A DNA stretch of 64,000 nt from Amycolatopsis lexingtonensis (GTDB lineage Bacteria; Actinomycetota; Actinomycetes; Mycobacteriales; Pseudonocardiaceae). Below the pieces are notes generated by a model. The model searched no databases. It was not told the origin of the DNA and worked only from the letters and a program-made list of their open reading frames with translations. Below, piece by piece: positions 1-64,000 of the stretch. A program made the translations under genes and the position numbers. The DNA is taken from contig NZ_JADBEG010000001.1 in NCBI RefSeq assembly GCF_014873755.1, positions 8,902,501-8,966,500 of the forward strand. The letters are read 5' to 3'. Each line of letters starts with the position of its first letter. The first letter of the stretch is position 1.

Positions 1-1
1 C

Positions 2-1387
2 GCGACGAAGCGGGCCTGGAACGCCGAACTGAGCCGGATCGGCGTCGGCGGCGGCACCGCGGGCCAGCGGATCGTCTTCACCACCGCGCTCTACCACAGC
101 CTCCAGCAGCCCAACCTCGTCAGCGACGTCGACGGCCGGTACCTCGGGATGGACCGGCAGGTGCACCGCGTCGAACCGGGGCAGGACGCGCAGTACTCCA
201 ACTTCTCCGGCTGGGACCAGTACCGCGCCCAGATCCAGCTGCTGGCGCTGCTCGAACCGCGCGTCGCCGGGAACTTCGCGCAGTCGCTCTACAACTACGC
301 GAAGCAGAACGACGGCGTCTGGGACCGCTGGGTGCACGTCAACGGCGCGACGCACGTGATGACCGGCGACCCGTCGGCGGCGACGCTCGCGACGTTCTAC
401 GCGATGGGTGTCCGCAACTTCGACTACCGCGGCGCGTTCGACTCCCTGTACAAGCAGGCGACCGTCCCGCGACCGGAAGGTCTGCAGGACGGCGGCTGTC
501 CCGGACAGTGCGTCGGGCAGCGGCCGAACCTTACGCAGTACGTCACGTCGCACTACGCGCCGAACGACGTCTGCCACTGCTGGGGCGGCGCCGCCGAGAC
601 GCTCGAAGACGCGATCGCGGACTCTGCAATCGGACATTGGGCGGAACAGCTCGGGCGGACGAGCGAAGCCGCGGAGCTGCGCGCACGCGGCGCGTACTGG
701 CGGAACGTCTTCAACCCGGAGACCGGCTACGCGCAGGCTCGCAATCTCGACGGCAGCTGGGTGACGCCGTTCGACCCGGCGAGCGACCGCGGGTTCGCGC
801 AGGGGAGCGCGGCGGCCTACACGTGGATGGTCCCGCAGGACGTCTCCGGTCTCGCGGACGCGATGGGCGGCAAGACCAATGCGGTCTCCCGGCTCGACGG
901 GTTCTTCCACGACGCGAACGGCAATTGGCAGCTGAAGGGCGGCGGGCCGCTCAAGTACGACCCGACGAACGAGCCCGACATCCACGCGCCGTGGCTGTAC
1001 AACGAGCTCGGGCAGCCGGCGAAGACGCAGGAGACCGTCCGGCAGCTGGTGAACTCCGTCTACACGACCGGCCCGGCCGGCCTGCCCGGCAACGACGACC
1101 TCGGCACGATGTCCGCCTGGTACGTCTTCGCCGCGCTCGGGATCTACCCGCGCACGCCGGGAACGGGCGAGCTGCTGCTGTCGAGCCCGCTGTTCGCCTC
1201 CGCCGTCGTGCGGCCGGCGGGCGGGGCGCCGATCCGGATCACGACGTCCGGGAGCGGGAAGTACGTCGCCGACGTCCGGCGCGGCGGACGGCCGCAGCGG
1301 GAGTGGAAACTCGACGCGTCGTTCCTACGCACCGGCGGCACGCTCGAATTCCGCTTGGCCGAGACACCGACGACCTGGGGGCGCTGA
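2..1387 (+). CDS. GH92 family alpha-1,2-mannosidase, C-terminal part
   Basis: The frame is open from the left edge, so the gene is cut at its 5' end and about 461 codons remain. The visible part matches glycoside hydrolase family 92, calcium-dependent exo-alpha-mannosidases that are usually secreted and trim mannan or N-glycans. Recognisable blocks are FTTALYHS with SDVDGRYLGMD near the left edge, CHCWGGAAETLEDAIAD in the middle, and NEPDIHAPWLYNELG followed by GNDDLGTMSAWYVFAALG in the last third, the last being the typical GH92 signature. The C-terminus ends in a short beta-rich tail as usual. A signal peptide cannot be judged because the N-terminus lies outside. The next gene follows in the same direction after 43 nt but looks unrelated. 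Family assignment is firm; the substrate linkage is inferred. Confidence 0.93.
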   Translation, partial: ATKRAWNAELSRIGVGGGTAGQRIVFTTALYHSLQQPNLVSDVDGRYLGMDRQVHRVEPGQDAQYSNFSGWDQYRAQIQLLALLEPRVAGNFAQSLYNYAKQNDGVWDRWVHVNGATHVMTGDPSAATLATFYAMGVRNFDYRGAFDSLYKQATVPRPEGLQDGGCPGQCVGQRPNLTQYVTSHYAPNDVCHCWGGAAETLEDAIADSAIGHWAEQLGRTSEAAELRARGAYWRNVFNPETGYAQARNLDGSWVTPFDPASDRGFAQGSAAAYTWMVPQDVSGLADAMGGKTNAVSRLDGFFHDANGNWQLKGGGPLKYDPTNEPDIHAPWLYNELGQPAKTQETVRQLVNSVYTTGPAGLPGNDDLGTMSAWYVFAALGIYPRTPGTGELLLSSPLFASAVVRPAGGAPIRITTSGSGKYVADVRRGGRPQREWKLDASFLRTGGTLEFRLAETPTTWGR

Positions 1388-1430
1388 TCACCCGATCGGG
1401 TTTACCGCCGCCGCGGGTACGGTCTGCGGG

Positions 1431-2936
1431 GTGGTTTCGCCCGTTCACAGAACGATCTTCTTGATCGACGTCGAAAAGTACGGCGCCGCGGAGAGAACGA
1501 CACCCGACCTGCTCGCGTTGCGGAGCGGTCTGTACGGGGCATTGGAAAGGGCCTTTCTCGACTGCGGCCTGCCTTGGCAGGAGTCACGGCTCGACGACGC
1601 GGGGGACGGCCTGTTCGTCCTCGTGCCCGCCACCGTGCCCAAATCGGCTTTCGTGGAGCGGTTTCCCACCGCGCTCGCCGAGGCCGTGCGCGCGCACAAC
1701 GCCCGGCACCCGAAGCAGGCGCAGATCCGCGTGCGGGTCGCTCTGCACGCCGGGGAAATCGCCTACGACGAGCACGGAGTGGCGTCGCGGGCGATCATCA
1801 AGGCCTATCGGCTGCTCGACGCGAAGGTGCTCAAGAAAGCACTCGCCAAATCGGACGGCGTGCTGGCGCTCGTCATGTCCGAATGGTTTTTCGAAGAGGT
1901 GGTGAAACAGAGCCCGCACGCGAAGCCCGACACCTACCGGCGGGTGAAGGTGAAGGTCAAGGAAACCCACGAAACCGCCTGGATCGCCCGGCCCGACGAC
2001 CCCTATCCACCGCAAGCCCGGCGGACCTGGCTGCGGTGGCTGGGCGCGGTCGTCGTGACCGCGCTCGTCGCCGTCGGCGTGGTCGTCCTGTGGCCCGGCG
2101 ACGACACGTTCCTGGGCGACCCCCGCACCGCGGACCCGTGCGCGCTGACCTACGCCGAAGCGCTCAACGCCTACGGGATGGTCGAGACGTCCGAGGACTA
2201 CGGCAACTTCGACCGCTGCGACGCGCTCGTGTACCTGACGCAGGACCGCAAGCAGTTCGTCGACGTCCGCGTCGAGTTCGCGAAGGGCGTCTCGGACCCG
2301 AGCCTGCCGGTGCACCGGGAAGGGACGCTGGGGATCCAGCGCCCGCCCGCCCGGCCGGACAACTGCGTCCGGCTGGTGCTCCTGCCGGACGACGAACAGG
2401 TGGTCTTCCAGGCTCGCGAGACCGGCGCGCGGCCGGTCGACCTGTGCGGGATGACCGAGACGGTGCTGGCGAGCGCACTGCTGAAGCTGCAGCGTGGCGA
2501 CATCGCCCGGCGCGAGCTGCCCGCCGGATCGCTCGCCGGGAAGGACGCCTGCGCGCTGATGGACGCCACCGCTGTGACGTCCGCCGTCGGCGCCGGGCCG
2601 CTGGAGCGGACGCCGGACTTCGCGAACTGGGGATGCGACTGGGACTACACCGACCGGCCCGGGGTGGTGAAGGTGCTCTTCGACCGGAGCGAAGCCGAGA
2701 ACCTCCACGGCACTCCGGTCGAGCTGCCCGGCTTCGCGGCGCGGGTGCGGGCCGCGATGCGCAGCGACACCAGCTGCACCGTCTCGATCGTCTACCGCCA
2801 GTACACCGACCCGAACCACGTGCTGACCGACGAGCTCGTGCTCGTCGACGTCGAGAAGAGCGACGAGCCGCCGGACCGGTTGTGTGCCCCGGCCCGGCAG
2901 CTGGCGGACACCGTCGCGCGGCGGCTGCAGGCCTAA
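1431..2936 (+). CDS. Membrane protein: nucleotidyl-cyclase-like domain + TM + DUF3558-like extracytoplasmic domain
   Basis: The 501-residue protein has an N-terminal domain resembling class III adenylate/guanylate cyclases: FLIDVEKYG (Asp13 where the first metal Asp is expected), DDAGDGLFVL (Asp59, second metal site) and RVALHAGE. One transmembrane helix follows at about residues 201-222. The C-terminal half carries paired Cys blocks (ADPCALTYAEAL and GKDACALMDATAV, then WGCDWDY and DTSCTVS) like the DUF3558 lipoprotein fold. The start is GTG at 1431, with only a weak G-rich ribosome site. The arrangement suggests that an outside domain is linked through one helix to a cytoplasmic signalling domain. 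Whether the cyclase is active is unclear, since the usual substrate-base residues are not obvious. It ends tail to tail with the MMPL gene, sharing 4 nt. Confidence 0.72.
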   Translation: MVSPVHRTIFLIDVEKYGAAERTTPDLLALRSGLYGALERAFLDCGLPWQESRLDDAGDGLFVLVPATVPKSAFVERFPTALAEAVRAHNARHPKQAQIRVRVALHAGEIAYDEHGVASRAIIKAYRLLDAKVLKKALAKSDGVLALVMSEWFFEEVVKQSPHAKPDTYRRVKVKVKETHETAWIARPDDPYPPQARRTWLRWLGAVVVTALVAVGVVVLWPGDDTFLGDPRTADPCALTYAEALNAYGMVETSEDYGNFDRCDALVYLTQDRKQFVDVRVEFAKGVSDPSLPVHREGTLGIQRPPARPDNCVRLVLLPDDEQVVFQARETGARPVDLCGMTETVLASALLKLQRGDIARRELPAGSLAGKDACALMDATAVTSAVGAGPLERTPDFANWGCDWDYTDRPGVVKVLFDRSEAENLHGTPVELPGFAARVRAAMRSDTSCTVSIVYRQYTDPNHVLTDELVLVDVEKSDEPPDRLCAPARQLADTVARRLQA

Positions 2937-5026
2937 GGCTCGAGCGCGAAGTGCGGGAGCCGCCGGTCCAGCCACTTCGGCAGCCACCAGGCCCGCTCGC
3001 CGAGCAACCGCATGATCGCCGGCACGACCAGGCAGCGGATCACCAGCGCGTCCAGCAGCACCGCGACCGCGAGGCCGAGACCGAACTGCGCCAGCATCCG
3101 CGACGGGTCGAGCAGGAACGCGCCGAACACCAGCACCATGATCGCGCCGGCCGCGGTGATCACCCCGCCGGTCGCGGCGAGCCCTTCGCGCACCGCGAGC
3201 CGTGCGTCGCCGGTGCGCCGCCACTCCTCGTGCATCCGCGACACCAGGAACACCTCGTAGTCCATGGACAGCCCGAACACGATCGCGAAGATCATCACCG
3301 GCACGAAGGCCTCGATCGGGCCGGACTGCGCGCCGAACCAGCCGTCGCCGAACACCAGTGTCATGACGCCGAGCGAAGCGCCGATGCTCAGCAGGTTCAG
3401 CAGCGCCGCCTTGAGCGGGATGAGCACCGACCGGAACAGGACCATCAGCAGCAGCGCGGACAACCCGACGACGACCAGCACGAACAGCGGCAGCCGAGCG
3501 GCGACGGCGTCCGCGAAGTCCGTCGCGGCCGCGACCTGCCCGCCGACCAGGTAGTGGCCCGGAAGCGACGGCAGGACCTCGGTCCGCAGCCGCGTCACCA
3601 GCTCGGCGGTCGCCGCGTCCTGCGGTGACGTCGCCGGGAAGGCGAGGACGGTCCGGCCCGCCGGGGGTAGCGCTCGGGCGATCCCCGGCGTCGACGCCAG
3701 CCGGTGCTGCAACGCGACGGCGTCGCCTTCTTCGGCGACGACCGCGAGCGGGCCGGTGAAGCCCGGGCCGAAGCCCTCCGCCAGCAGGTCGTACGCCTTG
3801 CGCGTAGTCGACCCGGCCGGGTCGGTGCTCGCGTCGGCGAACCCGAGCCGCATGCCCAGCGCCGGGATCGACAGTCCGATGAGGAGGAGCAGGCCGATCG
3901 TCAGCGGTGCCGCGGGCCGTCGCTGGACGCCGTCCGCGAGCCGGCGCCACGCCCGTCCGTGCTCGCGCTTCTCCGCGTGCCGCCGGATCCCGCGTTCGAG
4001 CCGCTTCCCGAACAGCGAAAGCAGCGCCGGGAGCAGCGTCACCGACGCGAGCATCGTCATCAGGACGGTCAGCGCGACCGCCAGCGCGACGCCGCGCAGC
4101 CCGCCGAGCCCGAGCGCGAGCAGGCCGAGGAGCGCGATGATCACCGTCGTCCCGGCGAACAGCACCGAGCGGCCGGCGGTGTCGAGCGCGCGCCTCGCCG
4201 CTGCTTCGCGGTCGAGGCCGTTCAGGATCTCCGTGCGGTAGCGAGAGAAGACGAGCAGCGCGTAGTCGACGCCCACTCCGAACCCGACCAGCATCATCAG
4301 CGGCGAGGTGTAGCTCGCGATGTCGACGCAGTGCGAGACGACCGTGATGACGCCGAGCGTGCTGCCGACGGCGAAGACCGCGGTGATGACCGGCAGCCCG
4401 GCCGCGAGCAGTGAGCGGAACAGGAACACGAGGATGACCAGTGCGGCGAGCAGCCCGACGCCTTCCGCGGGCCCGCCGCCTCCGGAGATGCGCTCGACGG
4501 GATCCCCGGCGAGCGCGGCCTCGACGGGACTGTGCCCGACGACGTCGGCGAACCGCACGATGTCGTCGTAAGGCAGGTCGGTCGAGGCCGCGTCGAAGGT
4601 GACGGTCGCGTAGCCGATCCGGCCGTCGGCCGACAGCGTCTCGAACGGCCCGGTCACCGACCGCACGTGCGGCTGCAATCGGACATCGTCCAGAACATGT
4701 CCGATTGCGGCGCGCTGTGTCTCGAGCCCGCTGTCGGACTTGAACACGATCTGCGCGCTCGTGCCCGATTGCGCGGTGTTCCGCAGCAGGTCGACGACCT
4801 GCTGGGACTCGGTTCCGGGCAGCGAGTTGTCGTCGTGGAACGCGGCTCCGGTAAGCCGCGAGGTGAGCGTGACGCCGATGAGGACCAGCGCCCAGAGTGC
4901 GACGGCGAGCCACCGGTGGCGCTGCGCCCAGCCCGCCAGCTTCGCCAGGCTTCCCCCGGTGGAGCGAGTGATGGTGTCCATGGCGGACAAGGATTCGCGT
5001 TCGGGGGCCTGCTCCGCGTCGAGCAC
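2933..5026 (-). CDS. MMPL/RND family transporter
   Basis: This 697-residue protein has the MMPL layout: an N-terminal helix (WLAVALWALVLIGVTLTSRL), a large periplasm-like loop, a block of about five helices with GFGVGVDYALLVFSRYR (sterol-sensing-domain-like), a second soluble loop, and a second helix block with IVFGLSMDYEVFLVSRMHEEW. Such proteins use the proton gradient to export lipids, siderophores or drugs across the inner membrane. GTG at 5026 gives the longest form; ATG at 4981 (MDTITRSTGG) is an alternative start. Its promoter faces the two-component system encoded next door, and a 22-bp palindrome lies 47 nt upstream, so control by that response regulator is likely. The cargo is unknown. 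Confidence 0.9.
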   Translation of the reverse strand: MLDAEQAPERESLSAMDTITRSTGGSLAKLAGWAQRHRWLAVALWALVLIGVTLTSRLTGAAFHDDNSLPGTESQQVVDLLRNTAQSGTSAQIVFKSDSGLETQRAAIGHVLDDVRLQPHVRSVTGPFETLSADGRIGYATVTFDAASTDLPYDDIVRFADVVGHSPVEAALAGDPVERISGGGGPAEGVGLLAALVILVFLFRSLLAAGLPVITAVFAVGSTLGVITVVSHCVDIASYTSPLMMLVGFGVGVDYALLVFSRYRTEILNGLDREAAARRALDTAGRSVLFAGTTVIIALLGLLALGLGGLRGVALAVALTVLMTMLASVTLLPALLSLFGKRLERGIRRHAEKREHGRAWRRLADGVQRRPAAPLTIGLLLLIGLSIPALGMRLGFADASTDPAGSTTRKAYDLLAEGFGPGFTGPLAVVAEEGDAVALQHRLASTPGIARALPPAGRTVLAFPATSPQDAATAELVTRLRTEVLPSLPGHYLVGGQVAAATDFADAVAARLPLFVLVVVGLSALLLMVLFRSVLIPLKAALLNLLSIGASLGVMTLVFGDGWFGAQSGPIEAFVPVMIFAIVFGLSMDYEVFLVSRMHEEWRRTGDARLAVREGLAATGGVITAAGAIMVLVFGAFLLDPSRMLAQFGLGLAVAVLLDALVIRCLVVPAIMRLLGERAWWLPKWLDRRLPHFALEP

Positions 5027-5072
5027 GGGAGGACACTTGCGCTCCTCCCGGCGGAGTCCCTTAAGGTTCGTC

Positions 5073-5094
5073 CCGTACTCCCGGGGGAGTACGG
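5073..5094. promoter_or_regulatory. 22-bp palindrome upstream of the MMPL gene
   Basis: Two perfect 9-bp arms, CCGTACTCC (5073-5081) and GGAGTACGG (5086-5094), flank a CGGG centre. It lies just past the stop of the response-regulator gene and 47 nt before the MMPL start. It could be a response-regulator binding site for the MMPL promoter; it lacks a T-run, which argues against a simple terminator. Confidence 0.55.
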
Positions 5095-5095
5095 C

Positions 5096-5761
5096 TCAGG
5101 GATTCACCCAGCGCGGCGTCACGGCGCCGGACTCGTAGGCGAGCACGACGAGCTGCGCCCGGTCGCGCGCGCCGGTCTTGGTCATGATGCGGCTGACGTG
5201 GGTCTTCGCCGTCGCCGGGCTGAGCGTGAGCTCGCGCGCGATTTCGTCGTTCGACAGGCCCGCCGCGACCAGGGACAGCACCTCGCGTTCGCGGTCGGTG
5301 AGCCGGTCCAGCGCCGGGGACGGTGCCGGGCGGGTGCCGCGCGAGGCGAACTCCGAGATCAGCCGCCGGGTGATCGACGGCGCCAGCAGCGCGTCGCCGC
5401 GGGCGACCACGCGCACCGCGTGGATCAGCTCCGCGGGCTCGGTGTCCTTGACCAGGAACCCGCTCGCGCCCGCGCGCAGGGCGCCGTAGACGTCTTCGTC
5501 GAAGTCGAACGTCGTAAGAATGACGACCTTACTGTGTACGGCGGGGTCTTCGAGGAGGTGCCGTGTCGCGGCCAGGCCGTCGAGCACCGGCATGCGGATG
5601 TCCATCAGCACGACGTCCGGGCGGTGGTCGTGCGCGGCCTGCAGCGCCTCGCGGCCGTCCGCGGCTTCGGCCACGACGGTGATGTCGTCCTCACCGTCCA
5701 AAATGGACCGGAAGCCGGCCCGCACCAGCCGCTGGTCGTCGACGAGCAGGACCCGGATCAT
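5096..5761 (-). CDS. NarL/LuxR-family two-component response regulator
   Basis: A 221-residue regulator with a receiver domain at residues 1-120 (acidic pair D8/D9, phospho-acceptor D54 in VVLMDIRMP, Thr at ILTTFDFDED, Lys in FLVKDTEP) and a LuxR-type helix-turn-helix at about 145-210 (LTDREREVLSLVAAGLSNDEIARELTLS, TAKTHVSRIM). It starts 7 nt after the histidine kinase gene ends, so the two are co-transcribed and form a cognate pair. The flanking MMPL gene is the obvious local target. The stretch encoding HSKVVILTT uses rare codons around a GTAAG...CTTAC dyad at 5514-5532. Confidence 0.95.
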   Translation of the reverse strand: MIRVLLVDDQRLVRAGFRSILDGEDDITVVAEAADGREALQAAHDHRPDVVLMDIRMPVLDGLAATRHLLEDPAVHSKVVILTTFDFDEDVYGALRAGASGFLVKDTEPAELIHAVRVVARGDALLAPSITRRLISEFASRGTRPAPSPALDRLTDREREVLSLVAAGLSNDEIARELTLSPATAKTHVSRIMTKTGARDRAQLVVLAYESGAVTPRWVNP

Positions 5762-5768
5762 CGGCCCA

Positions 5769-6833
5769 TCATCGCACCGGCAGCCGCGCGCGCACCCGGT
5801 AACCGCCGCCTTCGCGCGGCGCGGCGGTCACCTCGCCGCCCAAGGCCCGGGCGCGTTCGGCCATTCCGCGGATCCCGTTGCCCGCCGGCGCGTCCCCGCC
5901 GCGGCCGTCGTCGTCGACCTGCACGGACAGCTCGTCGGCGTGGTACCCGAGCCGCACGACGACGGTCTTCGCGCCGGCGTGTTTGGCGACGTTGGTCAGC
6001 GCCTCCTGCACCACGCGGAACGCGGCGTGCTCGACGTCCGGCGGCAGGTCCCGGGCGACGCCGTCGATCTCGGTGCGCACGGTCAGCCCGGACGCCCCGA
6101 CCGACTCGGCCAGCTCCGCGACCCGGTCCAGCGCGGGGCGGGCGGTCCGGAGCATGCCGAGCGTCGCGCGCAACTCCTGGAGTGCGGTCTTGCTGGCGTC
6201 TTTGATGGCTCCGAGGGCCTCTTCGGCCTGCGCGGGGTCCCGCCGGTGCAGCGCGGCGCCGGCCTGGACGTTGATCAGCGCGAGGTGGTGACCCAGGACG
6301 TCGTGCAGCTCGCGCGCGATCCGGAGCCGCTCGTCGGTGGCCCGCGCCCGGGCTTCGGCCTCCTTGGTCCGCTCGGCCTCGGACCGGTAGTGCGCGACGG
6401 CACCGCCCGCGACCAGCGCGACGAACCAGCCGGTCATGAGGAAGAACGCAAAGTTGTCGACGTGCCGCCCGGTCCGCGAGCTGATTTCCCCGACGGCGAC
6501 GCCGGCCATCGCGGCGACGACGAGCAGCGCGGCTCCGCGGATCCGCCCGGCCGCGGCGGCGTTGAAGAGCGCGTACGCGAAGGCGAGGAGGACTAGCCCG
6601 TCCGGGTCGGTCAGCGGGTAGTAGAGGGCGCAGCTAACGAGCGTTAACCCGGCGACACTCAATGGGTACGTCCGGCGGAAGAACAGCGCGGCACAGCAGA
6701 GAACGGTGAGCACCCACCCGATCACGGCGTGGTGCGCGGGCTTGGCACCGTCGTTGAGGACGGCGAAGAGCGAGCCGACGAGCACGGCGACGGTGACCGC
6801 GAGCTCGGCCGCGTAGCGCCGCAACCAGGACAT
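5769..6833 (-). CDS. NarL-type sensor histidine kinase (HisKA_3)
   Basis: A 354-residue membrane kinase. About five transmembrane helices fill residues 10-150, with almost no extracytoplasmic sensor loop, so it probably senses the membrane itself. The dimerisation and phospho-transfer block ERLRIARELHDVLGHHLALI places the phosphorylated histidine at H177. The HATPase domain carries TNVAKHAGA (N box), DDGRGGD and GNGIRGMAERARALGG (G boxes). The intramembrane-sensing type is common in actinobacteria and reacts to envelope stress. It leads the operon with the response regulator 7 nt downstream. ATG at 6833 is preceded by an ordinary intergenic gap of 80 nt towards the divergent lipoprotein gene. 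Confidence 0.94.
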   Translation of the reverse strand: MSWLRRYAAELAVTVAVLVGSLFAVLNDGAKPAHHAVIGWVLTVLCCAALFFRRTYPLSVAGLTLVSCALYYPLTDPDGLVLLAFAYALFNAAAAGRIRGAALLVVAAMAGVAVGEISSRTGRHVDNFAFFLMTGWFVALVAGGAVAHYRSEAERTKEAEARARATDERLRIARELHDVLGHHLALINVQAGAALHRRDPAQAEEALGAIKDASKTALQELRATLGMLRTARPALDRVAELAESVGASGLTVRTEIDGVARDLPPDVEHAAFRVVQEALTNVAKHAGAKTVVVRLGYHADELSVQVDDDGRGGDAPAGNGIRGMAERARALGGEVTAAPREGGGYRVRARLPVR

Positions 6834-6913
6834 GCGCCGAGTTTAGGCGGCGTAACAAACGCTCTCGGGCCAGCGACTACGGCGGCATTGATTGCTGTTG
6901 CTAAGGAGTCGTC

Positions 6914-7357
6914 GTGAGCAAGAAACTGGGGTTGATACTGGCGGCCGGCCTGCTGGTCGCGGGCTGTGGCGCCGGCGCGGTGCCGCCGAGGGACACGGGG
7001 AAGATCGGGGTCCTCGACGCTCCGACGTCGACGTACCAGACGCCGGCGACCTCGGTCCCGGTCACGACCGAAGCGCCGGTGACCACTTCCGAAGCGGCCC
7101 CCGTCGCGACCGTGCCGACCACCCCGCAAGCGGCCGCGCCCAAGCCCAAGACCGCGCCGAGAACCACCACGCAGGCCGCGCCGAAGCCCGCCGAGTGCGG
7201 CGCCGACTACTACCGGAACTCCGACGGCAACTGCGTCCACCGGCCCAGCGACAACCCGTCCGGCGCGACGGCGCTCTGCAAAGACGGGACCTACAGCTAC
7301 AGCCAGCACCGCTCCGGGACCTGCTCCGGACACGGCGGCGTCCGCACCTGGCTGTGA
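6914..7357 (+). CDS. Small lipoprotein with DUF3761-like C-terminus
   Basis: The 147-residue product starts with a lipoprotein signal peptide (MSKKLGLILAAGLLVAGC), where the lipobox LVAGC predicts lipidation at Cys18. A Pro/Thr/Ala-rich linker of about 75 residues follows, likely spanning the wall. The last 50 residues contain four Cys (AECGADYYRN, GNCVHRP, ALCKDGTYSYS, GTCSGHGGV), which matches the DUF3761 pattern. The GTG start at 6914 has a strong AAGGAG site 5 nt upstream. Function is unknown; it is probably a cell-surface protein with two disulfides. Confidence 0.85.
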   Translation: MSKKLGLILAAGLLVAGCGAGAVPPRDTGKIGVLDAPTSTYQTPATSVPVTTEAPVTTSEAAPVATVPTTPQAAAPKPKTAPRTTTQAAPKPAECGADYYRNSDGNCVHRPSDNPSGATALCKDGTYSYSQHRSGTCSGHGGVRTWL

Positions 7358-7412
7358 CGAAACCGCCACTCGTACGGAAACCCGCCACCCCGTAGGTACA
7401 GTGCATTAAGTT

Positions 7413-7428
7413 GCATGATGCGTACTAA
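7413..7428 (+). promoter_or_regulatory. Near-leaderless promoter and small dyad before the DHA2 exporter gene
   Basis: The AT-rich stretch between 7395 and 7437 holds a dyad GCAT-G-ATGC (7413-7421) and a -10-like TACTAA (7423-7428), which is 9 nt before the GTG start. The dyad overlaps the -10, so it may be the operator of a TetR/MarR-type repressor. No repressor gene is adjacent. Confidence 0.4.
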
Positions 7429-7437
7429 CTACACACC

Positions 7438-8856
7438 GTGGGGGTGCTGGTGTCCCGTCCCGAGCGGTCCGGCCGCGCGATCGTCGTCGTGCTCGCTTCG
7501 TGCGGGCTCGTCGCGTCGTTCATGCAGACGCTGGTCGTGCCGCTGATCCCGGTCTTCCCGCGGCTGCTGAACGCCTCGCCGGCCGACGCGTCCTGGGTGG
7601 TCACGGTGACGCTGCTGGCCGCCGCCGTCATCACCCCGGTCAGCGGACGGCTCGGCGACCTCTACGGCAAGCGGCGGATGATCCTCGTCAGCCTCGCGCT
7701 GCTCATCGCCGGCTCGGTCGTGTCCGCGACGACGAGCGCGCTCGCGTTCCACATCATCGGGCGCGGGCTGCAGGGCTGCGCGATGGGCGTGATCCCGCTC
7801 GGCATCAGCATCATGCGCGACGAGCTCCCGCCCGAACGCGTCGGCGGCGCGATCTCGCTGATGAGCGCGACGCTCGGGGTCGGCGGCGCGATCGGGCTGC
7901 CGGTCGCGGCCATCGTCGCGGAGAACGCCGACTGGCACGTGCTGTTCTGGATGGCCGCCGGTCTCGGGCTCTTCTTCGCGCTGCTGATCGTCAAGTTCGT
8001 GCCGGAGTCGCCGCTGCGCACGCCCGCGCCGTTCGACTACTTCGGCGCCTTCGGGCTCGCCGCGGGCCTGGTCTGCCTGCTGCTGCCGGTGGTCAAGGGC
8101 GCCACGTGGGGCTGGACCAGCACGCCGACGCTGGGGTTCGCCGCGGCGGCCGTCGTCATCCTGCTGGCGTGGGGCACCTACCAGCTGCGCCGGCGCGACC
8201 CGCTGGTCGACCTGCGCGTGTCCGCGCGCCGCCCGGTGCTGTTCACGAACCTCGCGTCGATCATGGTCGGGTTCTCGATGTACGCCATGGCGTTGTCGTT
8301 CCCGCAGCTGCTGCAGGCGTCGTCGTCGACCGGGTACGGCCTGGGCCAGACGATGGTCGAGTCCGGACTGTCCCTGGCGCCGAACGGCCTCGTGATGATG
8401 CTGCTGTCGCCGGTTTCCGCGCGGCTCATCACCCGCTTCGGCCCGCGGCCGACGCTGATGACCGGCGCGCTGGTGATCGCCACCGGGTACGTCTTCGCGA
8501 TCCTGCTGATGGGCAACGCCCTCGAGCTGATCACGGCGTCGGTGATCATCGGCGCCGGTGTCGGCATCGCGTACGCGGCGATGCCCGCACTGATCATGGG
8601 CTCGGTGCCGGTCACCGAAACGGCGTCGGCGAACGGCCTGAACTCCCTGATGCGCTCGGTCGGCACGGCGGTCTCCAGCGCGGTGATGGCGGCGATGCTG
8701 GCCCAGCTGACGATCACCGTCGGCGGGCTCCCGGTCCCGTCCCTGTTCGGCTTCCGGGCCACGTTCGCGGTGGCCGCGCTCGCCGCGCTGACCGGCGTGC
8801 TGCTCGCCGGGCTGGTGCCGAAGACGCGCACCGCGCCGGAGCTGGTCCCCGCCTAG
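7438..8856 (+). CDS. MFS transporter, DHA2 (EmrB/QacA) drug exporter family
   Basis: A 472-residue polytopic protein with about 14 hydrophobic segments, the usual count for drug:H+ antiporters of the DHA2 branch. Motif A is visible after helix 2 (GRLGDLYGKRRMILV), helix 4 carries GRGLQGCAMGVIPLGISIMRDE, and motif C-like ATLGVGGAIGLPVAA is in helix 5. It most likely expels a toxic compound in exchange for protons. GTG at 7438 was chosen because it directly follows the promoter-like sequence, with no good ribosome site. Its 3' end overlaps the convergent methyltransferase gene by 4 nt. The substrate cannot be inferred. Confidence 0.92.
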   Translation: MGVLVSRPERSGRAIVVVLASCGLVASFMQTLVVPLIPVFPRLLNASPADASWVVTVTLLAAAVITPVSGRLGDLYGKRRMILVSLALLIAGSVVSATTSALAFHIIGRGLQGCAMGVIPLGISIMRDELPPERVGGAISLMSATLGVGGAIGLPVAAIVAENADWHVLFWMAAGLGLFFALLIVKFVPESPLRTPAPFDYFGAFGLAAGLVCLLLPVVKGATWGWTSTPTLGFAAAAVVILLAWGTYQLRRRDPLVDLRVSARRPVLFTNLASIMVGFSMYAMALSFPQLLQASSSTGYGLGQTMVESGLSLAPNGLVMMLLSPVSARLITRFGPRPTLMTGALVIATGYVFAILLMGNALELITASVIIGAGVGIAYAAMPALIMGSVPVTETASANGLNSLMRSVGTAVSSAVMAAMLAQLTITVGGLPVPSLFGFRATFAVAALAALTGVLLAGLVPKTRTAPELVPA

Positions 8857-9659
8857 TTCTTGCGCGCCACCAGCGCCAGCCCGCCGCACTCGGCCGGGTC
8901 GGCAGGCACGTCCGCGGGGTCGTCCGGCCGCCACTCGGGGATGAACACGACGCCCGGGTCGAGAATCTCGAAGCCGTCGACCAGCGCCCGCAACTCGTCG
9001 GCCGAGCGCGGGGTGACGGGGTTCGCGCTCTTCTGGTACATCGCCACGGCGCGGGCCGTGCCATCGCTCTGCTGCTCGTACGTCGCGGACGACAGCGCGA
9101 GGTAGCTGCCGGGCGCGAGCGCGTCGCGGTAGGCGGCGATCAGCCGGGCCGGGTCCCGTTCGTCCGGGATGAAGTGCACGAACAGCGCCATCACGACCAT
9201 CACCGGCTGGTCCAGGTCCAGCATCATCTCGGTGATGTCATGTTCGAGGACGTCGTCGGGGAACTCGGCGTCGGCGTGCACCATCGCGGCGTTCTCGTTG
9301 TCCTCGAGGACGATCTCGCTGTGCGCGACGGCGACCGGTTCGTTGTCGACGTAGACGATCCGCGCGGTGGGGTCGACCGCGTGCGCCACCTCGTGCACGT
9401 GCCCGACGGTCGGCATGCCCGACCCGATGTCGAGGAACTGCCGGATGCCCTGGTCCATCCCGAACCGGATGACCCGGCGCAGCCACTGCCGGTTGAGCCG
9501 CGCCCGCTCCCGCGCGTTCGGCTGCACGGACAGCACCTGCTCGGCGAACATCCGGTCGACGGCGTAGTTCAGCTGGCCGCCGAGGATGTAGTCGTACACC
9601 CGCGCGGGGTTCGGCTTGTCGAGGTCGATACCCCGTCTGGCGTACTCGTCTTCGCTCAC
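8853..9659 (-). CDS. SAM-dependent methyltransferase, DUF574 family (copy 1)
   Basis: A 268-residue protein of the actinobacterial S-adenosyl-methyltransferase family PF04672. The hallmark N-terminus DLDKPNPARVYDYILGG, the SAM site FLDIGSGMPTVGHVHEV and the acidic loop VYVDNEPVAVAHSEIVLEDN are all present. GTG at 9659 is the start, with AGGAG 6 nt upstream; the frame is open further upstream, but that part only runs antisense to the neighbour. Members of this family are numerous in actinomycetes and few have known substrates. It lies 14 nt downstream of a close paralogue, so the pair is a tandem duplication transcribed together. Confidence 0.9.
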   Translation of the reverse strand: MSEDEYARRGIDLDKPNPARVYDYILGGQLNYAVDRMFAEQVLSVQPNARERARLNRQWLRRVIRFGMDQGIRQFLDIGSGMPTVGHVHEVAHAVDPTARIVYVDNEPVAVAHSEIVLEDNENAAMVHADAEFPDDVLEHDITEMMLDLDQPVMVVMALFVHFIPDERDPARLIAAYRDALAPGSYLALSSATYEQQSDGTARAVAMYQKSANPVTPRSADELRALVDGFEILDPGVVFIPEWRPDDPADVPADPAECGGLALVARKN

Positions 9660-9673
9660 TGCGGCTCCTGTGA

Positions 9674-10510
9674 TCAGGGTGTGCCGTGAGAATAGCCGGG
9701 CCGCGCCGCCTCGATCTTCCGCGCCACCAGCGCCAGCCCGCCCGAGCGCGCCGGCGGGTCCTCGAGCGGCTCGTCCGGGCGCCACTCCGGCGTGAACACC
9801 ACGCCCGGCGGCAGGATCTCGAAGCCTTTCACGAGCGCGCTCAGCTCGTCGGAGGAGCGCAGCGTCAACGGCGTCCCGCTCTTCTCGTACAGCGAAACCG
9901 ACTGCCGCGTCTCCTCGCCCTGCCCTTCCCACGTGCCCGAAGACAGCGCCAGGTAGCTGCCCGGCGCGAGCACCTCCGCGTAGCGGCCGATCAGGCTGGC
10001 CGGGTCGCGGGAGTCGGGGATGAAGTGCACGAACGCGGCCATGATGACCATCACCGGCTCGCCGAAGTCGAGCATCGCCTCGGTGGTCGGGTACTCGAGC
10101 ACCTGTTCCGCGTACTCGGCGTCGGCCTGGACCATCACCGCGTTGTCGTTGTCCTCCAGGACGATCTCGCTGTGCGCGACGGCGATCGGCTCGTTGTCGA
10201 CGTACACCACCCGCGACGCCGGGTCGACCGCCTGGACGACCTCGTGCACGTGCCCGACGGTCGGCATGCCCGACCCGATGTCGAGGAACTGCCGGATGCC
10301 CTGCTCCGCGCCGAACCGCGCGGCGCGGCGCAGCCACGCCCGGTTGGTCAGCGCCATGTGCCGCGCGTTCGGCAGCACCTCGAGGATCCGGTCGGCGAAC
10401 ATCCGGTCGACGGCGTAGTTGAGCTTCCCGCCGATCATGTAGTCGTACACGCGAGCCGCGTTCGGCCGCTCGAGGTCGATGCCCCGCCTCGCGTGTTCGT
10501 CTTCGCTCAT
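9674..10510 (-). CDS. SAM-dependent methyltransferase, DUF574 family (copy 2)
   Basis: The 278-residue paralogue of the downstream copy shares the same blocks (DLERPNAARVYDYMIGG, FLDIGSGMPTVGHVHEV, VYVDNEPIAVAHSEIVLEDN) and the same C-terminal EWRPDEP...GGLALVARK. ATG at 10510 (MSEDEHARRG) was chosen because its first residues align with those of copy 1; a GGGAG site lies about 7 nt upstream. It has an extra ten residues at the C-terminus. The two copies are alike enough over their length to suggest a fairly recent duplication with retained function. The substrate is unknown. Confidence 0.9.
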   Translation of the reverse strand: MSEDEHARRGIDLERPNAARVYDYMIGGKLNYAVDRMFADRILEVLPNARHMALTNRAWLRRAARFGAEQGIRQFLDIGSGMPTVGHVHEVVQAVDPASRVVYVDNEPIAVAHSEIVLEDNDNAVMVQADAEYAEQVLEYPTTEAMLDFGEPVMVIMAAFVHFIPDSRDPASLIGRYAEVLAPGSYLALSSGTWEGQGEETRQSVSLYEKSGTPLTLRSSDELSALVKGFEILPPGVVFTPEWRPDEPLEDPPARSGGLALVARKIEAARPGYSHGTP

Positions 10511-10544
10511 CCGCCGCTCCCGGGCTCGGGGTGTGACGGGAGAA

Positions 10545-12107
10545 TTACAGCAGTGGCGGCACCGCGGCGTCGATGAGGTGCGGACCGGGCTCGGCGAAGG
10601 CGCGCTGCAGCTGTTCGGCGAGCTCTTCGGCGGTGGTCGCCCGCGTCGCGGGAACACCCATGCCCTCCGCGATCTTCACGAAGTCCATGTCCGGACGCGA
10701 AAGGTCGAGCAGGTCGTTCGCCTTCGGTCCGCCCGACGCCGCGCCGACCCGCTGCAGCTCCAGCCGCAGGATCGCGTACGCGCGGTTGTTGAGCAGCACC
10801 GTCGTGACGTTCAGGTTCTCGCGCGCCTGCGTCCAGAGCGCCGAGATCGTGTACAACGCGCTGCCGTCCGATTGCAGGTTCAGGACGGGACGGTCCCGTC
10901 CCGCCACTGCCGCGCCGGTCGCGACCGGCATGCCGTAGCCGATCGCGCCGCCGGTGAGCGTCAGGACGTCGTGGCGCGGCGCACCCGCGGTCGCCGCCGG
11001 CAGCATCAGGCCGGACGTGTTGGCCTCGTCGGCGATGATCGCGTTCTCCGGCAGCAGCGCACCGATGACGTCGACCCAGTTCTGCGGAGTCAGCGGCCCG
11101 GTCGGCAGTGCGGGCCGGGACGGCTCCTGCAGCACCGGTTCGATGTCCGCGGCGACGAGTTCCGCGACTTCGTTCAGCGCGCGCGTGACGTCCTGGCCGA
11201 CGGACGCGAGCGTGTGCACCTGCGCACTTTCCGGCGTAAGGTCGCTTGCCTTACCCGGGTAGGCGAAAAACGACACCGGCGCCTTCGTGCCCGCGACGAC
11301 GAGGTGCTTGATCCCGTCGAGCTGGTACGCGACCTGTTCGGCGAGGTAGCCCAGACGCTCGATGTTCGGCAGGCCCGCACCGCGCTCCAGACGAGACGGG
11401 AACGTCTCGACGAAAGTCTTCGCTCCGGTCGCGGCGGCGATGCGGCTCGCCGCGCGCAGCCCCTCCTCGCGACACGCGCCACCGCCGATGAGCAGCGCGA
11501 CCGGCTCGCCGGTGCCGAACACCGCGGCGACGTCCTTGACGGTCGTGGCGTCGACGGCCTGCGGCACGCGCGGCGGGATCGGCGCGCAGGTCTCGCCACC
11601 GTCACCCCACGAAGCGTCCGCGGGCAGGATCAGCGTCGCGACGCGGCCAGGCGCGTCCTGGGCCGCAGCGACCGCGGCGGCGGCGTCGGCCCCGACGTCC
11701 TTGGTGTGCTCCGAGCGCCGCACCCAGCCTTCCAGCGAGCCCGCGACGGCCTCGATGTCCGACTCCAGCGGGGCGTCGTACTGCTTGTGGTAGGTCGCGT
11801 GGTCGCCGACGACGTTGACGATCGGCGTGTGCGCGCGCCGCGCGTTGTGCAGGTTCGCCAGGCCGTTGCCCAGGCCCGGGCCGAGGTGCAGCAGCGTCGC
11901 GGCGGGCTTGTCCGCGATGCGCGCGTAGCCGTCGGCGGCACCGGTGACGACGCCTTCGAACAGCGCGAGCACGCCCCGCATCTCCGGGACGGTGTCGAGC
12001 GCTGCGACGAAGTGCATCTCCGACGTGCCGGGGTTCGCGAAGCACACCTCGACGCCGGCGTCGACCAGCGTGCGGATCAGGGACTGGGCGCCGTTCAGCT
12101 CACTCAT
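10545..12107 (-). CDS. Thiamine-pyrophosphate enzyme (acetolactate synthase/benzoylformate decarboxylase-like)
   Basis: A 520-residue member of the three-domain TPP enzyme family. The Pyr domain carries the conserved catalytic Glu51 (LALFEGVVTGAADGYAR); the PP domain near residues 370-430 has GGAIGYGMPVATGAAVA and LQSDGSALYTISALWTQ, the diphosphate-binding GDG-type site with Ser-Asp-Gly, followed by VLLNNRAYAIL. Such enzymes cleave or join 2-keto acids. Its start overlaps the stop of the FAD-linked oxidase upstream by 4 nt, so the two act together, perhaps oxidising a 2-hydroxy acid and then decarboxylating the 2-keto acid; this is inference. Codons around PGKASDLTPES are rare and contain a GTAAGG/CCTTAC dyad. 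Confidence 0.88.
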   Translation of the reverse strand: MSELNGAQSLIRTLVDAGVEVCFANPGTSEMHFVAALDTVPEMRGVLALFEGVVTGAADGYARIADKPAATLLHLGPGLGNGLANLHNARRAHTPIVNVVGDHATYHKQYDAPLESDIEAVAGSLEGWVRRSEHTKDVGADAAAAVAAAQDAPGRVATLILPADASWGDGGETCAPIPPRVPQAVDATTVKDVAAVFGTGEPVALLIGGGACREEGLRAASRIAAATGAKTFVETFPSRLERGAGLPNIERLGYLAEQVAYQLDGIKHLVVAGTKAPVSFFAYPGKASDLTPESAQVHTLASVGQDVTRALNEVAELVAADIEPVLQEPSRPALPTGPLTPQNWVDVIGALLPENAIIADEANTSGLMLPAATAGAPRHDVLTLTGGAIGYGMPVATGAAVAGRDRPVLNLQSDGSALYTISALWTQARENLNVTTVLLNNRAYAILRLELQRVGAASGGPKANDLLDLSRPDMDFVKIAEGMGVPATRATTAEELAEQLQRAFAEPGPHLIDAAVPPLL

Positions 12108-13489
12108 GCTGTTCCTTCGGGGAAGAGAACGCCGGGGTTGAGGATCCCGGCGGGGTCGAAGCTCTGCTTGATCCGGCGCATCAGCTCGATCTTCGCCGGG
12201 TCTTCGAGTTCCTGGTGGTAGCTCGCCTTGGTGCGGCCGAGGCCGTGCTCGCCGGAGATCGCGCCGCCCAGCTCCATGGCGTACGCGAAGATGTCGGTTA
12301 ACAGCTGCTTACGCTTGTCGGCGTCCTTGCAGAAGATCCCGAAGTGGACATTGCCGTCGCCGGCGTGGCCGCAGCCGAGCGCGCCCCCGCCCGCGGCCAT
12401 CGCGAGCTCGCGCGACTTGGCGATGAACTCCGGCATCGCGGTCCGGGGCACGACGACGTCGATGATGTCGTCGGCGCCGGCCGCCTTCGCTGTCCAGAAG
12501 GCCTTCTCTCGCGCTTCGATCAGCTTCCGCGCGGCGGGGCCTTCGAGCACGTAGACGTCGGTCGCGCCGAGCTCGCCGAGCAGCTCTCCGACCGTCTCGA
12601 CGTCCTCGTGCAGACGGTCGCCGTCCCGGTTCTCCAGCGCGACTACAAGGTAAGCCTCGCTGGTCTCGCGGATCTTGTCCGGGACGCCGAGCTCGAGCTT
12701 CTCGTTGTAGACGATGGCGGCCATCGTCAGGTTGTCGATGTACTCGAGGATGTGCGGCGCCAGCCCGCTGGAGAGGATCGCCGGTACGGCAGCCATCACC
12801 TGGGGGAGATTGCCGAACGGGGCGAGCACCGTGGCACCGTGGGACAGCCGCGGGTGCAGCTTGACGGTGATCTCGGTGGCCAGCGCGAGGGTGCCTTCGG
12901 AGCCGATGATCAGCTGCGTGAGGTCGTAGCCGGTGGAGATCTTCGACGTCTTGCCGCCGGTCCGGAGGATCTCGCCGGTGGGCAGGACGGCTTGCAGGCC
13001 CAGCACGTTGTTCCGGGTGACGCCGTACTTGACCGCGCGCATCCCGCCGGCGTTGGTCCCGACGTTCCCGCCGACGCTCGCGCTCAGTTCGCCGGGGTAG
13101 ACGGTGTAGCTCAGGCCGGCTTCGGCGGTCTTGGCGTCGAGTTCGGCGAGCGTGACGCCGGGCTGCACGACGGCGACGTGGTTCCCGGTGTCGATCTCCA
13201 GGACGGCGTTCATGCGCTCGAACGAGATCAGCAGCCCGTCTTCGCGAGGCCGCGCGGCACCGGACAGGCCGCTCCCGGAGCCGCGCGCGGTCACGGGGAT
13301 GTTGTGCTCCGAAGCCGCTTTCAGCAGCTCCGCGACTTCCTCGGCGGTTGCCGGCTTCGCGACGTACGCGGGCTTCTGCGGCTTCGCCGTCAGTGCCTCG
13401 TCGTGCGCGTAGTCCTCGGAGATCGCCTCGCCCGTGAGCAGGTTCTTGTCCCCGACGATCCCGGCCAGCTGTGCCGCCACGTCGCCCAT
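12104..13489 (-). CDS. FAD-linked oxidase (GlcD/D-lactate dehydrogenase family)
   Basis: A 461-residue flavoprotein of the vanillyl-alcohol-oxidase fold. The FAD domain shows VTARGSGSGLSGAARP, YPGELSASVGGNVGTNAGGMRAVKYG and IGSEGTLALATE; the C-terminal domain has GCGHAGDGNVHFGIF, GAISGEHGLGRTK and the ending FDPAGILNPG, all typical of glycolate/D-lactate oxidases. It oxidises a 2-hydroxy acid to the 2-keto acid, probably passing electrons to a quinone or flavoprotein. It is first in an operon with the TPP enzyme. GGAGG lies 9 nt before ATG 13489. The substrate is not determined by sequence. Confidence 0.92.
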   Translation of the reverse strand: MGDVAAQLAGIVGDKNLLTGEAISEDYAHDEALTAKPQKPAYVAKPATAEEVAELLKAASEHNIPVTARGSGSGLSGAARPREDGLLISFERMNAVLEIDTGNHVAVVQPGVTLAELDAKTAEAGLSYTVYPGELSASVGGNVGTNAGGMRAVKYGVTRNNVLGLQAVLPTGEILRTGGKTSKISTGYDLTQLIIGSEGTLALATEITVKLHPRLSHGATVLAPFGNLPQVMAAVPAILSSGLAPHILEYIDNLTMAAIVYNEKLELGVPDKIRETSEAYLVVALENRDGDRLHEDVETVGELLGELGATDVYVLEGPAARKLIEAREKAFWTAKAAGADDIIDVVVPRTAMPEFIAKSRELAMAAGGGALGCGHAGDGNVHFGIFCKDADKRKQLLTDIFAYAMELGGAISGEHGLGRTKASYHQELEDPAKIELMRRIKQSFDPAGILNPGVLFPEGTA

Positions 13490-13537
13490 CGAGAGTTTCT
13501 CCTCCGCGCCGTTGCTGTGGTTACCGCAGCGTAGTAC

Positions 13538-13550
13538 GTACCGCCGGTAC
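13538..13550. promoter_or_regulatory. Dyad GTACCG-C-CGGTAC in the divergent control region
   Basis: Perfect 6-bp arms with a one-base centre lie 48 nt upstream of the FAD-oxidase start, inside a 180-bp divergent promoter region shared with the aldo/keto reductase gene. Position and symmetry suggest an operator for the oxidase/TPP operon. No regulator gene is adjacent. Confidence 0.45.
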
Positions 13551-13613
13551 GCCGCTATGAAGGTTTTTCATGTTCGATGTGTGCTCGGTGATCGACTGGT
13601 TACAAGTGCCTGA

Positions 13614-13631
13614 ATTTAGCTCAGGCTAAAT
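13614..13631. promoter_or_regulatory. Perfect 7-bp-arm dyad ATTTAGC-TCAG-GCTAAAT
   Basis: This AT-rich 18-bp inverted repeat stands out from its G+C-rich surroundings and ends 38 nt before ATG 13670 of the aldo/keto reductase, where an operator would act on its promoter. The second possible start codon, GTG 13637, would place it 5 nt upstream, which makes that start less likely. Confidence 0.5.
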
Positions 13632-13669
13632 CTCTGGTGGGTGACGCCGAGGGCGGCGAAGCTTCTCCC

Positions 13670-14491
13670 ATGACCTCGACGTATACCTTCGAAGACGGCT
13701 TTTCCGTGCAGCGCCTCGGTTTCGGCGCCATGCGGCTCACCGAGTGGGAGCACGCACGCGACGGCGCCGAAGCGGTCGCCCGCCGCGCGGCCGAACTCGG
13801 CGTGACGTTCTTCGACACCGCCGACGCCTACGACCTGGGCCTGAACGAAGAGCTGCTCGCCCGCGCGCTGCACCCGTACCCGGGGCTGTTCGTGGCGACG
13901 AAGTGCGGGCACGCGCGTCCGAGCCGCGGTGAGTGGGTACCGCTCGGCCGGCCCGAATACCTGCGGCAGCAGGCCGAACTCTCGCTGCGGCGCCTGCGCG
14001 TCGAGCGCCTCGAGCTGCTGCAGCTGCACCGGCTCGACCCGCAGGTACCGCTCGCCGACCAGATCGGCGCGCTCGCCCGGCTGCGGGACGAGGGCAAGGT
14101 CGCCCGGATCGGCTTGTCGGAGGTGACGGTCGCGCAGCTGACCGAGGCGCGGGCCATCGCGCCGATCGCCAGCGTGCAGAACCGCTACAACCTGACCGAC
14201 CGGGCGTCCGACGACGTCATGGAGTACTGCGAGCTCGAGGGGATCGCGTTCGTGCCGTGGCTGCCGATCGCGCGGGGTGACCACGCGACGGCCGGCGGGG
14301 TGCTCGGGAAGGTCGCGGCCGGGCTCGGCGCGACACCCGCCCAGGTGTCCCTCGCCTGGTTGCTGCGCCGTTCCCCGGTGGTGATCCCCATTCCCGGCAC
14401 GTCGTCGATCGCGCACCTCGAAGAAAACTGCGGTGCCGCGGAAATCGAGCTTTCCGACGACGATTTCGCGAGGCTGGGCGAGCTGGCGTGA
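13670..14491 (+). CDS. Aldo/keto reductase
   Basis: A 273-residue (beta/alpha)8 NADPH-dependent oxidoreductase. The catalytic tetrad positions are recognisable: Asp and Tyr in FFDTADAYDLG, Lys in LFVATKCGHA, His in LLQLHRLDP. The cofactor-binding C-terminal part reads PIPGTSSIAHLEENCGAAEIELS, which binds the 2'-phosphate in this family. ATG 13670 (MTSTYTFEDGF) matches the usual family start; GTG 13637 in the same frame would add eleven residues. It reduces an aldehyde or ketone of unknown identity. A strong bidirectional hairpin terminator directly follows the stop. Confidence 0.9.
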   Translation: MTSTYTFEDGFSVQRLGFGAMRLTEWEHARDGAEAVARRAAELGVTFFDTADAYDLGLNEELLARALHPYPGLFVATKCGHARPSRGEWVPLGRPEYLRQQAELSLRRLRVERLELLQLHRLDPQVPLADQIGALARLRDEGKVARIGLSEVTVAQLTEARAIAPIASVQNRYNLTDRASDDVMEYCELEGIAFVPWLPIARGDHATAGGVLGKVAAGLGATPAQVSLAWLLRRSPVVIPIPGTSSIAHLEENCGAAEIELSDDDFARLGELA

Positions 14492-14493
14492 AA

Positions 14494-14527
14494 ACGGCCC
14501 GGCCGCGGTTTCCCGCGGCCGGGCCGT
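14494..14527. terminator. Bidirectional hairpin terminator (15-bp stem)
   Basis: Arms ACGGCCCGGCCGCGG (14494-14508) and its exact complement (14513-14527) enclose a TTTC loop. It begins 3 nt after the aldo/keto reductase stop and 17 nt after (on the other strand) the 30-residue peptide gene stop, so it serves both converging units. Confidence 0.85.
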
Positions 14528-14543
14528 CTGGTTCGGGCCTGGG

Positions 14544-14636
14544 TCAGACGAGCCAGCCGATGAGGTGCGCGAGGTGCGCCAGCGCGCCCGAGATGATGTC
14601 GTGGCAGTAGTGCGCGTGCTGGGCGAACGTCTGCAT
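14544..14636 (-). CDS. 30-residue His-rich peptide gene, family not recognised
   Basis: An unrecognised 30-codon gene beginning MQTFAQHAHYCHD and ending HLAHLIGWLV. Evidence for expression is unusually good: AAGGAG sits 7 nt before ATG 14636, a TTGACA hexamer with a 17-nt spacer lies upstream, and a 15-bp hairpin terminator lies downstream. Third codon positions are nearly all G or C, as in real genes here. The peptide has five His, one Cys and a hydrophobic C-terminus; its predicted helix would be amphipathic, with His residues spaced i, i+2, i+5 and later i, i+3. It could be a metal-binding or membrane-associated peptide or a small regulator; nothing decides between these. Confidence 0.7.
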   Translation of the reverse strand: MQTFAQHAHYCHDIISGALAHLAHLIGWLV

Positions 14637-14698
14637 GGAATGGCTCCTTAGTGACTCAACAATGATTTCCCTGGAGATGCTCCGGTAAGAGCGGAGTC

Positions 14699-14727
14699 AG
14701 GTTTTCACCGTGCTGGCGAGCTGTCAA
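14699..14727 (-). promoter_or_regulatory. Promoter of the 30-residue peptide gene
   Basis: Read on the minus strand, TTGACA (14727-14722) is followed after 17 nt by AAACCT (14704-14699). The -35 box is a perfect sigma-70 match and the -10 is weak. It leaves an untranslated leader of roughly 55 nt containing a small CTCCG/CGGAG hairpin before the AAGGAG site. Confidence 0.5.
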
Positions 14728-14977
14728 AGAGCCATTTTCGGACGTTCCCGGTATCGCGGAATCTTCCCATTCTAAACACGTAATCCCTTCGTGTTTGACG
14801 CCGGGGTGCTCATTTCGGCGGTCAGCCACTCTGGGTAGCAGGCGAGTCGATCATCACTGTCGGTGATTCCCGTCTTGATCCGGCATCCCGGGTATGCGGG
14901 TAGCTCGATCCGGTGATCACCGGCCACGAAAGGTGAGATCCCGACGATCACCCTTTCGGGTGGTGGCAAGCCGGAAA

Positions 14978-15019
14978 AAGGGGACGCCGGGCGCGGTGGT
15001 CCGCACCCGGCGTCCCCTT
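14978..15019 (-). terminator. Hairpin terminator of the DUF3830/aminotransferase operon
   Basis: Arms AAGGGGACGCCGGG (14978-14991) and its exact complement (15006-15019) form a 14-bp stem, with a further inner GCGG/CCGC pairing. It lies 14 nt beyond the DUF3830 stop. Confidence 0.85.
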
Positions 15020-15033
15020 GGGGGAGAACGGAA

Positions 15034-15531
15034 TCAGGCTCGCGCGAACGAGAGCGTCTCGCCCTCCACGCCCCGCAGCCATAGGTCCTGCGCGGCCGCC
15101 GCCATCTCGGCCAGGCCCTCCTCGATCGTGGCGAACACGTTGCCGGGCACCCAGCCCGCGTCGCCGTTGATCAGCAGGTTGTTGCGCCCGTAGAAGATCG
15201 CCAGGTCGGTCGCGCCCTGGTCGCTGTGCGCTTCGCTGTCGTCGTCGTAGCCGTACGCCGGGTTGCCGATCTCCCAGGCCTCGAACCCGAAGTAGACGAC
15301 ATCGCCGGGGATCGGCGTGATCGTCGGGTTCTCCCGCCCGGGCTTCGGCTCCGCGAACGGCGGCACGAGCGTGTAGACCTCGTTGCGCGCGTACTTCGCG
15401 TGGTAGGCCGAACCACTCTGCGGCAGCGCGTCCCATACCGCTTTGCACGTCCGCGGTGCCTCGTCGTCGAGCAGCCGGGCCCGGCAGGACACCCCGCGCT
15501 TGTCGAGGGTGATCGTGATGTACCGGGCCAT
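15034..15531 (-). CDS. DUF3830 family protein (cyclophilin-like fold)
   Basis: A 165-residue protein beginning MARYITITLDKRGVSCRARLL and containing TCKAVWDALPQSGSAYHAKYARNEVYTLVPP and GDVVYFGFEAWEIG, a pattern I recognise as DUF3830, placed in the cyclophilin-like superfamily. Members recur next to amidases, Asp/Glu racemases and GntR regulators, all of which occur in this locus, but no activity is established to my knowledge. ATG 15531 starts 2 nt after the aminotransferase stop, so the two are translationally linked. The frame continues open upstream but only antisense to nothing conserved. A conserved Asp/Gly-rich loop (YGYDDDSEAHSDQGATDLAIFYGRNN) may hold a ligand site. Confidence 0.82.
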   Translation of the reverse strand: MARYITITLDKRGVSCRARLLDDEAPRTCKAVWDALPQSGSAYHAKYARNEVYTLVPPFAEPKPGRENPTITPIPGDVVYFGFEAWEIGNPAYGYDDDSEAHSDQGATDLAIFYGRNNLLINGDAGWVPGNVFATIEEGLAEMAAAAQDLWLRGVEGETLSFARA

Positions 15532-15533
15532 GC

Positions 15534-16790
15534 TCAGCTCCCCGTGACGGACGCGACGACCTCGCCCCAGATGCGCAGCGCGTCGTCGACCTGTTCGGCG
15601 TTGACGACGAGCGGCGGCACCATGCGGACGACGTTCATGTACGGCCCGCAGGTGAGCAGCAGCAGGCCGTTCTTCGACGCGGTCTGCTGCGCGGCCGCCG
15701 CCGTCGCCGCGTCGGGTTCGCCGTCCGCGGTGGTGAACTCCGAGCCGACCAGCAGCCCGAGCCCGCGCACCTCGCCGATCGCCGGCGTCTTGTCCGCGAT
15801 CACCCGCGCCCCTTCGAGCAGCTGCCGTCCGCGCTCGGCGGCGTTCTCCACCAGGTTCTCCTGCTGGATGACCTCGAGCGTCGCGATCGCGGCCGCGCAC
15901 GAGACGGCGTTGCCGCCGTACGTGCCGCCCTGCGAACCCGGGAACGCCTTCGCCATCAGCTCCTGCGAAGCGGCGATGCCGGACAGCGGGAAGCCGCTCG
16001 CCAGTCCCTTCGCGATGAGCACGATGTCGGGGGAGACGCCGAAGTGGTCGTGGCCCCAGAACTTGCCGGTGCGGCCGAAGCCGGTCTGGATCTCGTCGAC
16101 GACGAGCAGGATGCCGTGCCGGTCGGCGCGCTCGCGCAGACCCGCCATGAACTCGGTGTTCGCCGGGACGTACCCGCCCTCGCCGAGCACCGGCTCGACG
16201 AAGATCGCGGCGGTCTCGTTGGGCGCGCTGACCGTCTGGAACAGGAAGTCCAGCTCGCGCAGCGCGAACTTCGTCGCGGTCTGCTCGTCCCAGCCGTAGT
16301 GATAGGCGTAGGGGAACGGCGCGACGTGCACGCCCGCCATCAGCGGGCCGATGCCGGCGCTGAACCGCGTCCCGGACGTCGTCATCGACGCCGCCGCGAC
16401 CGTCCGGCCGTGGAAGCCGCCCTGCATGACGATGACGTTCGGGCGCTTCGTCGCCTGCCGCGCGAGCCGCAACGCCGCTTCGACGGCTTCGCTGCCCGAG
16501 TTCGCGTAGAAGAGCGAGTCCAGCCCCTCCGGCAGGACGTCGCCGAGGCGCTTGGTGAGCTCGAGCAGGGGCTGGTGCATCACCGTCGTGTACTGCCCGT
16601 GGACGAGCTTGCCGATCTGCTCCTGCGCCGCGCGCACGACGTGCGGGTGGCAGTGCCCGGTGCTCGTGACGCCGATGCCGGCGGTGAAGTCGAGGTGGCG
16701 TTTGCCGTCGACGTCGTAGAGGTAAACCCCTTCACCGTGGTCGACCACGACGGGCGTTGCCTGCTTGAGCAGCGGAGATAGCTGGGCCAT
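15534..16790 (-). CDS. Class III pyridoxal-phosphate aminotransferase (4-aminobutyrate type)
   Basis: A 418-residue omega-amino-acid aminotransferase. The PLP lysine is K261 in DIVLIAKGLASG, the pyridine-nitrogen Asp is D232 in LLVVDEIQTGFGRTG, and NSGSEAVEAALRLAR plus GGFHGRTVAAASM form the phosphate and ring-stacking sites. Such enzymes move the terminal amino group of GABA, beta-alanine, ornithine or diaminobutyrate to a keto acid. It is divergent to an aldehyde dehydrogenase that would take the resulting semialdehyde, with an operator between them. Start ATG 16790. The exact omega-amino acid is uncertain, since GABA is only the default guess. Confidence 0.9.
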   Translation of the reverse strand: MAQLSPLLKQATPVVVDHGEGVYLYDVDGKRHLDFTAGIGVTSTGHCHPHVVRAAQEQIGKLVHGQYTTVMHQPLLELTKRLGDVLPEGLDSLFYANSGSEAVEAALRLARQATKRPNVIVMQGGFHGRTVAAASMTTSGTRFSAGIGPLMAGVHVAPFPYAYHYGWDEQTATKFALRELDFLFQTVSAPNETAAIFVEPVLGEGGYVPANTEFMAGLRERADRHGILLVVDEIQTGFGRTGKFWGHDHFGVSPDIVLIAKGLASGFPLSGIAASQELMAKAFPGSQGGTYGGNAVSCAAAIATLEVIQQENLVENAAERGRQLLEGARVIADKTPAIGEVRGLGLLVGSEFTTADGEPDAATAAAAQQTASKNGLLLLTCGPYMNVVRMVPPLVVNAEQVDDALRIWGEVVASVTGS

Positions 16791-16826
16791 GGCAGCGTGC
16801 TCCTAGGTCGGTTGAGCGGGTTGTCG

Positions 16827-16838
16827 ATTGTTGACAAT
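16827..16838. promoter_or_regulatory. GntR-type operator ATTGTTGACAAT, site A
   Basis: A dyad with 5-bp arms ATTGT/ACAAT lies in the 92-nt divergent promoter between the aminotransferase (start 16790) and the aldehyde dehydrogenase (start 16883). The same word recurs at 21768 and 22686, each time upstream of genes in this locus. It fits the TTGTnnACAA style seen for FCD-type GntR proteins. Confidence 0.7.
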
Positions 16839-16882
16839 ATCCATAGCATGGCCCTCGGGACAACACGTGAGGAGCAGTCGGG

Positions 16883-18346
16883 ATGAGCGCGAGCACCGAA
16901 TCCGGCGTCGTCGACGCGGTCGGCAAGGAACTGTTCATCGGCGGCAAGTGGGTCGCCGCCGAGTCCGGGAAGACCTTCCCGGTGGTCGACCCGGCCACCG
17001 GCAAGGAGCTGTGCCAGGTCGCCGACGCCTCCCCGGCGGACGGCCTCGCCGCGCTGGACGCCGCCGTCGCCGCGCAATCGGACTTCGCGAAGATGGCGCC
17101 GCGGGAGCGCGGTGAGATCCTGCGCCGGGCGTACGAGCTGCTGATGAAGCGCCAGGAGGAGCTGGCGCTGCTCATGACGCTCGAGATGGGCAAGCCGCTC
17201 GCCGAGTCGAAGGGCGAGATCGCCTACGCCGCGGAGTTCTTCCGCTGGTTCGCCGAAGAGGCCGTCCGCATCGACGGCGGCTTCGCGACCGCCCCGAACG
17301 GCGTGGGCCGGTTCCTCATCACGAAGCAGCCGGTCGGCCCGACGCTGCTGATCACGCCGTGGAACTTCCCGATGGCGATGGGCACGCGCAAGATCGGCCC
17401 GGCGATCGCCGCGGGCTGCACGTCGGTGATCAAGCCCGCCGCGCAGACGCCGCTGTCGATGCTCGCGCTGGCCGGCATCCTCGCCGAAGCCGGGCTGCCC
17501 GAAGGCGTGCTCAACGTCATCACGACCAGCGACTCCGGCGGCGTGATGGAGCCGCTGATCCGCGACGGACGCGCCCGCAAGCTCTCGTTCACCGGCTCCA
17601 CCGGCGTCGGCCGCAAGCTGCTGGAGCAGTGCGCCGACAAGATCCTCCGCACGTCGATGGAGCTGGGCGGCAACGCGCCGTTCCTGGTCTTCGACGACGC
17701 CGACATGGACGCGGCCATCGACGGCGCGATGCAGGCGAAGATGCGCAACATCGGCGAGGCGTGCACCGCGGCGAACCGGTTCTACGTGCAGCGCGGCGTC
17801 GTCGAGGAGTTCTCGCGGCGGCTGACCGAGCGCATGCAGGCGCTGCCGATGGGGCGCGGCACCGAGAAGGACGTCGTGGTCGGCCCGCTGATCGACGACA
17901 AGGCCGTCGACAAGGTCACGGAGCTGGTCAAGGACGCCACGGACCGCGGTGCGCGCGTGCTCACCGGCGGTGCCGGCGTCGACGGGCCCGGCCACTTCTA
18001 CCAGGCCACGGTGCTCACCGACGTCCCGCAGGACGCGCGGCTGACGCACGAGGAGATCTTCGGGCCGGTCGCGCCGATCACCCCGTTCGACACCGAGGAA
18101 GAGGCGGTGGCGAAGGCGAACGACACCGAATTCGGGCTCGTCTCCTACGTCTTCACCAGCGACCTCAAGCGCGCGCTGCGCGTGTCCGAGGCCCTCGAAG
18201 CCGGCATGATCGGGCTCAACCAGGGCATCGTGTCGAACCCGGCGGCGCCGTTCGGCGGGATCAAGGCGTCCGGCCTCGGCCGCGAGGGCGGCACGGTCGG
18301 CATCGAGGAGTTCCTGGAGACCAAGTACATCGCGGTGGCCCTGTGA
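16883..18346 (+). CDS. gabD: NAD(P)-dependent aldehyde dehydrogenase (succinate-semialdehyde dehydrogenase type)
   Basis: A 487-residue aldehyde dehydrogenase that oxidises a semialdehyde to the acid. The catalytic Cys is C294 (GEACTAANRFYV), the general-base Glu is E260 (SMELGGNAP), the oxyanion Asn is N161 (TPWNFPMAM), and FTGSTGVGRKLL is the cofactor turn. The closest pattern is GabD, and its location across from a class III aminotransferase supports that role, but malonate- or related semialdehydes remain possible. The start ATG 16883 is preceded by GAGGAG. Its stop overlaps the GTG of the following dehydrogenase gene by 4 nt (GTGA), implying coupled translation. Confidence 0.9.
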   Translation: MSASTESGVVDAVGKELFIGGKWVAAESGKTFPVVDPATGKELCQVADASPADGLAALDAAVAAQSDFAKMAPRERGEILRRAYELLMKRQEELALLMTLEMGKPLAESKGEIAYAAEFFRWFAEEAVRIDGGFATAPNGVGRFLITKQPVGPTLLITPWNFPMAMGTRKIGPAIAAGCTSVIKPAAQTPLSMLALAGILAEAGLPEGVLNVITTSDSGGVMEPLIRDGRARKLSFTGSTGVGRKLLEQCADKILRTSMELGGNAPFLVFDDADMDAAIDGAMQAKMRNIGEACTAANRFYVQRGVVEEFSRRLTERMQALPMGRGTEKDVVVGPLIDDKAVDKVTELVKDATDRGARVLTGGAGVDGPGHFYQATVLTDVPQDARLTHEEIFGPVAPITPFDTEEEAVAKANDTEFGLVSYVFTSDLKRALRVSEALEAGMIGLNQGIVSNPAAPFGGIKASGLGREGGTVGIEEFLETKYIAVAL

Positions 18347-19401
18347 CGACCTACCGCTTGGCGAGCATCCCCGGTGACGGGATCGGTGTCGACGTCACGG
18401 TCGAGGCCCGCAAGGTCCTCGACCGGGCGGCCGCCCGCTTCGGCTTTTCCTTGGAGTGGAACGAATTCGACTGGAGTTGCGAAAGGTACGCGCAACTCGG
18501 CGCGATGATGCCGGAAGACGGTGTCGCGCAGCTTTCGGCGTACGACGGGATCCTGCTCGGCGCGGTCGGCTTTCCCGGGGTGCCGGACCACGTTTCGCTG
18601 TGGGGCCTGCTGATCCCGCTGCGGCGCGCGTTCCAGCAGTACGTCAACCTGCGCCCGGTGCGGCTGCTCCCGGGCACGACGTCCGTGCTGGCCGGGCGGA
18701 AGGCCGAGGAGCTGGAGCTGGTCATCGTCCGCGAGAATTCCGAAGGCGAGTACTCCGCGATCGGCGGGCGGCACAACGCCGGGCGGCCGGACGAGTTCGT
18801 CGTGCAGGAATCGGTGTTCACGCGCGTCGGCGTCGAACGGATCATCCGGTACGCCTTCGAGCTGGCGCGTACGCGGTCTTCGCGCGTTTGCTCGGCGACG
18901 AAGTCCAACGGCCTGATCCACTCGATGCCGTTCTGGGACGAGATCTTCGCCGAGGTCGCCGCCGATTTCCCGGATGTCCACAGTGAACAGATGCACGTGG
19001 ATGCACTGGCCGCGCGGATGGTTCAGGCGCCGGACCGGCTCGACGTCGTGGTGGCGTCGAACCTCTTCGGCGACATCCTGAGCGACCTGGCGGCCGCGAT
19101 CACGGGTGGTCTCGGCATGGCGCCGTCCGGCAACATCAACCCATCGGGTGAATCCCCGTCGATGTTCGAGGCGGTCCACGGGAGCGCTCCGGACATCGCC
19201 GGACAGGGGATCGCGAACCCCGTGGCGCAGATCCTGGCGGCCGCGATGCTGGTCGAACACCTGGGCGAAACCGTTGCCGCACAAGCGATCCGCGCCGCCG
19301 TGGACCGCGTCCTCGACGAGGGCCGCGTGCGCACCCCCGACCTCGGCGGCACGGATACCACAGAACGGCTCGGCACGGCGGTGGCCGAAGCACTGGGCTG
19401 A
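18343..19401 (+). CDS. Isocitrate/isopropylmalate-family dehydrogenase (tartrate / D-malate dehydrogenase type)
   Basis: A 352-residue decarboxylating dehydrogenase of the beta-hydroxyacid family. SIPGDGIGVDVT is the N-terminal motif, VIVRENSEGEYSAIGGR is the signature of the tartrate/D-malate subgroup, and LDVVVASNLFGDILSDLAAAITGGLGMAPSGNIN carries the metal-binding aspartates. Members oxidise D-malate, tartrate or 3-isopropylmalate with NAD and Mn. GTG 18343 overlaps the aldehyde dehydrogenase stop, so both enzymes belong to one pathway. The presence of a 2-hydroxydicarboxylate oxidase beside semialdehyde enzymes suggests that the pathway yields malate-like intermediates; this is inference. 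Confidence 0.88.
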   Translation: MTTYRLASIPGDGIGVDVTVEARKVLDRAAARFGFSLEWNEFDWSCERYAQLGAMMPEDGVAQLSAYDGILLGAVGFPGVPDHVSLWGLLIPLRRAFQQYVNLRPVRLLPGTTSVLAGRKAEELELVIVRENSEGEYSAIGGRHNAGRPDEFVVQESVFTRVGVERIIRYAFELARTRSSRVCSATKSNGLIHSMPFWDEIFAEVAADFPDVHSEQMHVDALAARMVQAPDRLDVVVASNLFGDILSDLAAAITGGLGMAPSGNINPSGESPSMFEAVHGSAPDIAGQGIANPVAQILAAAMLVEHLGETVAAQAIRAAVDRVLDEGRVRTPDLGGTDTTERLGTAVAEALG

Positions 19402-19461
19402 GTTTTTGTCGGTGCCCTCCGGCACGGTGGCCACAAGCCCACCGAGGGGGAGGAGAAACCG

Positions 19462-19932
19462 ATGTGCTGGCAATGTGAAAACCCGGATCGGCCACAGTCC
19501 GATTACCTGACGATGCTCCAGGAGAAGGTGGCCGACCGGGGCTGGCTCGTGCAAGGCGTGGAGGGCAACGAGCTGTATCCGCCGTGGGCCTACACGATCG
19601 GGCTCAGCGGGTACGGCCTGCCCGAACTGGTCACGACCGGCTTACCGCTCGAGGAAGCCGCCGAACTGCTCAACGACCTCGCGTCGCACGCGCTGCACGC
19701 GTCGCCACCCGAGCCGGGGGAGCGCATTCCGCTGCGGGACGGTCCGCTGGTCGAGGTCGTCCCGCTGACGGAGCCGTCGGCGCACCTGGTGTTCGCGGTC
19801 GCCCTGTACGGCCCGGAAATCCGTGCGCTGCAACTGGTCCACGCGGACGAGCAGGGCCGCTGGCCGTGGTCGCCCGACTTCCGCGACGGCAGAGGCGGCC
19901 AGCCGGTGCTGGGGGTGCGCCGTGCCGGCTGA
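19462..19932 (+). CDS. DUF4262 domain protein
   Basis: A 156-residue protein with the DUF4262 start MCWQCENPDRPQSDYLTML, then GWLVQGVEGNELYPPWAYTIGLSGYGLPELVTTGL. The family is common in actinobacteria and uncharacterised; the N-terminal Cys-x-x-Cys might bind a metal. A very good site GGGGGAGGAG precedes ATG 19462. It follows the dehydrogenase by 60 nt in the same direction, but its role in that pathway is doubtful, because DUF4262 genes occur in many contexts. Confidence 0.85.
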   Translation: MCWQCENPDRPQSDYLTMLQEKVADRGWLVQGVEGNELYPPWAYTIGLSGYGLPELVTTGLPLEEAAELLNDLASHALHASPPEPGERIPLRDGPLVEVVPLTEPSAHLVFAVALYGPEIRALQLVHADEQGRWPWSPDFRDGRGGQPVLGVRRAG

Positions 19933-20278
19933 CTGCGCGTGCAGAGTGCCCAGGAACTGCTTCCCGATACCCGTGCCGGCGGTCCACGCGCGCGTGCCGT
20001 CCGGCCGGGTGGGGATGGTGACCGTCCGGCTGGACGAGCCGGCCTGGGTGGACGAGCGCGGTGCCTGGACGGACGAAACGGCCGGCCGGGCAGGGGAATC
20101 GGCCGCGTGGCGGGCCGAACCGGCGGCATCCGTGGACGAGCCGGCGGCGGCGGAACCGGCCGCGGACGAGCGGGCCGCGGCGTCGGAGGAATGGGCGGAC
20201 GAGCCGGGCGACGAGGTGCGCGGGCCGTCCGTCACGGTCCGCGTGTCGCCCCTGCGGTCGCGCTTGGCGGCCTTCCGG
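19933..20278. other. Low-complexity spacer rich in GGACGAG and CCGGC words
   Basis: This 346-nt gap between the DUF4262 and GntR genes is built of short recurring words such as GACGAGCCGGC and GGCGG. One frame on the plus strand would give an acidic Ala/Glu/Asp-rich chain and one on the minus strand a Ser/Ala-rich chain, neither with a plausible start or conserved motif. I read it as non-coding or as the eroded 3' end of a gene. Confidence 0.5.
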
Positions 20279-20998
20279 TCACGCGTTTCCCGGTACCGGC
20301 GGCGCGTGCCCGTCCCGGAGGCTGGTGCCGGGCGCGAGCCGCTGCACCGCGTCCTCCATGTGCGCCTCGAGGAGTGCCAGCGCCGTCTCCTCGTCGCCGT
20401 CCCGCAGCGCCTGGATGAGCTTCGTGTGCTCTTCCACGCGTTCTTCGACCCGCTGGTAAGTGCCCTGCAGCGCGGTGAGGCACATCCGCGTCTCGATGAG
20501 GAGCGTCCGGGCCATCCGGACGAGCCGCTTGCTGCCGGAAGCGTCGATGAGGGCCTCGTGGAACTTGAGGTCCGCGGTGGAGAGCGCGTTCGGATCGTCT
20601 TCACTGGCGGCGGTCGCCATCTCCGCGACGGTGTGTTCGAGCAGGTCCGCGATCCGGTCACGGTCCCCGCCGCGCAGCGCGCGAAGCATGGCGGCGCGTT
20701 CGATCGCCGTGCGAGCTGCGTAAATGTCGTAGACGTCCCCGGGCTCGAGGTCGATCACGAACAGCCCGCGGTGCCGCTCGCTGCGCAGGAGTCCCTCGGA
20801 GACCAGATGCTGCATGGCCTCCCGGAGCGGCCCCCGTGACACCTGGAACCGTGCGGCCAGCTCGGTTTCGCCGAGCTGGGTCCCGGGCGGGAGGGCGCCG
20901 GTCATGATCGCGTCACGCAGCTGACGGGCGATGACGGCGGCCGTCGACTCGCGGCTGACCGGCTCGATCTCGGGCAGCATGCCCGGCGGCAGGGCCAT
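20279..20998 (-). CDS. GntR family transcriptional regulator, FCD/FadR subfamily
   Basis: A 239-residue repressor-type regulator. A winged helix at about residues 15-85 (AVIARQLRDAIMTGALPPGTQL, ELAARFQVSRGPLREAMQHLVSEGLL) is followed by the all-helical FCD ligand domain, with the metal-site residues in FHEALIDASGS and the His-containing VEEHTKLIQALRDGD. It lies 1 nt after the racemase-family gene and is co-transcribed with it from a promoter carrying operator site B. Three copies of that operator in this locus indicate autoregulation plus control of the two other units. The inducer is likely a carboxylic acid from the pathway. Confidence 0.93.
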   Translation of the reverse strand: MALPPGMLPEIEPVSRESTAAVIARQLRDAIMTGALPPGTQLGETELAARFQVSRGPLREAMQHLVSEGLLRSERHRGLFVIDLEPGDVYDIYAARTAIERAAMLRALRGGDRDRIADLLEHTVAEMATAASEDDPNALSTADLKFHEALIDASGSKRLVRMARTLLIETRMCLTALQGTYQRVEERVEEHTKLIQALRDGDEETALALLEAHMEDAVQRLAPGTSLRDGHAPPVPGNA

Positions 20999-20999
20999 G

Positions 21000-21746
21000 T
21001 CAGGCGCTCCCGTCCGGCAGATGCCGGAAGAGGGCGCCGAGCGAGCGGACGAGGCGGTGCCGCCCGGTCAGGCGCAGCCCCTCCCACACCGTGACCTGGT
21101 TGGCGGTCAGCACGGGCTTCTTCAGCGCGGCTTCGATGGCGTTGATCTCGGCGAGGGTCCGCATCGCGGTGTCCGGCACGAAGACGGCGTCGGCGTCGTC
21201 GTGGTCGTGGCGCACGGCGAGCTCGACGACGGCCTCCGGGCTCATGGCGCCGACTTCGGCGGCCGTGATGATGTCCGCGCTGGCCATGGACACGACCTCG
21301 ATGCCGCCGGTCTTGAGGAAGTCGACGAACAGCCGGGCGATGTCGTCCGGGTAGCTGGCGGCCACGGCGACCCGCTTGACGCCCAGGGCGTGCGCGGCGT
21401 GCACGAACGCGAAGGAGGTGCTGGAGGCCGGGACCCCGGCGACGGCGGACAGGCGGTCGGCCTGGTCACGGGCGCCGTCCCAGCCGTAGACGAAGCTGCC
21501 GCTGGTGCAGGCCCAGATGATCGCGTCGGGCTCGTGCTTCTTGAGCAGCGCGGCGCCGTCGGCGAGGCGGCTTTCGCTGCCGAGGTCGAGCAGTTCGGCC
21601 ACCGCGTGCTTGTCGGTGCCGTAGATGTGCTCGACCGCGAGCCGGATGTCGCCCTCGTCGGCGGCCATGCCGCCGAGCAGCTGCTCGGCCAGCCGGTAGT
21701 CGTCTTCGGCCGCGTGGTCGGGGTAGATGAAACCGATGGTGGTCAC
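21000..21746 (-). CDS. Asp/Glu racemase superfamily protein, single-cysteine type
   Basis: A 248-residue protein related to maleate cis-trans isomerase and arylmalonate decarboxylase. The first catalytic cysteine is present, C80 in IIWACTSGSFVYG, but the second cysteine position is replaced by a Pro-Asp-Thr sequence (VFVPDTAMRTL, residues 189-197). Two-cysteine chemistry is therefore impossible, and a decarboxylase, lyase or binding role is more likely than racemisation. GTG 21746 has a perfect GGAGG 5 nt upstream. It forms an operon with the GntR gene, and its promoter holds operator B. Confidence 0.88.
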   Translation of the reverse strand: MTTIGFIYPDHAAEDDYRLAEQLLGGMAADEGDIRLAVEHIYGTDKHAVAELLDLGSESRLADGAALLKKHEPDAIIWACTSGSFVYGWDGARDQADRLSAVAGVPASSTSFAFVHAAHALGVKRVAVAASYPDDIARLFVDFLKTGGIEVVSMASADIITAAEVGAMSPEAVVELAVRHDHDDADAVFVPDTAMRTLAEINAIEAALKKPVLTANQVTVWEGLRLTGRHRLVRSLGALFRHLPDGSA

Positions 21747-21767
21747 GGAACCTCCGGAGGGACGCAA

Positions 21768-21779
21768 ATTGTCGACAAT
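21768..21779. promoter_or_regulatory. GntR-type operator ATTGTCGACAAT, site B
   Basis: A perfect 12-bp palindrome 21 nt upstream of GTG 21746, in the promoter of the racemase-GntR operon. It shares 11 of 12 positions with sites A and C and implies autoregulation by the GntR protein. Confidence 0.72.
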
Positions 21780-21880
21780 GCTAGAGGGGTGGTCAAGGAA
21801 AACCTTCACGACCTGCCGGGCGCTCCCCGACATGTTCGTCCACGTCGAAGTCGCTCCGGGCGCCGGGCGGGCGCGTTCTC

Positions 21881-22621
21881 TCAAGACACGTCACGAAGCC
21901 ACTTCCCGGGTCCGACGATCGGGAGGCCCATCCGACGCAGGCACGCCCACATCGTCAGCTGGTTGGCGGTGAGCACCGGCTTGCCGAGCGCGGCCTCCAG
22001 CGGCTCGATCAGGTCGTAGGTGGGGAGGTTGGTGCAGCTGACGAAGATCGCTTCGGCCTCGCCGTGGTCGGCGGCGAGGATGCGCTCGGCGATGGTCCGG
22101 TAGCTGACCTTCCAGATGCCGCCGCCCAGCCCGAGGTGGTCGCTGGCGACCGTCTCGACGTTCAGCTCGCCCAGGAAGTCGTGCAGGGCCTGGGTGAGGT
22201 CGCCGTCGTACGGCGTAAGCACCGAGACGCGGTGCAGGTCGAGCTGGTGCAGCACCTCGGCCAGCGCGCCCGAGGTGGTGACCGCGTCCGGCGCGCCCGC
22301 GTCGCAGATCGCCTTCGTCAGCGAGCGCTCGTAGTCGACGCCGTTGACGAAGCTGCCGGACGTGCAGAGGTAGGCGACGACCTCGGGCTCGACGTGCAGG
22401 ACGTCGCGGGTGGCGCTGGCCAGGTGGTGGCTGTCGCTGACGAGGCGTGCCATCTCCATGCTGACCGGCACCGGTTCGTACGGCGTGCGGGCGAGGTGGA
22501 GGGACACCTCCATCGGGACCCAGCGCCAGAGTTCGCGCTCCAGCGCGAGGTCGAACGGGGCGATCACACCGATGCCCCGCTGGGCCAGCGGGCCGTCGAA
22601 CGCCAGGAAGTCGAAATCCAA
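21881..22621 (-). CDS. Maleate isomerase-like Asp/Glu racemase family protein, two-cysteine type
   Basis: A 246-residue paralogue of the downstream protein. Both active-site cysteines of the superfamily are in place: C86 in VAYLCTSGSFVNG and C196 in AIFVSCTNLPTYDLIEPLE, as in maleate cis-trans isomerase and EutA. It should be able to isomerise or racemise a small dicarboxylate or amino-acid derivative through a cysteine thiol pair. The gene is divergent to the hydroxyacid dehydrogenase with operator C between, and is separated from its paralogue by 134 nt. The actual substrate is unknown. Confidence 0.9.
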   Translation of the reverse strand: MDFDFLAFDGPLAQRGIGVIAPFDLALERELWRWVPMEVSLHLARTPYEPVPVSMEMARLVSDSHHLASATRDVLHVEPEVVAYLCTSGSFVNGVDYERSLTKAICDAGAPDAVTTSGALAEVLHQLDLHRVSVLTPYDGDLTQALHDFLGELNVETVASDHLGLGGGIWKVSYRTIAERILAADHGEAEAIFVSCTNLPTYDLIEPLEAALGKPVLTANQLTMWACLRRMGLPIVGPGKWLRDVS

Positions 22622-22685
22622 GGCTCAGCCTCCGGAATACGTCTGCACTTGATGACACGTCCGGTGCTCCGGGGGTCGTTCCTCG

Positions 22686-22699
22686 GATTGTTGACAATC
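22686..22699. promoter_or_regulatory. GntR-type operator GATTGTTGACAATC, site C
   Basis: A dyad with 6-bp arms GATTGT/ACAATC lies between the divergent maleate-isomerase-like gene (start 22621) and the 2-hydroxyacid dehydrogenase gene (start 22726). It contains the same core as sites A and B. Confidence 0.72.
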
Positions 22700-22725
22700 A
22701 TACGAGCCGCTTTTACCGTGTCAAC

Positions 22726-23724
22726 GTGATCGCCTCGGAAAACCAGGAAGCTCCGGTCCTGGCAGTGCTCTGTGGCGAGCACCGCCCACCGGACATGCGT
22801 GCTGTCGAATCCGGGGCGGTCGTGCGTTACACGGACGCCGCGGGTCTGGCCGAAGCGTTGTCCGGAGCGGACGCGTTGTTCGTCTACGACTTCCTCTCCA
22901 CGGCCGTGCCCGGAGCCTGGCACGCGGCCGATCGCCTGCGCTGGCTGCACATCGCGAGCGCGGGCGTCGACCCGGTGCTGTTCCCCGGGCTGGTGGAAAG
23001 CGACGTGGTCCTGACGAATTCGCGGGGAGTCTTCGACGACGCCATCGCGGAGTACGTGCTCGGCGTCGTCCTCGCGTTCGCGAAGGACTTCGCGCGGTCG
23101 CACGACCTGCAGCGCGAGGGCCGCTGGCTGCACCGCGAGAGCGAGCGGATCGCCGGGCGCGAGGTGGTGGTCGTCGGCACCGGGCCGATCGGCCGGGCCA
23201 TCGCGCGGCTGCTGCGCGCCGCCGGGATGCGGGTGAGCGGAGCCGGGCGCCGGGAGCGCACCGGGGACCCCGACTTCGGTGTCGTGCACGAGTCCGCGCG
23301 GCTCACCGAGGTGCTGCCGCACGCCGACTACGTCGTCGCCGTGGCGCCGCTGACCGAGCACACCAAAGGCATGTTCGACGCGCGCGCGTTCGCCGCGATG
23401 AAGCCGTCGGCGCGGTTCGTCAACGTCGGGCGGGGCGAGCTGGTCGTGACGTCCGACCTGGTCGACGCGCTCCGGAGCGGGTCCATCGCCGGCGCCGCGC
23501 TCGACGTGTTCGACACCGAGCCGCTGCCGCCGGAAAGCCCGCTGTGGACCCTGCCGGACGTGCTGGTCTCGCCGCACATGTCCGGTGACTTCGTCGGCTG
23601 GCGGAACACGCTGGTCGAAGTGTTCGCGGAGAACTTCCGCCGCTGGCGCGCCGGGGAACCGCTGCGCAATGTCGTCGACAAGACGCTCGGCTACGTGCCG
23701 TCGGGGAACCAGGGAGCCGGATGA
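22726..23724 (+). CDS. D-isomer-specific 2-hydroxyacid dehydrogenase
   Basis: A 332-residue NAD-dependent dehydrogenase reducing or oxidising D-2-hydroxy acids and 2-keto acids. The Rossmann site is VVVVGTGPIGRAIARLL; catalytic Arg lies in FVNVGRGELVVTSDLV, Glu in DVFDTEPLPPESPLW and His in VLVSPHMSGDF. The start GTG 22726 lacks a ribosome site. Its stop overlaps the ATG of the amidase gene (ATGA). Operator C sits upstream. It likely processes a hydroxy or keto acid generated in the same GntR-controlled pathway. Confidence 0.92.
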   Translation: MIASENQEAPVLAVLCGEHRPPDMRAVESGAVVRYTDAAGLAEALSGADALFVYDFLSTAVPGAWHAADRLRWLHIASAGVDPVLFPGLVESDVVLTNSRGVFDDAIAEYVLGVVLAFAKDFARSHDLQREGRWLHRESERIAGREVVVVGTGPIGRAIARLLRAAGMRVSGAGRRERTGDPDFGVVHESARLTEVLPHADYVVAVAPLTEHTKGMFDARAFAAMKPSARFVNVGRGELVVTSDLVDALRSGSIAGAALDVFDTEPLPPESPLWTLPDVLVSPHMSGDFVGWRNTLVEVFAENFRRWRAGEPLRNVVDKTLGYVPSGNQGAG

Positions 23725-25094
23725 ACGACAGGATGCTGACCGCCAGTGAGCTCGTCGCCGCCTACGCGACCGGCGAGCTTTCGCCGATCGAGGCGACGCA
23801 GAACGCGCTGCAGGCCATCGAAGCCCGGGACGGCGAGTGCAACGCCTACTGCCTCGTCGACGCCGACCAGGCGCTGGAGCAGGCCAAGGCGTCCGAGATC
23901 CGCTGGCGGGACGGGAACCCGATCGGCTGGCTCGACGGCGTGCCCGCGTCGATCAAGGACATGTTCCTCACGCAGGGCTGGCCGACCGTCCGCGGCTCGC
24001 AGAGCATCAGCCCGGACCAGCCGTGGGACGTCGACAGCCCGGTCGCCGCGCGGATGCGCGAGGCGGGCCTGGTGCTGCTGGGCAAGACGACCACGCCCGA
24101 GATCGCGTGGAAGGGCGTCACGGACAGCCCGCTGTGCGGCATCACGCGCAACCCCGTCGACCCGTCCAAGACGGCCGGCGGGTCGAGCGGTGGCAGCGCC
24201 GCGGCGGTCGCGGCCGGGATGGGCGAACTGTCGGTCGGCACCGACGGCGGCGGCTCGGTGCGGATCCCGGCGTCGTTCTGCGGCATCGTCGGGCTCAAGC
24301 CGACGCACGGCCGCATCCCGCTGTACCCGGCGAGCCCGTTCGGGCCGCTCTCGCACGCCGGGCCGATGGCGCGCTCGGTGGACGACACCGCGCTGCTGCT
24401 GGACGTCCTGTCGATTCCGGACCACCGCGACCCGGCCGCGCTGGCGCCGCCGGTGGCGTCGTTCCGCGAGGCCGTCCGGCGGGACGTGCGCGGCCTGATC
24501 GCGGCGTTCTCGCCGACGCTCGGCTACGTCGACGTCGACCCGGAGGTGGCGGCGATCGTCGCCTCGGCGGTGTGCGCGCTGGGTGACGCGGGACTGCACA
24601 TCGAGGAGACCGACCCCGGTTTCGCGGACCCGAAACCGGCGTTCGACATCCTGTGGTCGTCGGGCGCGGCGAAGCTGCTCGGCACGTTCCCGCCGGGCTC
24701 GGAGGAGCGGACTGACCCGGGCCTGCGCAAGGTCTGGGAGCTCGGCAAGACGTGGAGCGCGAGCGACTACCTCGACGCGACGGCCGAACGCGCGGCGCTC
24801 GGCATCCTGATGGGCGAGTTCCACACGCGCTACGACGTGCTGATCACCCCGACCCTCCCGATCGCGGCGTTCGAGGCGGGCCACAACGTGCCGCCGGGCA
24901 GCGGGCTGAGCGAGTGGCCGGAGTGGACGCCGTTCACGTACCCGTTCAACATGACGCAGCAGCCGGCGATCAGCGTCCCGGCGGGGCGGACGTCGGAGGG
25001 GCTGCCGGTGGGCCTGCAGATCGTCGGCCCGCGTCACTCGGACGACCTCGTGCTCGCCGTCGCGAAGCTGCTGGAGGAAGTGCGGCCCTGGTGA
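23721..25094 (+). CDS. Amidase, amidase-signature family
   Basis: A 457-residue hydrolase with the Ser-cisSer-Lys triad: K79 in GVPASIKDMF, S155 in AGGSSGGSAAAVAAG and nucleophile S179 in DGGGSVRIPA. It cleaves a carboxamide to the acid and ammonia. Family members act on many amides and the sequence does not reveal which. The 4-nt overlap with the hydroxyacid dehydrogenase gene and the shared operator make it part of the catabolic regulon; it may perform the first step, releasing an acid that the aminotransferase, dehydrogenases and racemase-like proteins then use. Confidence 0.92.
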   Translation: MNDRMLTASELVAAYATGELSPIEATQNALQAIEARDGECNAYCLVDADQALEQAKASEIRWRDGNPIGWLDGVPASIKDMFLTQGWPTVRGSQSISPDQPWDVDSPVAARMREAGLVLLGKTTTPEIAWKGVTDSPLCGITRNPVDPSKTAGGSSGGSAAAVAAGMGELSVGTDGGGSVRIPASFCGIVGLKPTHGRIPLYPASPFGPLSHAGPMARSVDDTALLLDVLSIPDHRDPAALAPPVASFREAVRRDVRGLIAAFSPTLGYVDVDPEVAAIVASAVCALGDAGLHIEETDPGFADPKPAFDILWSSGAAKLLGTFPPGSEERTDPGLRKVWELGKTWSASDYLDATAERAALGILMGEFHTRYDVLITPTLPIAAFEAGHNVPPGSGLSEWPEWTPFTYPFNMTQQPAISVPAGRTSEGLPVGLQIVGPRHSDDLVLAVAKLLEEVRPW

Positions 25095-25150
25095 CCCCCT
25101 TAGGGTGAACCGGCGGCCGGAGCGGGGAAAGCTGTGCCACTGTCGGCCGG

Positions 25151-25408
25151 GTGAACGCTGAAGTCTGGCGCTACGAACGGGCCATCGCGACCACCGACGC
25201 GACCGGGCAGCCCGCCCGGGTCGTGGTCGGGCTGGTCGAGCAGGGCGACCGCTTGTCGGCGGCCCTGCGCGTGGACGACGGCAAAGCCGCTCTCGTACCC
25301 CTGGAAATGGGTGGCGAGCTGCTGAAGGCGCTGCGCGAGACCCTGGAGAGCTGGTGGCGTCTCGACGGCCGCCGTGACCTGGCCCCGGAGCCCCGCGCGA
25401 GCCGTTAA
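25151..25408 (+). CDS. Hypothetical 85-residue protein
   Basis: A small soluble protein starting at GTG 25151 (MNAEVWRYERAIATT) with high third-position G+C and a mixed alpha/beta look (ARVVVGLVEQGDRLSAALRVDDG, then LLKALRETLESWWRLDG). I do not recognise a family. It follows the amidase gene after 56 nt in the same direction but has its own spacing and may be separate. Its stop overlaps that of the convergent MFS gene by 4 nt. Confidence 0.62.
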   Translation: MNAEVWRYERAIATTDATGQPARVVVGLVEQGDRLSAALRVDDGKAALVPLEMGGELLKALRETLESWWRLDGRRDLAPEPRASR

Positions 25409-26631
25409 CCCAGGTCTGCCGGGCTCCGGCGCCGGCGGACCAGGCCACGCACCTGGGGGTTGACGGCTACGACCGCGGTCGCCGCGACGACCAGGGCCGC
25501 GCCCCCGAGGAGGGTCGCTTCGCGGCCGGCGTGCTCGGCCAGCGGGCCCGCGGCGATCTGGCCGAGCGGCATCGCGACGAACGAGCCGAGCATGTCGTAG
25601 GAGTACACCCGGGCGAGCTTCTCCGGCGGGATGTTCTCCTGCAGCGACACGTCCCACGCGACGGCGAACTGCTCGATCGCGACACCCGCGAGGAACATCG
25701 CGAGCAGCAGCGGCAGCAGGTACGGGGTCTCCCCGAGCGCGAGCATCGGCAAGGCATCGACCATGACGAGCGCGACGCCGATCAGGAGCATCCGCCGCGG
25801 CTGCCAGTGCGCCGCGATGACGCCGCCGAGCAGCGAACCGGCCGTCTGGACGGCCAGCGCGAGTCCCCAGCCGGTGCGGCCGAAGGTGTCGTCGGCGACC
25901 AGCGGGCCGATCACCAGCAGCGCGCCCGCGTTCACCGCGTTGACCACCATGAACTGCAGCACCACCAGCCACACCCACGACCGTGCGCGGAACTCCCGCC
26001 AGCCTTCGCCGAGTTCGGCGAGGGGACGGCTGCCGGGCACCCGTTCGCCGCGCGGCAGCCGGATCCGGCGGTACGCCAGCGCGGCGGCGAGGAACAGCAC
26101 GGCGTTGCCGCCGAGCGCCCAGCCGGACCCGGCGAAGGCGACCAGGATCCCGGCGAGCCCGGCCCCGGCGATGCGGCCGACGTTGGAGAGCAGCCGGACC
26201 AGCGCGTTCGCCTGCGCGAGCTGCGACGCCGGGACGGTCAACGGCGTCAGCGAGGCGGCGGCGGGGAGGGAGATCGCCGAGACCGCGCCGTTGACCAGGC
26301 TGAGCCCGACCAGCAGCGGGATGGACGCGAAGCCGCAGAGGACGCTCGCGGCGATGGTGGCCTGGGTAAGCGCGGCGGCGGTCTCGGTGCCCTGCAGGAT
26401 CACCGACCGCGGCAACCGGTCGGCCAGCATCCCGCCGAACAGCACGAGCAGCACGTTGGCCAGCGACCGCGCGCCGACGACGATGCCGAGGTCCACGGCC
26501 GAGCCGGTCAGGTCGACGACGGCGAAGGCGAGCGCGAAGGGCGCGACGGCGTTGGCGAAGTCGGCGAACGTCCGGCCGGTGACGAGGGCGCGGAAGCGGT
26601 CTTCGCGCAGCGGGGCGAGCAGTGGGATCAC
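25405..26631 (-). CDS. MFS transporter
   Basis: A 408-residue permease with about 12 hydrophobic segments. The loop after helix 2 carries the motif A remnant GGMLADRLPRSVIL, and helices are Ala/Gly/Val-rich as in the MFS exporter group related to enterobactin exporters and macrolide efflux proteins (PLREDRFRALVTGRTFADF at the N-terminus). It is the second gene after an ArsR-like regulator, 70 nt downstream of it, so the regulator probably controls the exporter. The substrate is unknown. Confidence 0.88.
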   Translation of the reverse strand: MIPLLAPLREDRFRALVTGRTFADFANAVAPFALAFAVVDLTGSAVDLGIVVGARSLANVLLVLFGGMLADRLPRSVILQGTETAAALTQATIAASVLCGFASIPLLVGLSLVNGAVSAISLPAAASLTPLTVPASQLAQANALVRLLSNVGRIAGAGLAGILVAFAGSGWALGGNAVLFLAAALAYRRIRLPRGERVPGSRPLAELGEGWREFRARSWVWLVVLQFMVVNAVNAGALLVIGPLVADDTFGRTGWGLALAVQTAGSLLGGVIAAHWQPRRMLLIGVALVMVDALPMLALGETPYLLPLLLAMFLAGVAIEQFAVAWDVSLQENIPPEKLARVYSYDMLGSFVAMPLGQIAAGPLAEHAGREATLLGGAALVVAATAVVAVNPQVRGLVRRRRSPADLG

Positions 26632-26701
26632 GGGACTGGTCCGATTCTGGGAGCGGGTGGTCGGGGATCGGGTGCGGAACAGTGGTTGCCGGACAGCGCG
26701 C

Positions 26702-27223
26702 TCATCGAGGCTCCGCCGAACCTGCCGTCAGCTCGAACAGGGCGACGCTCGCGCTGACCCGGACCGTGCCCGGCGTGCGGGGCGGCTGGGCCGCGTCGTG
26801 CAGCTCCCGGCTCAGCTCCGTCGCCTGCTTCAGCAACCGCGCCCACACCTCCGGGGCCACCCACAGCTCGGCGTCGGTCAGGGACGCCGGTCGCCGCCCG
26901 GCGCGCGAGTCCGCGCGGCGCAGCAGCTCCGTCGCGACCGCCTTCGTCAGCAGCCGCTCTTCGCCCGGGTCGCGGCTCGTGAGGCGCTTGCCCGACTCCG
27001 GGTCGTGCCGGTACCGCTTCGCGCGGCCGCCCCGGATCCGGACTTCCTCGGCCACCTCCAGCAGGCCCGCGTCGTGCAGGCGGCGGAAGTGGTAGCTGGT
27101 GTTCGCCTGCGTCTCGCCGAGTTCGCGCGCGGCTTCGGCGGCGCTCATCGCCGTACCCGTCAGGAGCGACAGGATGCGCATGCGGAGCGGGTGGGCCAGT
27201 ACCCGGAGGTGGTCGTGGGGCAT
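26702..27223 (-). CDS. ArsR-type winged-helix regulator
   Basis: A 173-residue protein with an N-terminal helix-turn-helix (LRVLAHPLRMRILSLLTGTAMSAAEAARELGETQANTSYHFRRLHDAGLLEVAEE, residues 5-60) of the HTH_20/ArsR type. No metal-binding cysteines are seen, so it is not a classical metal sensor. The C-terminal half is Ala/Arg-rich and helical and may bind a ligand. It precedes the MFS gene on the same strand and probably represses it. Confidence 0.87.
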   Translation of the reverse strand: MPHDHLRVLAHPLRMRILSLLTGTAMSAAEAARELGETQANTSYHFRRLHDAGLLEVAEEVRIRGGRAKRYRHDPESGKRLTSRDPGEERLLTKAVATELLRRADSRAGRRPASLTDAELWVAPEVWARLLKQATELSRELHDAAQPPRTPGTVRVSASVALFELTAGSAEPR

Positions 27224-27319
27224 GGGAGCAGTCTGCCACCACTGTCAAAGAGTTATTTGGGGGTTTCGTTGGCCGGGATGAGCGGTGCAGTGGTCCGATG
27301 TCTGTGCTGTGCTGGACGC

Positions 27320-28279
27320 ATGCGTACGACGATCTTGGGCCGCAGCGGCCTCGAAGTGTCGAAGATCGCCTTCGGCACCTGGCAGCTGGGCGGCGACTGG
27401 GGCGCGTTCGACGAGGACACCGCGTTCGCCGCGATCCACCACGCGCGCGACCTGGGCGTGAACTTCTTCGACACCGCGCAGGCCTACGGCCGCGGCCGCT
27501 CCGAGGTGCTGCTCGGACGTGCGCTCCGGCACGCGGACGACGTCGTCATCGCCACCAAGGGCGGCATCAACCCGCGCGCCGAACGGCCGCGCGACTCCCG
27601 CCGCGCGTGGCTGACCAAGGGGCTCGACGAGAGCCTGCGCAACCTCGGCGTCGAGCACATCGACCTCTACCAGGTGCACTGGCCGGACCCGGACACGCCG
27701 GCCGCGGAGGTCGCCGGGCTGCTGCAGGAGTTCGTCGACGCCGGGAAGGTCCGGCACGTCGGCGTCTCCAACTACACCGCGGAACAGCTACGCGCCTTCG
27801 ACAGGACGCGGCCGGTCGAGACGCTCCAGCCGCCGTACCACCTGTTCCGGCGCGGCCTCGAGACCGATCCGCTGCCGTACGCCCGCGAGCACGACATCGG
27901 CGTCTTCGTCTACAGCCCGCTCGGCAGCGGCCTGCTCACCGGCGCGCTCACCCCGGACACGACGTTCGAGGCCACTGACTGGCGCTCGAAGTCCAGCGCC
28001 TTCCAGGGTGACAACCTGCGCCGGAACCTGAAGATCGTCGACGAGCTCAAGGCGTTCGCCACGCAGCGCGGCCTCGAAGTCGGGCAGCTCGCCATCGCCT
28101 GGGCGCTCGCCCGGCCCGGAGTGCACGCCGCCATCGTGGGCGCGCGCAGACCGGCGCACATCGAGGCGAGCATCGCCGCCGCCGATGTCGTGCTGACATC
28201 GGATGACTTGGCCGAGATCGACCGGATCGCCGCCGACGCCGTCCAGGTGGCCGGGGCCGCTCCCGAGGGCATCGTCTAG
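27320..28279 (+). CDS. Aldo/keto reductase
   Basis: A 319-residue oxidoreductase of a different branch from the one at 13670. It begins MRTTILGRSGLEVSKIAFGTWQLGGDWG. The tetrad is formed by Asp/Tyr in FFDTAQAYGRGRSE, Lys in VVIATKGGI and His in YQVHWPDPDTP; the C-terminal NADP site reads AAIVGARRPAHIEAS. ATG 27320 was chosen by this start. It is divergent from the ArsR-like gene and converges on pqqB with a 4-nt overlap. The substrate is unknown. Confidence 0.91.
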   Translation: MRTTILGRSGLEVSKIAFGTWQLGGDWGAFDEDTAFAAIHHARDLGVNFFDTAQAYGRGRSEVLLGRALRHADDVVIATKGGINPRAERPRDSRRAWLTKGLDESLRNLGVEHIDLYQVHWPDPDTPAAEVAGLLQEFVDAGKVRHVGVSNYTAEQLRAFDRTRPVETLQPPYHLFRRGLETDPLPYAREHDIGVFVYSPLGSGLLTGALTPDTTFEATDWRSKSSAFQGDNLRRNLKIVDELKAFATQRGLEVGQLAIAWALARPGVHAAIVGARRPAHIEASIAAADVVLTSDDLAEIDRIAADAVQVAGAAPEGIV

Positions 28280-29103
28280 AGCGAAAACTCCGTGCCGTCC
28301 GGAGGCAGCAGGGCACCCGCGGCACGCGCGGCGGCGTGCTCCGCGGACGCCGGGTCCAGCACCGGGTTCGTGTTGTTGAGGTGGGTGAACGCCCAGGGCC
28401 GCCCGGCGATCCGGGCCAGGCTCGCGGTGATCGGCAGGTGCCCCATCGCGAGCTGGTCCGGTCCGCCGACGCCGGCCATTTCGTCCGGCGCGTAGAACGT
28501 CCCGTCCAGCAGGACGAGGTCCGCGTCCGCGACGAACGCGTCGAAGCCGGCGGGCCAGCTCTTCAGGCAGGGCGCGTAGACCAGCACGCCGCCGGTCGCG
28601 CGGTCCTCGATCCGGTAGGCGACCACCCACGGGCCGGTTTCGGTGGCGGAAACGTACTTCGGCTTCTTGTCGCTCACCGGCAGCACCCGGACCCGCAGCC
28701 CCGGCAGGTCCGCCGGGGGAGACCACGTCCAGCCGCCGTAGCCGTCGACGATCTCGCGGAACGGGGTCAGCGCCCGCAGCACCGCGTCCGGCGCCCACAC
28801 CGGGAGCCCGCCCGCCTCGCGGAGCATCAGCAGGCCGAGCGAATGGTCGAGTTCGGCGTCGGTGAGCAGCACCCCGCGCAGCGGGATGTCCCGCGGGCCC
28901 GGTCCGGCGCGCAGCGCGGGCGTCCCGAGGATCTGCGCGCGGATGTCCGGCGAGCAGTTGAGCAGGAACCAGCCGTCGCCGTCCGCGCTGATCGCGACGC
29001 AGTCCTGCGTGCGCGGCGGCAGCCCGGCCGTGCACAGGCGGCACGCGCAGTTCCACTGCGGACAACCGCCGCCCGCCGCGGTGCCGAGCAGGATCACCTT
29101 CAC
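28276..29103 (-). CDS. pqqB: PqqB, PQQ biosynthesis metallo-hydrolase
   Basis: A 275-residue metallo-beta-lactamase-fold protein. The N-terminus VKVILLGTAAGGGCPQWNCACRLC is the PqqB signature including its Cys motif, and TDAELDHSLGLLMLREA replaces the usual zinc loop. PqqB acts in the late steps of pyrroloquinoline quinone synthesis, probably as an oxygenase on the cross-linked Glu-Tyr product. GTG 29103 overlaps the pqqE stop by 4 nt. It is the last gene of the operon here, an unusual position compared with the common pqqABCDE order. Confidence 0.95.
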   Translation of the reverse strand: MKVILLGTAAGGGCPQWNCACRLCTAGLPPRTQDCVAISADGDGWFLLNCSPDIRAQILGTPALRAGPGPRDIPLRGVLLTDAELDHSLGLLMLREAGGLPVWAPDAVLRALTPFREIVDGYGGWTWSPPADLPGLRVRVLPVSDKKPKYVSATETGPWVVAYRIEDRATGGVLVYAPCLKSWPAGFDAFVADADLVLLDGTFYAPDEMAGVGGPDQLAMGHLPITASLARIAGRPWAFTHLNNTNPVLDPASAEHAAARAAGALLPPDGTEFSL

Positions 29104-30164
29104 CGGCGCATCACCATGTCCGCGACCGGAGGCCGGCTGAGCACCAGGTCGACGACGTCCCGCCGCGGCGACCGCGAGCACACCGGGTCGGTCGCCGCCG
29201 CGTCGCCGGTGAGCAGGAACGCCTGGCAGCGGCAGCCGCCGAAGTCGAGGCCGCGGCGGTCGCAGGTGCGGCACGGCTCGGTCATCCAGTCCTCGCCGCG
29301 GTAGGCGTTGAACGACTCCGAGCGGTACCAGATGTCGGCCAGCGACGTGTCCCGCACCGAGGACAACCGCAGGGTGGAGATCGCCGACGCCGCCGGGCAC
29401 GGCAGCACGGTCCCGTCCGGTGCCACGGTCAGCTGCCGCGCACCCCAGCCGTACATGCACGGCTTCGGGTACGCCTCGTGGTAGTCCGCGACGACGTACA
29501 CGATCTCCATGGTGCCGCGCAGCCGTGCGACGGCCGCGCGCACGATCGGCTCGGCGATGGCGAGCTGCTCGGCCGTCGGCATCAGCGCGTCTCGGTTGCG
29601 CAGTGCCCAGCCGTAGTACTGGGTGTTCGCGAGCTCCAGGCGGTCCGCGCCGATCCGCTCGGCCAGTTCGATGATCCCGGCGAGCTGGTCGTGGTTGCGC
29701 CGGTGCAGGACGACGTTGAGCGACAGCGGCAGTCCGGCGGCCTTGACCGCGGCGGCCGCGGCGAGCTTGTGGTCGAACGCCCGCGCGCCGGCCAGTTCGT
29801 CGGAACGCTCCCGTATCGACCCCTGTGCGGACAGCTGGACGTGCGCCAGTCCGCGCTCGACGAGTCCGGACAGCCGCGCGGACGTCAGCCCGAGTCCGGA
29901 CGTGACCAGGTTGACGTAGCAGCCGAGCGAACTCGCGTGCGCCACCAGCTCGGGCAGGTCCGGGCGGAGCAGGGGTTCGCCGCCGGACATGTGCACCTGC
30001 AGCACGCCCAGCTCGCGTGCCTGGGACAGCACCGACAGCCAGTCCGCGGTGGACAGTTCGGCGTCCCGCTTGGTCAGCTCCAGCGGGTTGGAGCAATAAG
30101 GACAGTGCAGCGGGCAGCGGTGCGTCAGCTCGGCGAGCAGGCCCAGCGGCGGGGTCACGTCCAT
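29100..30164 (-). CDS. pqqE: PqqE, radical SAM peptide cyclase
   Basis: A 354-residue radical SAM enzyme that joins the Glu and Tyr side chains of PqqA. The iron-sulfur site is CPLHCPYC near residue 20, followed by HMSGGEPLLRPDL. The C-terminal SPASM domain supplies further cysteines (KPCMYGWG, VLPCPAA, EPCRTCDRRG, FGGCRCQAF). ATG 30164 gives the standard start MDVTPPLGLLAELTHR; it overlaps the pqqD 3' end by 10 nt. The neighbours pqqA, C, D and B confirm the assignment. Confidence 0.97.
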   Translation of the reverse strand: MDVTPPLGLLAELTHRCPLHCPYCSNPLELTKRDAELSTADWLSVLSQARELGVLQVHMSGGEPLLRPDLPELVAHASSLGCYVNLVTSGLGLTSARLSGLVERGLAHVQLSAQGSIRERSDELAGARAFDHKLAAAAAVKAAGLPLSLNVVLHRRNHDQLAGIIELAERIGADRLELANTQYYGWALRNRDALMPTAEQLAIAEPIVRAAVARLRGTMEIVYVVADYHEAYPKPCMYGWGARQLTVAPDGTVLPCPAASAISTLRLSSVRDTSLADIWYRSESFNAYRGEDWMTEPCRTCDRRGLDFGGCRCQAFLLTGDAAATDPVCSRSPRRDVVDLVLSRPPVADMVMRR

Positions 30165-30421
30165 GCGACGACCCGCCGTTCGCCCAGCCGCGCCAAGACG
30201 TCGAGGACGTCCTGCTCGCGGACGCCGGTGTAGCGCTGCTCCAGCACCGCGGTGATGTCCGTGACGGTCCGGGCGCCGTCGCAGAGTTCGAGCACCGCGG
30301 CCGCGGTGGCGTTCGGCACGAGGACGCCTTCCGGGAACAGCAGCACGTGTGTTTCCCGGACGTGGTCGAACGACAATCGGACACCCCGCCGGAGCTGCGG
30401 CACCGCGCTCGCCGTGATCAC
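30155..30421 (-). CDS. pqqD: PqqD, PqqA peptide chaperone
   Basis: An 88-residue RiPP-recognition-element protein that presents PqqA to PqqE. Typical blocks are LRRGVRLSFDHVRETHVLLFPEGVLVPNATAAAVLELCDG and VLARLGERRVV. GTG 30421 overlaps the pqqC stop (GTGA), and the 3' end runs 10 nt into pqqE. It is a free-standing PqqD, not fused to PqqC as in some bacteria. Confidence 0.95.
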   Translation of the reverse strand: MITASAVPQLRRGVRLSFDHVRETHVLLFPEGVLVPNATAAAVLELCDGARTVTDITAVLEQRYTGVREQDVLDVLARLGERRVVAWT

Positions 30422-31107
30422 CGCGCCGCCCGTTCGACGGCGTCCAGCATGGACCACAGGACATCGCACTTGAACGACAGTGCGGCGATCGCCCGGTCCT
30501 GCTGCTCGCGCGTCACGCAGTGGCGGACGACGATGTCGAGCGTGTCCTTGCCTTCGCCGGCGACCTTGTCGATGCGGTTGGTGAAGTAGGCGAGGTCCGC
30601 GGGCGCGATCCACGAGTAGTGCGCGAGCATGTCCGCGACGCGCTGCCGCATCAGGTGGCCGGCGAACATCTCGGTCAGTCCGGAAGCGACCGCTTCCCAC
30701 CACGGCTTCGTGCGCGCGAAAGTCACGTACGCGTCGACGGCGAACCGGACCCCGGGGGCGACGTGCCGCTCGTCGAGCACCTCTTCGCGGTCGAGGCCGA
30801 CCGCTTCGCAGAGCCGCAGCCAGCGTTCGGTTCCGCTGCTGCCGGCGCTCGTCCCGTCGTGGTAGACGATCCGGTCGAGCCACTGGCGCCGGATCTCCGG
30901 CAGCGGGCAGTTGCTGATGATCGCCGCGTCCTTCTGCGGCAGCACCTGCTGGTAGTACCAGCGGTTCGCGGCCCAGGTCCGCAGTTCGTGCGCGTCGAGC
31001 TCGCCCGCGTGCAGCCGGTGGTGGAACGGGTGCGCGCCCCAGTACCGGTGCGAAAGACCGCGCAGGGCCACGATGAACGCGCTTTCCGCGAGCGGCTCGA
31101 CGGGCAC
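30418..31107 (-). CDS. pqqC: PqqC, pyrroloquinoline-quinone synthase
   Basis: A 229-residue all-helical oxidase that carries out the last ring closure and oxidation to PQQ. HPFHHRLHAGELDAHELRTWAANRWYYQQVLPQKDAAIISNCP is the family signature, with the substrate-binding His/Arg/Tyr cluster; the later block reads LTEMFAGHLMRQRVADMLAHYSWI. GTG 31107 begins 1 nt after the pqqA stop. It is somewhat shorter than the roughly 250-residue proteobacterial enzymes. Confidence 0.96.
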   Translation of the reverse strand: MPVEPLAESAFIVALRGLSHRYWGAHPFHHRLHAGELDAHELRTWAANRWYYQQVLPQKDAAIISNCPLPEIRRQWLDRIVYHDGTSAGSSGTERWLRLCEAVGLDREEVLDERHVAPGVRFAVDAYVTFARTKPWWEAVASGLTEMFAGHLMRQRVADMLAHYSWIAPADLAYFTNRIDKVAGEGKDTLDIVVRHCVTREQQDRAIAALSFKCDVLWSMLDAVERAAR

Positions 31108-31108
31108 G

Positions 31109-31195
31109 TCAGTCCGCCATGCGAGCCGCGTAGGCGGTGACCTCCATGGGGGTTTCGTATTCGACGAAGTCGGGAGTCGTCCACACCTCGGTCAT
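31109..31195 (-). CDS. pqqA: PqqA, PQQ precursor peptide
   Basis: A 28-residue peptide beginning MTEVWTTPDFVEYETP. The cross-linked pair of the PqqA family is present as E18-V-T-A-Y22, the required Glu-x3-Tyr spacing. ATG 31195 has AGGAGCAGGAA just upstream. It is the first gene of a five-gene operon and its carbons become PQQ, so its high expression would need the good ribosome site. This gene is too short for routine gene callers. Confidence 0.95.
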   Translation of the reverse strand: MTEVWTTPDFVEYETPMEVTAYAARMAD

Positions 31196-31322
31196 TTTCC
31201 TGCTCCTCTCCCGGGAACTGATCGCCGTCACGGTAAGAGCGCGGCCGACCGGCTGGCCAGGGTTTGGCCCGGAGGTTCGGAAAGTTTCCTTCCGATGGCG
31301 CAGTGCGGTGCCGGTCAGCGGG

Positions 31323-32687
31323 CTACCGGACCGCCGCTTCCAGTTCGACCAGCGCCGTGTCGAGGTGCGTCAGGATCCGCTGCAGGTGCGGCACGCTCCG
31401 GCGGCAGCCGGTGACGCCGAAGTCGAGGTTGTCGCCGTTGCTGGTCAGCGTGATGTTCACGGCCTGGCCGTCGAGCAGCACCGACGCCGGGTAGATGCCG
31501 TCGAGCTGGGCGCCGTTCCAGTACATCTGCTTGCGCGGCCCGGGCACGTTCGAGATCACCAGGTTGAACGGCGGCCGCGTGTTGTTGACGACGCCCGGGA
31601 TCGGCGAGACGCCGAGCTGCGCGACGTTAACCGCCGATAACAACAGTGTCTGCAACGGCGTCAGTTCCGAGAACAGCCGCTTGCCGTTGCGCATCGACTG
31701 GTGGATCGTGACGAGCCGCTTGCCCGCGTCCGGCAGGTCGGTGGCGAGGTTGCACAGCAGCGCACCGATGTTGTTGCCCGCCGCTTCGCCGGGATCGTTC
31801 TGGCGTCGCAACGACACCGGCACCATCGCGACGAGCGGCGCGTCCGGCAGCGCGCGCTGCTCGATGAGGTAGTCCCGCAGCGCGCCGGAGCACATCGCGA
31901 GCACGACGTCGTTGCGCGACACCCCGCCGGCGGTCGCCACCTTCCGGACCCGCTCCAGCGACCACGACTGCGCCGCGAACCGGCGCGCGCCGCCGATCGG
32001 CACGTTGAGCATCGTGCGCGGTGCCTGTCCGGGCAGCGTTAACGTGTGTTCACCGAACGCTTCGCGCGCGACCTTCATCGCGGCCGGCGCGAGGCTCGCG
32101 AGCTGGTTGGCGGTCTTGCCCGCGGTCTGCAGGAACGAGCGCGGGCGCTTGACGCGGCCTTCGCCGGGCTTGCGCCGGCTGCCCCACCACGGCGGGCAAT
32201 CCAGGTCCGCGGGGTCGTCCGAGAGCGTGCCCTGCAGCTGGCGCAGCGCGGAGACGCCGTCCATCAGCGCGTGGTGGACCTTGGTGTAGACGGCGAACCG
32301 CCCGTCGGCGAGACCTTCGATGAGGTGGGTCTCCCAGAGCGGCCGGTGCCGGTCGAGCAGGGTGCTGTGCCAGCGGCTGGTGAGTTCCAGCAGTTCGCGG
32401 ACCCGGCCCGGCTGGGGCAGCGCGGAGTGCCGGAAGTGGTAGTCGAGTTCGAGGTCGGCGTCGGTCGACCAGGCCACGTGTCCCATCGTGTTGACCGGAC
32501 GGGCCGGGCGGCGCCGGAACACCGAGCGCATGTTGTCGGACTCGAGCAGGTTCCGGCGGATGTCGCGCAGGTAGTCCGGCCCGGCGCCGTCGGGTTTCTT
32601 GAACAGCTGCAGACCGCCCACGTGCATCGGATGCTCGCGCGTTTCGACGAGGAGGAACATCGAGTCGGTCACGGGCATCATCGCCAT
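31323..32687 (-). CDS. WS/DGAT wax ester synthase / diacylglycerol O-acyltransferase
   Basis: A 454-residue actinobacterial acyltransferase. The catalytic HHxxxDG motif is H138-H139-A-L-M-D143-G144, and the conserved NVPGP motif occurs in LVISNVPGPRKQMYWNG near residue 380. It begins with MPVTDSMFLLVETREHPMHVGGLQLF, as usual for the family. It transfers acyl-CoA chains to diacylglycerol or fatty alcohols for storage lipid. Of the possible starts, 32687 has a GGAAGG site upstream. The 127-nt gap to pqqA shows no clear link to PQQ synthesis. Confidence 0.94.
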   Translation of the reverse strand: MAMMPVTDSMFLLVETREHPMHVGGLQLFKKPDGAGPDYLRDIRRNLLESDNMRSVFRRRPARPVNTMGHVAWSTDADLELDYHFRHSALPQPGRVRELLELTSRWHSTLLDRHRPLWETHLIEGLADGRFAVYTKVHHALMDGVSALRQLQGTLSDDPADLDCPPWWGSRRKPGEGRVKRPRSFLQTAGKTANQLASLAPAAMKVAREAFGEHTLTLPGQAPRTMLNVPIGGARRFAAQSWSLERVRKVATAGGVSRNDVVLAMCSGALRDYLIEQRALPDAPLVAMVPVSLRRQNDPGEAAGNNIGALLCNLATDLPDAGKRLVTIHQSMRNGKRLFSELTPLQTLLLSAVNVAQLGVSPIPGVVNNTRPPFNLVISNVPGPRKQMYWNGAQLDGIYPASVLLDGQAVNITLTSNGDNLDFGVTGCRRSVPHLQRILTHLDTALVELEAAVR

Positions 32688-32754
32688 CGGGCATCACCTT
32701 CCGCACTCGGCAGGCCGACTCTACGCGCTCGGCCGCCGTGGGTGGATCACGTTC

Positions 32755-32760
32755 TACATT
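32755..32760 (+). promoter_or_regulatory. -10 element for a leaderless transcript of the flavoprotein gene
   Basis: TACATT lies exactly 7 nt before ATG 32768, the distance expected when transcription starts on the A of the start codon. There is no ribosome site before that ATG, which supports leaderless initiation and this choice of start. Confidence 0.5.
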
Positions 32761-32767
32761 GGCGAGT

Positions 32768-33946
32768 ATGACCGTCCGCGGGCCTGGGGAAACTTCGTTG
32801 CCACCGATGGCCGAATGCGTCGTGATCGGTGGCGGTGTGATCGGTGTGAGCTGTGCGTTCCGCTTGGCGGAAGCCGGCGTCGACGTCCTGCTCCTGGACC
32901 GCGGCGGGCTCGGCGAAGGCTCGACGGCGAAGGCCGCGGGCGGCATCCGGTCGTCGTTCACCAGCCGCGTGAACGTCGAACTGGGCCTGCGCGGGCTCGC
33001 CGCGTACAGCGCTTTCTCCCGCGACTTCGGCGTCGAGATCGACTTCCGCCGCGACGGGTACCTGTACCTGCTCACCGACCCCGCGGACGTCGACGCAATC
33101 GGACATTGCGCGGAGCTGCAGCGGGAGTACGGCGTCCGCAGCCACCTGCTCGACCCCGCGGAAGCGAAGGGTGTGCTCCCGCTGCTCGAAACGGACGGGA
33201 TCGTCGCCGCGCTCTGGTCTCCGGACGACGCGAAGGCGACGCCGGACGCGGTCGTGCGGGGCTACGCGAAGGCGGCGCGGGCGTGCGGCGCGCGGCTGCG
33301 GGCCGGCGTCGAAGTCACCGGGATCGAACGGGACGGTGGCGTCCTGACGGGCGTCCGCACGACCGCGGGGTTCGTCCGGACCGGCGCGGTGGTGTGCGCG
33401 GCCGGCGCGTGGTCGGGGCGGATCGGCGAGCTGGCCGGTCTGGACCTGCCGGTGCGGCCGTTCCGGCGGCAGGTCGTGTTCACCGGGCCGGTGGCAGGGC
33501 TGCCGGAGTCGCTGCCGCTGACCATCGAGCTGCCGGCGGCGTTCTACTTCCACCGCGAAGGTGCGGGTCTGGCGATGTCCGTTTGCGAGGACGACGGCTT
33601 CCCGGGGTTCGACACGCGCTACGAGGCGGGCGAATGGCTGCCCCGGCTGGCCGAGGTGGCGGGCCGCCGGATCCCCGCCGTGCTCGACGCGGGGATCCGC
33701 ACGGCCTGGGCCGGGTTGTACGAAGTCACGCCCGACCGCAACCAGATCGTGGGGGAAAGCGTCCTGCTGTCGCGGTTCCTCTACGCGACCGGTTTCTCCG
33801 GGCACGGGTTCCAGATGGGCCCGGCGGCCGGCGAGCTGATCCGGGACCTCTACCTGGGCCGGCCGACGGCGGTGGACATCTCGGGACTGGATGTCCGGCG
33901 GTTCGAAAGCGCCGATACCGCACCGGTCGAGCGCCACATCGTCTAG
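32768..33946 (+). CDS. FAD-dependent amine/amino-acid oxidoreductase (DAO family)
   Basis: A 392-residue flavoprotein resembling the sarcosine oxidase beta/glycine oxidase group. The FAD dinucleotide motif is CVVIGGGVIGVSCAFRLAEAG, followed by LDRGGLGEGSTAKAAGGIRSSF; a second flavin contact is YEVTPDRNQIVGE, and the C-terminal FLYATGFSGHGFQMGPAAGELI is typical. It oxidises a secondary or primary amine to an imine with release of the keto or aldehyde form. Starts at 32738 and 32807 are also possible. It lies directly upstream of the TPP-hydantoinase operon in the same direction, separated by 44 nt that hold a long operator-like dyad. A GCAATCGGACAT word lies at 33095. Confidence 0.9.
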   Translation: MTVRGPGETSLPPMAECVVIGGGVIGVSCAFRLAEAGVDVLLLDRGGLGEGSTAKAAGGIRSSFTSRVNVELGLRGLAAYSAFSRDFGVEIDFRRDGYLYLLTDPADVDAIGHCAELQREYGVRSHLLDPAEAKGVLPLLETDGIVAALWSPDDAKATPDAVVRGYAKAARACGARLRAGVEVTGIERDGGVLTGVRTTAGFVRTGAVVCAAGAWSGRIGELAGLDLPVRPFRRQVVFTGPVAGLPESLPLTIELPAAFYFHREGAGLAMSVCEDDGFPGFDTRYEAGEWLPRLAEVAGRRIPAVLDAGIRTAWAGLYEVTPDRNQIVGESVLLSRFLYATGFSGHGFQMGPAAGELIRDLYLGRPTAVDISGLDVRRFESADTAPVERHIV

Positions 33947-33954
33947 GGGTCGAT

Positions 33955-33979
33955 TGCCAGATCGTTCAACGATCTGGCA
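33955..33979. promoter_or_regulatory. 25-bp dyad operator before the TPP-enzyme gene
   Basis: Perfect 11-bp arms TGCCAGATCGT and ACGATCTGGCA flank a TCA centre. It ends 11 nt before GTG 33991 and so overlaps the presumed promoter. The GntR gene at the end of the same operon (40133) is the probable binding partner, making this an autoregulatory site. Confidence 0.7.
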
Positions 33980-33990
33980 GTATCCGCGCC

Positions 33991-35613
33991 GTGGCTGTGA
34001 GTGGTGCACGGGAGCTGGTGGACGCGCTGGAAGCGCTCGGGACCGAGATCGTTTTCGGCCTCCCGGGGGTGCACAACCTGCCGTTGTGGGAGGCGTTGTC
34101 CGAGACCGGCATCAAGCTCGTCGGGGTGCGCCACGAACAGACCGCGGGCTACGCCGCCGACGGGTACGCGCGCGCGACCGGGAAGCTCGGTGTCGCCCTC
34201 GTGACCACCGGGCCGGGCGCGGCCAACACGCTCGGCGCGGTCGGCGAAGCGATGGCTTCCGCGGCTCCGGTGCTCATCATCGCCACCGACATCCCGTCGA
34301 CCCTGCGACGTCCCGGCGTCGTGCGCGGCGTGTTGCACGAGACCTCGGACCAGCAGGCCATGTTCGCGCCGGTGACCAAGGGCGGCTTCACCGTGCGGGC
34401 GGCCGACCAGATCGGCACCACCGTGCACCGCGCGGCGCGGCTCGCGCTGCAGCCGCAGAGCGGGCCCGTCTACCTCGGCGTGCCGACCGACTACCTGCGC
34501 GAGACGGTCCCGCACCGCCGTCCGCCGGCACCGCACCGCAAGCCCGACGTCGACGTTCCCGATCTCGCGCGGGCCGAGGCGATGCTGTCCGACGCGCGGC
34601 AGCCGCTGATCTGGGCCGGCGGTGGCGCGCTGCGTTCCGGGGCCGGCGACGCGATCGGTGTGCTCGCGGAGAAGCTCGCCGCGCCGGTGATCACCACCTT
34701 CGCCGCCCGCGGGCTGCTGCCGCTGGACCACCCGTGCCTGGCGCCGAACCCGGTGCACACGCCGGAGGTCGGCGAGCTGTGGGACGAGGCCGACGTCGTG
34801 CTCGCCATCGGCACCGACTTCGACGGCCTGATGACGCAGAACTGGCGGATGCCGAAGCCGCCCCGGTTGATCGCGGTCAACGTCGACGCCGACGACGCCG
34901 CCAAGAACTACGCGCCCGACCTGACGCTGGTCGGCGACGCGCGGTCGATCGTCGAACGGCTGCTGCCGAAGCAGCGGCCGGGGCTCGACGACATCACCCT
35001 GCGGCTGGCCGGCATCGGCCGCCGGGTGCGCCAGCGGATCCGCGACGAGGAGCCGCAGGCCTACGACTTCCTGTCCACTTTGGACGAAGTGCTGCCGACC
35101 GACGCCGTGCTGGTGTCCGACATGTGCGTCGCCGGGTACTGGGTCGGCGGCTTCCACCGGGTGCGGGCGCCGCGCAAGCTCGCCTACCCGATGGGCTGGG
35201 GCACCCTCGGCTACGGCTTCCCGGCGTCGCTCGGCGCGGCGGCGGCCGGCACCGGGCGGGCCATCTGCATCACCGGCGACGGCGGGTTCCTCTACGGCTG
35301 TGGCGACCTCGCGACGCTCGCGCAGGAGCAGCTGCCGGTCACCGTGGTGCTGGTCGACGACGGCGGCTACGGGATGCTGCGCTACGACCAGGACCGCGAG
35401 GGCGTGCCGCACCGCGGGGTCGACTGGGACAGCCCGGACTTCGTCGGTCTCGCGCGCTCTTTCGGCGTGCACGCCGACCGCGTGTCCGGCTTCGGGCGGG
35501 CGTTCCGGCGGCTGCTCGGCGAGTTCGTCGAGTCGGACGAGCCGAACGTGCTGGTGGTGAAGGCCAAGCTGAAGCCGCCGCTGAACACGTCGCCGCGGTG
35601 GTACCGGACATGA
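33991..35613 (+). CDS. Thiamine-pyrophosphate enzyme (acetolactate-synthase-like)
   Basis: A 540-residue three-domain TPP enzyme. The catalytic Glu is E49 (VGVRHEQTAGYAADGYAR); the PP domain contains GWGTLGYGFPASLGAAAA and the cofactor motif ITGDGGFLYGCGDLATLAQE followed by VVLVDDGGYGMLRYDQ, so GDG-x(24-27)-N is present with Asp at the last place. GTG 33991 (VAVSGARELVD) is used because the operator dyad ends just upstream; no ribosome site is visible. Its stop overlaps hyuA by 4 nt. The reaction is carboligation or decarboxylation of a keto acid. It is not a housekeeping acetolactate synthase by context. Confidence 0.9.
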   Translation: MAVSGARELVDALEALGTEIVFGLPGVHNLPLWEALSETGIKLVGVRHEQTAGYAADGYARATGKLGVALVTTGPGAANTLGAVGEAMASAAPVLIIATDIPSTLRRPGVVRGVLHETSDQQAMFAPVTKGGFTVRAADQIGTTVHRAARLALQPQSGPVYLGVPTDYLRETVPHRRPPAPHRKPDVDVPDLARAEAMLSDARQPLIWAGGGALRSGAGDAIGVLAEKLAAPVITTFAARGLLPLDHPCLAPNPVHTPEVGELWDEADVVLAIGTDFDGLMTQNWRMPKPPRLIAVNVDADDAAKNYAPDLTLVGDARSIVERLLPKQRPGLDDITLRLAGIGRRVRQRIRDEEPQAYDFLSTLDEVLPTDAVLVSDMCVAGYWVGGFHRVRAPRKLAYPMGWGTLGYGFPASLGAAAAGTGRAICITGDGGFLYGCGDLATLAQEQLPVTVVLVDDGGYGMLRYDQDREGVPHRGVDWDSPDFVGLARSFGVHADRVSGFGRAFRRLLGEFVESDEPNVLVVKAKLKPPLNTSPRWYRT

Positions 35614-37643
35614 GGATCGGCGTCGACATCGGCGGCACGTTCACCGATCTCTGCGCGGTGGACGACGCCGGCATCGTCGCCGTCGGGAAGGTCCTGACCA
35701 CGCACGACGGGCCCGCGCGCGCGGTCGAGGATGGACTGGCCGCGCTGCTCGCGGACGCCGGGATCGCCGCTACCGGCGTGACGCAGGTGGTGCACGGGAC
35801 GACGCTGGTGACCAACGCGCTGATCGAGCGCACGGGTTCGCGCACGGCGTTGCTCGCCACCGCCGGCTTCCGCGACGTCCTGGAGATGCGCCGCGAGCAC
35901 CGTTACGAGCTCTACGACCTGCACCTCGAACTGCCCGCGCCGCTGGTCCCGCGGCACCTGCGCTTCGACGTTCCGGAGCGGATCTTCGCGGACGGAGCCG
36001 TCCGGACCGCGCTCGACGAGACTTACGTTGTAAGGCTAGGGCGGGAACTGGCGGACCGCGGAATCGAAGCGGTCGCCGTCTGCTTCCTGCACGCGTTCAC
36101 GAACCCCGCGCACGAACGGCGGGTGGCGGAGATCCTCGCCGAGGTCGCGCCCGGTCTGCGCGTCGCGCTCTCCTCCGACGTCGTACCCGAGATCCGCGAG
36201 TTCGAGCGCGCGTCGACGACGGTCGCGAACGTCTACGTCCAGGACCTCACCGAGCGCTACCTGCGCGACCTCGAACGCCGGTTGCGGCGGCTCGGGATCG
36301 CCGGGGCGCCGCACATCATGCTGTCCAACGGCGGCCTGGCGACCGTCGGCACCGCGGCCCGGCACCCGATCCGCATCCTGGAGTCCGGCCCGGCGGGCGG
36401 CGCGCTCGCGGCGGCCGCGGTCGGCCCGCCCGACCTGCTGGCCTTCGACATGGGCGGCACGACGGCGAAGCTGTGCCTGATCGCGGGTGGCGCGCCGCTG
36501 GTCACGCACCAGTTCGAGGTGGACCGGAAGTACCGGCTGCTGCCCGGTTCCGGCCTGCCGGTGCAGGTCCCGGTCACGGACATGATCGAGATCGGCGTCG
36601 GCGGCGGGTCGATCGCGCGCATCGACGCGCTGGGCTTGCTGACCGTCGGGCCCGACTCGGCGGGGTCCGAGCCCGGCCCGGTCTGCTACGGCCGCGGCGG
36701 CACCGCGCCCACCGTCACCGACGCCGATCTGGTGCTCGGCTACCTCGACCCGGGCTACTTCCTCGGTGGCGGCATGCCCCTGGACGCCGAGGCCGCCAGG
36801 GCGGTGCTCCGGAGGGCGATCGCCGATCCGCTCGGGGTGAGCGTCGAAGAGGCCGCCTGGGGTATCCACACCAGCGTCAACGAGGACATGGCGAACGCCG
36901 CGCGCGTGCACGCGGTCGAGCGCGGGCACGACCCCGCGAAGCTGCCGATGTACACCTTCGGCGGCGCGGGCCCGGTGCACGGCGCCGGTGTCGCACGGGC
37001 GCTCGGGGCGCCGTCGGTCGTCGCGCCGCCCGCCGCCGGCGTGCTGAGCGCGGCCGGGTTCCTCACCGCGCCGCTGGCGTTCGACTTCGTGCGCTCGGCC
37101 CGCGCGGCCGTGCACGAGCTCGCCTGGGACCAGGTCGACGCCCTGTTCGCCGAGATGGAGGCCGAGGGCGAAGCCCTGCTGGCGAAGTCCGGGGTCGCCG
37201 ACGTGACGCACCGCCGGATCGCCGAGATGCGCTACGCCGGGCAGGGCTACGAGATCCGCGTTCCGGTGCACGGCGGCAGCTGGCCCGAGACGCTGATCGA
37301 GGAGTTCACCCGTACCTACCGCGCGCTCTACCGGCGGAGCGGACCCGAGGTCGGCGTCGAGGTGCTGAACTGGCGGGTCGTCTCGAGCGGGCCGGCGCCG
37401 GACGTCACCTTACGGCTTAAGGCACAGGCGACCGGGGGTGAAGCGCGCAAGGGCACCCGACCGGCGTATTTTCCGGCCGCCGGTAGATTTGTCGACACGG
37501 CGATCTTCGACCGGTACCGGCTCCGGCCGGGGACGCGGATCGACGGGCCGGCCATCGTGGAGGAACGCGAGTCCACAGTGGTCGTTCCGCCGGGAGCCCA
37601 CTGCGTCGCCCGGGAAGACGCCGCGCTGGAGGTGACGGTGTGA
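35610..37643 (+). CDS. Hydantoinase/5-oxoprolinase subunit A family (HyuA)
   Basis: A 677-residue ATP-dependent ring-opening hydrolase subunit. The actin-like ATPase fold begins MRIGVDIGGTFTDLCAVDD, continues with VHGTTLVTNALIERTG, and has LLAFDMGGTTAKLCLI in the second subdomain; GGGSIAR and ERGHDPAKLPMYTFGGAGPVHG follow. HyuA with HyuB hydrolyses hydantoins, N-methylhydantoin or 5-oxoproline using ATP. ATGA overlaps couple it to the genes on both sides. A short patch (DETYVVRLG, 36016-36042) is written in rare codons around a CTTAC-N3-GTAAG dyad. Confidence 0.93.
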   Translation: MRIGVDIGGTFTDLCAVDDAGIVAVGKVLTTHDGPARAVEDGLAALLADAGIAATGVTQVVHGTTLVTNALIERTGSRTALLATAGFRDVLEMRREHRYELYDLHLELPAPLVPRHLRFDVPERIFADGAVRTALDETYVVRLGRELADRGIEAVAVCFLHAFTNPAHERRVAEILAEVAPGLRVALSSDVVPEIREFERASTTVANVYVQDLTERYLRDLERRLRRLGIAGAPHIMLSNGGLATVGTAARHPIRILESGPAGGALAAAAVGPPDLLAFDMGGTTAKLCLIAGGAPLVTHQFEVDRKYRLLPGSGLPVQVPVTDMIEIGVGGGSIARIDALGLLTVGPDSAGSEPGPVCYGRGGTAPTVTDADLVLGYLDPGYFLGGGMPLDAEAARAVLRRAIADPLGVSVEEAAWGIHTSVNEDMANAARVHAVERGHDPAKLPMYTFGGAGPVHGAGVARALGAPSVVAPPAAGVLSAAGFLTAPLAFDFVRSARAAVHELAWDQVDALFAEMEAEGEALLAKSGVADVTHRRIAEMRYAGQGYEIRVPVHGGSWPETLIEEFTRTYRALYRRSGPEVGVEVLNWRVVSSGPAPDVTLRLKAQATGGEARKGTRPAYFPAAGRFVDTAIFDRYRLRPGTRIDGPAIVEERESTVVVPPGAHCVAREDAALEVTV

Positions 37644-39340
37644 GCGTCGACCCCATCCTGGCCGGGTTGTTCGGCAACCGGCTGCACTCGATCCTCGCCG
37701 AGCAGCAGAACGCGCTCGTCAACACGGCTTTCTCCGCCGTGGTGCGGGAATCGCTCGACCTGGCCTGCGCGGTGTTCGACTCCCGCGGCGAGATGATCGG
37801 GCAGTCCGTCGGCGGCACGCCGGGGCACATCAACGCGATGGCGACCGGCATGCACCACTTCGTCGCGGCCTACCCGCCGGAGACGCTCGAACCCGGTGAC
37901 GTCCTGCTCACCAACGACCCGTGGCAGACCGCCGGGCAGATCAACGACATCACGGTGGCGACGCCGGTGTTCCGCGACGGCCGGGTGGTGGCCTGGTTCG
38001 CGTCCTGCTGCCACGCGCCCGACATCGGCGGCCGGCTGGTGTCCGCCGAAGCCCACGAGGTCTTCGAAGAGGGCCTTCGGCTGCCGATCCTGAAGTTCCT
38101 GCGCGCGGGCGAGGTCAACACCGATCTGGAACGGCTGATCCGGGCCAACGTGCGGACGCCGGAGGAGACCATCGGTGACCTGTACGCACAGGTCACCGGC
38201 AACGAGGTCGGCGCCGCCAGCCTGCTGCGGCTGCTCGACGAGCTGGGCCTCGACTCGCTCGACGAAATAGCCGCCGAGCTCATGGACCGGTCCGAAAAGG
38301 CGCTGCGGGACGCGCTGCGCGAACTGCCGGACGGCGTCTACACCAACGAAATCGCCACCGACGGCTTCGACGACGAAGAAGTCGTCCTGCGCGTGAAGGC
38401 CACTGTGGACGGCGACGAGATCCAACTCGACTTCGCGGGTTCGTCACCGCAGAGCCGGCGCGGGATCAACGTCGTGCTGAACTACACGCGGGCGTACGCG
38501 TCTTTCGCGGTCAAGGCGGCGATCTCGCCGGAGGTGCCGCACAACGCCGGGTCGTTCCGGCCGGTGCACGTCACCGCGCCCGAAGGCTCCGTGCTGAACT
38601 GCCTGCCGCCCGCGCCGGTCGCGTCGCGGCACCTCATCGGGCACTTCCTGCCCTCGCTGCTGATCGGCGCGCTGCCCGGCGCCGCGATCGCGCCGAGCGC
38701 GGACGCGCTGTGGATGACCATCTGGCGGGGCCACGGGTTCATGCTCAACGTCTTCCAGACCGGCGGCATGGGCGCCCGGGCGGGCAAGGACGGGCTCAGC
38801 ACCACGGGATTTCCCAGCGGCCTGCGGTCGACGCCGACCGAGGTCATCGAGACGATGGCGCCGCTGGTCCAGTTTTCCCGGGAGCTGCGGGCGGATTCCG
38901 GCGGCGCGGGCCGGTGGCGCGGCGGACTCGGACAGGTGACCACGATGGGGTCACGCGGCGGGGATTCCTGGAGCGTGAACGGGAACGTCGACCGCGTGCG
39001 GGCCGCCGCGTCCGGAGTGGACGGCGGCGCCGCGGGGGCACCCGGACGGTTCGGGTTGCGCGAAGGTGCCGACCTGCCCGCGAAAAGCCGGGTGACACTG
39101 GCTCCCGAGTCTATTGTGGACGTCACGCTGCCCGGTGGTGGCGGCTACGGGCCGCCGCGCGAACGGCCGGTGGCGGCGGTCCTCGCCGACGTCGTCGAGG
39201 GGTACGTCTCGGTGGCGGCGGCGCGTGAGGTGTACGGCGTCGCCGTGCGGTACCTCGGGAGCCCGGACGCGCTCGTCCGGCTGCCCGAGGACTACGCGGT
39301 CGACGAAGAGCGGACAGCACGACTGAGAGCGGGGAAGTGA
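37640..39340 (+). CDS. Hydantoinase B/oxoprolinase family (HyuB)
   Basis: The 566-residue partner subunit of HyuA. Landmarks are FSAVVRESLDLACAVFDSRGEMIGQ, the metal-site block VLLTNDPWQTAGQINDITVATPVF with ASCCHAPDIGG, and the C-terminal RGGLGQVTTM and VTLPGGGGYGPPRERP. It starts on ATGA overlapping HyuA. Together the two form an ATP-dependent amidohydrolase of a cyclic amide or lactam. Substrate preference cannot be read from the sequence, and no carbamoylase gene is nearby, which is unusual for a hydantoin pathway. Confidence 0.93.
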   Translation: MSVDPILAGLFGNRLHSILAEQQNALVNTAFSAVVRESLDLACAVFDSRGEMIGQSVGGTPGHINAMATGMHHFVAAYPPETLEPGDVLLTNDPWQTAGQINDITVATPVFRDGRVVAWFASCCHAPDIGGRLVSAEAHEVFEEGLRLPILKFLRAGEVNTDLERLIRANVRTPEETIGDLYAQVTGNEVGAASLLRLLDELGLDSLDEIAAELMDRSEKALRDALRELPDGVYTNEIATDGFDDEEVVLRVKATVDGDEIQLDFAGSSPQSRRGINVVLNYTRAYASFAVKAAISPEVPHNAGSFRPVHVTAPEGSVLNCLPPAPVASRHLIGHFLPSLLIGALPGAAIAPSADALWMTIWRGHGFMLNVFQTGGMGARAGKDGLSTTGFPSGLRSTPTEVIETMAPLVQFSRELRADSGGAGRWRGGLGQVTTMGSRGGDSWSVNGNVDRVRAAASGVDGGAAGAPGRFGLREGADLPAKSRVTLAPESIVDVTLPGGGGYGPPRERPVAAVLADVVEGYVSVAAAREVYGVAVRYLGSPDALVRLPEDYAVDEERTARLRAGK

Positions 39341-39341
39341 C

Positions 39342-40136
39342 ATGGGTCGGTTGGCCGGCAAGGTGGCGGTCGTCTTCGGCGGCGCGCGGGGCATCGGCCT
39401 CGCGACGGTCAAGGAGTTCCTCGCCGAGGGCGCGACGGTGTACGCCGCCGACATCCGCGAGCCCGCGGAAGAGATCGGCGGGTACCGGCACTCCACAGTG
39501 GACGCCACCGACGAGGCCGCCGTGGCCGCGTTCGTCGACGGCGTCCTCGCCGAGGCGGGCCGCGTCGACGTGCTGTTCAACAACGTCGGCGTCCACCTCG
39601 CCAAGCCGCTGGCCGACACGACGGTGGCCGAGTTCGACCACATCTTCGCGCTGAACGTCCGTGCCGCCTTCCTCGGCACCCGCGCCGTGCTGCCGCACAT
39701 GATCGAGCAGCGGGCCGGGAGCATCATCACGACGTCGTCCAACGGCGGCGTGATGGGCCGCCCCGGCGACCCGGTGTACAACGCCACCAAGCACGCGTTG
39801 GTCGGGCTGATGAAGTCGGTCGCCGTCGCCCACGCGCACCAGGGCGTCCGGGCCAACACGGTGAACCCGGGCGCGATCGACACCGAACTGCTGCGCGGCA
39901 CCCTCGCCTCGCCGGACGACTTCGAGACCAAGCAGCACCAGCTGGTCGCGAGCACGCCCGCGGCGCGCGTCGGCGAGGCTTGGGAGGTCGCGAAGGCGGT
40001 CGTGTTCCTGGCCAGCGACGAGTCGAAGTTCATCAACGGCGTCGTCCTGCCGATCGACGGCGCGAAGGCGGCGGGTGCCATGCCGGGCAACCGGTACAGC
40101 CTCGACTTCGACCTCGGCGTCGGGGTCGTGCCATGA
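39342..40136 (+). CDS. Short-chain dehydrogenase/reductase (SDR)
   Basis: A 264-residue classical SDR. The NAD(P) motif is VVFGGARGIGLATVKEF, NNVGVHL is the NAG-type motif, Ser lies in IITTSSNGGVMG and the catalytic YNATKHA gives Tyr and Lys; the loop NPGAIDTELLRG follows. It lies 1 nt after hyuB, and its stop overlaps the GntR start, so it is firmly in the operon. It may oxidise an alcohol formed or used by the TPP enzyme; that link is an inference. Confidence 0.92.
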   Translation: MGRLAGKVAVVFGGARGIGLATVKEFLAEGATVYAADIREPAEEIGGYRHSTVDATDEAAVAAFVDGVLAEAGRVDVLFNNVGVHLAKPLADTTVAEFDHIFALNVRAAFLGTRAVLPHMIEQRAGSIITTSSNGGVMGRPGDPVYNATKHALVGLMKSVAVAHAHQGVRANTVNPGAIDTELLRGTLASPDDFETKQHQLVASTPAARVGEAWEVAKAVVFLASDESKFINGVVLPIDGAKAAGAMPGNRYSLDFDLGVGVVP

Positions 40137-40810
40137 CCGTCGACGCCTCGGGGCTGGGGAGCGAGCGGCACCTGCTGGAACGCAGTGGCACCGCCGAACG
40201 GGTCGCGGCGATCCTGCGCCAGTACATCACCGACGGCGTCTTCGCCCCCGGTGAACGCCTGTCCGAGCCGGTGATCAGCTCGGCGCTGGGCGTCTCGCGC
40301 AACACGCTGCGCGAGTCGTTCCAGCTGCTGGCCCACGAACGGCTGGCCGTGCACGAGCTCAACCGCGGGGTTTTCGTGCGCGAACTGACCACCGACGACA
40401 TCGAGGACCTCTACGTCGTCCGCCGCGCCACCGAGTGCGGTGCCCTGCGCCGCGCCGCCGAACTGCCCGCGGTGGACCTCTCCGGGCTGCAACGCGCGCT
40501 GGAGGACGGGCGGACCGCGGCCGAAGCCGAGGACTGGCTCGCGGTCGGCACCGCCAGCATCCACTTCCACCAGGCGCTGGCGGACCTGGCCGGCAGCGAG
40601 CGGCTGTCCGCGACGATGCGCCAGGTGCTCGCCGAGACGCGGCTGTTCTTCGTGCTCAACGAGAACACGCGGGAGTTCTACGAGCCGTTCCTCGACTACC
40701 ACGAACGGATCCTGCGCGACCTGCGCCGCGGCCGGTTCGACGCCGCGGCGGCCTCGCTCGACCGCTACCTGCGCGACGCCGAAGCCCGGCTGCTGGAGCT
40801 GAGTTCGTAG
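40133..40810 (+). CDS. GntR family regulator, FCD subfamily
   Basis: A 225-residue regulator closing the TPP-hydantoinase operon. The winged helix lies at residues 18-85 (RVAAILRQYITDGVFAPGERL, VISSALGVSRNTLRESFQLLAHERLAV), followed by the FCD domain with HFHQALADLAGSERLS and the late His in FLDYHERILRDL. ATG 40133 overlaps the SDR stop (ATGA). It probably binds the 25-bp dyad at 33955-33979 and responds to a pathway acid. Its 3' end overlaps a small antisense secreted-protein gene by 46 nt. Confidence 0.93.
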   Translation: MTVDASGLGSERHLLERSGTAERVAAILRQYITDGVFAPGERLSEPVISSALGVSRNTLRESFQLLAHERLAVHELNRGVFVRELTTDDIEDLYVVRRATECGALRRAAELPAVDLSGLQRALEDGRTAAEAEDWLAVGTASIHFHQALADLAGSERLSATMRQVLAETRLFFVLNENTREFYEPFLDYHERILRDLRRGRFDAAAASLDRYLRDAEARLLELSS

Positions 40811-41004
40811 GGGACGACGACGGTGACCGGGAACGGCCGCCGGTAGACCGTGACGCGGTAGATCCCGTCGGCGCCGGCCGACCAGCCGAGCCGCAGGACC
40901 GTCCGGACGACGGAACACACGGCGTACCCCGCCGGGGCGGGACGGGCTTCCGCGGGCGGCGGGACGGCGAGCAGCACGACGGCCACCGCCGCAACGGTCG
41001 TCAC
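40765..41004 (-). CDS. Small secreted protein, 79 residues, unknown
   Basis: A short protein with a hydrophobic leader (TTVAAVAVVLLAVPPPAEA, cleavage after an AEA-type site) and a mature part of about 58 residues with one Cys, ending in a Ser/Arg-rich tail. GTG 41004 is preferred because GAGGA lies 5 nt upstream; TTG 41031 in the same frame would add nine residues. I do not recognise the family. The last 46 nt run antisense to the GntR gene, so the C-terminus is the least certain part. Confidence 0.52.
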   Translation of the reverse strand: MTTVAAVAVVLLAVPPPAEARPAPAGYAVCSVVRTVLRLGWSAGADGIYRVTVYRRPFPVTVVVPYELSSSSRASASRR

Positions 41005-41104
41005 GCGTCCTCGGAGCACCAGCCCACTCAACCTTGAGGGCGGGCCGCACCGGAAAGGATTCGAGCCGGTTCAAATCCGCGTGAACCACTGTTAACGTCG
41101 GTCC

Positions 41105-42091
41105 GTGTTCACGCTGCGGGCCGATGCCGAGACGGTGGCCAGGACGCGGTTCTCGCCCTCCCTCGCCGCGGAGTCGCTGGCCTGGCTGAAGCTCACCGCC
41201 GACGCCGGCCGTCACCCGGTGTTCGGCGATCCCGGCCCGCTCGCCCGCGCGGCGCTCGCCCACCCGGACGTCGCCCTGCTGCTGGACCTGCTGCCGCGCG
41301 TCGGCGACGTCTACACCCCGGACCTGCTCACGCCGCAGCCCGGAACCGCGACCCGGCCAGGCGATCTGCTCGACGAGCAGATCGCGCGGATCGAGGCGAC
41401 CACGCAGGACGTCCTCGAGGAGCAGGTCCTCGCCTACACGCAGGTCCACTGGAGCCGGCCGCTGCCGATCGGGGCCCGCCTGATCGCGGAGTCGGGCTCG
41501 ATGCCGCGGCGGCTGGCCGGCGGCCTCGCCCGGTTCTGGCGGGACGTGCTGGCCGACGACTGGCCCGCCCTGCACCCGGTCGTCGACCGCGACATCGCTC
41601 ATCGCGCGAAGACCATCGCCACCCACGGCGTCGGCGCGGCGCTCGCGTCACTGCACCCCACGATCGGCTGGGCCGGCGACGCGATCACCCTCGCCGCGCC
41701 GTTCGACGGCGAGGCCGACATCGCCGGCCGCGAGCTGGTCCTCGCCCCCGGCGTGCTCAGCTGGCCCGGCACGAGCATCCAGGTCGACGTGCCCGGCCAG
41801 GTCGTGCTCTGCTACCCCGCGCTCGGGGTCGGCACGGGCGCGGACCGGCCGCCCGGGCGGCTCGCGCCGGTGGTCGGCGAAGCCCGGGCGGCGCTGCTGG
41901 CCGACCTCGAAACCGCGCGGCCGACCGCCGAACTCGCCGCCCGGACCGGGTACAGCCCGGGCACCGTCTCCTACCACCTGAGCGCGCTGCACCGCGCCGG
42001 GCTCGTCAGCAAGGTCCGGGACGGGCGGTACGTGCTGTACCGGCGGACCGCGCAGGCCGTCGTCCTCGTGGAAGGGGCGCTCAGCAGGTGA
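41105..42091 (+). CDS. Transcriptional regulator, DUF5937-like with ArsR-type HTH
   Basis: A 328-residue protein with a long N-terminal region of unknown role (FSPSLAAESLAWLKLTADAG, GARLIAESGSMPRRLAGGLARFW), resembling the DUF5937 family, and a C-terminal winged helix (TAELAARTGYSPGTVSYHLSALHRAGLVSKVRDGRYVLYRR, about residues 275-318). It is the usual layout of this actinobacterial regulator family. GTG 41105 has no ribosome site. It converges with the first alpha-galactosidase gene, sharing 11 nt. Its target is unknown. Confidence 0.82.
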   Translation: MFTLRADAETVARTRFSPSLAAESLAWLKLTADAGRHPVFGDPGPLARAALAHPDVALLLDLLPRVGDVYTPDLLTPQPGTATRPGDLLDEQIARIEATTQDVLEEQVLAYTQVHWSRPLPIGARLIAESGSMPRRLAGGLARFWRDVLADDWPALHPVVDRDIAHRAKTIATHGVGAALASLHPTIGWAGDAITLAAPFDGEADIAGRELVLAPGVLSWPGTSIQVDVPGQVVLCYPALGVGTGADRPPGRLAPVVGEARAALLADLETARPTAELAARTGYSPGTVSYHLSALHRAGLVSKVRDGRYVLYRRTAQAVVLVEGALSR

Positions 42092-44003
42092 CGTTCGGCG
42101 CGATCCAGTCGGCGTACTCGCCGGCCGAGCCGTCGCCGGCGTCGTCGACCGCGATGGCCAGCTGCTGCACCCCGGTGACCGGGAGCGTCAGCTTCTGCGG
42201 CTTCACGCCGGGCCGGACGACCCCGGTCGCGTAGAGCTCGCGGCCGTCGCCCAGGACCCGGAACGCCACCGTCGCCTGCGGGCTCGAGACGTCGTCGACG
42301 CCGTACTGGACCGAGAACGACTTGCACGCGCCCCCGAGGTACAGCCGGATCACCGACGGCGCGTGCACGCCCACGCCGCTGTTCGGCTGGTAGCCGACCC
42401 CGCCGACCGACATCGCCCGCCCGTTGGCGACGCTGCCGCGTTCCACCGGGCCGGACCCGTTCTCGGAGTAGAGCCACGGCCGCGTCGACAGGTACGTCGT
42501 CGTGCCGGCCGGCGGCGCGGTCACCAGCGGCGCCTCGGCCGAACCGGTCGCGGTGCGCGTCCCGAGCACGCTCGTGTAGCCGCCGCTCGCGCCGACCAGC
42601 AGCTTCGCGGCCGGAGCCGCGGTCGGCCGCAGCGTGATCTCCCGCGTGACCGAACTGCCCGGCGAGACGTGCGGGACGTCGACCTCCGCGGGCCCGTCCA
42701 GCTGCCATCCGGCGGGGACGGTGAGCGCGTACCGCGCGTCGTCGATCGGGGTGTCGCCGTCGTTGGTCAGCGTGACCGTGCCGTCGACCGGCTGACCGGC
42801 CAGGAAGCCCTCCGGCAGCTGCACGTCCAGCGTCACCAGCGGATCGGCCGTCGACGGCTGTCCCGGCCACACGCGGAAGAAGACGCTGCTCAGCGCGGGC
42901 ACGGACGCGCGCAGCGTGCCGGTGCTGGTCAGTTCGGTGCCGGCCCAGAGGTCGCGGACGCGGTAGGCGGGCGCCGCCGCGATGCCGGTCTCGGCGAGGT
43001 CGAACGGGATCGTCCGCGCGTACGAGCCGCGGTTGAGCAGCAGCACCGCGACCGAGCCGTCGGACATCGGCTTCGCCCAGACCTCGCCGTCGGACAGGTC
43101 GCGGACCTTGAAGCCCGGTGTGCCGGACCAGTCCTGGTCGACCGCGATCACGTCCCGGTTGGCGATCGTGTCCAGCGGGAACGACTCGTTCGGGATGAGC
43201 GGCGCGTTCATCAGCGCCCACAGCGAAAACTGCGTCCGCCGCGGGGCGAGGTCGAGGAAGCTGAAGTTGAGGTAGCCGGGATCGCTCCAGCCGCCTGGGC
43301 CGGTGAGCCCGGCGAGCGCGGGCTGCTGGTCGACCGCCTGCATCACGCTCGCGAGCGGCTCCGGGAGGTCGCTCGCGAGCTGCCAGGTGTGCGCACCCGC
43401 GCCGGGTGCCCACTCCCACTGGCGGTAGTTGTTCGACATCGTGTCGATCATCGCGAGCAGGATCGGCCGCCCGGTGCTCTTGAGCGCGTCACTCATCTTC
43501 TTGGTCGCCGCCGCGACGCCGTTCTCGCCGCCGCACGTGTCGTACGCGAGGTAGTCGACGCCCCAGGCCGCGAACGTTTGCGCGTCCTGTTCTTCGTGGC
43601 CGCGCGAGCCGGGCATCGCGCGTCCGCAGACCTGGTCGCCGGTTCCGCTGTACAGCCCGAACTTCAGCCCGTTGGCGTGCACGTACGCGATCAGCCCCGG
43701 CAGGTCCGGGTACTTCGCGGTGTCCGGGCGCAGCGCACCGTCGGCGCCGCGTGTCGGCTGCGCCCAGCACCCGGCGATGTTGACGTAGGTGTAGCCCGCG
43801 TCGCGCAGGCCGGTGCTCACCAGCATGTCGACGGCGGCGCGGACCTTGGCGTCGTCGATCCGCGGGCACTGGTTCCAGCCGCGCGACCACGAGATCCCCA
43901 TCGGCGGGGTCGCGGCGATCGCGGGCTCGCCGGCGGTCGCGGGCGCGGCGACGGCGGTGGCGAGACCGAGGAGCGTGAGCAGCAGAACGCCGATTCTTCG
44001 CAC
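42081..44003 (-). CDS. Secreted GH27 alpha-galactosidase-like protein with divergent active site, NPCBM domain
   Basis: A 640-residue secreted glycosidase. GTG 44003 is the start because GGGGAGGG lies 5 nt upstream; it gives a clean signal peptide (RRIGVLLLTLLGLATAVAAPATAG). A GH27 barrel (residues about 30-330), a beta domain, a NEW3-like domain (TNDGDTPIDDARYALTVPAGW) and a C-terminal NPCBM domain follow. Compared with its tandem neighbour the active site differs: YLAYDTC replaces YLKYDNC, the CEWGE block is lost and WRTTGD reads WQLASD, while both putative catalytic Asp remain. It may act on another sugar or be inactive. Confidence 0.87.
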   Translation of the reverse strand: MRRIGVLLLTLLGLATAVAAPATAGEPAIAATPPMGISWSRGWNQCPRIDDAKVRAAVDMLVSTGLRDAGYTYVNIAGCWAQPTRGADGALRPDTAKYPDLPGLIAYVHANGLKFGLYSGTGDQVCGRAMPGSRGHEEQDAQTFAAWGVDYLAYDTCGGENGVAAATKKMSDALKSTGRPILLAMIDTMSNNYRQWEWAPGAGAHTWQLASDLPEPLASVMQAVDQQPALAGLTGPGGWSDPGYLNFSFLDLAPRRTQFSLWALMNAPLIPNESFPLDTIANRDVIAVDQDWSGTPGFKVRDLSDGEVWAKPMSDGSVAVLLLNRGSYARTIPFDLAETGIAAAPAYRVRDLWAGTELTSTGTLRASVPALSSVFFRVWPGQPSTADPLVTLDVQLPEGFLAGQPVDGTVTLTNDGDTPIDDARYALTVPAGWQLDGPAEVDVPHVSPGSSVTREITLRPTAAPAAKLLVGASGGYTSVLGTRTATGSAEAPLVTAPPAGTTTYLSTRPWLYSENGSGPVERGSVANGRAMSVGGVGYQPNSGVGVHAPSVIRLYLGGACKSFSVQYGVDDVSSPQATVAFRVLGDGRELYATGVVRPGVKPQKLTLPVTGVQQLAIAVDDAGDGSAGEYADWIAPNVTC

Positions 44004-44076
44004 GGCTTCCCTCCCCAGGAGCGTGGCAAGAGCTCCAGGGTGCATCGGGGGACGATCCGGGCATGAGGGGATAAGT

Positions 44077-44106
44077 GCCGTCCCCGGCCGGGTGACCGGG
44101 GACGGC
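44077..44106 (-). terminator. Hairpin terminator after the canonical GH27 gene
   Basis: Arms GCCGTCCCCGG (44077-44087) and CCGGGGACGGC (44096-44106) enclose an 8-nt loop. It lies 24 nt beyond the stop of the upstream GH27 gene and before the second GH27 gene, so the two are probably transcribed separately. Confidence 0.75.
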
Positions 44107-44130
44107 GGGTGGTGCGTGATTTTCCCTTGC

Positions 44131-46101
44131 TCAGCAGGTGATCGCGGCGTCCGCCCAGTCGGCGTGGTCGTTGGTGTTGCCGTCGCCGCCGTCGGTCACG
44201 GCCAGCTCCAGCACCTGCACGCCGGCCAGCGCAGCTTCGAGCGGCTGAGCCTTGTCACCGGGGTGCAGGACGCCGGTCGCGGCGAGCTCCTTGCCGTCCC
44301 CGAGGATGCGGAAACCCGCGCTGCCGCCCGAATTCTCGTCGTCCAGGCCGACGAGCGCGCGGACCGACGTACAGGCCGCGCCGACGTAGACGCGCACGCT
44401 CGACGGGGCGTGCGCGCCGATCCCGTCGTCGTAGCCCACGCCGGCGATCGTGATCCGGTGCCCGTCACCCGCCGCGCTCTCGCCGTTGCTGGTCCCGCGC
44501 TCGACCGGGCCCCAGCCGTTGTCGGACGACATCCACGCGGCCTTCGACAACGCCGTCGTCCCGGCGGCCGGGCGCGTGACCAGCGGTGAGCTGCCTTCCG
44601 ACGTAAGGCTGCGCTGGCCGTACAGCGTAAGGTAGCTCGCCTTCGCGACGAGCGTGACGCGCTCACCCGCGGGCGCGACCGGCTCGAACGTGACGTTCTG
44701 CTGCCACGTCCTGCCGGGCGCCACGACCGGCACGGTGAACGCGCCGGGGCCGCGCAGCCGCCAGCCTGCCGGGGCCGCGATGCTCGTGCGCACCTGCGCG
44801 ATCGGCGTGCTGCCGTCGTTGGTGACCTTCAGCGTGGTGGTCAGCGGCCGGTCGGCGGGCACGTAGTCCGGGTTCGGCAGGGCGAGCGTCGTCAGCGGCG
44901 CGGCGGACGGCTTCTTCTCCGGCCGGACGCGGAACGTGGCCGAGCCGTGGGCCGGGACGGCCGCCCGGACGGTGCCCGACGTCTCGGTCTGGGTGCCGGT
45001 CCAGAGGTCGCGGACGCGGAAGCTGTGGCCCGCGAGGTTCAGCTCCTTCGCCGTCGTGGTCATCGCCGTACTCGCGGAACCGCGGTTGAACAGCACGACC
45101 GCGGCCGAACCGTCGGACATCGGCTTCGCCCAGACCTCGGTGTCGCCGTCGTCGCGGATCTTGTGGCCCTGCACGCCGGCCCAGTCCTGGTCCAGCGCGA
45201 TGACGTCCTTGTTCTCGAGGATCGCCTTGGTGGCCGGGGTCATCGCGGGCAGATCGTTCCCGGCCAGCAGCGGCGCGTTCAGCAGCGCCCACAACGAGAA
45301 ATGCGCGCGGTACTCGGCGTCGGTCATGCCGCCGTTGCCGACTTCGAGCATGTCCGGGTCGTTCCAGCCGCCGGGCCCGCTGTACTTCTCCAGGCCGACC
45401 TGCTGGTCGAGGATGCCGGTCAGGCTGCCCCAGTTGTCGCTGATGTCGCCGGTTGTCCGCCACAGCTGCGCGCCGGCGTCACGGCCCCACGTCCACGGGT
45501 CGTTCTCGCCCCATTCGCAGAGCGCGTAGACCATCGGACGGCCGGTCTTCTTGATGGCGTCGCCCATCTTCGTGTAGCGCTCGATCGCCGGGCGGCCCTG
45601 GTTGTTGCAGTTGTCGTACTTGAGGTAGTCGACGCCCCAGTCGGCGAACGACTGTGCGTCGGCCTCCTCGTGGTCGAGGGCGCCGGGCATCGTCTTCTGG
45701 CAGGTCAGCGTGCCCGCGCTGGTGTAGATGCCGAGCTTGAGGCCCTTGTCGTGGACGTAGTCGGCGAGCGCCTTGATGCCGTGCGGGAAGCGCTCGTGGT
45801 TCGGCTCGAGCTTGCCGTCGGCCGTGCGGTTCTGTTCGGCCCAGCAGTCGTCGATGTTGACGTACTGGTAGCCCGCGTCCTTCATGCCGGTCGACACGAG
45901 CGCGTCGGCGGCGCCGCGGATGAGGTTTTCGTCGATCTCGCAGCCGAACTTGTTCCAGCTGTTCCAGCCCATCGGCGGGCGTTCACCGACGCGCTGGGCG
46001 GCGAAGTACTGGGGTTCGGCGGCCGCGGGGGTGGCCGGTACGACCGCGACCACCGTGGTGCAGGCGGCTATCGCGGCCGCCATTCCAACAAGACGACGCA
46101 T
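44131..46101 (-). CDS. Secreted GH27 alpha-galactosidase with NPCBM domain
   Basis: A 656-residue secreted enzyme. ATG 46101 is preferred because GGAGGG lies 5 nt upstream and it opens a signal peptide (RRLVGMAAAIAACTTVVAVVPATPAAA). The GH27 signature is intact: RPPMGWNSWNKFGCEI, YLKYDNCNN (nucleophile Asp), ALCEWGENDPW, LWRTTGDISDNWGS (acid/base Asp) and GGWNDPDMLEVGNG. Domains in order are the GH27 barrel, a beta-sandwich, a NEW3-like domain (KVTNDGSTPIAQVRTSIAAPAGW) and NPCBM at the C-terminus. It removes terminal alpha-galactose from plant oligo- or polysaccharides outside the cell. Confidence 0.95.
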   Translation of the reverse strand: MRRLVGMAAAIAACTTVVAVVPATPAAAEPQYFAAQRVGERPPMGWNSWNKFGCEIDENLIRGAADALVSTGMKDAGYQYVNIDDCWAEQNRTADGKLEPNHERFPHGIKALADYVHDKGLKLGIYTSAGTLTCQKTMPGALDHEEADAQSFADWGVDYLKYDNCNNQGRPAIERYTKMGDAIKKTGRPMVYALCEWGENDPWTWGRDAGAQLWRTTGDISDNWGSLTGILDQQVGLEKYSGPGGWNDPDMLEVGNGGMTDAEYRAHFSLWALLNAPLLAGNDLPAMTPATKAILENKDVIALDQDWAGVQGHKIRDDGDTEVWAKPMSDGSAAVVLFNRGSASTAMTTTAKELNLAGHSFRVRDLWTGTQTETSGTVRAAVPAHGSATFRVRPEKKPSAAPLTTLALPNPDYVPADRPLTTTLKVTNDGSTPIAQVRTSIAAPAGWRLRGPGAFTVPVVAPGRTWQQNVTFEPVAPAGERVTLVAKASYLTLYGQRSLTSEGSSPLVTRPAAGTTALSKAAWMSSDNGWGPVERGTSNGESAAGDGHRITIAGVGYDDGIGAHAPSSVRVYVGAACTSVRALVGLDDENSGGSAGFRILGDGKELAATGVLHPGDKAQPLEAALAGVQVLELAVTDGGDGNTNDHADWADAAITC

Positions 46102-46256
46102 AAATACCCTCCAGGAGTGCGCAACTCTGCACAGACTCACTCAACAATCAACAGGACGGGAGTGACCGTCGTCTACGTCCGTTAGTAGGTAATCCATTTC
46201 CGGGGGTGCGCGAGGTAGAAAGGGGGCTGGCCGCCCAGTTCGACGAGGAGCCGCTG

Positions 46257-47438
46257 ATGCCCGAAGGATTCCGCCCGCTCGACGGGATCAAGGTCGTCGA
46301 CCTGTCCCGCATCCTCGCCGGCCCGTACTGCACCCAGTACCTCGGCGAGATGGGCGCGGACGTGGTGAAGGTCGAGCCCCCGGGCCACGGCGACGACACC
46401 CGCGGCTGGGGTCCGCCGTTCGTCGGCGACGAAGCCGTCTACTACCTGGCGGCGAACCGGAACAAGCGCGGGATCGTCCTCGACCTCAAGAGCGACCGCG
46501 GCCGCGAGGCGCTGCGCCGGCTGGTCGCGGACGCCGATGTGCTCGTCGAGAACTTCCGCCCGGGCACGCTGGAGAAATGGGGGATCGGCTACTCGTCGCT
46601 GGCCGAGTCGAATCCCCGGCTGATCCACGTGTCGATCACCGGGTTCGGGCAGACCGGGCCGTACCGCGACCGCGCGGGTTACGACCTGGTCGCCCAGGCC
46701 CTCGGCGGCGTGATGTCCCTGACCGGCGAGCCCGACGGCGCGCCGGCGAAGGTCGGGCTGCCGGTGGCGGACCTGAACGCGGGGACGTGGGCGATCATCG
46801 CCGTGCTGATGGCCCTGCAGGCGCGGCACACCACCGGCCGCGGGCAGTACCTCGACGTGTCCCTTTTGGACAGTCAGCTGGCGTGGCACGTTTACGCGGC
46901 GGGCGCGCACTTCTACGACGCGCCCCGCCCGCGGCGGATGGGCTCGGCGCACCCGAGCATCGTCCCGTACCAGGCGTACCACGCGGCCGACGGCTGGCTG
47001 ATCATCGCGGTGGGCAGCGAGAAGCTGTGGCACGCGTTCTGCGGGGTGCTGGAGCTGGACATCGCTTCGGACCCGCGGTTTTCGTCGAACGCTTTGCGGG
47101 CCGCGCACCGCGATGAGCTGAACGCTCTTCTGGAACCGGTGTTGGTCACGCGCACGGTGGCGGAGTGGTCGAAGTCCTTTGACGCGGCGGGTATTCCGGC
47201 GGCTCCGATCAACGAGATCGACGACGTGTACGCGGATCCGTGGACGGCGGCGCGCGACCAGGTGGTGCGGCTGCCGCACCCGACGGTGGGGACGTACGTG
47301 GGGACGGGGTTTCCGGTGAAGGCGTCCGATACCCCGGCGCGGGCTTCGTCGGCGCCGCCGACGTTGGGGCAGCACACGGCGGAGGTGCTCGGGGAGCTGG
47401 GGTACTCGCCGGAGGAGATCGCGGAGTTCCTGGAGTGA
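46257..47438 (+). CDS. CaiB/BaiF family (class III) CoA-transferase
   Basis: A 393-residue CoA-transferase that moves CoA between carboxylic acids. The N-terminus GFRPLDGIKVVDLSRILAGPYCTQYLGEMGADVVKVEPPGHGDDTR and ENFRPGTLEKWGI are characteristic, and the catalytic Asp is in GLPVADLNAGTWAI. ATG 46257 is chosen because GAGGAG lies 7 nt upstream; ATG/GTG codons further up (46206) would add 17 residues without family similarity. It is divergent from the GH27 gene. The donor and acceptor acids are unknown. Confidence 0.92.
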   Translation: MPEGFRPLDGIKVVDLSRILAGPYCTQYLGEMGADVVKVEPPGHGDDTRGWGPPFVGDEAVYYLAANRNKRGIVLDLKSDRGREALRRLVADADVLVENFRPGTLEKWGIGYSSLAESNPRLIHVSITGFGQTGPYRDRAGYDLVAQALGGVMSLTGEPDGAPAKVGLPVADLNAGTWAIIAVLMALQARHTTGRGQYLDVSLLDSQLAWHVYAAGAHFYDAPRPRRMGSAHPSIVPYQAYHAADGWLIIAVGSEKLWHAFCGVLELDIASDPRFSSNALRAAHRDELNALLEPVLVTRTVAEWSKSFDAAGIPAAPINEIDDVYADPWTAARDQVVRLPHPTVGTYVGTGFPVKASDTPARASSAPPTLGQHTAEVLGELGYSPEEIAEFLE

Positions 47439-47721
47439 GGTTCAGCTCGCCGTCGGTCTCCAGTGGAGAAAGTTCGCCCGGGCGGCGAGACCTGGACACC
47501 GGTGGGGCCGGCCTGTGCGTACCGGATCATGCGCCGGATGCCGAGCGGCTCGTCGGGAGTCCGGCGGAGCCACTTCTCGTAGCCGGTGCCGCAGCAGCGG
47601 CACCGCTGTTACGCGTTGCGGTGCCATCGCGGCCAGTCCGGCGGCTGGAACTGTGCACGATGGAGTGTTCGCGCTCACCGCTTCGCCCTGGTAGGGATGG
47701 GGGCAGGACTGAGGAGGACCG
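47439..47721. other. 283-nt gap without a confident gene
   Basis: The stretch between the CoA-transferase and aminotransferase genes shows no strong signals except GAGGAGGACC just before ATG 47722. On the minus strand a frame downstream of a stop near 47620 would read CRCCGTGYEKWLRRTPDEPLG, which looks protein-like with clustered Cys, but it lacks a start codon and runs on antisense to the CoA-transferase gene. It may be a remnant. Confidence 0.4.
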
Positions 47722-48990
47722 ATGGCAGCACAGCACGCCCTGTGGCACCCGTTCGCCGACATGGGGGCGGTCGACGGCGACCGGATGGTCATCACGCGTG
47801 GCGAGGGGTCGTACGTCTGGGATGACGGCGGGCGGCGGTACTTCGATGCGACCGCGTCGCTCTGGTACGCGAACTTCGGGCACGGGCGGCCGGAAATCAC
47901 CGACGCCGTCGCGAAGCAGCTGCGGACGCTCGACTCGTACAACCTGTTCGGCTACAACGCCAACGAACCGGCGATCGAGCTGGCGGACCGCGTCGCCGCG
48001 CTGGCGCCGGAGCCCGGCTCGAAGGTGTTCTTCGGCTCGGGTGGCGGGGACGTCATCGACACCGCCGTCAAGCTGGCGCGGGCGTACTTCGCGCACACCG
48101 GGCGGCCGGAGAAGGTGCACGTGATCGGCCGGGCGCAGGGGTACCACGGCACGCACGGCTTCGGCACCGTGGTCGGCGGCATCCCGGCCAACGCGGCCGG
48201 CTTCGGTCCGCAGCCGCCGGACTTCTCGCACGTGCCGTACGACAGTGCGGCGGCGCTGGAGGCGGAGATCGAGCGCGTCGGGGCGGCGCGCGTGGCGGCG
48301 TTCTTCTGCGAGCCGGTGATCGGCGCGGGCGGTGTGCTGCTGCCGCCGGACGGGTACATCGAGGAGGTCGCGGCGATCTGCCGCCGCCACGACGTGCTGT
48401 TCGTCGCGGACTGCGTGATCGCGGCCTGGGGCCGGCTCGGCACCTGGTTCGGCATCGACCGCTGGGCCGTCCGGCCCGACATGATCACGACGGCGAAGGG
48501 CATCACCGGCGGCACGATCCCGCTGGGCGCGCTGATCGTGGCCCCGCGGGTCGCGGAACCGTTCTTCACCGGCGCGCCGGGCGCCCCGATCTTCCGCCAC
48601 GGCGCGACGTACGCGGGCCACCCGGTGGCGTGCGCGGCCGGCCTGGCGACCCTGGACATCTACGAGCGCGACGGCCTGATCCCGCGCGGCCGCGAACTCG
48701 AGAAGCCACTGGCCGACGCCGTGTCGGGCGTGAGCGGGCACCCGCTGGTGGCAGAAGTCCGCGCGGGGCTCGGCTTCCTCGCGGCCGTCGAGCTGACGGC
48801 GGAGGTCATGGACGCCGACCCGGGCGCGCCGGTGAAGCTGCAGCGTGCCTGCCGGGACGAGGGTGTGATCGTGCGGAACCTCGGGCGCGGGGTCGCGGTG
48901 TCACCGCCGCTGATCGCGGCCGAGCCGGAGCTGGACCTGCTGGCGGAGGCGCTGCCGAAGGCCTTGGACCGGTTGGCCGCCCAGCGCTGA
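47722..48990 (+). CDS. Class III aminotransferase with altered DE motif
   Basis: A 422-residue PLP enzyme resembling omega-amino-acid:pyruvate transaminases. It starts HALWHPFADMGAVDGDRMVI; the PLP Lys lies in ITTAKGITGG and the phosphate-binding block is FFGSGGGDVIDTAVKLAR. The usual DEV(I)TGFGR stretch reads DCVIAAWGR: the nitrogen-binding Asp is kept but the next Glu is Cys and the Gly is Ala. Also GSGG replaces the usual NSGSE. It may therefore use an unusual amine substrate. GAGGAGGACC is a strong ribosome site. A stem-loop terminator follows. Confidence 0.88.
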   Translation: MAAQHALWHPFADMGAVDGDRMVITRGEGSYVWDDGGRRYFDATASLWYANFGHGRPEITDAVAKQLRTLDSYNLFGYNANEPAIELADRVAALAPEPGSKVFFGSGGGDVIDTAVKLARAYFAHTGRPEKVHVIGRAQGYHGTHGFGTVVGGIPANAAGFGPQPPDFSHVPYDSAAALEAEIERVGAARVAAFFCEPVIGAGGVLLPPDGYIEEVAAICRRHDVLFVADCVIAAWGRLGTWFGIDRWAVRPDMITTAKGITGGTIPLGALIVAPRVAEPFFTGAPGAPIFRHGATYAGHPVACAAGLATLDIYERDGLIPRGRELEKPLADAVSGVSGHPLVAEVRAGLGFLAAVELTAEVMDADPGAPVKLQRACRDEGVIVRNLGRGVAVSPPLIAAEPELDLLAEALPKALDRLAAQR

Positions 48991-48999
48991 GGGACGCGC

Positions 49000-49029
49000 G
49001 CCGGCGGCGGCCTCCGGTCCGCCGCCGGC
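49000..49029. terminator. Hairpin terminator between converging genes
   Basis: Arms GCCGGCGGCGG (49000-49010) and CCGCCGCCGGC (49019-49029) enclose an 8-nt loop, 9 nt after the aminotransferase stop and 8 nt after the VOC gene stop on the other strand. Confidence 0.75.
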
Positions 49030-49037
49030 CCCGCACC

Positions 49038-49475
49038 TCACGAAATGCAGAACTCGTTCCCCTCCGGGTCCGCCACGGTCACCCAGCTGTGCGGCCCCTG
49101 CCGCCCCCGGTGCAGGTACGTCGCCCCGCGGGACGTCAGCTTCTCCAGCGTCGCCTCGACGTTGTCCGCCCCCACCCAGACGTCGATGTGGAGCCGGTTC
49201 TTCACCGTCTTCCCCTCCGGGACCTCCTGGAAGAGGATCCGCCGTGGCGGCCCGTCGGGTGGCGAGTCCGGATGCCGGATCGCCGCGCCGGTCTTCCAGA
49301 CCAGCGACCCGCGGTAAGTCCGGGTTTCCTCCTCCTTCGCGTACCCCTTCGCGATCATCTCGCGGATGAAGCCTTCGTCCGTCGGTTCCACGGACCAGCC
49401 GAGCGTCTCGGCCCACCAGTCGGCCTGCACGTGCGGGTCGGCCGAATCCACCACTACCTGGAAGTCATGCGCCAT
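49038..49475 (-). CDS. VOC (glyoxalase/dioxygenase superfamily) protein
   Basis: A 145-residue protein with one VOC unit pair: FQVVVDSADPHVQADWWAETLGW at the start, RLHIDVWVGADNVEATLEKL in the middle, and WVTVADPEGNEFCIS at the end. His and Glu positions in RLHID and GNEF fit the metal-binding pattern. Function within this large superfamily (resistance, isomerase, dioxygenase) cannot be assigned. It is the second gene of a pair; the upstream small gene overlaps its start by 22 nt. Confidence 0.88.
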   Translation of the reverse strand: MAHDFQVVVDSADPHVQADWWAETLGWSVEPTDEGFIREMIAKGYAKEEETRTYRGSLVWKTGAAIRHPDSPPDGPPRRILFQEVPEGKTVKNRLHIDVWVGADNVEATLEKLTSRGATYLHRGRQGPHSWVTVADPEGNEFCIS

Positions 49476-49651
49476 ACCGGCACGTTAACGACCGAGTCCG
49501 ACATTTTCCGGAGCGCCGGGTCCTCGGGGACGACCGTGAAGCGCCACTTGTCCACGCCGCCGCCCATGATTTCGGCGTACCGGCGGGCGCCGTCGGCGTT
49601 GGCGAAGCGGACCTGCTGGCCGTTCGTCAGGTGGGTGATCTTGACCGCCAC
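49454..49651 (-). CDS. Small hypothetical protein, 65 residues
   Basis: A short gene starting at GTG 49651, chosen because GGGAGGTT lies about 5 nt upstream. The product (AVKITHLTNGQQVRFANADG, then RRYAEIMGGGVDKWRF) looks like a compact beta-alpha-beta domain. I do not recognise the family. It overlaps the first 22 nt of the VOC gene in another frame, which suggests translational coupling. Confidence 0.58.
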   Translation of the reverse strand: MAVKITHLTNGQQVRFANADGARRYAEIMGGGVDKWRFTVVPEDPALRKMSDSVVNVPVWRMTSR

Positions 49652-49784
49652 AACAACCTCCCGAAGTCTGTGGGCCGGCCCGCGGAGCTTCCCCCTCCGG
49701 GACCGGCCCGCACAGTAGAACACATGTTCGACCGTGCGCGCCAGTGCATCCCCCGGCTAGGGGAGAAATCGGCAAAACTCCAGG

Positions 49785-50288
49785 TCAGAGCGGTCGGATC
49801 ATCGCGACACGCGGCCAGGCGTCCAGGCCGCGGGCCGCCTCGGCGCCGCGGATCGCGCGCAGCCCGTCGCCGATTTCACCGTCCGGGAGGACGTGGAACC
49901 GGAGCCGCTCGTAGTAGGGCGCGTTCCACGGCACGGCGGCGAACGTCGTGAGCGTCAGCGCCGGCAGATCGCGGGCGAGCGCCCACTCGGCGAGCGCTTC
50001 GATCAACGCGCGGCCCAGCCCGCGCCGGGCGTGGGCTGGGTGGACCGAGACCTGCTCGATGTGCCCGTGCCCGTCGACGACCTCCGCGACGAGGTAGGCG
50101 ACCGGCCGGTCGTGCTCGTCGACGCTCACCCACGCGCGGCCGTCGGACTGGTACACCGCCAGTTCCGCGACCGACCCGGGGTCGTCGTCGGCGATCGCCG
50201 TCATGCCGATGTCGCGGAAGAGGCTGCCCGCCTCGCGTTCGATGTCGATCAACGCGGGCAGGTCGTCGGGGCGCGCGAGCCGGATCAC
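49785..50288 (-). CDS. GNAT family N-acetyltransferase
   Basis: A 167-residue acetyltransferase. The acetyl-CoA site is VSVHPAHARRGLGRALIEAL (R-R-G-x-G-R/A), preceded by the beta-4 strand VAYLVAEVVDGHGHIEQ; the C-terminal half has LTTFAAVPWNAPYYERLRFHVLP. It begins MIRLARPDDLPALIDIERE. The acceptor amine is unknown. It is followed after 31 nt by the IclR gene on the same strand, but reads as an independent unit. Confidence 0.93.
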   Translation of the reverse strand: MIRLARPDDLPALIDIEREAGSLFRDIGMTAIADDDPGSVAELAVYQSDGRAWVSVDEHDRPVAYLVAEVVDGHGHIEQVSVHPAHARRGLGRALIEALAEWALARDLPALTLTTFAAVPWNAPYYERLRFHVLPDGEIGDGLRAIRGAEAARGLDAWPRVAMIRPL

Positions 50289-50319
50289 CCGGTCATTCCT
50301 ACGGGCTCGCGCGGGATTC

Positions 50320-51108
50320 TCACAGCGAATAAGACGAGATCGTCCGCTGGATCCGGATCGCGTACTCCTGCAGGGCGCTGATCGCGGTGTGCCGGGCGTC
50401 CTCGGTGATCCGCGCCGCCGGGCCGGCCATGCTGAGCACCGTCGGCCGCCGTCCGTAGGCGTGTACCGGGACCGAACACGCCCAGACGCCTTCGTCGATT
50501 TCTCCCGAGCTGACCGAAAACCGGTTCTCCAGCGCGTGCTTCAGCTCGTCGCGGATGGCGGTACCGCGCTGCTCAATGATCGACGGCAGCCGCCGGTCGC
50601 GTTCCATCTCCGGCAGCAGGGCGAGCAGCATCTTGCCGGACGCACCGAGCCCGAGCGGCATCGAATGCCCCGGCTCGAACGTGAACCGCATGGCGCGGTC
50701 ACACTCGACGCGGTCCGCGCACACGGCGGCGTCGCCGAACTGCTGAAACAGCATCACCGTTTCGCCCAGCTCCCGCGCGGCCTCTTCCATCGACGGCCGC
50801 GCCAGCCGGACGAGGTCGTTCGCCAGCTGCGCCGCCCGCGCCAGCGGCATCACCTGGCTGGTCAGGTGATAGTGCCCGGCCCGGCCTTCTTCGAGCAGCT
50901 GCAGCTCCTTGAGCAGCGCCACATAGCGGTAGGTCGTCGCGACCGGGCTGCCGATCGTCGCGGCGAGCTCGGCGACGCTGGCCTCCCAGCGGCTTTCGGA
51001 AAAGGCGAGCAGCAGCTGCAGGACCTTGCGGGAACTGCTGGCACCGGGGGTGCGGCGCGGCGCGGAGGTGGCGGGACCGTCGACGGCACTGACGGCAGGC
51101 GTCATCAT
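50320..51108 (-). CDS. IclR family transcriptional regulator
   Basis: A 262-residue regulator. The N-terminal winged helix (SSRKVLQLLLAFSESRWEASVAELAATIGSPVATTYRYVALLKELQLLEEG, about residues 25-75) is followed by the IclR effector domain with RFTFEPGHSMPLGLGASGKMLLALLP and ACSVPVHAYGRRPTVLSMAGP. Adjacent ATG codons at 51108 and 51105 both follow GAGAGG closely; GTG 51126 is less likely. It lies 106 nt downstream of the secreted DUF1080 gene and may control it or a distant sugar-acid pathway. Confidence 0.92.
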   Translation of the reverse strand: MMTPAVSAVDGPATSAPRRTPGASSSRKVLQLLLAFSESRWEASVAELAATIGSPVATTYRYVALLKELQLLEEGRAGHYHLTSQVMPLARAAQLANDLVRLARPSMEEAARELGETVMLFQQFGDAAVCADRVECDRAMRFTFEPGHSMPLGLGASGKMLLALLPEMERDRRLPSIIEQRGTAIRDELKHALENRFSVSSGEIDEGVWACSVPVHAYGRRPTVLSMAGPAARITEDARHTAISALQEYAIRIQRTISSYSL

Positions 51109-51214
51109 GACCTCTCGGTGAGACAAAAACGACCTTCGCTATCACACGGGGTGAATAAATTAGCACGTTGTGTTAAACGAAAGCCAGTAATCCGCCACCC
51201 GGGGATACCGCGGT

Positions 51215-51910
51215 TCAGAGCGTGAGGAACTCGCCCGGTTTCGTCACGACCGGTGACTCGACGTAGAGCCCGCGGTACTCGTCCTGGATCCCGGAGTTGT
51301 GCACCTGCAGCGCCAGCGGACCGGTGCGGCCGGCGGTCTGGTCGGTGAACCGCAGGACCTCGACGCCCTTGCACGTGACGGCCGTTCCGGTGAGCGGGCA
51401 GCACACCATGCGCGCCACTCCGGTGGCCGCGTCCCCGATCAGCTCGCACTGCGCCCACTTCTTGATGTCGATCGTGGGGTGGGACAGCTGCTTGAACAGT
51501 TTCCCGCCGCCGTCGTTGTGGCCCGGCCGGTAGTCCCAGTGCCCGCCGTTCGGCGGCTGGAACTGGATGGCGCTCAGCGCGTCGCGAATCGGGTCGGTGG
51601 TGCCCCAGATCAGCACGGTCGGTTTGTGGTTGCCCTTGACCTGCCGCACATTGAATATCCACCGAAACGTGCCGACCTGCTGTTTGTTGTAGTACAACCA
51701 GCCGCGCGCGGTGCCGTTTCCGTGGATGACGCCGTTTTTCGCCGACCACAGACCGGGCTTGGACGACGTCCAGGCGGTCAAATCGGCACCGTCGAACATC
51801 GAGACCAGATTCGGGTCGCCGTACGGGTTTTCCGCGGCCGCCGCGGTGGGCGCGAACGCCGACGCCGCGACGATCCCCGCGGCGAGCACGCCGAAGAACT
51901 TCCGGAACAT
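51215..51910 (-). CDS. Secreted DUF1080 (3-keto-disaccharide hydrolase) family protein
   Basis: A 231-residue secreted protein with signal peptide FRKFFGVLAAGIVAASAFAPTAAAA and a concanavalin-like fold typical of DUF1080: MFDGADLTAWTSS, LWSAKNGVIHGNGTARGWLYYNKQQVGTF cut by strands, and LALQVHNSGIQDEYRGLYV at the end. DUF1080 domains have been linked to hydrolysis of 3-keto-glycosides. Two Cys pairs (AQCELIG, VCCPLTG, VTCKG) suggest disulfides. It precedes an IclR regulator on the same strand. Confidence 0.87.
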   Translation of the reverse strand: MFRKFFGVLAAGIVAASAFAPTAAAAENPYGDPNLVSMFDGADLTAWTSSKPGLWSAKNGVIHGNGTARGWLYYNKQQVGTFRWIFNVRQVKGNHKPTVLIWGTTDPIRDALSAIQFQPPNGGHWDYRPGHNDGGGKLFKQLSHPTIDIKKWAQCELIGDAATGVARMVCCPLTGTAVTCKGVEVLRFTDQTAGRTGPLALQVHNSGIQDEYRGLYVESPVVTKPGEFLTL

Positions 51911-51989
51911 CCTGCCGTCCTTTCGTGAACGCGATGGACCCAGCGTTTCGGACGGCGGATTTCACGCTACGAGCCGCGGCCGCCAGGCG

Positions 51990-53528
51990 TCAACCGCGGT
52001 CCCGCTCACCGGTCAGGAACGGCGTCAGCAGCCCCGGGACGGCCTGGTCGGCCAGCGCCAGCCCCTCGGCCTCCCCGACGTCGAGCACGCGGTACTTCCC
52101 CTTGCCCGCGGCCACCGGCGCGATCACCGTGACGAGGCCGGCGCGGCGCTGGAAGTACGAGCGCTCGACGACGATCCCGGTCATCCCGTCGCAGCGGACG
52201 GCCGCCGTGCCGCGGTCCAGCGAGCCCGAGCGCGTCACCAGGTAGCGGCCGGTGAGCGCGTGGCCGAGGCCGCGGTAGCGGTCCCAGCCGACGAGCGCGG
52301 CGAACGGCAGCAGCACGAGCGCGGCCTGCCACGGCCAGTCCGGCAGCGCGCCGAGCCACGCGAGGCCGTAGAGGGCCGCGGCCAGGAGCAGCACCCCGAC
52401 GACGGCGCGTGAGATCCGTCGGTACAACGCCCGGCGCGGGTGCGGGGTCAACGGCGTCGCGGCCGGATCCTCGCCGAGCACCTCGGCGACGACTTCGTGC
52501 GCCTTCGCCAGCGGCGCGGGCGGGAGCAACAGGCCACCGCCCTTGTCCGCGCCCTTGCCCTCGCGCAGGCCGCCGGCGATGGCGACGACGCGGGCGCCAC
52601 CGGCCAGCCGCAGCGGCAGCGGCTCGCGGATTTCGACGCCCCGCAGGCGCTCCTCCTCGATCGACACCGACCGCGTCGTGATCAGCCCGCGCCGGATGTG
52701 CAGCGTGCCGGCGGGCTCGCGGGTGAGCCGGAAGTTCCAGAACGAGAGCACGTACCCGCCGACCGACAGCACCGACACGAGCACCAGCAGCCCCGCGGCG
52801 GCCAGCACCAGGCTCAGCCACGTCGGGGTGTCGGTGAAGTGCCCGACGACCGTCTGGACCAGGGAGAACTGGATCGGGTCGAAGTGCAGCTCGTGCGCGA
52901 AGTGGTAGACGGTGCCGACCACCGCGCCGACCACCGCGAGGCCCGAGAGCGTGAAGGGCGCGTACCGCAGCCACTTCTTGTCGACGGCGGCCACGAGCTG
53001 CTCCGGCGGCGCGGTGACCTCTTCGGAGGGGGCCGCGGCCTTACGATGTAAGAGCAGCGTCCGCAGCCGCTGGGCCTCGGCGACGGTGACGGCGTCGAGG
53101 ACGAGTTCGTCCTTGCCCGGTCCCTTCCCGTGCGAGTGCCGCCCGGTGCCGATCCGCGCCGCGGCGAGGGAGAACAGCCGGTGCTTCGGCTCGGAGGTGA
53201 CGTCGACCGTGCGGATCCGGTCGCGGGGGATCGCGCGCTGCTTGCGCAGCAGCAGCCCGGTGTGCCACTCGACCTGCGTCGCGGTGATCCGGTAGCGCGA
53301 GGTCAGCACGTGCGAGACGCCGGTGCACACGGCGATCGCGGTGAACGCCAGGCCGATCCACTGCCACGGCTCGCCGTGGCCGAACAGCAGCGCGCCGAGC
53401 AGCACCGGCAGCGACTTCGCCAGGTCCAGCACCGGCCGGATGAGCAGCATGCGCCGGTCGAGGCGGTGCCACGGCGCGTCCTGCGTGCCCTCGGCGGGTG
53501 GGGTCACGACGGTCTCGACGCTGCTCAT
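51990..53528 (-). CDS. PH domain (bPH_2, YdbT-like) membrane protein
   Basis: A 512-residue membrane protein with several hydrophobic pairs (about residues 30-70, 185-260, 385-430) alternating with bacterial PH domains. The repeated unit is recognisable in SRYRITATQVEWHTGLLLRKQRAIPRDRIRTVDV, in FRLTREPAGTLHIRRGLITTRSVSIEEERLRGVEI and in GRYLVTRSGSLDRGTAAVRCDGMTGIVV. ATG 53528 overlaps the stop of the smaller PH gene (ATGA). A TTA codon, rare in such genomes and dependent on the bldA-type tRNA, lies at 53051-53049 inside a CTTAC-N3-GTAAG dyad. The role is thought to be envelope-related and is not known. Confidence 0.86.
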   Translation of the reverse strand: MSSVETVVTPPAEGTQDAPWHRLDRRMLLIRPVLDLAKSLPVLLGALLFGHGEPWQWIGLAFTAIAVCTGVSHVLTSRYRITATQVEWHTGLLLRKQRAIPRDRIRTVDVTSEPKHRLFSLAAARIGTGRHSHGKGPGKDELVLDAVTVAEAQRLRTLLLHRKAAAPSEEVTAPPEQLVAAVDKKWLRYAPFTLSGLAVVGAVVGTVYHFAHELHFDPIQFSLVQTVVGHFTDTPTWLSLVLAAAGLLVLVSVLSVGGYVLSFWNFRLTREPAGTLHIRRGLITTRSVSIEEERLRGVEIREPLPLRLAGGARVVAIAGGLREGKGADKGGGLLLPPAPLAKAHEVVAEVLGEDPAATPLTPHPRRALYRRISRAVVGVLLLAAALYGLAWLGALPDWPWQAALVLLPFAALVGWDRYRGLGHALTGRYLVTRSGSLDRGTAAVRCDGMTGIVVERSYFQRRAGLVTVIAPVAAGKGKYRVLDVGEAEGLALADQAVPGLLTPFLTGERDRG

Positions 53529-54034
53529 GTCGCGTCCCCGCGCATGGCCTGGGTCGTCTTCGTCAGCTCGTCGGCCAGCTCCAGCGCGCGGCCGTGAGCC
53601 AGGCCCGAGATGCGCAGCGGCCCCGCCGCGGACGCCGTCGTCACGGTGATCTTCGCCAGCCCGAACAGCTGCTCGAACGGGTCGCGCTCGATGTCGACGG
53701 TCTGGATCCGCGAGACCGGCGCGATCCGCCACTCCTGCTTCAGCCAGCCGGCCTGGGTGTAGACGGCCTCGGCGGTGACCTCCCAGCGGTGCACGCGGTA
53801 GCGCCACTGCGGCATCACGACCAGGTGCAGCGGCGCGAGCACGCACGAGACCACCAGCGTCACGCTCAGGAACGACGGCGGGTCGTCGCTGGTCACGACG
53901 ATGACGGTCTGCAGCCCGAGCAGCACGATCCAGAGGATCGCGGCGGTCGCCGTCCAGTAGCCGATGGCCCGGCGGCTCACCCGGTGTGCGGGCGGCCGCA
54001 GCCGCAGCGCCGTGTTCGTGGTGTGGTCGGTCAC
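53525..54034 (-). CDS. PH domain (bPH_2) membrane protein, small partner
   Basis: A 169-residue protein with two membrane helices (residues about 25-65) followed by one bacterial PH domain (YRVHRWEVTAEAVYTQAGWLKQEWRIAPVSRIQTVDIERDPFEQLFGLAKITVTTAS split by turns). It is the first gene of a pair with the larger three-domain protein, overlapping by 4 nt, an arrangement widespread in bacteria (YdbS/YdbT type). Probable site is the cytoplasmic membrane; function unknown. Confidence 0.88.
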   Translation of the reverse strand: MTDHTTNTALRLRPPAHRVSRRAIGYWTATAAILWIVLLGLQTVIVVTSDDPPSFLSVTLVVSCVLAPLHLVVMPQWRYRVHRWEVTAEAVYTQAGWLKQEWRIAPVSRIQTVDIERDPFEQLFGLAKITVTTASAAGPLRISGLAHGRALELADELTKTTQAMRGDAT

Positions 54035-54207
54035 CCCTCAAGCGTGCCCGATCGGGGACTTGCGCGCCCAGGACACTTGTCATGATGCCGATCCGGTCCG
54101 GCCTCGATCGCATGGCGTTACGATCGGCGGCACCGTCGGAGGAATGGAATCCCCGCACGCGTGTGTTGTGCTTGAAGGATTGTCCTATAAGCAAGCAGGA
54201 GGACCCG

Positions 54208-55125
54208 GTGGGACTCGATCCCGACGACCTGTACGAGGTGGACTCGGACGTCCCCGACCTGACCGGTGCGGTGCTCATGCACCACTTCGAAGGGTTCATG
54301 GACGCCGGTTCGGCGGGCCGTCTGCTGGCGGAGCACCTGCTGACCGGCGAGCACCGGGTGGTCGCCCGCTTCGACGTCGACCGGCTCATCGACTACCGCT
54401 CGCGGCGGCCGACGATGACCTACGCGGTCGACCACTGGGAGGACTACGACGCGCCCGAGCTGGTCGTGCACCTGCTGCACGACACCGACGGCACGCCGTT
54501 CCTGCTGCTCTCCGGCCCGGAGCCGGACCACGACTGGGAGCGGTTCTGCCGCGCGGTCCGCAACCTCGTCGAGCGCTGGGGCGTCCGGCTGACCGCCGGC
54601 TTCCACGGCATCCCGATGGGCGCGCCGCACACCCGCCCGCTCGGCGTCACCGCGCACGCCACCCGCCGGGACCTGGTCGGCGAGCACCAGCCGCTGCCGA
54701 ACCGGCTGCAGGTCCCGGGCAGCCTCGCCGCGCTGCTGGAGTACCGGCTCGGCGAGTGGGGCCACGACGCCGTCGGCTTCGCCGCGCACGTGCCGCACTA
54801 CCTGGCGCAGTCGACGTACCCGGCCGCGTCTCTCATCGTGCTCGAAGCGCTGAGCCGCGCGACCGGGCTGAGCCTGGCCGAGGGCGAGCTGCGCGAGGCC
54901 GCGGAGCTCGCCGACGCCGAGATCAACCGGCAGGTCGCGGAGTCCGACGAGGTCGCCGACGTCGTCCGTGCGCTGGAGCGGCAGTACGACACGTTCGTCG
55001 AGGCTTCGGAGAAAGGCTCGCTGCTCGCCGAGTCGGTCGAGCACATGCCGACCGCGGAGGAGCTCGGCTCGCAGTTCGAGCGGTTCCTGGCCGAGCAGAA
55101 CGGCGGCGACGGCCCCGAGCGCTGA
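54208..55125 (+). CDS. PAC2 family protein
   Basis: A 305-residue soluble protein of the PAC2 (proteasome assembly chaperone 2-like) family found in proteasome-bearing actinobacteria. It begins VGLDPDDLYEVDSDVPDL and contains VLMHHFEGFMDAGSAGRLLAEHLL, LLLSGPEPDHDWERF and GFHGIPMGAPHTRPLGVTAHAT. GTG 54208 has AGGAGGA 5 nt upstream. TATAAG at about 54185-54190 may be its -10 box with a 17-nt spacer to GTGTTG. The next gene starts on the last base of its stop codon. Link to the proteasome is by family only. Confidence 0.88.
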   Translation: MGLDPDDLYEVDSDVPDLTGAVLMHHFEGFMDAGSAGRLLAEHLLTGEHRVVARFDVDRLIDYRSRRPTMTYAVDHWEDYDAPELVVHLLHDTDGTPFLLLSGPEPDHDWERFCRAVRNLVERWGVRLTAGFHGIPMGAPHTRPLGVTAHATRRDLVGEHQPLPNRLQVPGSLAALLEYRLGEWGHDAVGFAAHVPHYLAQSTYPAASLIVLEALSRATGLSLAEGELREAAELADAEINRQVAESDEVADVVRALERQYDTFVEASEKGSLLAESVEHMPTAEELGSQFERFLAEQNGGDGPER

Positions 55126-55862
55126 TGGCGCGCTACGACGAGATCGGGATCGGGTACGCGCTGGGGCGGCGCACCGACCCGCGGTGGCTCGCGCCGGTCC
55201 TCGACGCGCTGGGTGCGGCGCGTTCCGTGCTCGACGTCGGTTCCGGGACGGGGTCGTACGAGCCGCCCGGCCGCCGGGTGGTCGCCGTCGAGCCGGCGGC
55301 GGAGATGATCCGGCAACGCCGTCCCGGCGCCGCGCCGGTCGTGCGGGCGGTCGCGGAGGCGCTGCCGTTCGCGGCCGGGACGTTCGACGCCGCGCTGGCC
55401 GTGCTGACCGTGCACCACTGGCCGGACTGGCGCCGGGGCCTCGACGAGCTGCGCCGGGTCGCGCCCCGGCAGGTCGTCCTGGCCTACGACACCGCGCTGC
55501 ACAACGACTTCTGGCTCGTGCGGGAGTACGTGCCGGAGGTGGCTGCGCTCGAGCGGTCGCGGCCGTCGGCGGCGGAGATCGCGGACCACCTCGGCGCGTC
55601 GTCGGTGCTCCCGCTGCCGGTGCCGTGGGACTTCACCGACGGGGTGTTCCCGGCGCACTGGCGGCGGCCGGAGGCCTACCTGGACCCGGCGGTGCGGCGG
55701 TCGTGCTCGGCGCTCGCGCAGACGTCGCCCTCGGCCGTCGAACGGGGGATGGACCGGCTGCGGGCCGACCTCGAATCCGGCCGGTGGCACGCGGACCACG
55801 CGGAGCTGCTGTCGCTGCCGGAGTGGGACGCGGGCTTCCGGCTCATGGTGGCGGCCAGCTAG
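55125..55862 (+). CDS. Class I SAM-dependent methyltransferase
   Basis: A 245-residue small-molecule methyltransferase of the UbiE/Methyltransf_11 type. Motif I is SVLDVGSGTGSYEPPGRRVVAVEPAAEM, motif II-III is FDAALAVLTVHHWPDWRRGLDELRRVAP. ATG 55125 shares one base with the PAC2 stop (TGATG), so translation is coupled. Its 3' end overlaps the convergent MarR gene by 20 nt. The acceptor substrate is unknown. Confidence 0.9.
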   Translation: MARYDEIGIGYALGRRTDPRWLAPVLDALGAARSVLDVGSGTGSYEPPGRRVVAVEPAAEMIRQRRPGAAPVVRAVAEALPFAAGTFDAALAVLTVHHWPDWRRGLDELRRVAPRQVVLAYDTALHNDFWLVREYVPEVAALERSRPSAAEIADHLGASSVLPLPVPWDFTDGVFPAHWRRPEAYLDPAVRRSCSALAQTSPSAVERGMDRLRADLESGRWHADHAELLSLPEWDAGFRLMVAAS

Positions 55863-56268
55863 CCAGCTTCCCGACGGCCTCGGCCGTCCGGCGGAAGCCG
55901 TCCTCGCCCAGTACCGCCCGCAGCCGCGCGTTGAACTCTTCGACCTCGGGCGCGACGCGGGCCAGCGCGGCCTCGCCCGCCGCGGTCAGCTCCAGGACGA
56001 TCGCGCGGTGCTCGCGCGGGTGGGCCCGCTTGGCGACCAGGCCGGCGCCGGTGAGCCGGGTGACCATCGCGGTCACCGCCGACTCGCGCTGGCCGAGGCG
56101 TCCGGCGAGGTCCCGCTGGGTCAAGCCGCCTTCGCGGACCGCGAAGAGGGCACCGAGCTGGGCCGAGGTGATGCCCGCGGCGGCGGCCAGCCGGCGGTCG
56201 GCGTCCACGCGCAGGCGGTGGGCCGCCTGCTGGAGCAGGAAGAACAGGCGCTGGTCGGGTTCGGGCAC
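55843..56268 (-). CDS. MarR family transcriptional regulator
   Basis: A 141-residue winged-helix regulator: LQQAAHRLRVDADRRLAAAAGITSAQ, then GGLTQRDLAGRLGQRESAVTAMVTRLTGAGLVAKRAHPREHRAIVLELT. GTG 56268 (VPEPDQRLFFLL) is preferred; ATG 56304 or GTG 56310 in the same frame would put the start against or inside the 22-bp operator palindrome. It is divergent to a thioesterase gene, with the palindrome between, indicating that it represses both. Confidence 0.9.
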   Translation of the reverse strand: MPEPDQRLFFLLQQAAHRLRVDADRRLAAAAGITSAQLGALFAVREGGLTQRDLAGRLGQRESAVTAMVTRLTGAGLVAKRAHPREHRAIVLELTAAGEAALARVAPEVEEFNARLRAVLGEDGFRRTAEAVGKLASWPPP

Positions 56269-56305
56269 GCCCCGATCTTGACAGGCGGCGGACCATCGCG
56301 CCATT

Positions 56306-56327
56306 CTCACTTCACTAGTGAAGTGAG
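56306..56327. promoter_or_regulatory. Perfect 22-bp MarR-type operator palindrome
   Basis: The arms CTCACTTCACT and AGTGAAGTGAG meet with no spacer, giving full two-fold symmetry around 56316/56317. It lies between the divergent marR-like gene and the PaaI thioesterase gene and ends 7 nt before ATG 56334, overlapping its GAGGGG ribosome site. Confidence 0.85.
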
Positions 56328-56333
56328 GGGTCC

Positions 56334-56765
56334 ATGCTCGACATCGAAGCCGCCCGCCGGGGTCTCGCGAGCCAGCCGTTCAGCCGCCTCCTCGGCGCCC
56401 GGTTGACCGAGTTCGGCGACGGCGCCGCCACGCTGGAGCTGGACATCCGCGACGAGCTCGAGCAGCAGAACGGTTACCTCCACGGCGGGGTGCTCGCATA
56501 CGCCGCCGACAACGCGCTCACCTTCGCCGCGGGCACGGTGCTCGGCCCGGCGCTGCTCACCGCCGGCTTCACCATCGACTACCTGCGCCCGGCGGTGGGG
56601 GTCACGCTGCGGGCCCGCGCCGTCGTCGTGCAGGCCGGGCGGTCGCGGGCCACCTGCCGGTGCGAGGTGTACACAGTGGACGGCGACGGCGGGACCACGC
56701 TGTGCGCCGCCGCGCAGGGGAGTGCCCGGCTCCGCGCCGGGGCGTCAGGTATCGTCCCGGGATGA
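56334..56765 (+). CDS. PaaI-type hotdog thioesterase
   Basis: A 143-residue hotdog-fold protein that hydrolyses an acyl- or aryl-CoA. The conserved block is EQQNGYLHGGVLAYAADNALTFAAGTVLG, with the Asn/His-Gly-Gly and the acidic helix residue (AADNA), followed by TAGFTIDYLRPAVGVTLRARAVVVQAGR. ATG 56334 has GAGGGG 4 nt upstream. It overlaps the next methyltransferase gene by 4 nt and lies under the MarR operator. Phenylacetate-type substrates are typical but not proven. Confidence 0.92.
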   Translation: MLDIEAARRGLASQPFSRLLGARLTEFGDGAATLELDIRDELEQQNGYLHGGVLAYAADNALTFAAGTVLGPALLTAGFTIDYLRPAVGVTLRARAVVVQAGRSRATCRCEVYTVDGDGGTTLCAAAQGSARLRAGASGIVPG

Positions 56766-57571
56766 ACCTCGCGAAAAACCGTTCCTCCGTAAGGAAAACC
56801 CTGGGCAAGCTGCTCCACGCGCTGGCCTCGAAAGTGCACGACCCGTACACCGATCAGCTGAACCGGATGGCTGTGGAGCTGCGCGAAGAAGTGGTCCGCC
56901 AGGGTGACCGGGTCCTCGATCGGGTGGTGGAGTTCGAGATCCGCAGCCGCCGCGACATCGTCTACGCCGGCGATCAGGACGCCGCCCTCGAGAGCAACGT
57001 CTTCGCCCGCGAGCACCTCGTCGGCTCCCGGCACTTCGGCAAGCCGAAGGAGACCCTCGAGTACGCGCTTTCCCTGGCGCCGCAAGGCGGCATGGCGCTG
57101 GAGTTCGGGGTCGCGTCCGGCAACACGCTGCGGACCATCGCCCGCGCCCGCGGCGGGCGCGAGGTCTACGGCTTCGACTCCTTCGACGGGCTGCCCGAGG
57201 CGTGGCTCAACGGCATGCCCGCCGGCGCGTTCGCCCGCGACGACCTGCCCGACGTCCCCGGCGCCGAACTGGTCGTCGGGCTCTTCCACGACAGCCTGCC
57301 CGGGTTCCTGGCCGAACACGAAGGGCACGTCGACTTCCTGCACGTCGACGGCGACCTCTACAGCTCCGCCAAGACCGTGCTCGACCTCTGCGGGCCGCGG
57401 CTGCGCGCGGGCAGCATCGTGCACTTCGACGAGTTCTTCAACTTCCCTGGCTGGAAGCGCCACGAATACCGCGCCTGGACGGAGTACGTCGAGCGCACCG
57501 GCGTCGAGTTCGAATACGTCGCCTACACCTACAGCGACAACCAGGTGACGGTGAAGATCACCAAGCCCTAG
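56762..57571 (+). CDS. TylF/MycF-like SAM-dependent methyltransferase
   Basis: A 269-residue protein with the TylF-type fold: MALEFGVASGNTLRTIARARGGREVYGFDSFDGLPEAW is the SAM site, and HVDFLHVDGDLYSSAKTVLDLCGPRL plus SIVHFDEFFNFPGWKRHEYRAW contain the metal-binding acidic residues. These enzymes methylate sugar or polyketide hydroxyls, but distant members have other roles. ATG 56762 overlaps the thioesterase stop (ATGA), so both are controlled by the MarR palindrome. No natural-product cluster surrounds it. Confidence 0.86.
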   Translation: MNLAKNRSSVRKTLGKLLHALASKVHDPYTDQLNRMAVELREEVVRQGDRVLDRVVEFEIRSRRDIVYAGDQDAALESNVFAREHLVGSRHFGKPKETLEYALSLAPQGGMALEFGVASGNTLRTIARARGGREVYGFDSFDGLPEAWLNGMPAGAFARDDLPDVPGAELVVGLFHDSLPGFLAEHEGHVDFLHVDGDLYSSAKTVLDLCGPRLRAGSIVHFDEFFNFPGWKRHEYRAWTEYVERTGVEFEYVAYTYSDNQVTVKITKP

Positions 57572-58554
57572 CCGTGGCAGCCTTCCTCGTTCAGCGGGCC
57601 GATCGAGGGGAGGATCAGCCCGCACAGGTAGCCGTCGACGAAGCGGCCGGTGCCGGCGATGTTGGTGCCGAGCCGGACCAGTGGCGCGAACCCCTTGATG
57701 CCGGCGGCGAGCGCGTCCTGGTTGCGCTGCAGCATCGACGTCAGCTGGTCGAGCTGGGTGAGCAGCGGGCCGACCTGGGCCTCGTTTTCGTTGATCAGCC
57801 CGGAAAGTTCGGTGGCGAGTTCACGTGAGCCGTCGAGCAGCGTGGTGATCGCCTGCTCCCGGGCACTGACTTCGGAGAGCAGCTGGTTGCCGTCGGCGAA
57901 GAGCCGCTGGACGGCGGCGTCGCGGTCGACGAGCGTCTGCGACACCGTCCTGGTGTTGGCGAGCAGCGTGGCGAGCTGGTGGTCGCGGGAGGCGAGGGAA
58001 TCCGACAGCCGGGACAGCCCGGTGAGCGCGGCGCGGACGTCCTGCGGCGTGTTCGCGAGCGTCGCCGAAAGCGTGTCGAAGCTCTTCGCCAGCTGACCGG
58101 TGTCGATCTTGTCCACAGTGGACGAAAGCTCGCCGAAGGCCGCGAGGATGTCGTACGGGACGCTGGTGCGGGACCGTGGGATCGGCTGCCCGGGGTCGAG
58201 CGTGCCGTCGCCCTCCGGGTCGAGCGCGAGGTACTTCTGGCCCAGCACGGTCTTGAGCCGGATCGCCGCGCCCGTCGCGTCGCCGAGCCAGGCGTCCTTG
58301 GCCTTGAAGGAAACCAGCACGTGGTCGCCGCGCAGCTTCAGGTCCGTGACGCGGCCGACCTTGACCCCGGCGATGCGGACGTCGTTGCCCGCGAACAGGC
58401 CGGCCGCCTCACTGAACTCGGCGGAGTACGTGGTGCCGTCGCCGATCACGGGCAGGGACCGGACGTTCATCGCCGTCACGACGCCCAGCGCCAGCACGGC
58501 CAGCCCGGCGATCGCCGTCCTGACGGGGGCGTCGGCGGCCCGGCGCGGTGACAT
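57568..58554 (-). CDS. MCE family lipid-transport protein, orphan
   Basis: A 328-residue protein with one N-terminal helix (TAIAGLAVLALGVVTAMNV), the MCE domain (YSAEFSEAAGLFAGNDVRIAGVKVGRVTDLKLRGDHVLVSFKA cut by turns, residues about 40-115) and a long helical region ending in a Cys-containing tail. MCE proteins form tubes that carry lipids to or from the membrane. Normally six mce genes follow yrbE permease genes; here the gene stands alone beside a flavin monooxygenase. ATG 58554 matches the usual start; GTG 58578 is possible. Confidence 0.87.
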   Translation of the reverse strand: MSPRRAADAPVRTAIAGLAVLALGVVTAMNVRSLPVIGDGTTYSAEFSEAAGLFAGNDVRIAGVKVGRVTDLKLRGDHVLVSFKAKDAWLGDATGAAIRLKTVLGQKYLALDPEGDGTLDPGQPIPRSRTSVPYDILAAFGELSSTVDKIDTGQLAKSFDTLSATLANTPQDVRAALTGLSRLSDSLASRDHQLATLLANTRTVSQTLVDRDAAVQRLFADGNQLLSEVSAREQAITTLLDGSRELATELSGLINENEAQVGPLLTQLDQLTSMLQRNQDALAAGIKGFAPLVRLGTNIAGTGRFVDGYLCGLILPSIGPLNEEGCHG

Positions 58555-58623
58555 GGCGTCGAGGGTGACGCACACCACGCCGGGCCGCCAGCCGAGTCCC
58601 CCGATGAGACGAAGATCGCCGGC

Positions 58624-59805
58624 TCACGCGGCGGTGAGCGCGGGGTACTCGCGGTACTCGATCGCGTTGGCGGCGCGGTCGGTCATCCAGGTGAACACCT
58701 TGCCGAACAGCCGGGTGCTGATCATCCGGTAGGCGCGGTTGCGGCTGCGGATCTTCGCGACCGTCGGCGGGGCGAGGAAGTTGCCCGAGCCCTTGCCGTT
58801 CTTCTGCCCGACCGTCGCCGGCTTGCGCAGCCGCTCTTCGTACTTCGCGAACGCCGTCACGTGGTCGCCGCCCGCCGCCGCGAGCTCGCCGGCCAGCACC
58901 TGCGCGCCCATCATCCCGAGCCCGGTGCCGGAACCGCCCGGCCCGGCGCACCACGCGGCGTCGCCGAGCAGCACGACCCGGCCCTTCGCCCAGCGGTCGA
59001 GGTGGATCTGGCTGATCGAGTCGACGTAGAGGTCGTCGGCCGCGGGCAGCGCCTCGAGCAGCTTCGGCACCTCCCAGCCGGTGTTCGCGAACAGCCGCGC
59101 GACGAGGGCGCGCTGCTCGCCGGGGGAACTGCGGAACTCGACGCCGTCGGCCGCGAAGACCAGGCTGACGTGCAGCTTGCCGGCCAGCCGGTGGCTGCCG
59201 ACCGTCACGCCGCGGCCGGGCTCGTTGTACATGACGCTGGTGTGGTCGAGCCCGAGGTGGTTGGGCGCGGTGAAGCCGGCGATGCCGAAGCCGAGGTCGT
59301 GCCGGAAGTCCCGCTCCGGGCCGAACGCGGCGGCGCGGACACCGGAGTGCACGCCGTCGGCGCCGACGACCAGGTCGAACTTCCGCGGCGCGCCGTGGCG
59401 GAAGGTGACCTCGACGCCGTCGGCCGTCTCGGTCAGCGCGGTGACGCGGTCACCGAAGACATATTCGGTGTCGTCCTTCGTGTGTTCGTAGAGGATCCGA
59501 GCGAGGTCGCCACGCAGGATCTCGACTTCGCCGCTCCACGCGGCGCCGGGCACGGTCAGCGCGGGCCGCGCGTCGAGGCCGAGCACGGTCTGGTCGCCCA
59601 TCGCCGTTTCGCACCGGCGGATGTCGGCCAGCACGCCCATCGCGGCCAGCAGCTTGACCTGTTCGCCGCGGAAGTCGACGGCCTGGCCGCCGGGGCGCAG
59701 CGCGGGGGCGGCCTCGACGACGGTGACGCGGTAGCCGCCGCGGTGCAGCCACCAGGCGGCGGTCGGGCCGGCGATGCCGGCGCCGGAGACGAGCACGGTC
59801 TTCAT
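58624..59805 (-). CDS. FAD-dependent aromatic-type monooxygenase
   Basis: A 393-residue single-component flavin hydroxylase. The FAD motif is VLVSGAGIAGPTAAWWLHRGGYRVTVVE, the DG motif is FDLVVGADGVHSGVR, and the ribityl site is VVLLGDAAWCAGPGGSGTGLGMMGAQVLAGEL. Such enzymes hydroxylate phenolic or polyketide substrates with NAD(P)H, or inactivate drugs. It is divergent from a TetR regulator, which is the likely repressor, and lies 69 nt upstream of the MCE gene on the same strand. Confidence 0.92.
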   Translation of the reverse strand: MKTVLVSGAGIAGPTAAWWLHRGGYRVTVVEAAPALRPGGQAVDFRGEQVKLLAAMGVLADIRRCETAMGDQTVLGLDARPALTVPGAAWSGEVEILRGDLARILYEHTKDDTEYVFGDRVTALTETADGVEVTFRHGAPRKFDLVVGADGVHSGVRAAAFGPERDFRHDLGFGIAGFTAPNHLGLDHTSVMYNEPGRGVTVGSHRLAGKLHVSLVFAADGVEFRSSPGEQRALVARLFANTGWEVPKLLEALPAADDLYVDSISQIHLDRWAKGRVVLLGDAAWCAGPGGSGTGLGMMGAQVLAGELAAAGGDHVTAFAKYEERLRKPATVGQKNGKGSGNFLAPPTVAKIRSRNRAYRMISTRLFGKVFTWMTDRAANAIEYREYPALTAA

Positions 59806-59920
59806 CGGGGGTTCCTCTCGGTCGTGGTGACCCGAGAGTGCGCGGCGCCGCTGACGGCCCGCGCACGGTTCGCTGACCGTTCGGCCGGTGGGCCGGGGTC
59901 CGAGTGGCTAGCATGGCGCG

Positions 59921-60571
59921 GTGGACCGTTCCGCCGCAGACCGGATCCCGCAGGACGGCGACGAAGCCGTCGAGGCGCGCATCCTGGGTGCTGCCGCGCA
60001 CCTCATCGCCGAAGAAGGGTTCGGCAGGCTGAAGATCGGTGCTGTCTGCGCGCGCTCCGGCTACGCGCGGTCCGTCATCTTCCAGCACTTCGGCGACAAG
60101 GAAGGGCTGGGGAAACGGCTGATCGAGTTCGCCGTCGAAGAGTTCACCAACTCCTACAGCGAGGCCGTCGCGGCCCGGACCGGGGCGGCCACCGCGACGC
60201 CGATGGACATGCTGCGCGCCCTGCTCGACATCATCTTCGAGCTGATCCGCACGATGCCGACGCTCAACCAGGCGTTCCTCGCGCTCTGGGGCGACGGCGC
60301 CGCGGAGTACTCGGCCCTGCGCGGCACGCTGACCGAGGCCGACCGCCGGTTCCGGTTCGCCATCGCCCAGACCGTGGCCAGCGGCGTCGCGGACGGCTCC
60401 ATCACCGGCGTCCGAGACGCGGACGCGTACGCCTCGGCGCTGCTCGCCCAGCTCCGCGGCATCTCGATGCAGGCGCTGATCGACCCGGACGGCATCGACC
60501 TGCGCGGCCTGCGCGCGGAGCTGGAGAGCGGCGTCGACCGGCTTTCCGCGGGGTTCCGCGGCACGCTTTAG
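59921..60571 (+). CDS. TetR family transcriptional regulator
   Basis: A 216-residue regulator with the TetR helix-turn-helix at residues 18-65 (EARILGAAAHLIAEEGFGRLKIGAVCARSGYARSVIFQHFGDKEGL). The ligand domain is helical and not similar to a known subgroup. GTG 59921 follows a TAGCAT hexamer by 8-9 nt, suggesting a leaderless transcript. It is divergent to the flavin monooxygenase gene, which it probably represses until a substrate binds. It ends with a 4-nt overlap with the convergent YggT gene. Confidence 0.92.
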   Translation: MDRSAADRIPQDGDEAVEARILGAAAHLIAEEGFGRLKIGAVCARSGYARSVIFQHFGDKEGLGKRLIEFAVEEFTNSYSEAVAARTGAATATPMDMLRALLDIIFELIRTMPTLNQAFLALWGDGAAEYSALRGTLTEADRRFRFAIAQTVASGVADGSITGVRDADAYASALLAQLRGISMQALIDPDGIDLRGLRAELESGVDRLSAGFRGTL

Positions 60572-60843
60572 AGCGCGAACACGATGCTCCGCAGCACGAT
60601 GACGCCGATGAAGACCAGCGTGAAGGCGAGGTCGAGCGAGATCCCGCCGATCCGCACCGGCCGCACGACCCGCCGGACGGGCCCGATCACCGGCTCGGTG
60701 GCGGCGTAGGCGAGCCCGCGCGCCCGCCGCGCCCACGGCGGCGTGTCGGCGACCGCACCGACCCAGTCCAGCACCATCCGCGCGACCAGTACCAGCAGGT
60801 ACAGGCTCAGTGCGAACCCGAGCAGCGTCCACAGGGCACCCAT
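60568..60843 (-). CDS. YggT family membrane protein
   Basis: A 91-residue protein with two hydrophobic helices (LWTLLGFALSLYLLVLVARMVLDWV and LAFTLVFIGVIVLRSIVFAL) around the conserved TEPVIGPVRRVVRPVRIGGISLDLA. ATG 60843 has GGGAGGAACC upstream. YggT proteins usually lie in the division/wall cluster near sepF and divIVA; here it is isolated, so it is likely a second copy. Function is unclear (osmotic or division-related). Confidence 0.9.
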   Translation of the reverse strand: MGALWTLLGFALSLYLLVLVARMVLDWVGAVADTPPWARRARGLAYAATEPVIGPVRRVVRPVRIGGISLDLAFTLVFIGVIVLRSIVFAL

Positions 60844-60875
60844 GGTTCCTCCCGTTCTCCCTACCCCGAGAACGC

Positions 60876-60908
60876 ACGGACGGACCCGGAAAGTGCCGGA
60901 TCCGTCCG
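60876..60908 (-). terminator. Hairpin terminator of the pectate lyase gene
   Basis: Arms ACGGACGGACCCGG (60876-60889) and CCGGATCCGTCCGT (60895-60908) pair with one mismatch around a 5-nt loop. It starts 27 nt past the stop of the pectate-lyase gene read on the minus strand, with a short run of A/T beyond. Confidence 0.65.
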
Positions 60909-60934
60909 TTTCACAGCTTTTCAACAGGAACGCG

Positions 60935-62455
60935 TCAGCCGAAGGTGACGACCAGCCGGCCGTCCGAGGCGAAGGACCACCGCAGCGTGCCGCCGTACGA
61001 CGAGCACCGGGACCCGTTCGCGCCGGTCCAGAACTGGTTCGAGCTGTCGGCGTTCCCCACGGTCTTGTCGTTCGACCCGCTGACGGCGAACCGGCACGAG
61101 GTGTTCGTGCGGAACACCGAGGTGCCGGTGTCGAAGGAGAAGTTGCGCTCGGCGTTGTCGATGCCGACGTTGTCGGAGACGGTCATCGTGCCGGGGTTGC
61201 TGTTGTAGGTGAACCCGTGGTGCCCGTTCCGGTAGGCGATGTCGCGCCGCACGATGTGGTCGACCGCGATCTTGTCCCCGCCGAGCTTGAAGCCGTTGCG
61301 GTCGCCGTTCGTGTTCACCGTGCCGTCGCTGAGGGTCCCGTTCGAATAGGCGAGGGAATCCTCGATGGTGACCGGGCCGATCGGGCCGGTGTCGGTCTTG
61401 GTGTAGAGGTCCCAGCCGTCGTCGATGTTGTTGTGCGAGACGTCGTAGCGGAAGACGTTGCCGGTGCCGGAGGTCAGCTTCGAGGCGAACCCGTCGGCGT
61501 CCTCCCCGTCGGAGTCGGCGTTGTCGTGCGATTCGGAGCTGACGACGAGGTTGTTGGACGGCCATTGTTCCTTGGGGGTGTCCGACGCGATCCGCGAGAT
61601 CTGCAGCCCGGAATCGCGGTTGAAGCGAGTCACCACGCGTTCGACGACGTTGTTGCTGCCCCCGACGAAGATCCCGTTGTCCCCGGCCCGCTCGACGACG
61701 ATGCCGGCGACGCGCCAGTACGACCCGTTCAGGGCGAGGCCGCGGTTGGCCGGGTCTTCGGACATGGCCGAGAAGTTGAGCACGGGCGTCTCGCCGGCGT
61801 AGGCGGAGAGGGTCTTGCGGGCGCTCGAGCTCCCGCTGTTGGCGGGCGGGATCGTGACGGTTTGCGAGTAGTTGTAGGTGCCGCCGCGCAGGGAAATCGT
61901 GCCGCCCGCGCCGATCTTGGCGATCGCGGCGGGGAGGGTCAGCGGATCGGCGAGCGTGCCGGCGGCGGAGTCCTTGCCGTTGGGGGCGACGTAGAGGGTG
62001 GTGCCCGCTTGGGTGCCGCCGGTGGTGAACTCGGCGTAGTCGATGTTGGGCAGCCCGCTCGCGGTGGTCGGGCTGAGCCGGACCGAGCTGCTGTTCGCGG
62101 GCAGTGGGATCGTCTGCGAGGCCCAGGTCGACCAGGAGCCGGTGGCGGGGAAGGTGAGGGACTGGGTTTTGACGCCGTCGACGAGGACGTCGGCGGCCCG
62201 GGCGCTCGTGGTGCCGTTGGCGAACCGGACGACGGCGCTTTCGGCGCCGGCGGTGGAGAACTGGACGTAGGCGCCGACGGCGTTGTCGCCGTTGCAGAAG
62301 CCGGTGCCGGAGTAGCCGGGCCAGTTGGTGTCGACCGTGCCGGTACAGGTGGCGGCTTCGGCTTCGACGCGTTGGGTCGCTGCTGTGGCCGGGGTGGCGG
62401 TGGCTGTCGCTGCGATGAGGGCCGCGGTGGCCGCCAGTGTTGCGTATGAACTCAT
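60935..62455 (-). CDS. Secreted PL9-type pectate lyase with N-terminal carbohydrate-binding module
   Basis: A 506-residue secreted enzyme. ATG 62455 is the start because GGAGG lies 6 nt upstream; it opens a signal peptide (SSYATLAATAALIAATATATP). Residues about 28-145 look like a CBM35/CBM6-type sandwich (VEAEAATCTGTV, GTGFCNGDNAVGAYVQF, IPLPANSSSVRL). The rest is a parallel beta-helix with the PL9 signature DADGFASKL (probable catalytic Lys), GTGNVFRYDVSHNNIDDGWDLYTK split by turns, and NGFKLGGDKI. It cleaves pectate by beta-elimination. LacI-type operators upstream suggest sugar induction. Confidence 0.9.
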   Translation of the reverse strand: MSSYATLAATAALIAATATATPATAATQRVEAEAATCTGTVDTNWPGYSGTGFCNGDNAVGAYVQFSTAGAESAVVRFANGTTSARAADVLVDGVKTQSLTFPATGSWSTWASQTIPLPANSSSVRLSPTTASGLPNIDYAEFTTGGTQAGTTLYVAPNGKDSAAGTLADPLTLPAAIAKIGAGGTISLRGGTYNYSQTVTIPPANSGSSSARKTLSAYAGETPVLNFSAMSEDPANRGLALNGSYWRVAGIVVERAGDNGIFVGGSNNVVERVVTRFNRDSGLQISRIASDTPKEQWPSNNLVVSSESHDNADSDGEDADGFASKLTSGTGNVFRYDVSHNNIDDGWDLYTKTDTGPIGPVTIEDSLAYSNGTLSDGTVNTNGDRNGFKLGGDKIAVDHIVRRDIAYRNGHHGFTYNSNPGTMTVSDNVGIDNAERNFSFDTGTSVFRTNTSCRFAVSGSNDKTVGNADSSNQFWTGANGSRCSSYGGTLRWSFASDGRLVVTFG

Positions 62456-62488
62456 GCACGCCTCCTCGTTGAGCCGGATTTCAGAGGG

Positions 62489-62502
62489 TGAGAGCGCTCC
62501 CG
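62489..62502. promoter_or_regulatory. LacI/CebR-like operator near the pectate lyase start
   Basis: TGAGAGCGCTCCCG, centred on the palindrome GAGCGCTC, differs in two places from the TGGGAGCGCTCCCA box used by CebR-type LacI regulators. It lies 34 nt upstream of the start codon. Confidence 0.5.
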
Positions 62503-62503
62503 G

Positions 62504-62537
62504 GATACCGTCGGTTTCCGTTGGGGCGTACGGTATC
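62504..62537. promoter_or_regulatory. Spaced dyad GATACCGT / ACGGTATC
   Basis: Exact 8-bp arms at 62504-62511 and 62530-62537 with 18 nt between lie in the pectate lyase promoter region. They could be two half-sites of a second regulator or a weak hairpin. Confidence 0.4.
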
Positions 62538-62581
62538 ACCGGGGTGGTGGGGATGGGGTGGGCCAAGTGGGTTGCGCTGGA

Positions 62582-62618
62582 TGAAAACGCTTTCAGTGGA
62601 GTGCTGAAAGCGCTTTCT
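62582..62618. promoter_or_regulatory. Tandem LacI-type operators (TGAAARCGCTTTCW x2)
   Basis: TGAAAACGCTTTCA (62582-62595) and TGAAAGCGCTTTCT (62605-62618) lie 23 nt apart centre to centre, about two helical turns. The core GAAAGCGCTTTC is a perfect palindrome of the LacI/GalR class. They stand upstream of the pectate lyase gene, 127-164 nt before its start. Confidence 0.7.
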
Positions 62619-62661
62619 TTGTTTCGGGTTGTGTGGTGGTGGGCTTGCGAACCAGGTTGGG

Positions 62662-64000
62662 CTAAGGGCTGTTGTCGCCGAGGACGCGTTCGCGGCGGGC
62701 GCGGGTGTCTTCGTCCAGTTCGCGGGCCCGCCGGTGCTCGCCGAGCCTGCTGAGGGTGATGGCGAGGTTGTGGGCGGAGGTGAGGGTGTCGGGGTGGTTC
62801 TCGCCGAGGATGCGTGTGCGGCGGGCGAGGGTGTCCTCGTTCAGTTCGCGGGCTTGTTGATGCTCCCCCAAGTCGCTGAGGGTGATGGCGAGGTTGTTGG
62901 TGGAGGTGAGGGTGTCGGGGTGGTTCTCGCCGAGGATGCGTGTGCGGCGGGCGAGGGTGTCCTCGTTCAGTTCGCGGGCTTGTTGATACTCCCCCAAGTC
63001 GCTGAGGGTGATGGCGAGATTGTTGGCGGAGTTGAGGGTGTCGGGGTGGTCGTCGCCGAGGATGCGTTTGCGGTGGGCGAGGGCGTGTTCGTGCAGTTCG
63101 CGGGCTTGCTGGTGCTCGCCCAGATCCCCCAAATCGACGGCGAGGCTGTTGGTGGAGGTGAGGGTGTCGGGGTGGTCCTCGCCGAGGATGCGTTTGCGGC
63201 GGGCGAGAATGTCCTCGTCCAACTCGCGAGCCCGTTGGTGCTCGCCCAAGTTTGTGAGGTCGTTGGCGAGGTTGTTGGTGGAGTTGAGCGTGTCGGGGTG
63301 GTCCTCGCCGAGGATGCGTTTGCGGCGGGCGAGAATGTCCTCGTCCAGTTCGCGGGCTTGTCGATATTCGCCCAGCAAGCTGAGCTTGGCGGCGAGGTTG
63401 TTGGCGGAGTTGAGCGTGTCGGGGTGGTCCTCGCCGAGGATGCGCTTGTAGCGGGTGAGGGTGTCCTCGTTGAGTTCGCGGGCCCGTTGTCGGTGTTCGC
63501 TCAGCATGCTGAGCGCCATGGCGAGGCTGTTGGCGGAGGTGAGGGTGTGGGGGTGATCATCGCCGTATGCGTCTCTGGCGAGTGTGTACGCGCGTTCCTG
63601 CAGGGGCAGTGCGGCGCGGGCGTTGCCGCGGGCCTGGAGGTAGAGCCCGGCGTAGTTGAGCAGGTGCCTGATTTCCGCGGTCAGCCTGTGCGGCGCGCGT
63701 TCCGGCTCGCAAACAGTGAGCAAGTGCGGCAGGAGCGCCTGCCATTGGGGCCAGCTGGACGGGTTGTTCCACGGATCGTCGGGTACACCGTCGTACAGCA
63801 GGCGGACCGCGATGGCGGGCCAGCTGGCGTCCGGGTCGTCGCCGTCGTGGCGGGTGCGTGCCCGCAGCAGCGCGGCGGGGACACGGTGGAGCTGGATGGT
63901 CGTGGTGGTTACCTCGGCCATACCCCGGCTACGCAGCGCTGTGGTGATCTCGGCGAACGCCAGCGGGTCTCGTGCGGCCTCGCCTGCCTGATGGGTGAGC
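62662..64000 (-). CDS. TPR-repeat protein (NB-ARC/FxSxx-type), C-terminal part
   Basis: The frame stays open to the right edge, so the gene's 5' part is missing; 445 codons are visible. The leading part (AFAEITTALRSRGMAEV, IQLHRVPAALLR) resembles the end of the winged-helix region of NB-ARC ATPases, followed by seven kinesin-light-chain-like TPR units of 42 residues (ILGEDHPDTLNSANNLA pattern) and a truncated eighth unit. Proteins of this layout act as signalling or defence ATPases in actinobacteria, some tied to FxSxx-COOH peptides. Several units are almost identical in DNA, which points to recent amplification. The stop falls in mid-unit. Confidence 0.88.
   Translation of the reverse strand, partial: LTHQAGEAARDPLAFAEITTALRSRGMAEVTTTTIQLHRVPAALLRARTRHDGDDPDASWPAIAVRLLYDGVPDDPWNNPSSWPQWQALLPHLLTVCEPERAPHRLTAEIRHLLNYAGLYLQARGNARAALPLQERAYTLARDAYGDDHPHTLTSANSLAMALSMLSEHRQRARELNEDTLTRYKRILGEDHPDTLNSANNLAAKLSLLGEYRQARELDEDILARRKRILGEDHPDTLNSTNNLANDLTNLGEHQRARELDEDILARRKRILGEDHPDTLTSTNSLAVDLGDLGEHQQARELHEHALAHRKRILGDDHPDTLNSANNLAITLSDLGEYQQARELNEDTLARRTRILGENHPDTLTSTNNLAITLSDLGEHQQARELNEDTLARRTRILGENHPDTLTSAHNLAITLSRLGEHRRARELDEDTRARRERVLGDNSP
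62698..63582 (-). repeat. Seven tandem 126-bp repeats encoding TPR units
   Basis: Consecutive 126-bp units (42 codons) encode the TPR motifs. The three units nearest the 3' end are nearly identical in nucleotides over long stretches (e.g. around 62790-63010), whereas the most 5' unit is diverged and one residue longer. High identity at synonymous sites suggests copying by recombination and not only selection on the protein. Confidence 0.85.

Follow-up and report, generated by a model that had tools for sequence, protein, structure and literature searches.

Which compound do the catabolic genes at positions 15,034 to 25,094 of a 64,000-nucleotide stretch of the Amycolatopsis lexingtonensis genome (the window) break down, and which protein governs them? 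A first-pass annotation held that the enzyme set matches no known pathway and proposed an amide-containing C4-C5 compound as its substrate. The exact set is still without a match, but gene neighbourhoods and shared operators in relatives tie it to ectoine importers and an EutD-like gene. Ectoines occur widely, both as protectants against salt and as nutrients, and the ectoine/hydroxyectoine clusters of Proteobacteria comprise ehuABCD or uehABC, eutABCDE/doeAB, ssd, atf, asnC and enuR. The accessible text of a 2026 survey presents ectoine breakdown as undescribed in Gram-positive bacteria and the clusters found there as provisional (PMC13188858).

Genes of the locus

Profile searches confirm the families named in the first-pass annotation, namely DUF3830, Aminotran_3, Aldedh, Iso_dh/TIGR02089, GntR with FCD, two Amdase-family proteins, 2-Hacid_dh and Amidase (Table 1). 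A DUF4262 gene, absent from the earlier gene list, also lies inside the locus; among the best 80 of at least 577 related stretches it is present only in Amycolatopsis loci, and is probably a genus-level insertion rather than a pathway gene.

Table 1. Genes and predicted operators of the locus, in window coordinates
Feature	Position	Strand	Family match and remarks
DUF3830 gene	15034..15534	-	PF12903, 224.3 bits
AT, class III aminotransferase gene	15534..16790	-	PF00202, 402.5 bits
Operator 1, ATTGTTGACAAT	16827..16838	.	between divergent AT and ALDH
ALDH, aldehyde dehydrogenase gene	16883..18346	+	PF00171, 539.3 bits
TDH, tartrate-dehydrogenase-type gene	18343..19401	+	Iso_dh; overlaps ALDH end
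DUF4262 gene	19462..19932	+	PF14081, 105.4 bits
GntR-FCD regulator gene	20279..20998	-	PF00392, 64.3 bits; PF07729, 83.2 bits; last in R2-R1-GntR run
R1, EutA/arylmalonate-decarboxylase-family gene	21000..21746	-	PF17645, 89.2 bits; start read as GTG at 21746
Operator 2, ATTGTCGACAAT	21768..21779	.	about 21 bp before R1, upstream of R1-GntR, inside R2-R1-GntR run
R2, EutA/arylmalonate-decarboxylase-family gene	21881..22621	-	PF17645, 81.4 bits
Operator 3, ATTGTTGACAAT	22687..22698	.	between divergent R2 and HADH
HADH, D-2-hydroxyacid dehydrogenase gene	22726..23724	+	PF02826, 182.3 bits
AMID, amidase-signature enzyme gene	23721..25094	+	PF01425, 334.1 bits; overlaps HADH end

The regulator is predicted to combine a GntR winged helix with an FCD domain. 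TDH reaches the curated equivalog score of the NCBIfam tartrate dehydrogenase model TIGR02089 (509.1 bits, cut-off 470.4) and is therefore a predicted member of that group. AMID passes NF004815 (773.4 bits, cut-off 506), a model named just 'amidase' with no substrate. ALDH is nearest to succinate-semialdehyde dehydrogenases (PRK11241, 576 bits, under the cut-off of 828), and no NCBIfam model is above its cut-off for AT among the matches listed. DUF3830 has an uncharacterised solved homologue, 3kop, and contains polar residues that are invariant across 19 relatives. None of 120 DUF3830 homologues among the matches listed of 1832 carries a functional name, a plasmid search gave no match, and a literature text search for the family name found nothing.

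The two EutA-family paralogues

Solved arylmalonate decarboxylases and maleate isomerases match both R1 and R2. The two-Cys pattern of arylmalonate decarboxylase, maleate isomerase and EutA proteins, by which isomerases and racemases of this superfamily are recognised, is kept by R2 in 29/29 sequences, making it a candidate isomerase or racemase. R1 differs: its first Cys is kept in 30 of 36 sequences, whereas the second is lost in all 36, with Asp at that place in 32, and a plain two-Cys racemase is thereby ruled out for R1. Both proteins belong to the EutA family without being EutA equivalogs, as they score 105.5 (R1) and 101.1 bits (R2) with the EutA model TIGR02990 against a cut-off of 318. 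That two such unlike paralogues are retained together suggests that they form a pair.

A shared operator palindrome

An exact search of the window finds ATTGTYGACAAT at three places, all intergenic. The palindromes reported at 16827, 21768 and 22686 are thus real, except that the last starts one base later, at 22687, and the three-operon layout drawn from them gives way to one in which three sites face five transcription directions. All six strand-matches at up to two mismatches in the window fall at these three places; window shuffles gave a mean of 1.36, and six was reached in one of 100. The exact 12-mer occurs at five places in the 10.74-Mb contig, three at the window locus and two near 0.55 Mb, where a composition-only estimate expects 0.09, and with up to one mismatch the whole contig has 20 strand-matches vs three for a reversed-pattern control. 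A search for further copies had been proposed with random scatter as the outcome that would speak against a regulon; five exact places in the contig rule such scatter out. A chance palindrome is likewise ruled out by the shuffles, the composition estimate, the control pattern and the sites at regulon genes in relatives. The operator letters retrieved nothing related-looking from literature text among the matches listed.

Conservation of the regulon in relatives

The locus is no curiosity of a single genome: R1 is found in 36 of 246 genomes of a class-wide draw, and relatives are encoded on at least 577 stretches of named genomes; the best 80 of these were read. The palindromes at the regulator's own and neighbouring promoters are conserved together with the GntR gene, the motif being present at 17/17 relative loci with this gene and at 0/18 without it, although the 18 negative loci are a single lineage, so that the contrast may represent one event. 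Of the 80 named loci, 79 carry it. Among the 49 exact sites of 16 genomes, 47 adjoin the same regulon genes, including an unlinked DUF3830 gene and an unlinked ALDH-TDH pair, and the other two (G188, G121) were judged chance after a single look at the open reading frames; the GntR-bearing G240 lies outside this count and has the motif at its locus. Open reading frames in relatives were picked by G+C at codon positions. Since such mechanical calls include shadow frames, the counts were based on tblastn and family models; those for the 80 loci accept any tblastn match that reaches 60 bits and covers 40% of the query, and hold a few weak ones, for instance (ALDH, 32% in L140; AT, 34% in L175 and L176).

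Because exact sites are few genome-wide and the motif tracks the GntR gene in relatives, the locus is very probably one regulon of the GntR-FCD protein, and the earlier claim to this effect is strongly supported.

Links to ectoine import and hydrolysis

In three genomes of one genus, the genes ehuBCDA-ridA-R2-R1-AMID-DUF3830-GntR-M20-PLP aminotransferase-EutD-like-HADH-AT are contiguous and operator-tagged. Across 41 genomes of this genus, the EutD-like gene and R2 are found in the same four (p 1e-5). EhuD and EhuA also adjoin a window-type locus in Allokutzneria, and the ehu cluster of Sinorhizobium contains an R1/R2-like gene; the R1-like genes of Natrononativus and Rhizobium jaguaris have neighbourhoods without genes named as ectoine genes. 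With importer and EutD-like neighbours and shared operators in relatives, a generic amide-containing C4-C5 compound is no longer the best guess, and the substrate may well be an ectoine-type solute, that is, 5-hydroxyectoine and/or ectoine or a derived acyl-diaminobutyrate.

A real regulon for another nitrogen compound, such as an amide-containing C4-C5 acid, a lactam or an N-acyl diamino acid, to which the Ehu-like and EutD-like neighbours have adapted, is possible but clearly less probable. It would fit the absence of EhuB and EutD/DoeA above cut-off from the window's own genome (best 65.9 bits against 190.9, and 65.5 bits against 613) and also the scores of the EutD-like proteins of G002 (416 bits) and L199 (about 415), which are under the EutD cut-off of 613. 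The amidase model that names no substrate, and the likeness of AT and ALDH to GABA- and succinate-semialdehyde-type models, none of them above cut-off among the matches listed, point the same way. However, all four Ehu subunits are above the curated ectoine/hydroxyectoine cut-offs in L079 and L199, the best solved match of the EutD-like protein is the ectoine hydrolase DoeA with 352 bits where the next protein has 78, and the clusters of the relatives are contiguous and carry the operator, all of which argues for the ectoine-type solute.

Ehu genes also mark ectoine makers, so that their co-occurrence with the locus may reflect lifestyle, and a regulon for gamma-aminobutyrate-like or other common amino acids would then owe its Ehu link to the commonness of both gene sets among soil actinobacteria that make ectoine. 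The resemblance of AT and ALDH to GABA aminotransferase and succinate-semialdehyde dehydrogenase would agree with this, as would the location of EhuB genes beside those for ectoine synthesis in L085 and L090 and the lack of an operator in the five EhuB loci scanned of twelve in other genomes. Such a regulon is nevertheless improbable, given that EhuB lies within 8.5 kb of R1 in 18/18 Streptomyces-like loci and adjoins it in G002 also, and that operators precede ehuB in L199-L201 and G002. EhuB is found in 31 of 36 genomes with R1 vs 8 of 210 without, and the association survives when the first-listed genome per genus is taken (22/29 vs 3/17, p 1.9e-4), which makes shared ancestry less likely as its sole cause. 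Two further observations speak against an ectoine-type solute: 11 of 52 R2-bearing genomes of the window's own family are without EhuB, and AT is no more than 31-35% identical to four aminotransferases from known or putative ectoine clusters.

Comparison with known systems

The ectoine clusters of Proteobacteria share with the present locus EutA-family proteins, a class III aminotransferase with an aldehyde dehydrogenase, and a hydroxyacid dehydrogenase, and with the loci of relatives EhuABCD and the EutD-like hydrolase. They differ in that the window genes include two EutA-family paralogues and no EutD, EutE, EutB or EutC, and add the amidase, DUF3830 and the tartrate-type dehydrogenase, that the window's own genome is without EhuB and EutD, and that a MocR-type EnuR and AsnC take the place of the FCD GntR. 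A hydroxyacid dehydrogenase of undefined role is noted in known ectoine clusters in the accessible part of one study (PMC5924519).

No EutE/DoeB, EutB or EutC is found among the ten window proteins scanned, and EutD is above cut-off in 0/36 R1-bearing genomes. With EutD, EutA and EhuB all under their cut-offs, membership in a canonical eut/doe cluster is ruled out, and the best reading is that the locus would work like ectoine catabolism yet fail formal membership.

Putative Gram-positive and haloarchaeal clusters are described, in the survey text available, as of a PucR-eutBCD-atf type, predicted from context and with a variable transporter (PMC13188858). The present system is likewise predicted from context and variable in its transporter. 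Some of those clusters, such as that on a Priestia plasmid, hold an EutD-like protein, an amidohydrolase and an aldehyde dehydrogenase. They were found via EutD/EutB, whereas nearly all the present loci lack EutD and the window locus lacks EutB; an ectoine role would thus make the regulon a widespread actinobacterial system mostly missed by EutD-based searches, with its probable regulator and operator named, and would give DUF3830 a functional context.

A putative route

Known ectoine catabolism takes diaminobutyrate to aspartate by transamination and semialdehyde oxidation, according to the survey sections at hand (PMC13188858), and by analogy the same two reactions are plausible here, as the first-pass annotation had it. 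The best reading is a route without canonical EutD/EutE that would use the two EutA-family proteins, the amidase and DUF3830. Most likely, the GntR-FCD protein is a repressor that occupies the three ATTGTYGACAAT operators and would be released once a pathway intermediate accumulates. Removal of the ring or acyl group would fall in most lineages to the amidase and/or DUF3830, which one genus supplements with an EutD-like hydrolase and an M20 deacylase. As that genus keeps AMID and DUF3830 too, these are not simple substitutes, and the idea of straight EutD/EutE replacement is weakened. The R1/R2 pair may set the stereochemistry of a hydroxylated intermediate, AT and ALDH would convert the terminal amino group to a carboxylate, yielding aspartate from diaminobutyrate or 3-hydroxyaspartate from hydroxy-diaminobutyrate, and in the hydroxylated branch TDH would oxidatively decarboxylate 3-hydroxyaspartate, HADH acting on a D-2-hydroxy or 2-oxo acid. 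This exact order of steps is doubtful.

The assignment of TDH draws on 3-hydroxyaspartate being 3-aminomalate, which resembles substrates of its family. Among tartrate, D-malate and 3-isopropylmalate dehydrogenases, the window protein passes the tartrate dehydrogenase model but differs in lying directly behind ALDH and in its proposed substrate, 3-hydroxyaspartate. No literature naming hydroxyectoine together with hydroxyaspartate was found. In its fullest form, which is rather unlikely, the proposal is of an undescribed 5-hydroxyectoine/ectoine route in many actinobacteria, mostly without EutD, in which DUF3830 and the amidase would open and deacylate the ring and R1 and R2 would form a single heteromeric stereo-enzyme. 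AT, ALDH and the TDH-type enzyme would take hydroxy-diaminobutyrate through 3-hydroxyaspartate, and a single GntR-FCD repressor, with the operator ATTGTYRACAAT, would control the whole route. A first enzymatic role would thereby be assigned to DUF3830.

A second operator-bearing locus

The exact sites near 0.55 Mb belong to an aromatic meta-cleavage locus with an FCD GntR gene of its own, two exact 12-mer sites and one one-mismatch site. That the three window operators are mainly those of another regulator such as this one, the local GntR having another role, is very unlikely, for although the DNA-binding ends of the two regulators agree at 34% over 74 residues and both proteins match one and the same NCBIfam model best, the motif follows the local GntR gene in relatives, with negatives from one lineage, and of the seven sites that the 16 genomes carry outside the regulon locus, none is at an aromatic locus of this kind. 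The operator alone recovered the unlinked DUF3830 gene, the unlinked ALDH-TDH pair and an EutD-like cluster, and can be used to find more.

Gene layout and operators

The gene set (table below) had been read in the first-pass annotation as three promoters sharing one 12-bp palindrome, and the palindrome is indeed exact at 16827, 21768 and 22687 (operators 1, 2 and 3), all intergenic, and at no other window position in a search allowing up to two mismatches. Operator 1 lies in the gap between the divergent AT and ALDH genes, operator 3 in that between the divergent R2 and HADH genes, and operator 2 in the gap ahead of R1-GntR, where it would make GntR autoregulated. The palindrome is not scattered at random over the genome; exact ATTGTYGACAAT occurs at five places in the 10,737,921-bp single contig (G000:C1, on which the window spans 8902501-8966500), the three in the window plus 547559 and 552965, against a composition-only expectation of 0.09 sites at the window G+C of 0.71. 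Read toward HADH, the HADH-facing site is ATTGTTGACAAT in 93 of 100 site-gene pairs from relatives and therefore holds a TTGACA hexamer inside the operator, a putative −35 box that bound repressor would cover.

Genes of the regulon locus in the window
Gene	Product	Position	Strand	Remark
DUF3830	DUF3830 protein	15034-15534	-	
AT	Class III aminotransferase	15534-16790	-	
ALDH	Aldehyde dehydrogenase	16883-18346	+	Overlaps TDH
TDH	Tartrate-dehydrogenase-type enzyme	18343-19401	+	Overlaps ALDH
DUF4262	DUF4262 protein	19462-19932	+	Between TDH and GntR
GntR	GntR-FCD regulator	20279-20998	-	
R1	EutA/arylmalonate-decarboxylase family	21000-21746	-	Start assigned by reading of the sequence
R2	EutA/arylmalonate-decarboxylase family	21881-22621	-	
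HADH	D-2-hydroxyacid dehydrogenase	22726-23724	+	Overlaps AMID
AMID	Amidase	23721-25094	+	Overlaps HADH

The sites at 547-553 kb belong to an aromatic meta-cleavage locus that encodes a separate FCD GntR, where the 12-mer stands at three promoters (L014:9560, 14248 and 14966, or G000:C1:547559, 552247 and 552965), two exact and one with a mismatch. This locus encodes a catechol 2,3-dioxygenase (328 bits, cut-off 320.2) and a 4-carboxy-4-hydroxy-2-oxoadipate aldolase (PRK09262, 317.2 with a cut-off of 179; TIGR02798 falls below, 278.9 vs 304.5). Since the two FCD regulators share 34% identity over 74 residues and also their best family model, the operator letters alone do not tell which of them binds, and they may cross-talk.

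Conservation of the regulon

With E up to 1e-40 as the threshold, R1 was found in 36 of 246 genomes of the class draw, and neighbourhoods were compared in the 35 other than the window's own. The regulon with an internal GntR-FCD, as first proposed, holds up in them: the 12-mer is present in 17/17 relative loci with the GntR gene, whereas neither it nor its 10-bp core occurs in any of the 18 without, although this contrast may be one event because all 18 GntR-less loci fall in one genus-level group (f20, g23), which is probably Streptomyces-like. Across 16 of the 17 genomes with GntR there are 49 exact ATTGTYRACAAT sites (reversed-pattern control, 0), 42 inside the locus and seven outside. Of these seven, three border a second regulon locus in G002, one each stands ahead of an unlinked DUF3830 gene (G090) and an unlinked ALDH-TDH pair (G031), and the remaining two (G188, G121) appear to be chance occurrences; none lies at an aromatic-type locus.

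Among named genomes, in the best 80 of at least 577 confirmed stretches, counted with a loose match rule and with some loci truncated at contig ends, GntR was found in 80, the 12-mer in 79, HADH in 79, AMID in 77, DUF3830 in 67, AT in 65, ALDH in 54 and TDH in 44. Within the window's own genus, 17 of 24 genomes carry exactly three sites and seven carry four to six. The window locus is a genuine, widely conserved GntR-FCD regulon. Among the matches listed, the closest named relative of R1 is from Amycolatopsis eburnea (96%), which makes Amycolatopsis the probable source of the window. The DUF4262 gene had tblastn matches in Amycolatopsis loci only, among the same best 80 of at least 577 stretches, and L175 (Mycolicibacter sp. 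MYC340) carries the HADH-operator-R2-R1 block twice in one locus.

Association with ectoine uptake and hydrolysis

The regulon most likely serves to break down an ectoine-type solute in a non-canonical way. The first lead came from the f20 loci, where R1 adjoins an ABC transporter, in most of them with HADH, R2, AMID and DUF3830. In L079, the one f20 locus scanned for the whole ectoine importer, all four components exceed curated cut-offs (EhuA 374.5/345.4, EhuB 261.8/190.9, EhuC 215.7/196.95, EhuD 271.9/205.2). EhuB, discussed in PMC13342039, is over its cut-off within 8.5 kb of R1 in 18/18 f20 loci and also in G002. It occurs in 31/36 genomes with R1 vs 8/210 without, and within the window's own family (90 genomes) in 41/52 with R2 vs 7/38 without; with the first-listed genome per genus, the latter becomes 22/29 vs 3/17 (p 1.9e-4). 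In Allokutzneria (L117), of this family, the window-type locus is adjoined by EhuD and EhuA genes whose products exceed their cut-offs. In seven Streptomyces-like loci (L062, L064, L073, L075-L078), R1 alone or R1 plus HADH was found of the window's genes; EhuB is still within 8.5 kb, so that in these loci the link to ehu is tightest for R1. MHS-type transporters, ProP-like by eye, are candidates for an alternative importer: one gene (L071:6774-8168, G002) adjoins GntR and is preceded by an operator, and another (L098:3879-5297, G090) lies near the unlinked DUF3830 gene.

The strongest evidence on substrate is from genus g8, taken as Arthrobacter-like from the closeness of its DUF3830 to the Arthrobacter protein 3kop. 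An EutD-like hydrolase is present in 4/41 of its genomes, and R2 in the same four (p 1e-5). Three of them, one only 68% complete, share a contiguous order (L199-L201): operator-ehuB-C-D-A, ridA, operator, R2, R1, operator, AMID-DUF3830-GntR, M20, PLP aminotransferase, EutD-like, HADH, operator, AT. The Ehu proteins of L199 exceed their cut-offs. The fourth, G002, has the set split over two loci, with operators preceding both ehuB and HADH-EutD-like. At 416, the EutD-like protein is below the EutD cut-off of 613, but its best solved match is the ectoine hydrolase DoeA (352 bits; next, an Xaa-Pro dipeptidase, 78). Its identity to two annotated DoeA proteins is 44% and 46%, and to an M24 protein from a haloarchaeon 47%.

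Related genes also occur in ehu or EutD-like clusters elsewhere. An R1/R2-like gene (35% to R1, 39% to R2) is in a Sinorhizobium ehu cluster, together with genes for an aldehyde dehydrogenase and an aminotransferase annotated as ectB, and D-2-hydroxyacid dehydrogenases accompany a EutD-like gene in Haladaptatus (39%) and an ehu-eutA-doeAB cluster in Mesorhizobium (30%). According to PMC5924519, known ectoine clusters include a hydroxyacid dehydrogenase whose role is undefined, and in Sinorhizobium meliloti ectoine induces an aminotransferase and a succinate-semialdehyde dehydrogenase. Putative Gram-positive clusters, found via EutD and EutB, are termed provisional in PMC13188858. The window-type locus was not recognised among the listed matches of a largely open-access literature search.

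Against the ectoine reading, EhuB is missing in 5/36 genomes with R1, the window's own included (best 65.9 vs 190.9), EutD in this genome reaches 65.5 vs 613, and R1 and R2 are below the EutA cut-off. Compared with four aminotransferases from ectoine clusters, known or putative, AT shows only 31-35% identity; ALDH shows 44% to a Caballeronia enzyme and 37% and 34% to two others. Ehu is in addition a marker of ectoine producers, because EhuB adjoins synthesis genes in L085 (7036-11022) and L090 (3942-7388), where no operator was found; EctB and EctC exceed cut-offs in both, as does EctD, tested in L085. The window locus would work like ectoine catabolism yet lacks defining features of an eut/doe cluster.

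Proposed chemistry

The known route runs from ectoine through acetyl-diaminobutyrate and diaminobutyrate to aspartate via ssd and atf enzymes (PMC13188858, PMC5924519). AT and ALDH would fit its last steps. For the tartrate-dehydrogenase-type enzyme encoded directly downstream of ALDH, no step beyond aspartate suggests itself. A substrate keeping its 5-hydroxyl would instead give 3-hydroxyaspartate (3-aminomalate). Starting from the (4S,5S) configuration, the hydroxyl carbon would, by our own CIP bookkeeping, become R, in the D-malate sense, and this sense is that used by the TDH enzyme family. TDH is near the locus in only 44 of the named loci (best 80 of at least 577).

A role proposed for EutA is inversion of the 5-hydroxyectoine hydroxyl (PMC5924519); the window locus has two EutA-family proteins, R1 and R2. 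Both Cys are present in 29/29 R2 sequences, and the second in 0/36 R1 sequences. The most tentative assignment is that of ring opening. The invariant polar residues of DUF3830 (His45, Lys47, Arg50, Asn51, Glu52, Asp78, Asp110, Arg117, Asn118, Asn119, Asp125) are enzyme-like, and AMID belongs to the amidases, but in genus g8 both are found alongside the EutD-like and M20 proteins.

Elsewhere on the minus strand of the window, ORFs at 28276-30464 are by eye PqqB- and PqqE-like, i.e. like PQQ biosynthesis genes, and overlapping ORFs at 10545-13489 resemble, again by eye, an acetolactate-synthase-like thiamine-diphosphate enzyme and a glycolate/lactate-type oxidase linked to FAD.
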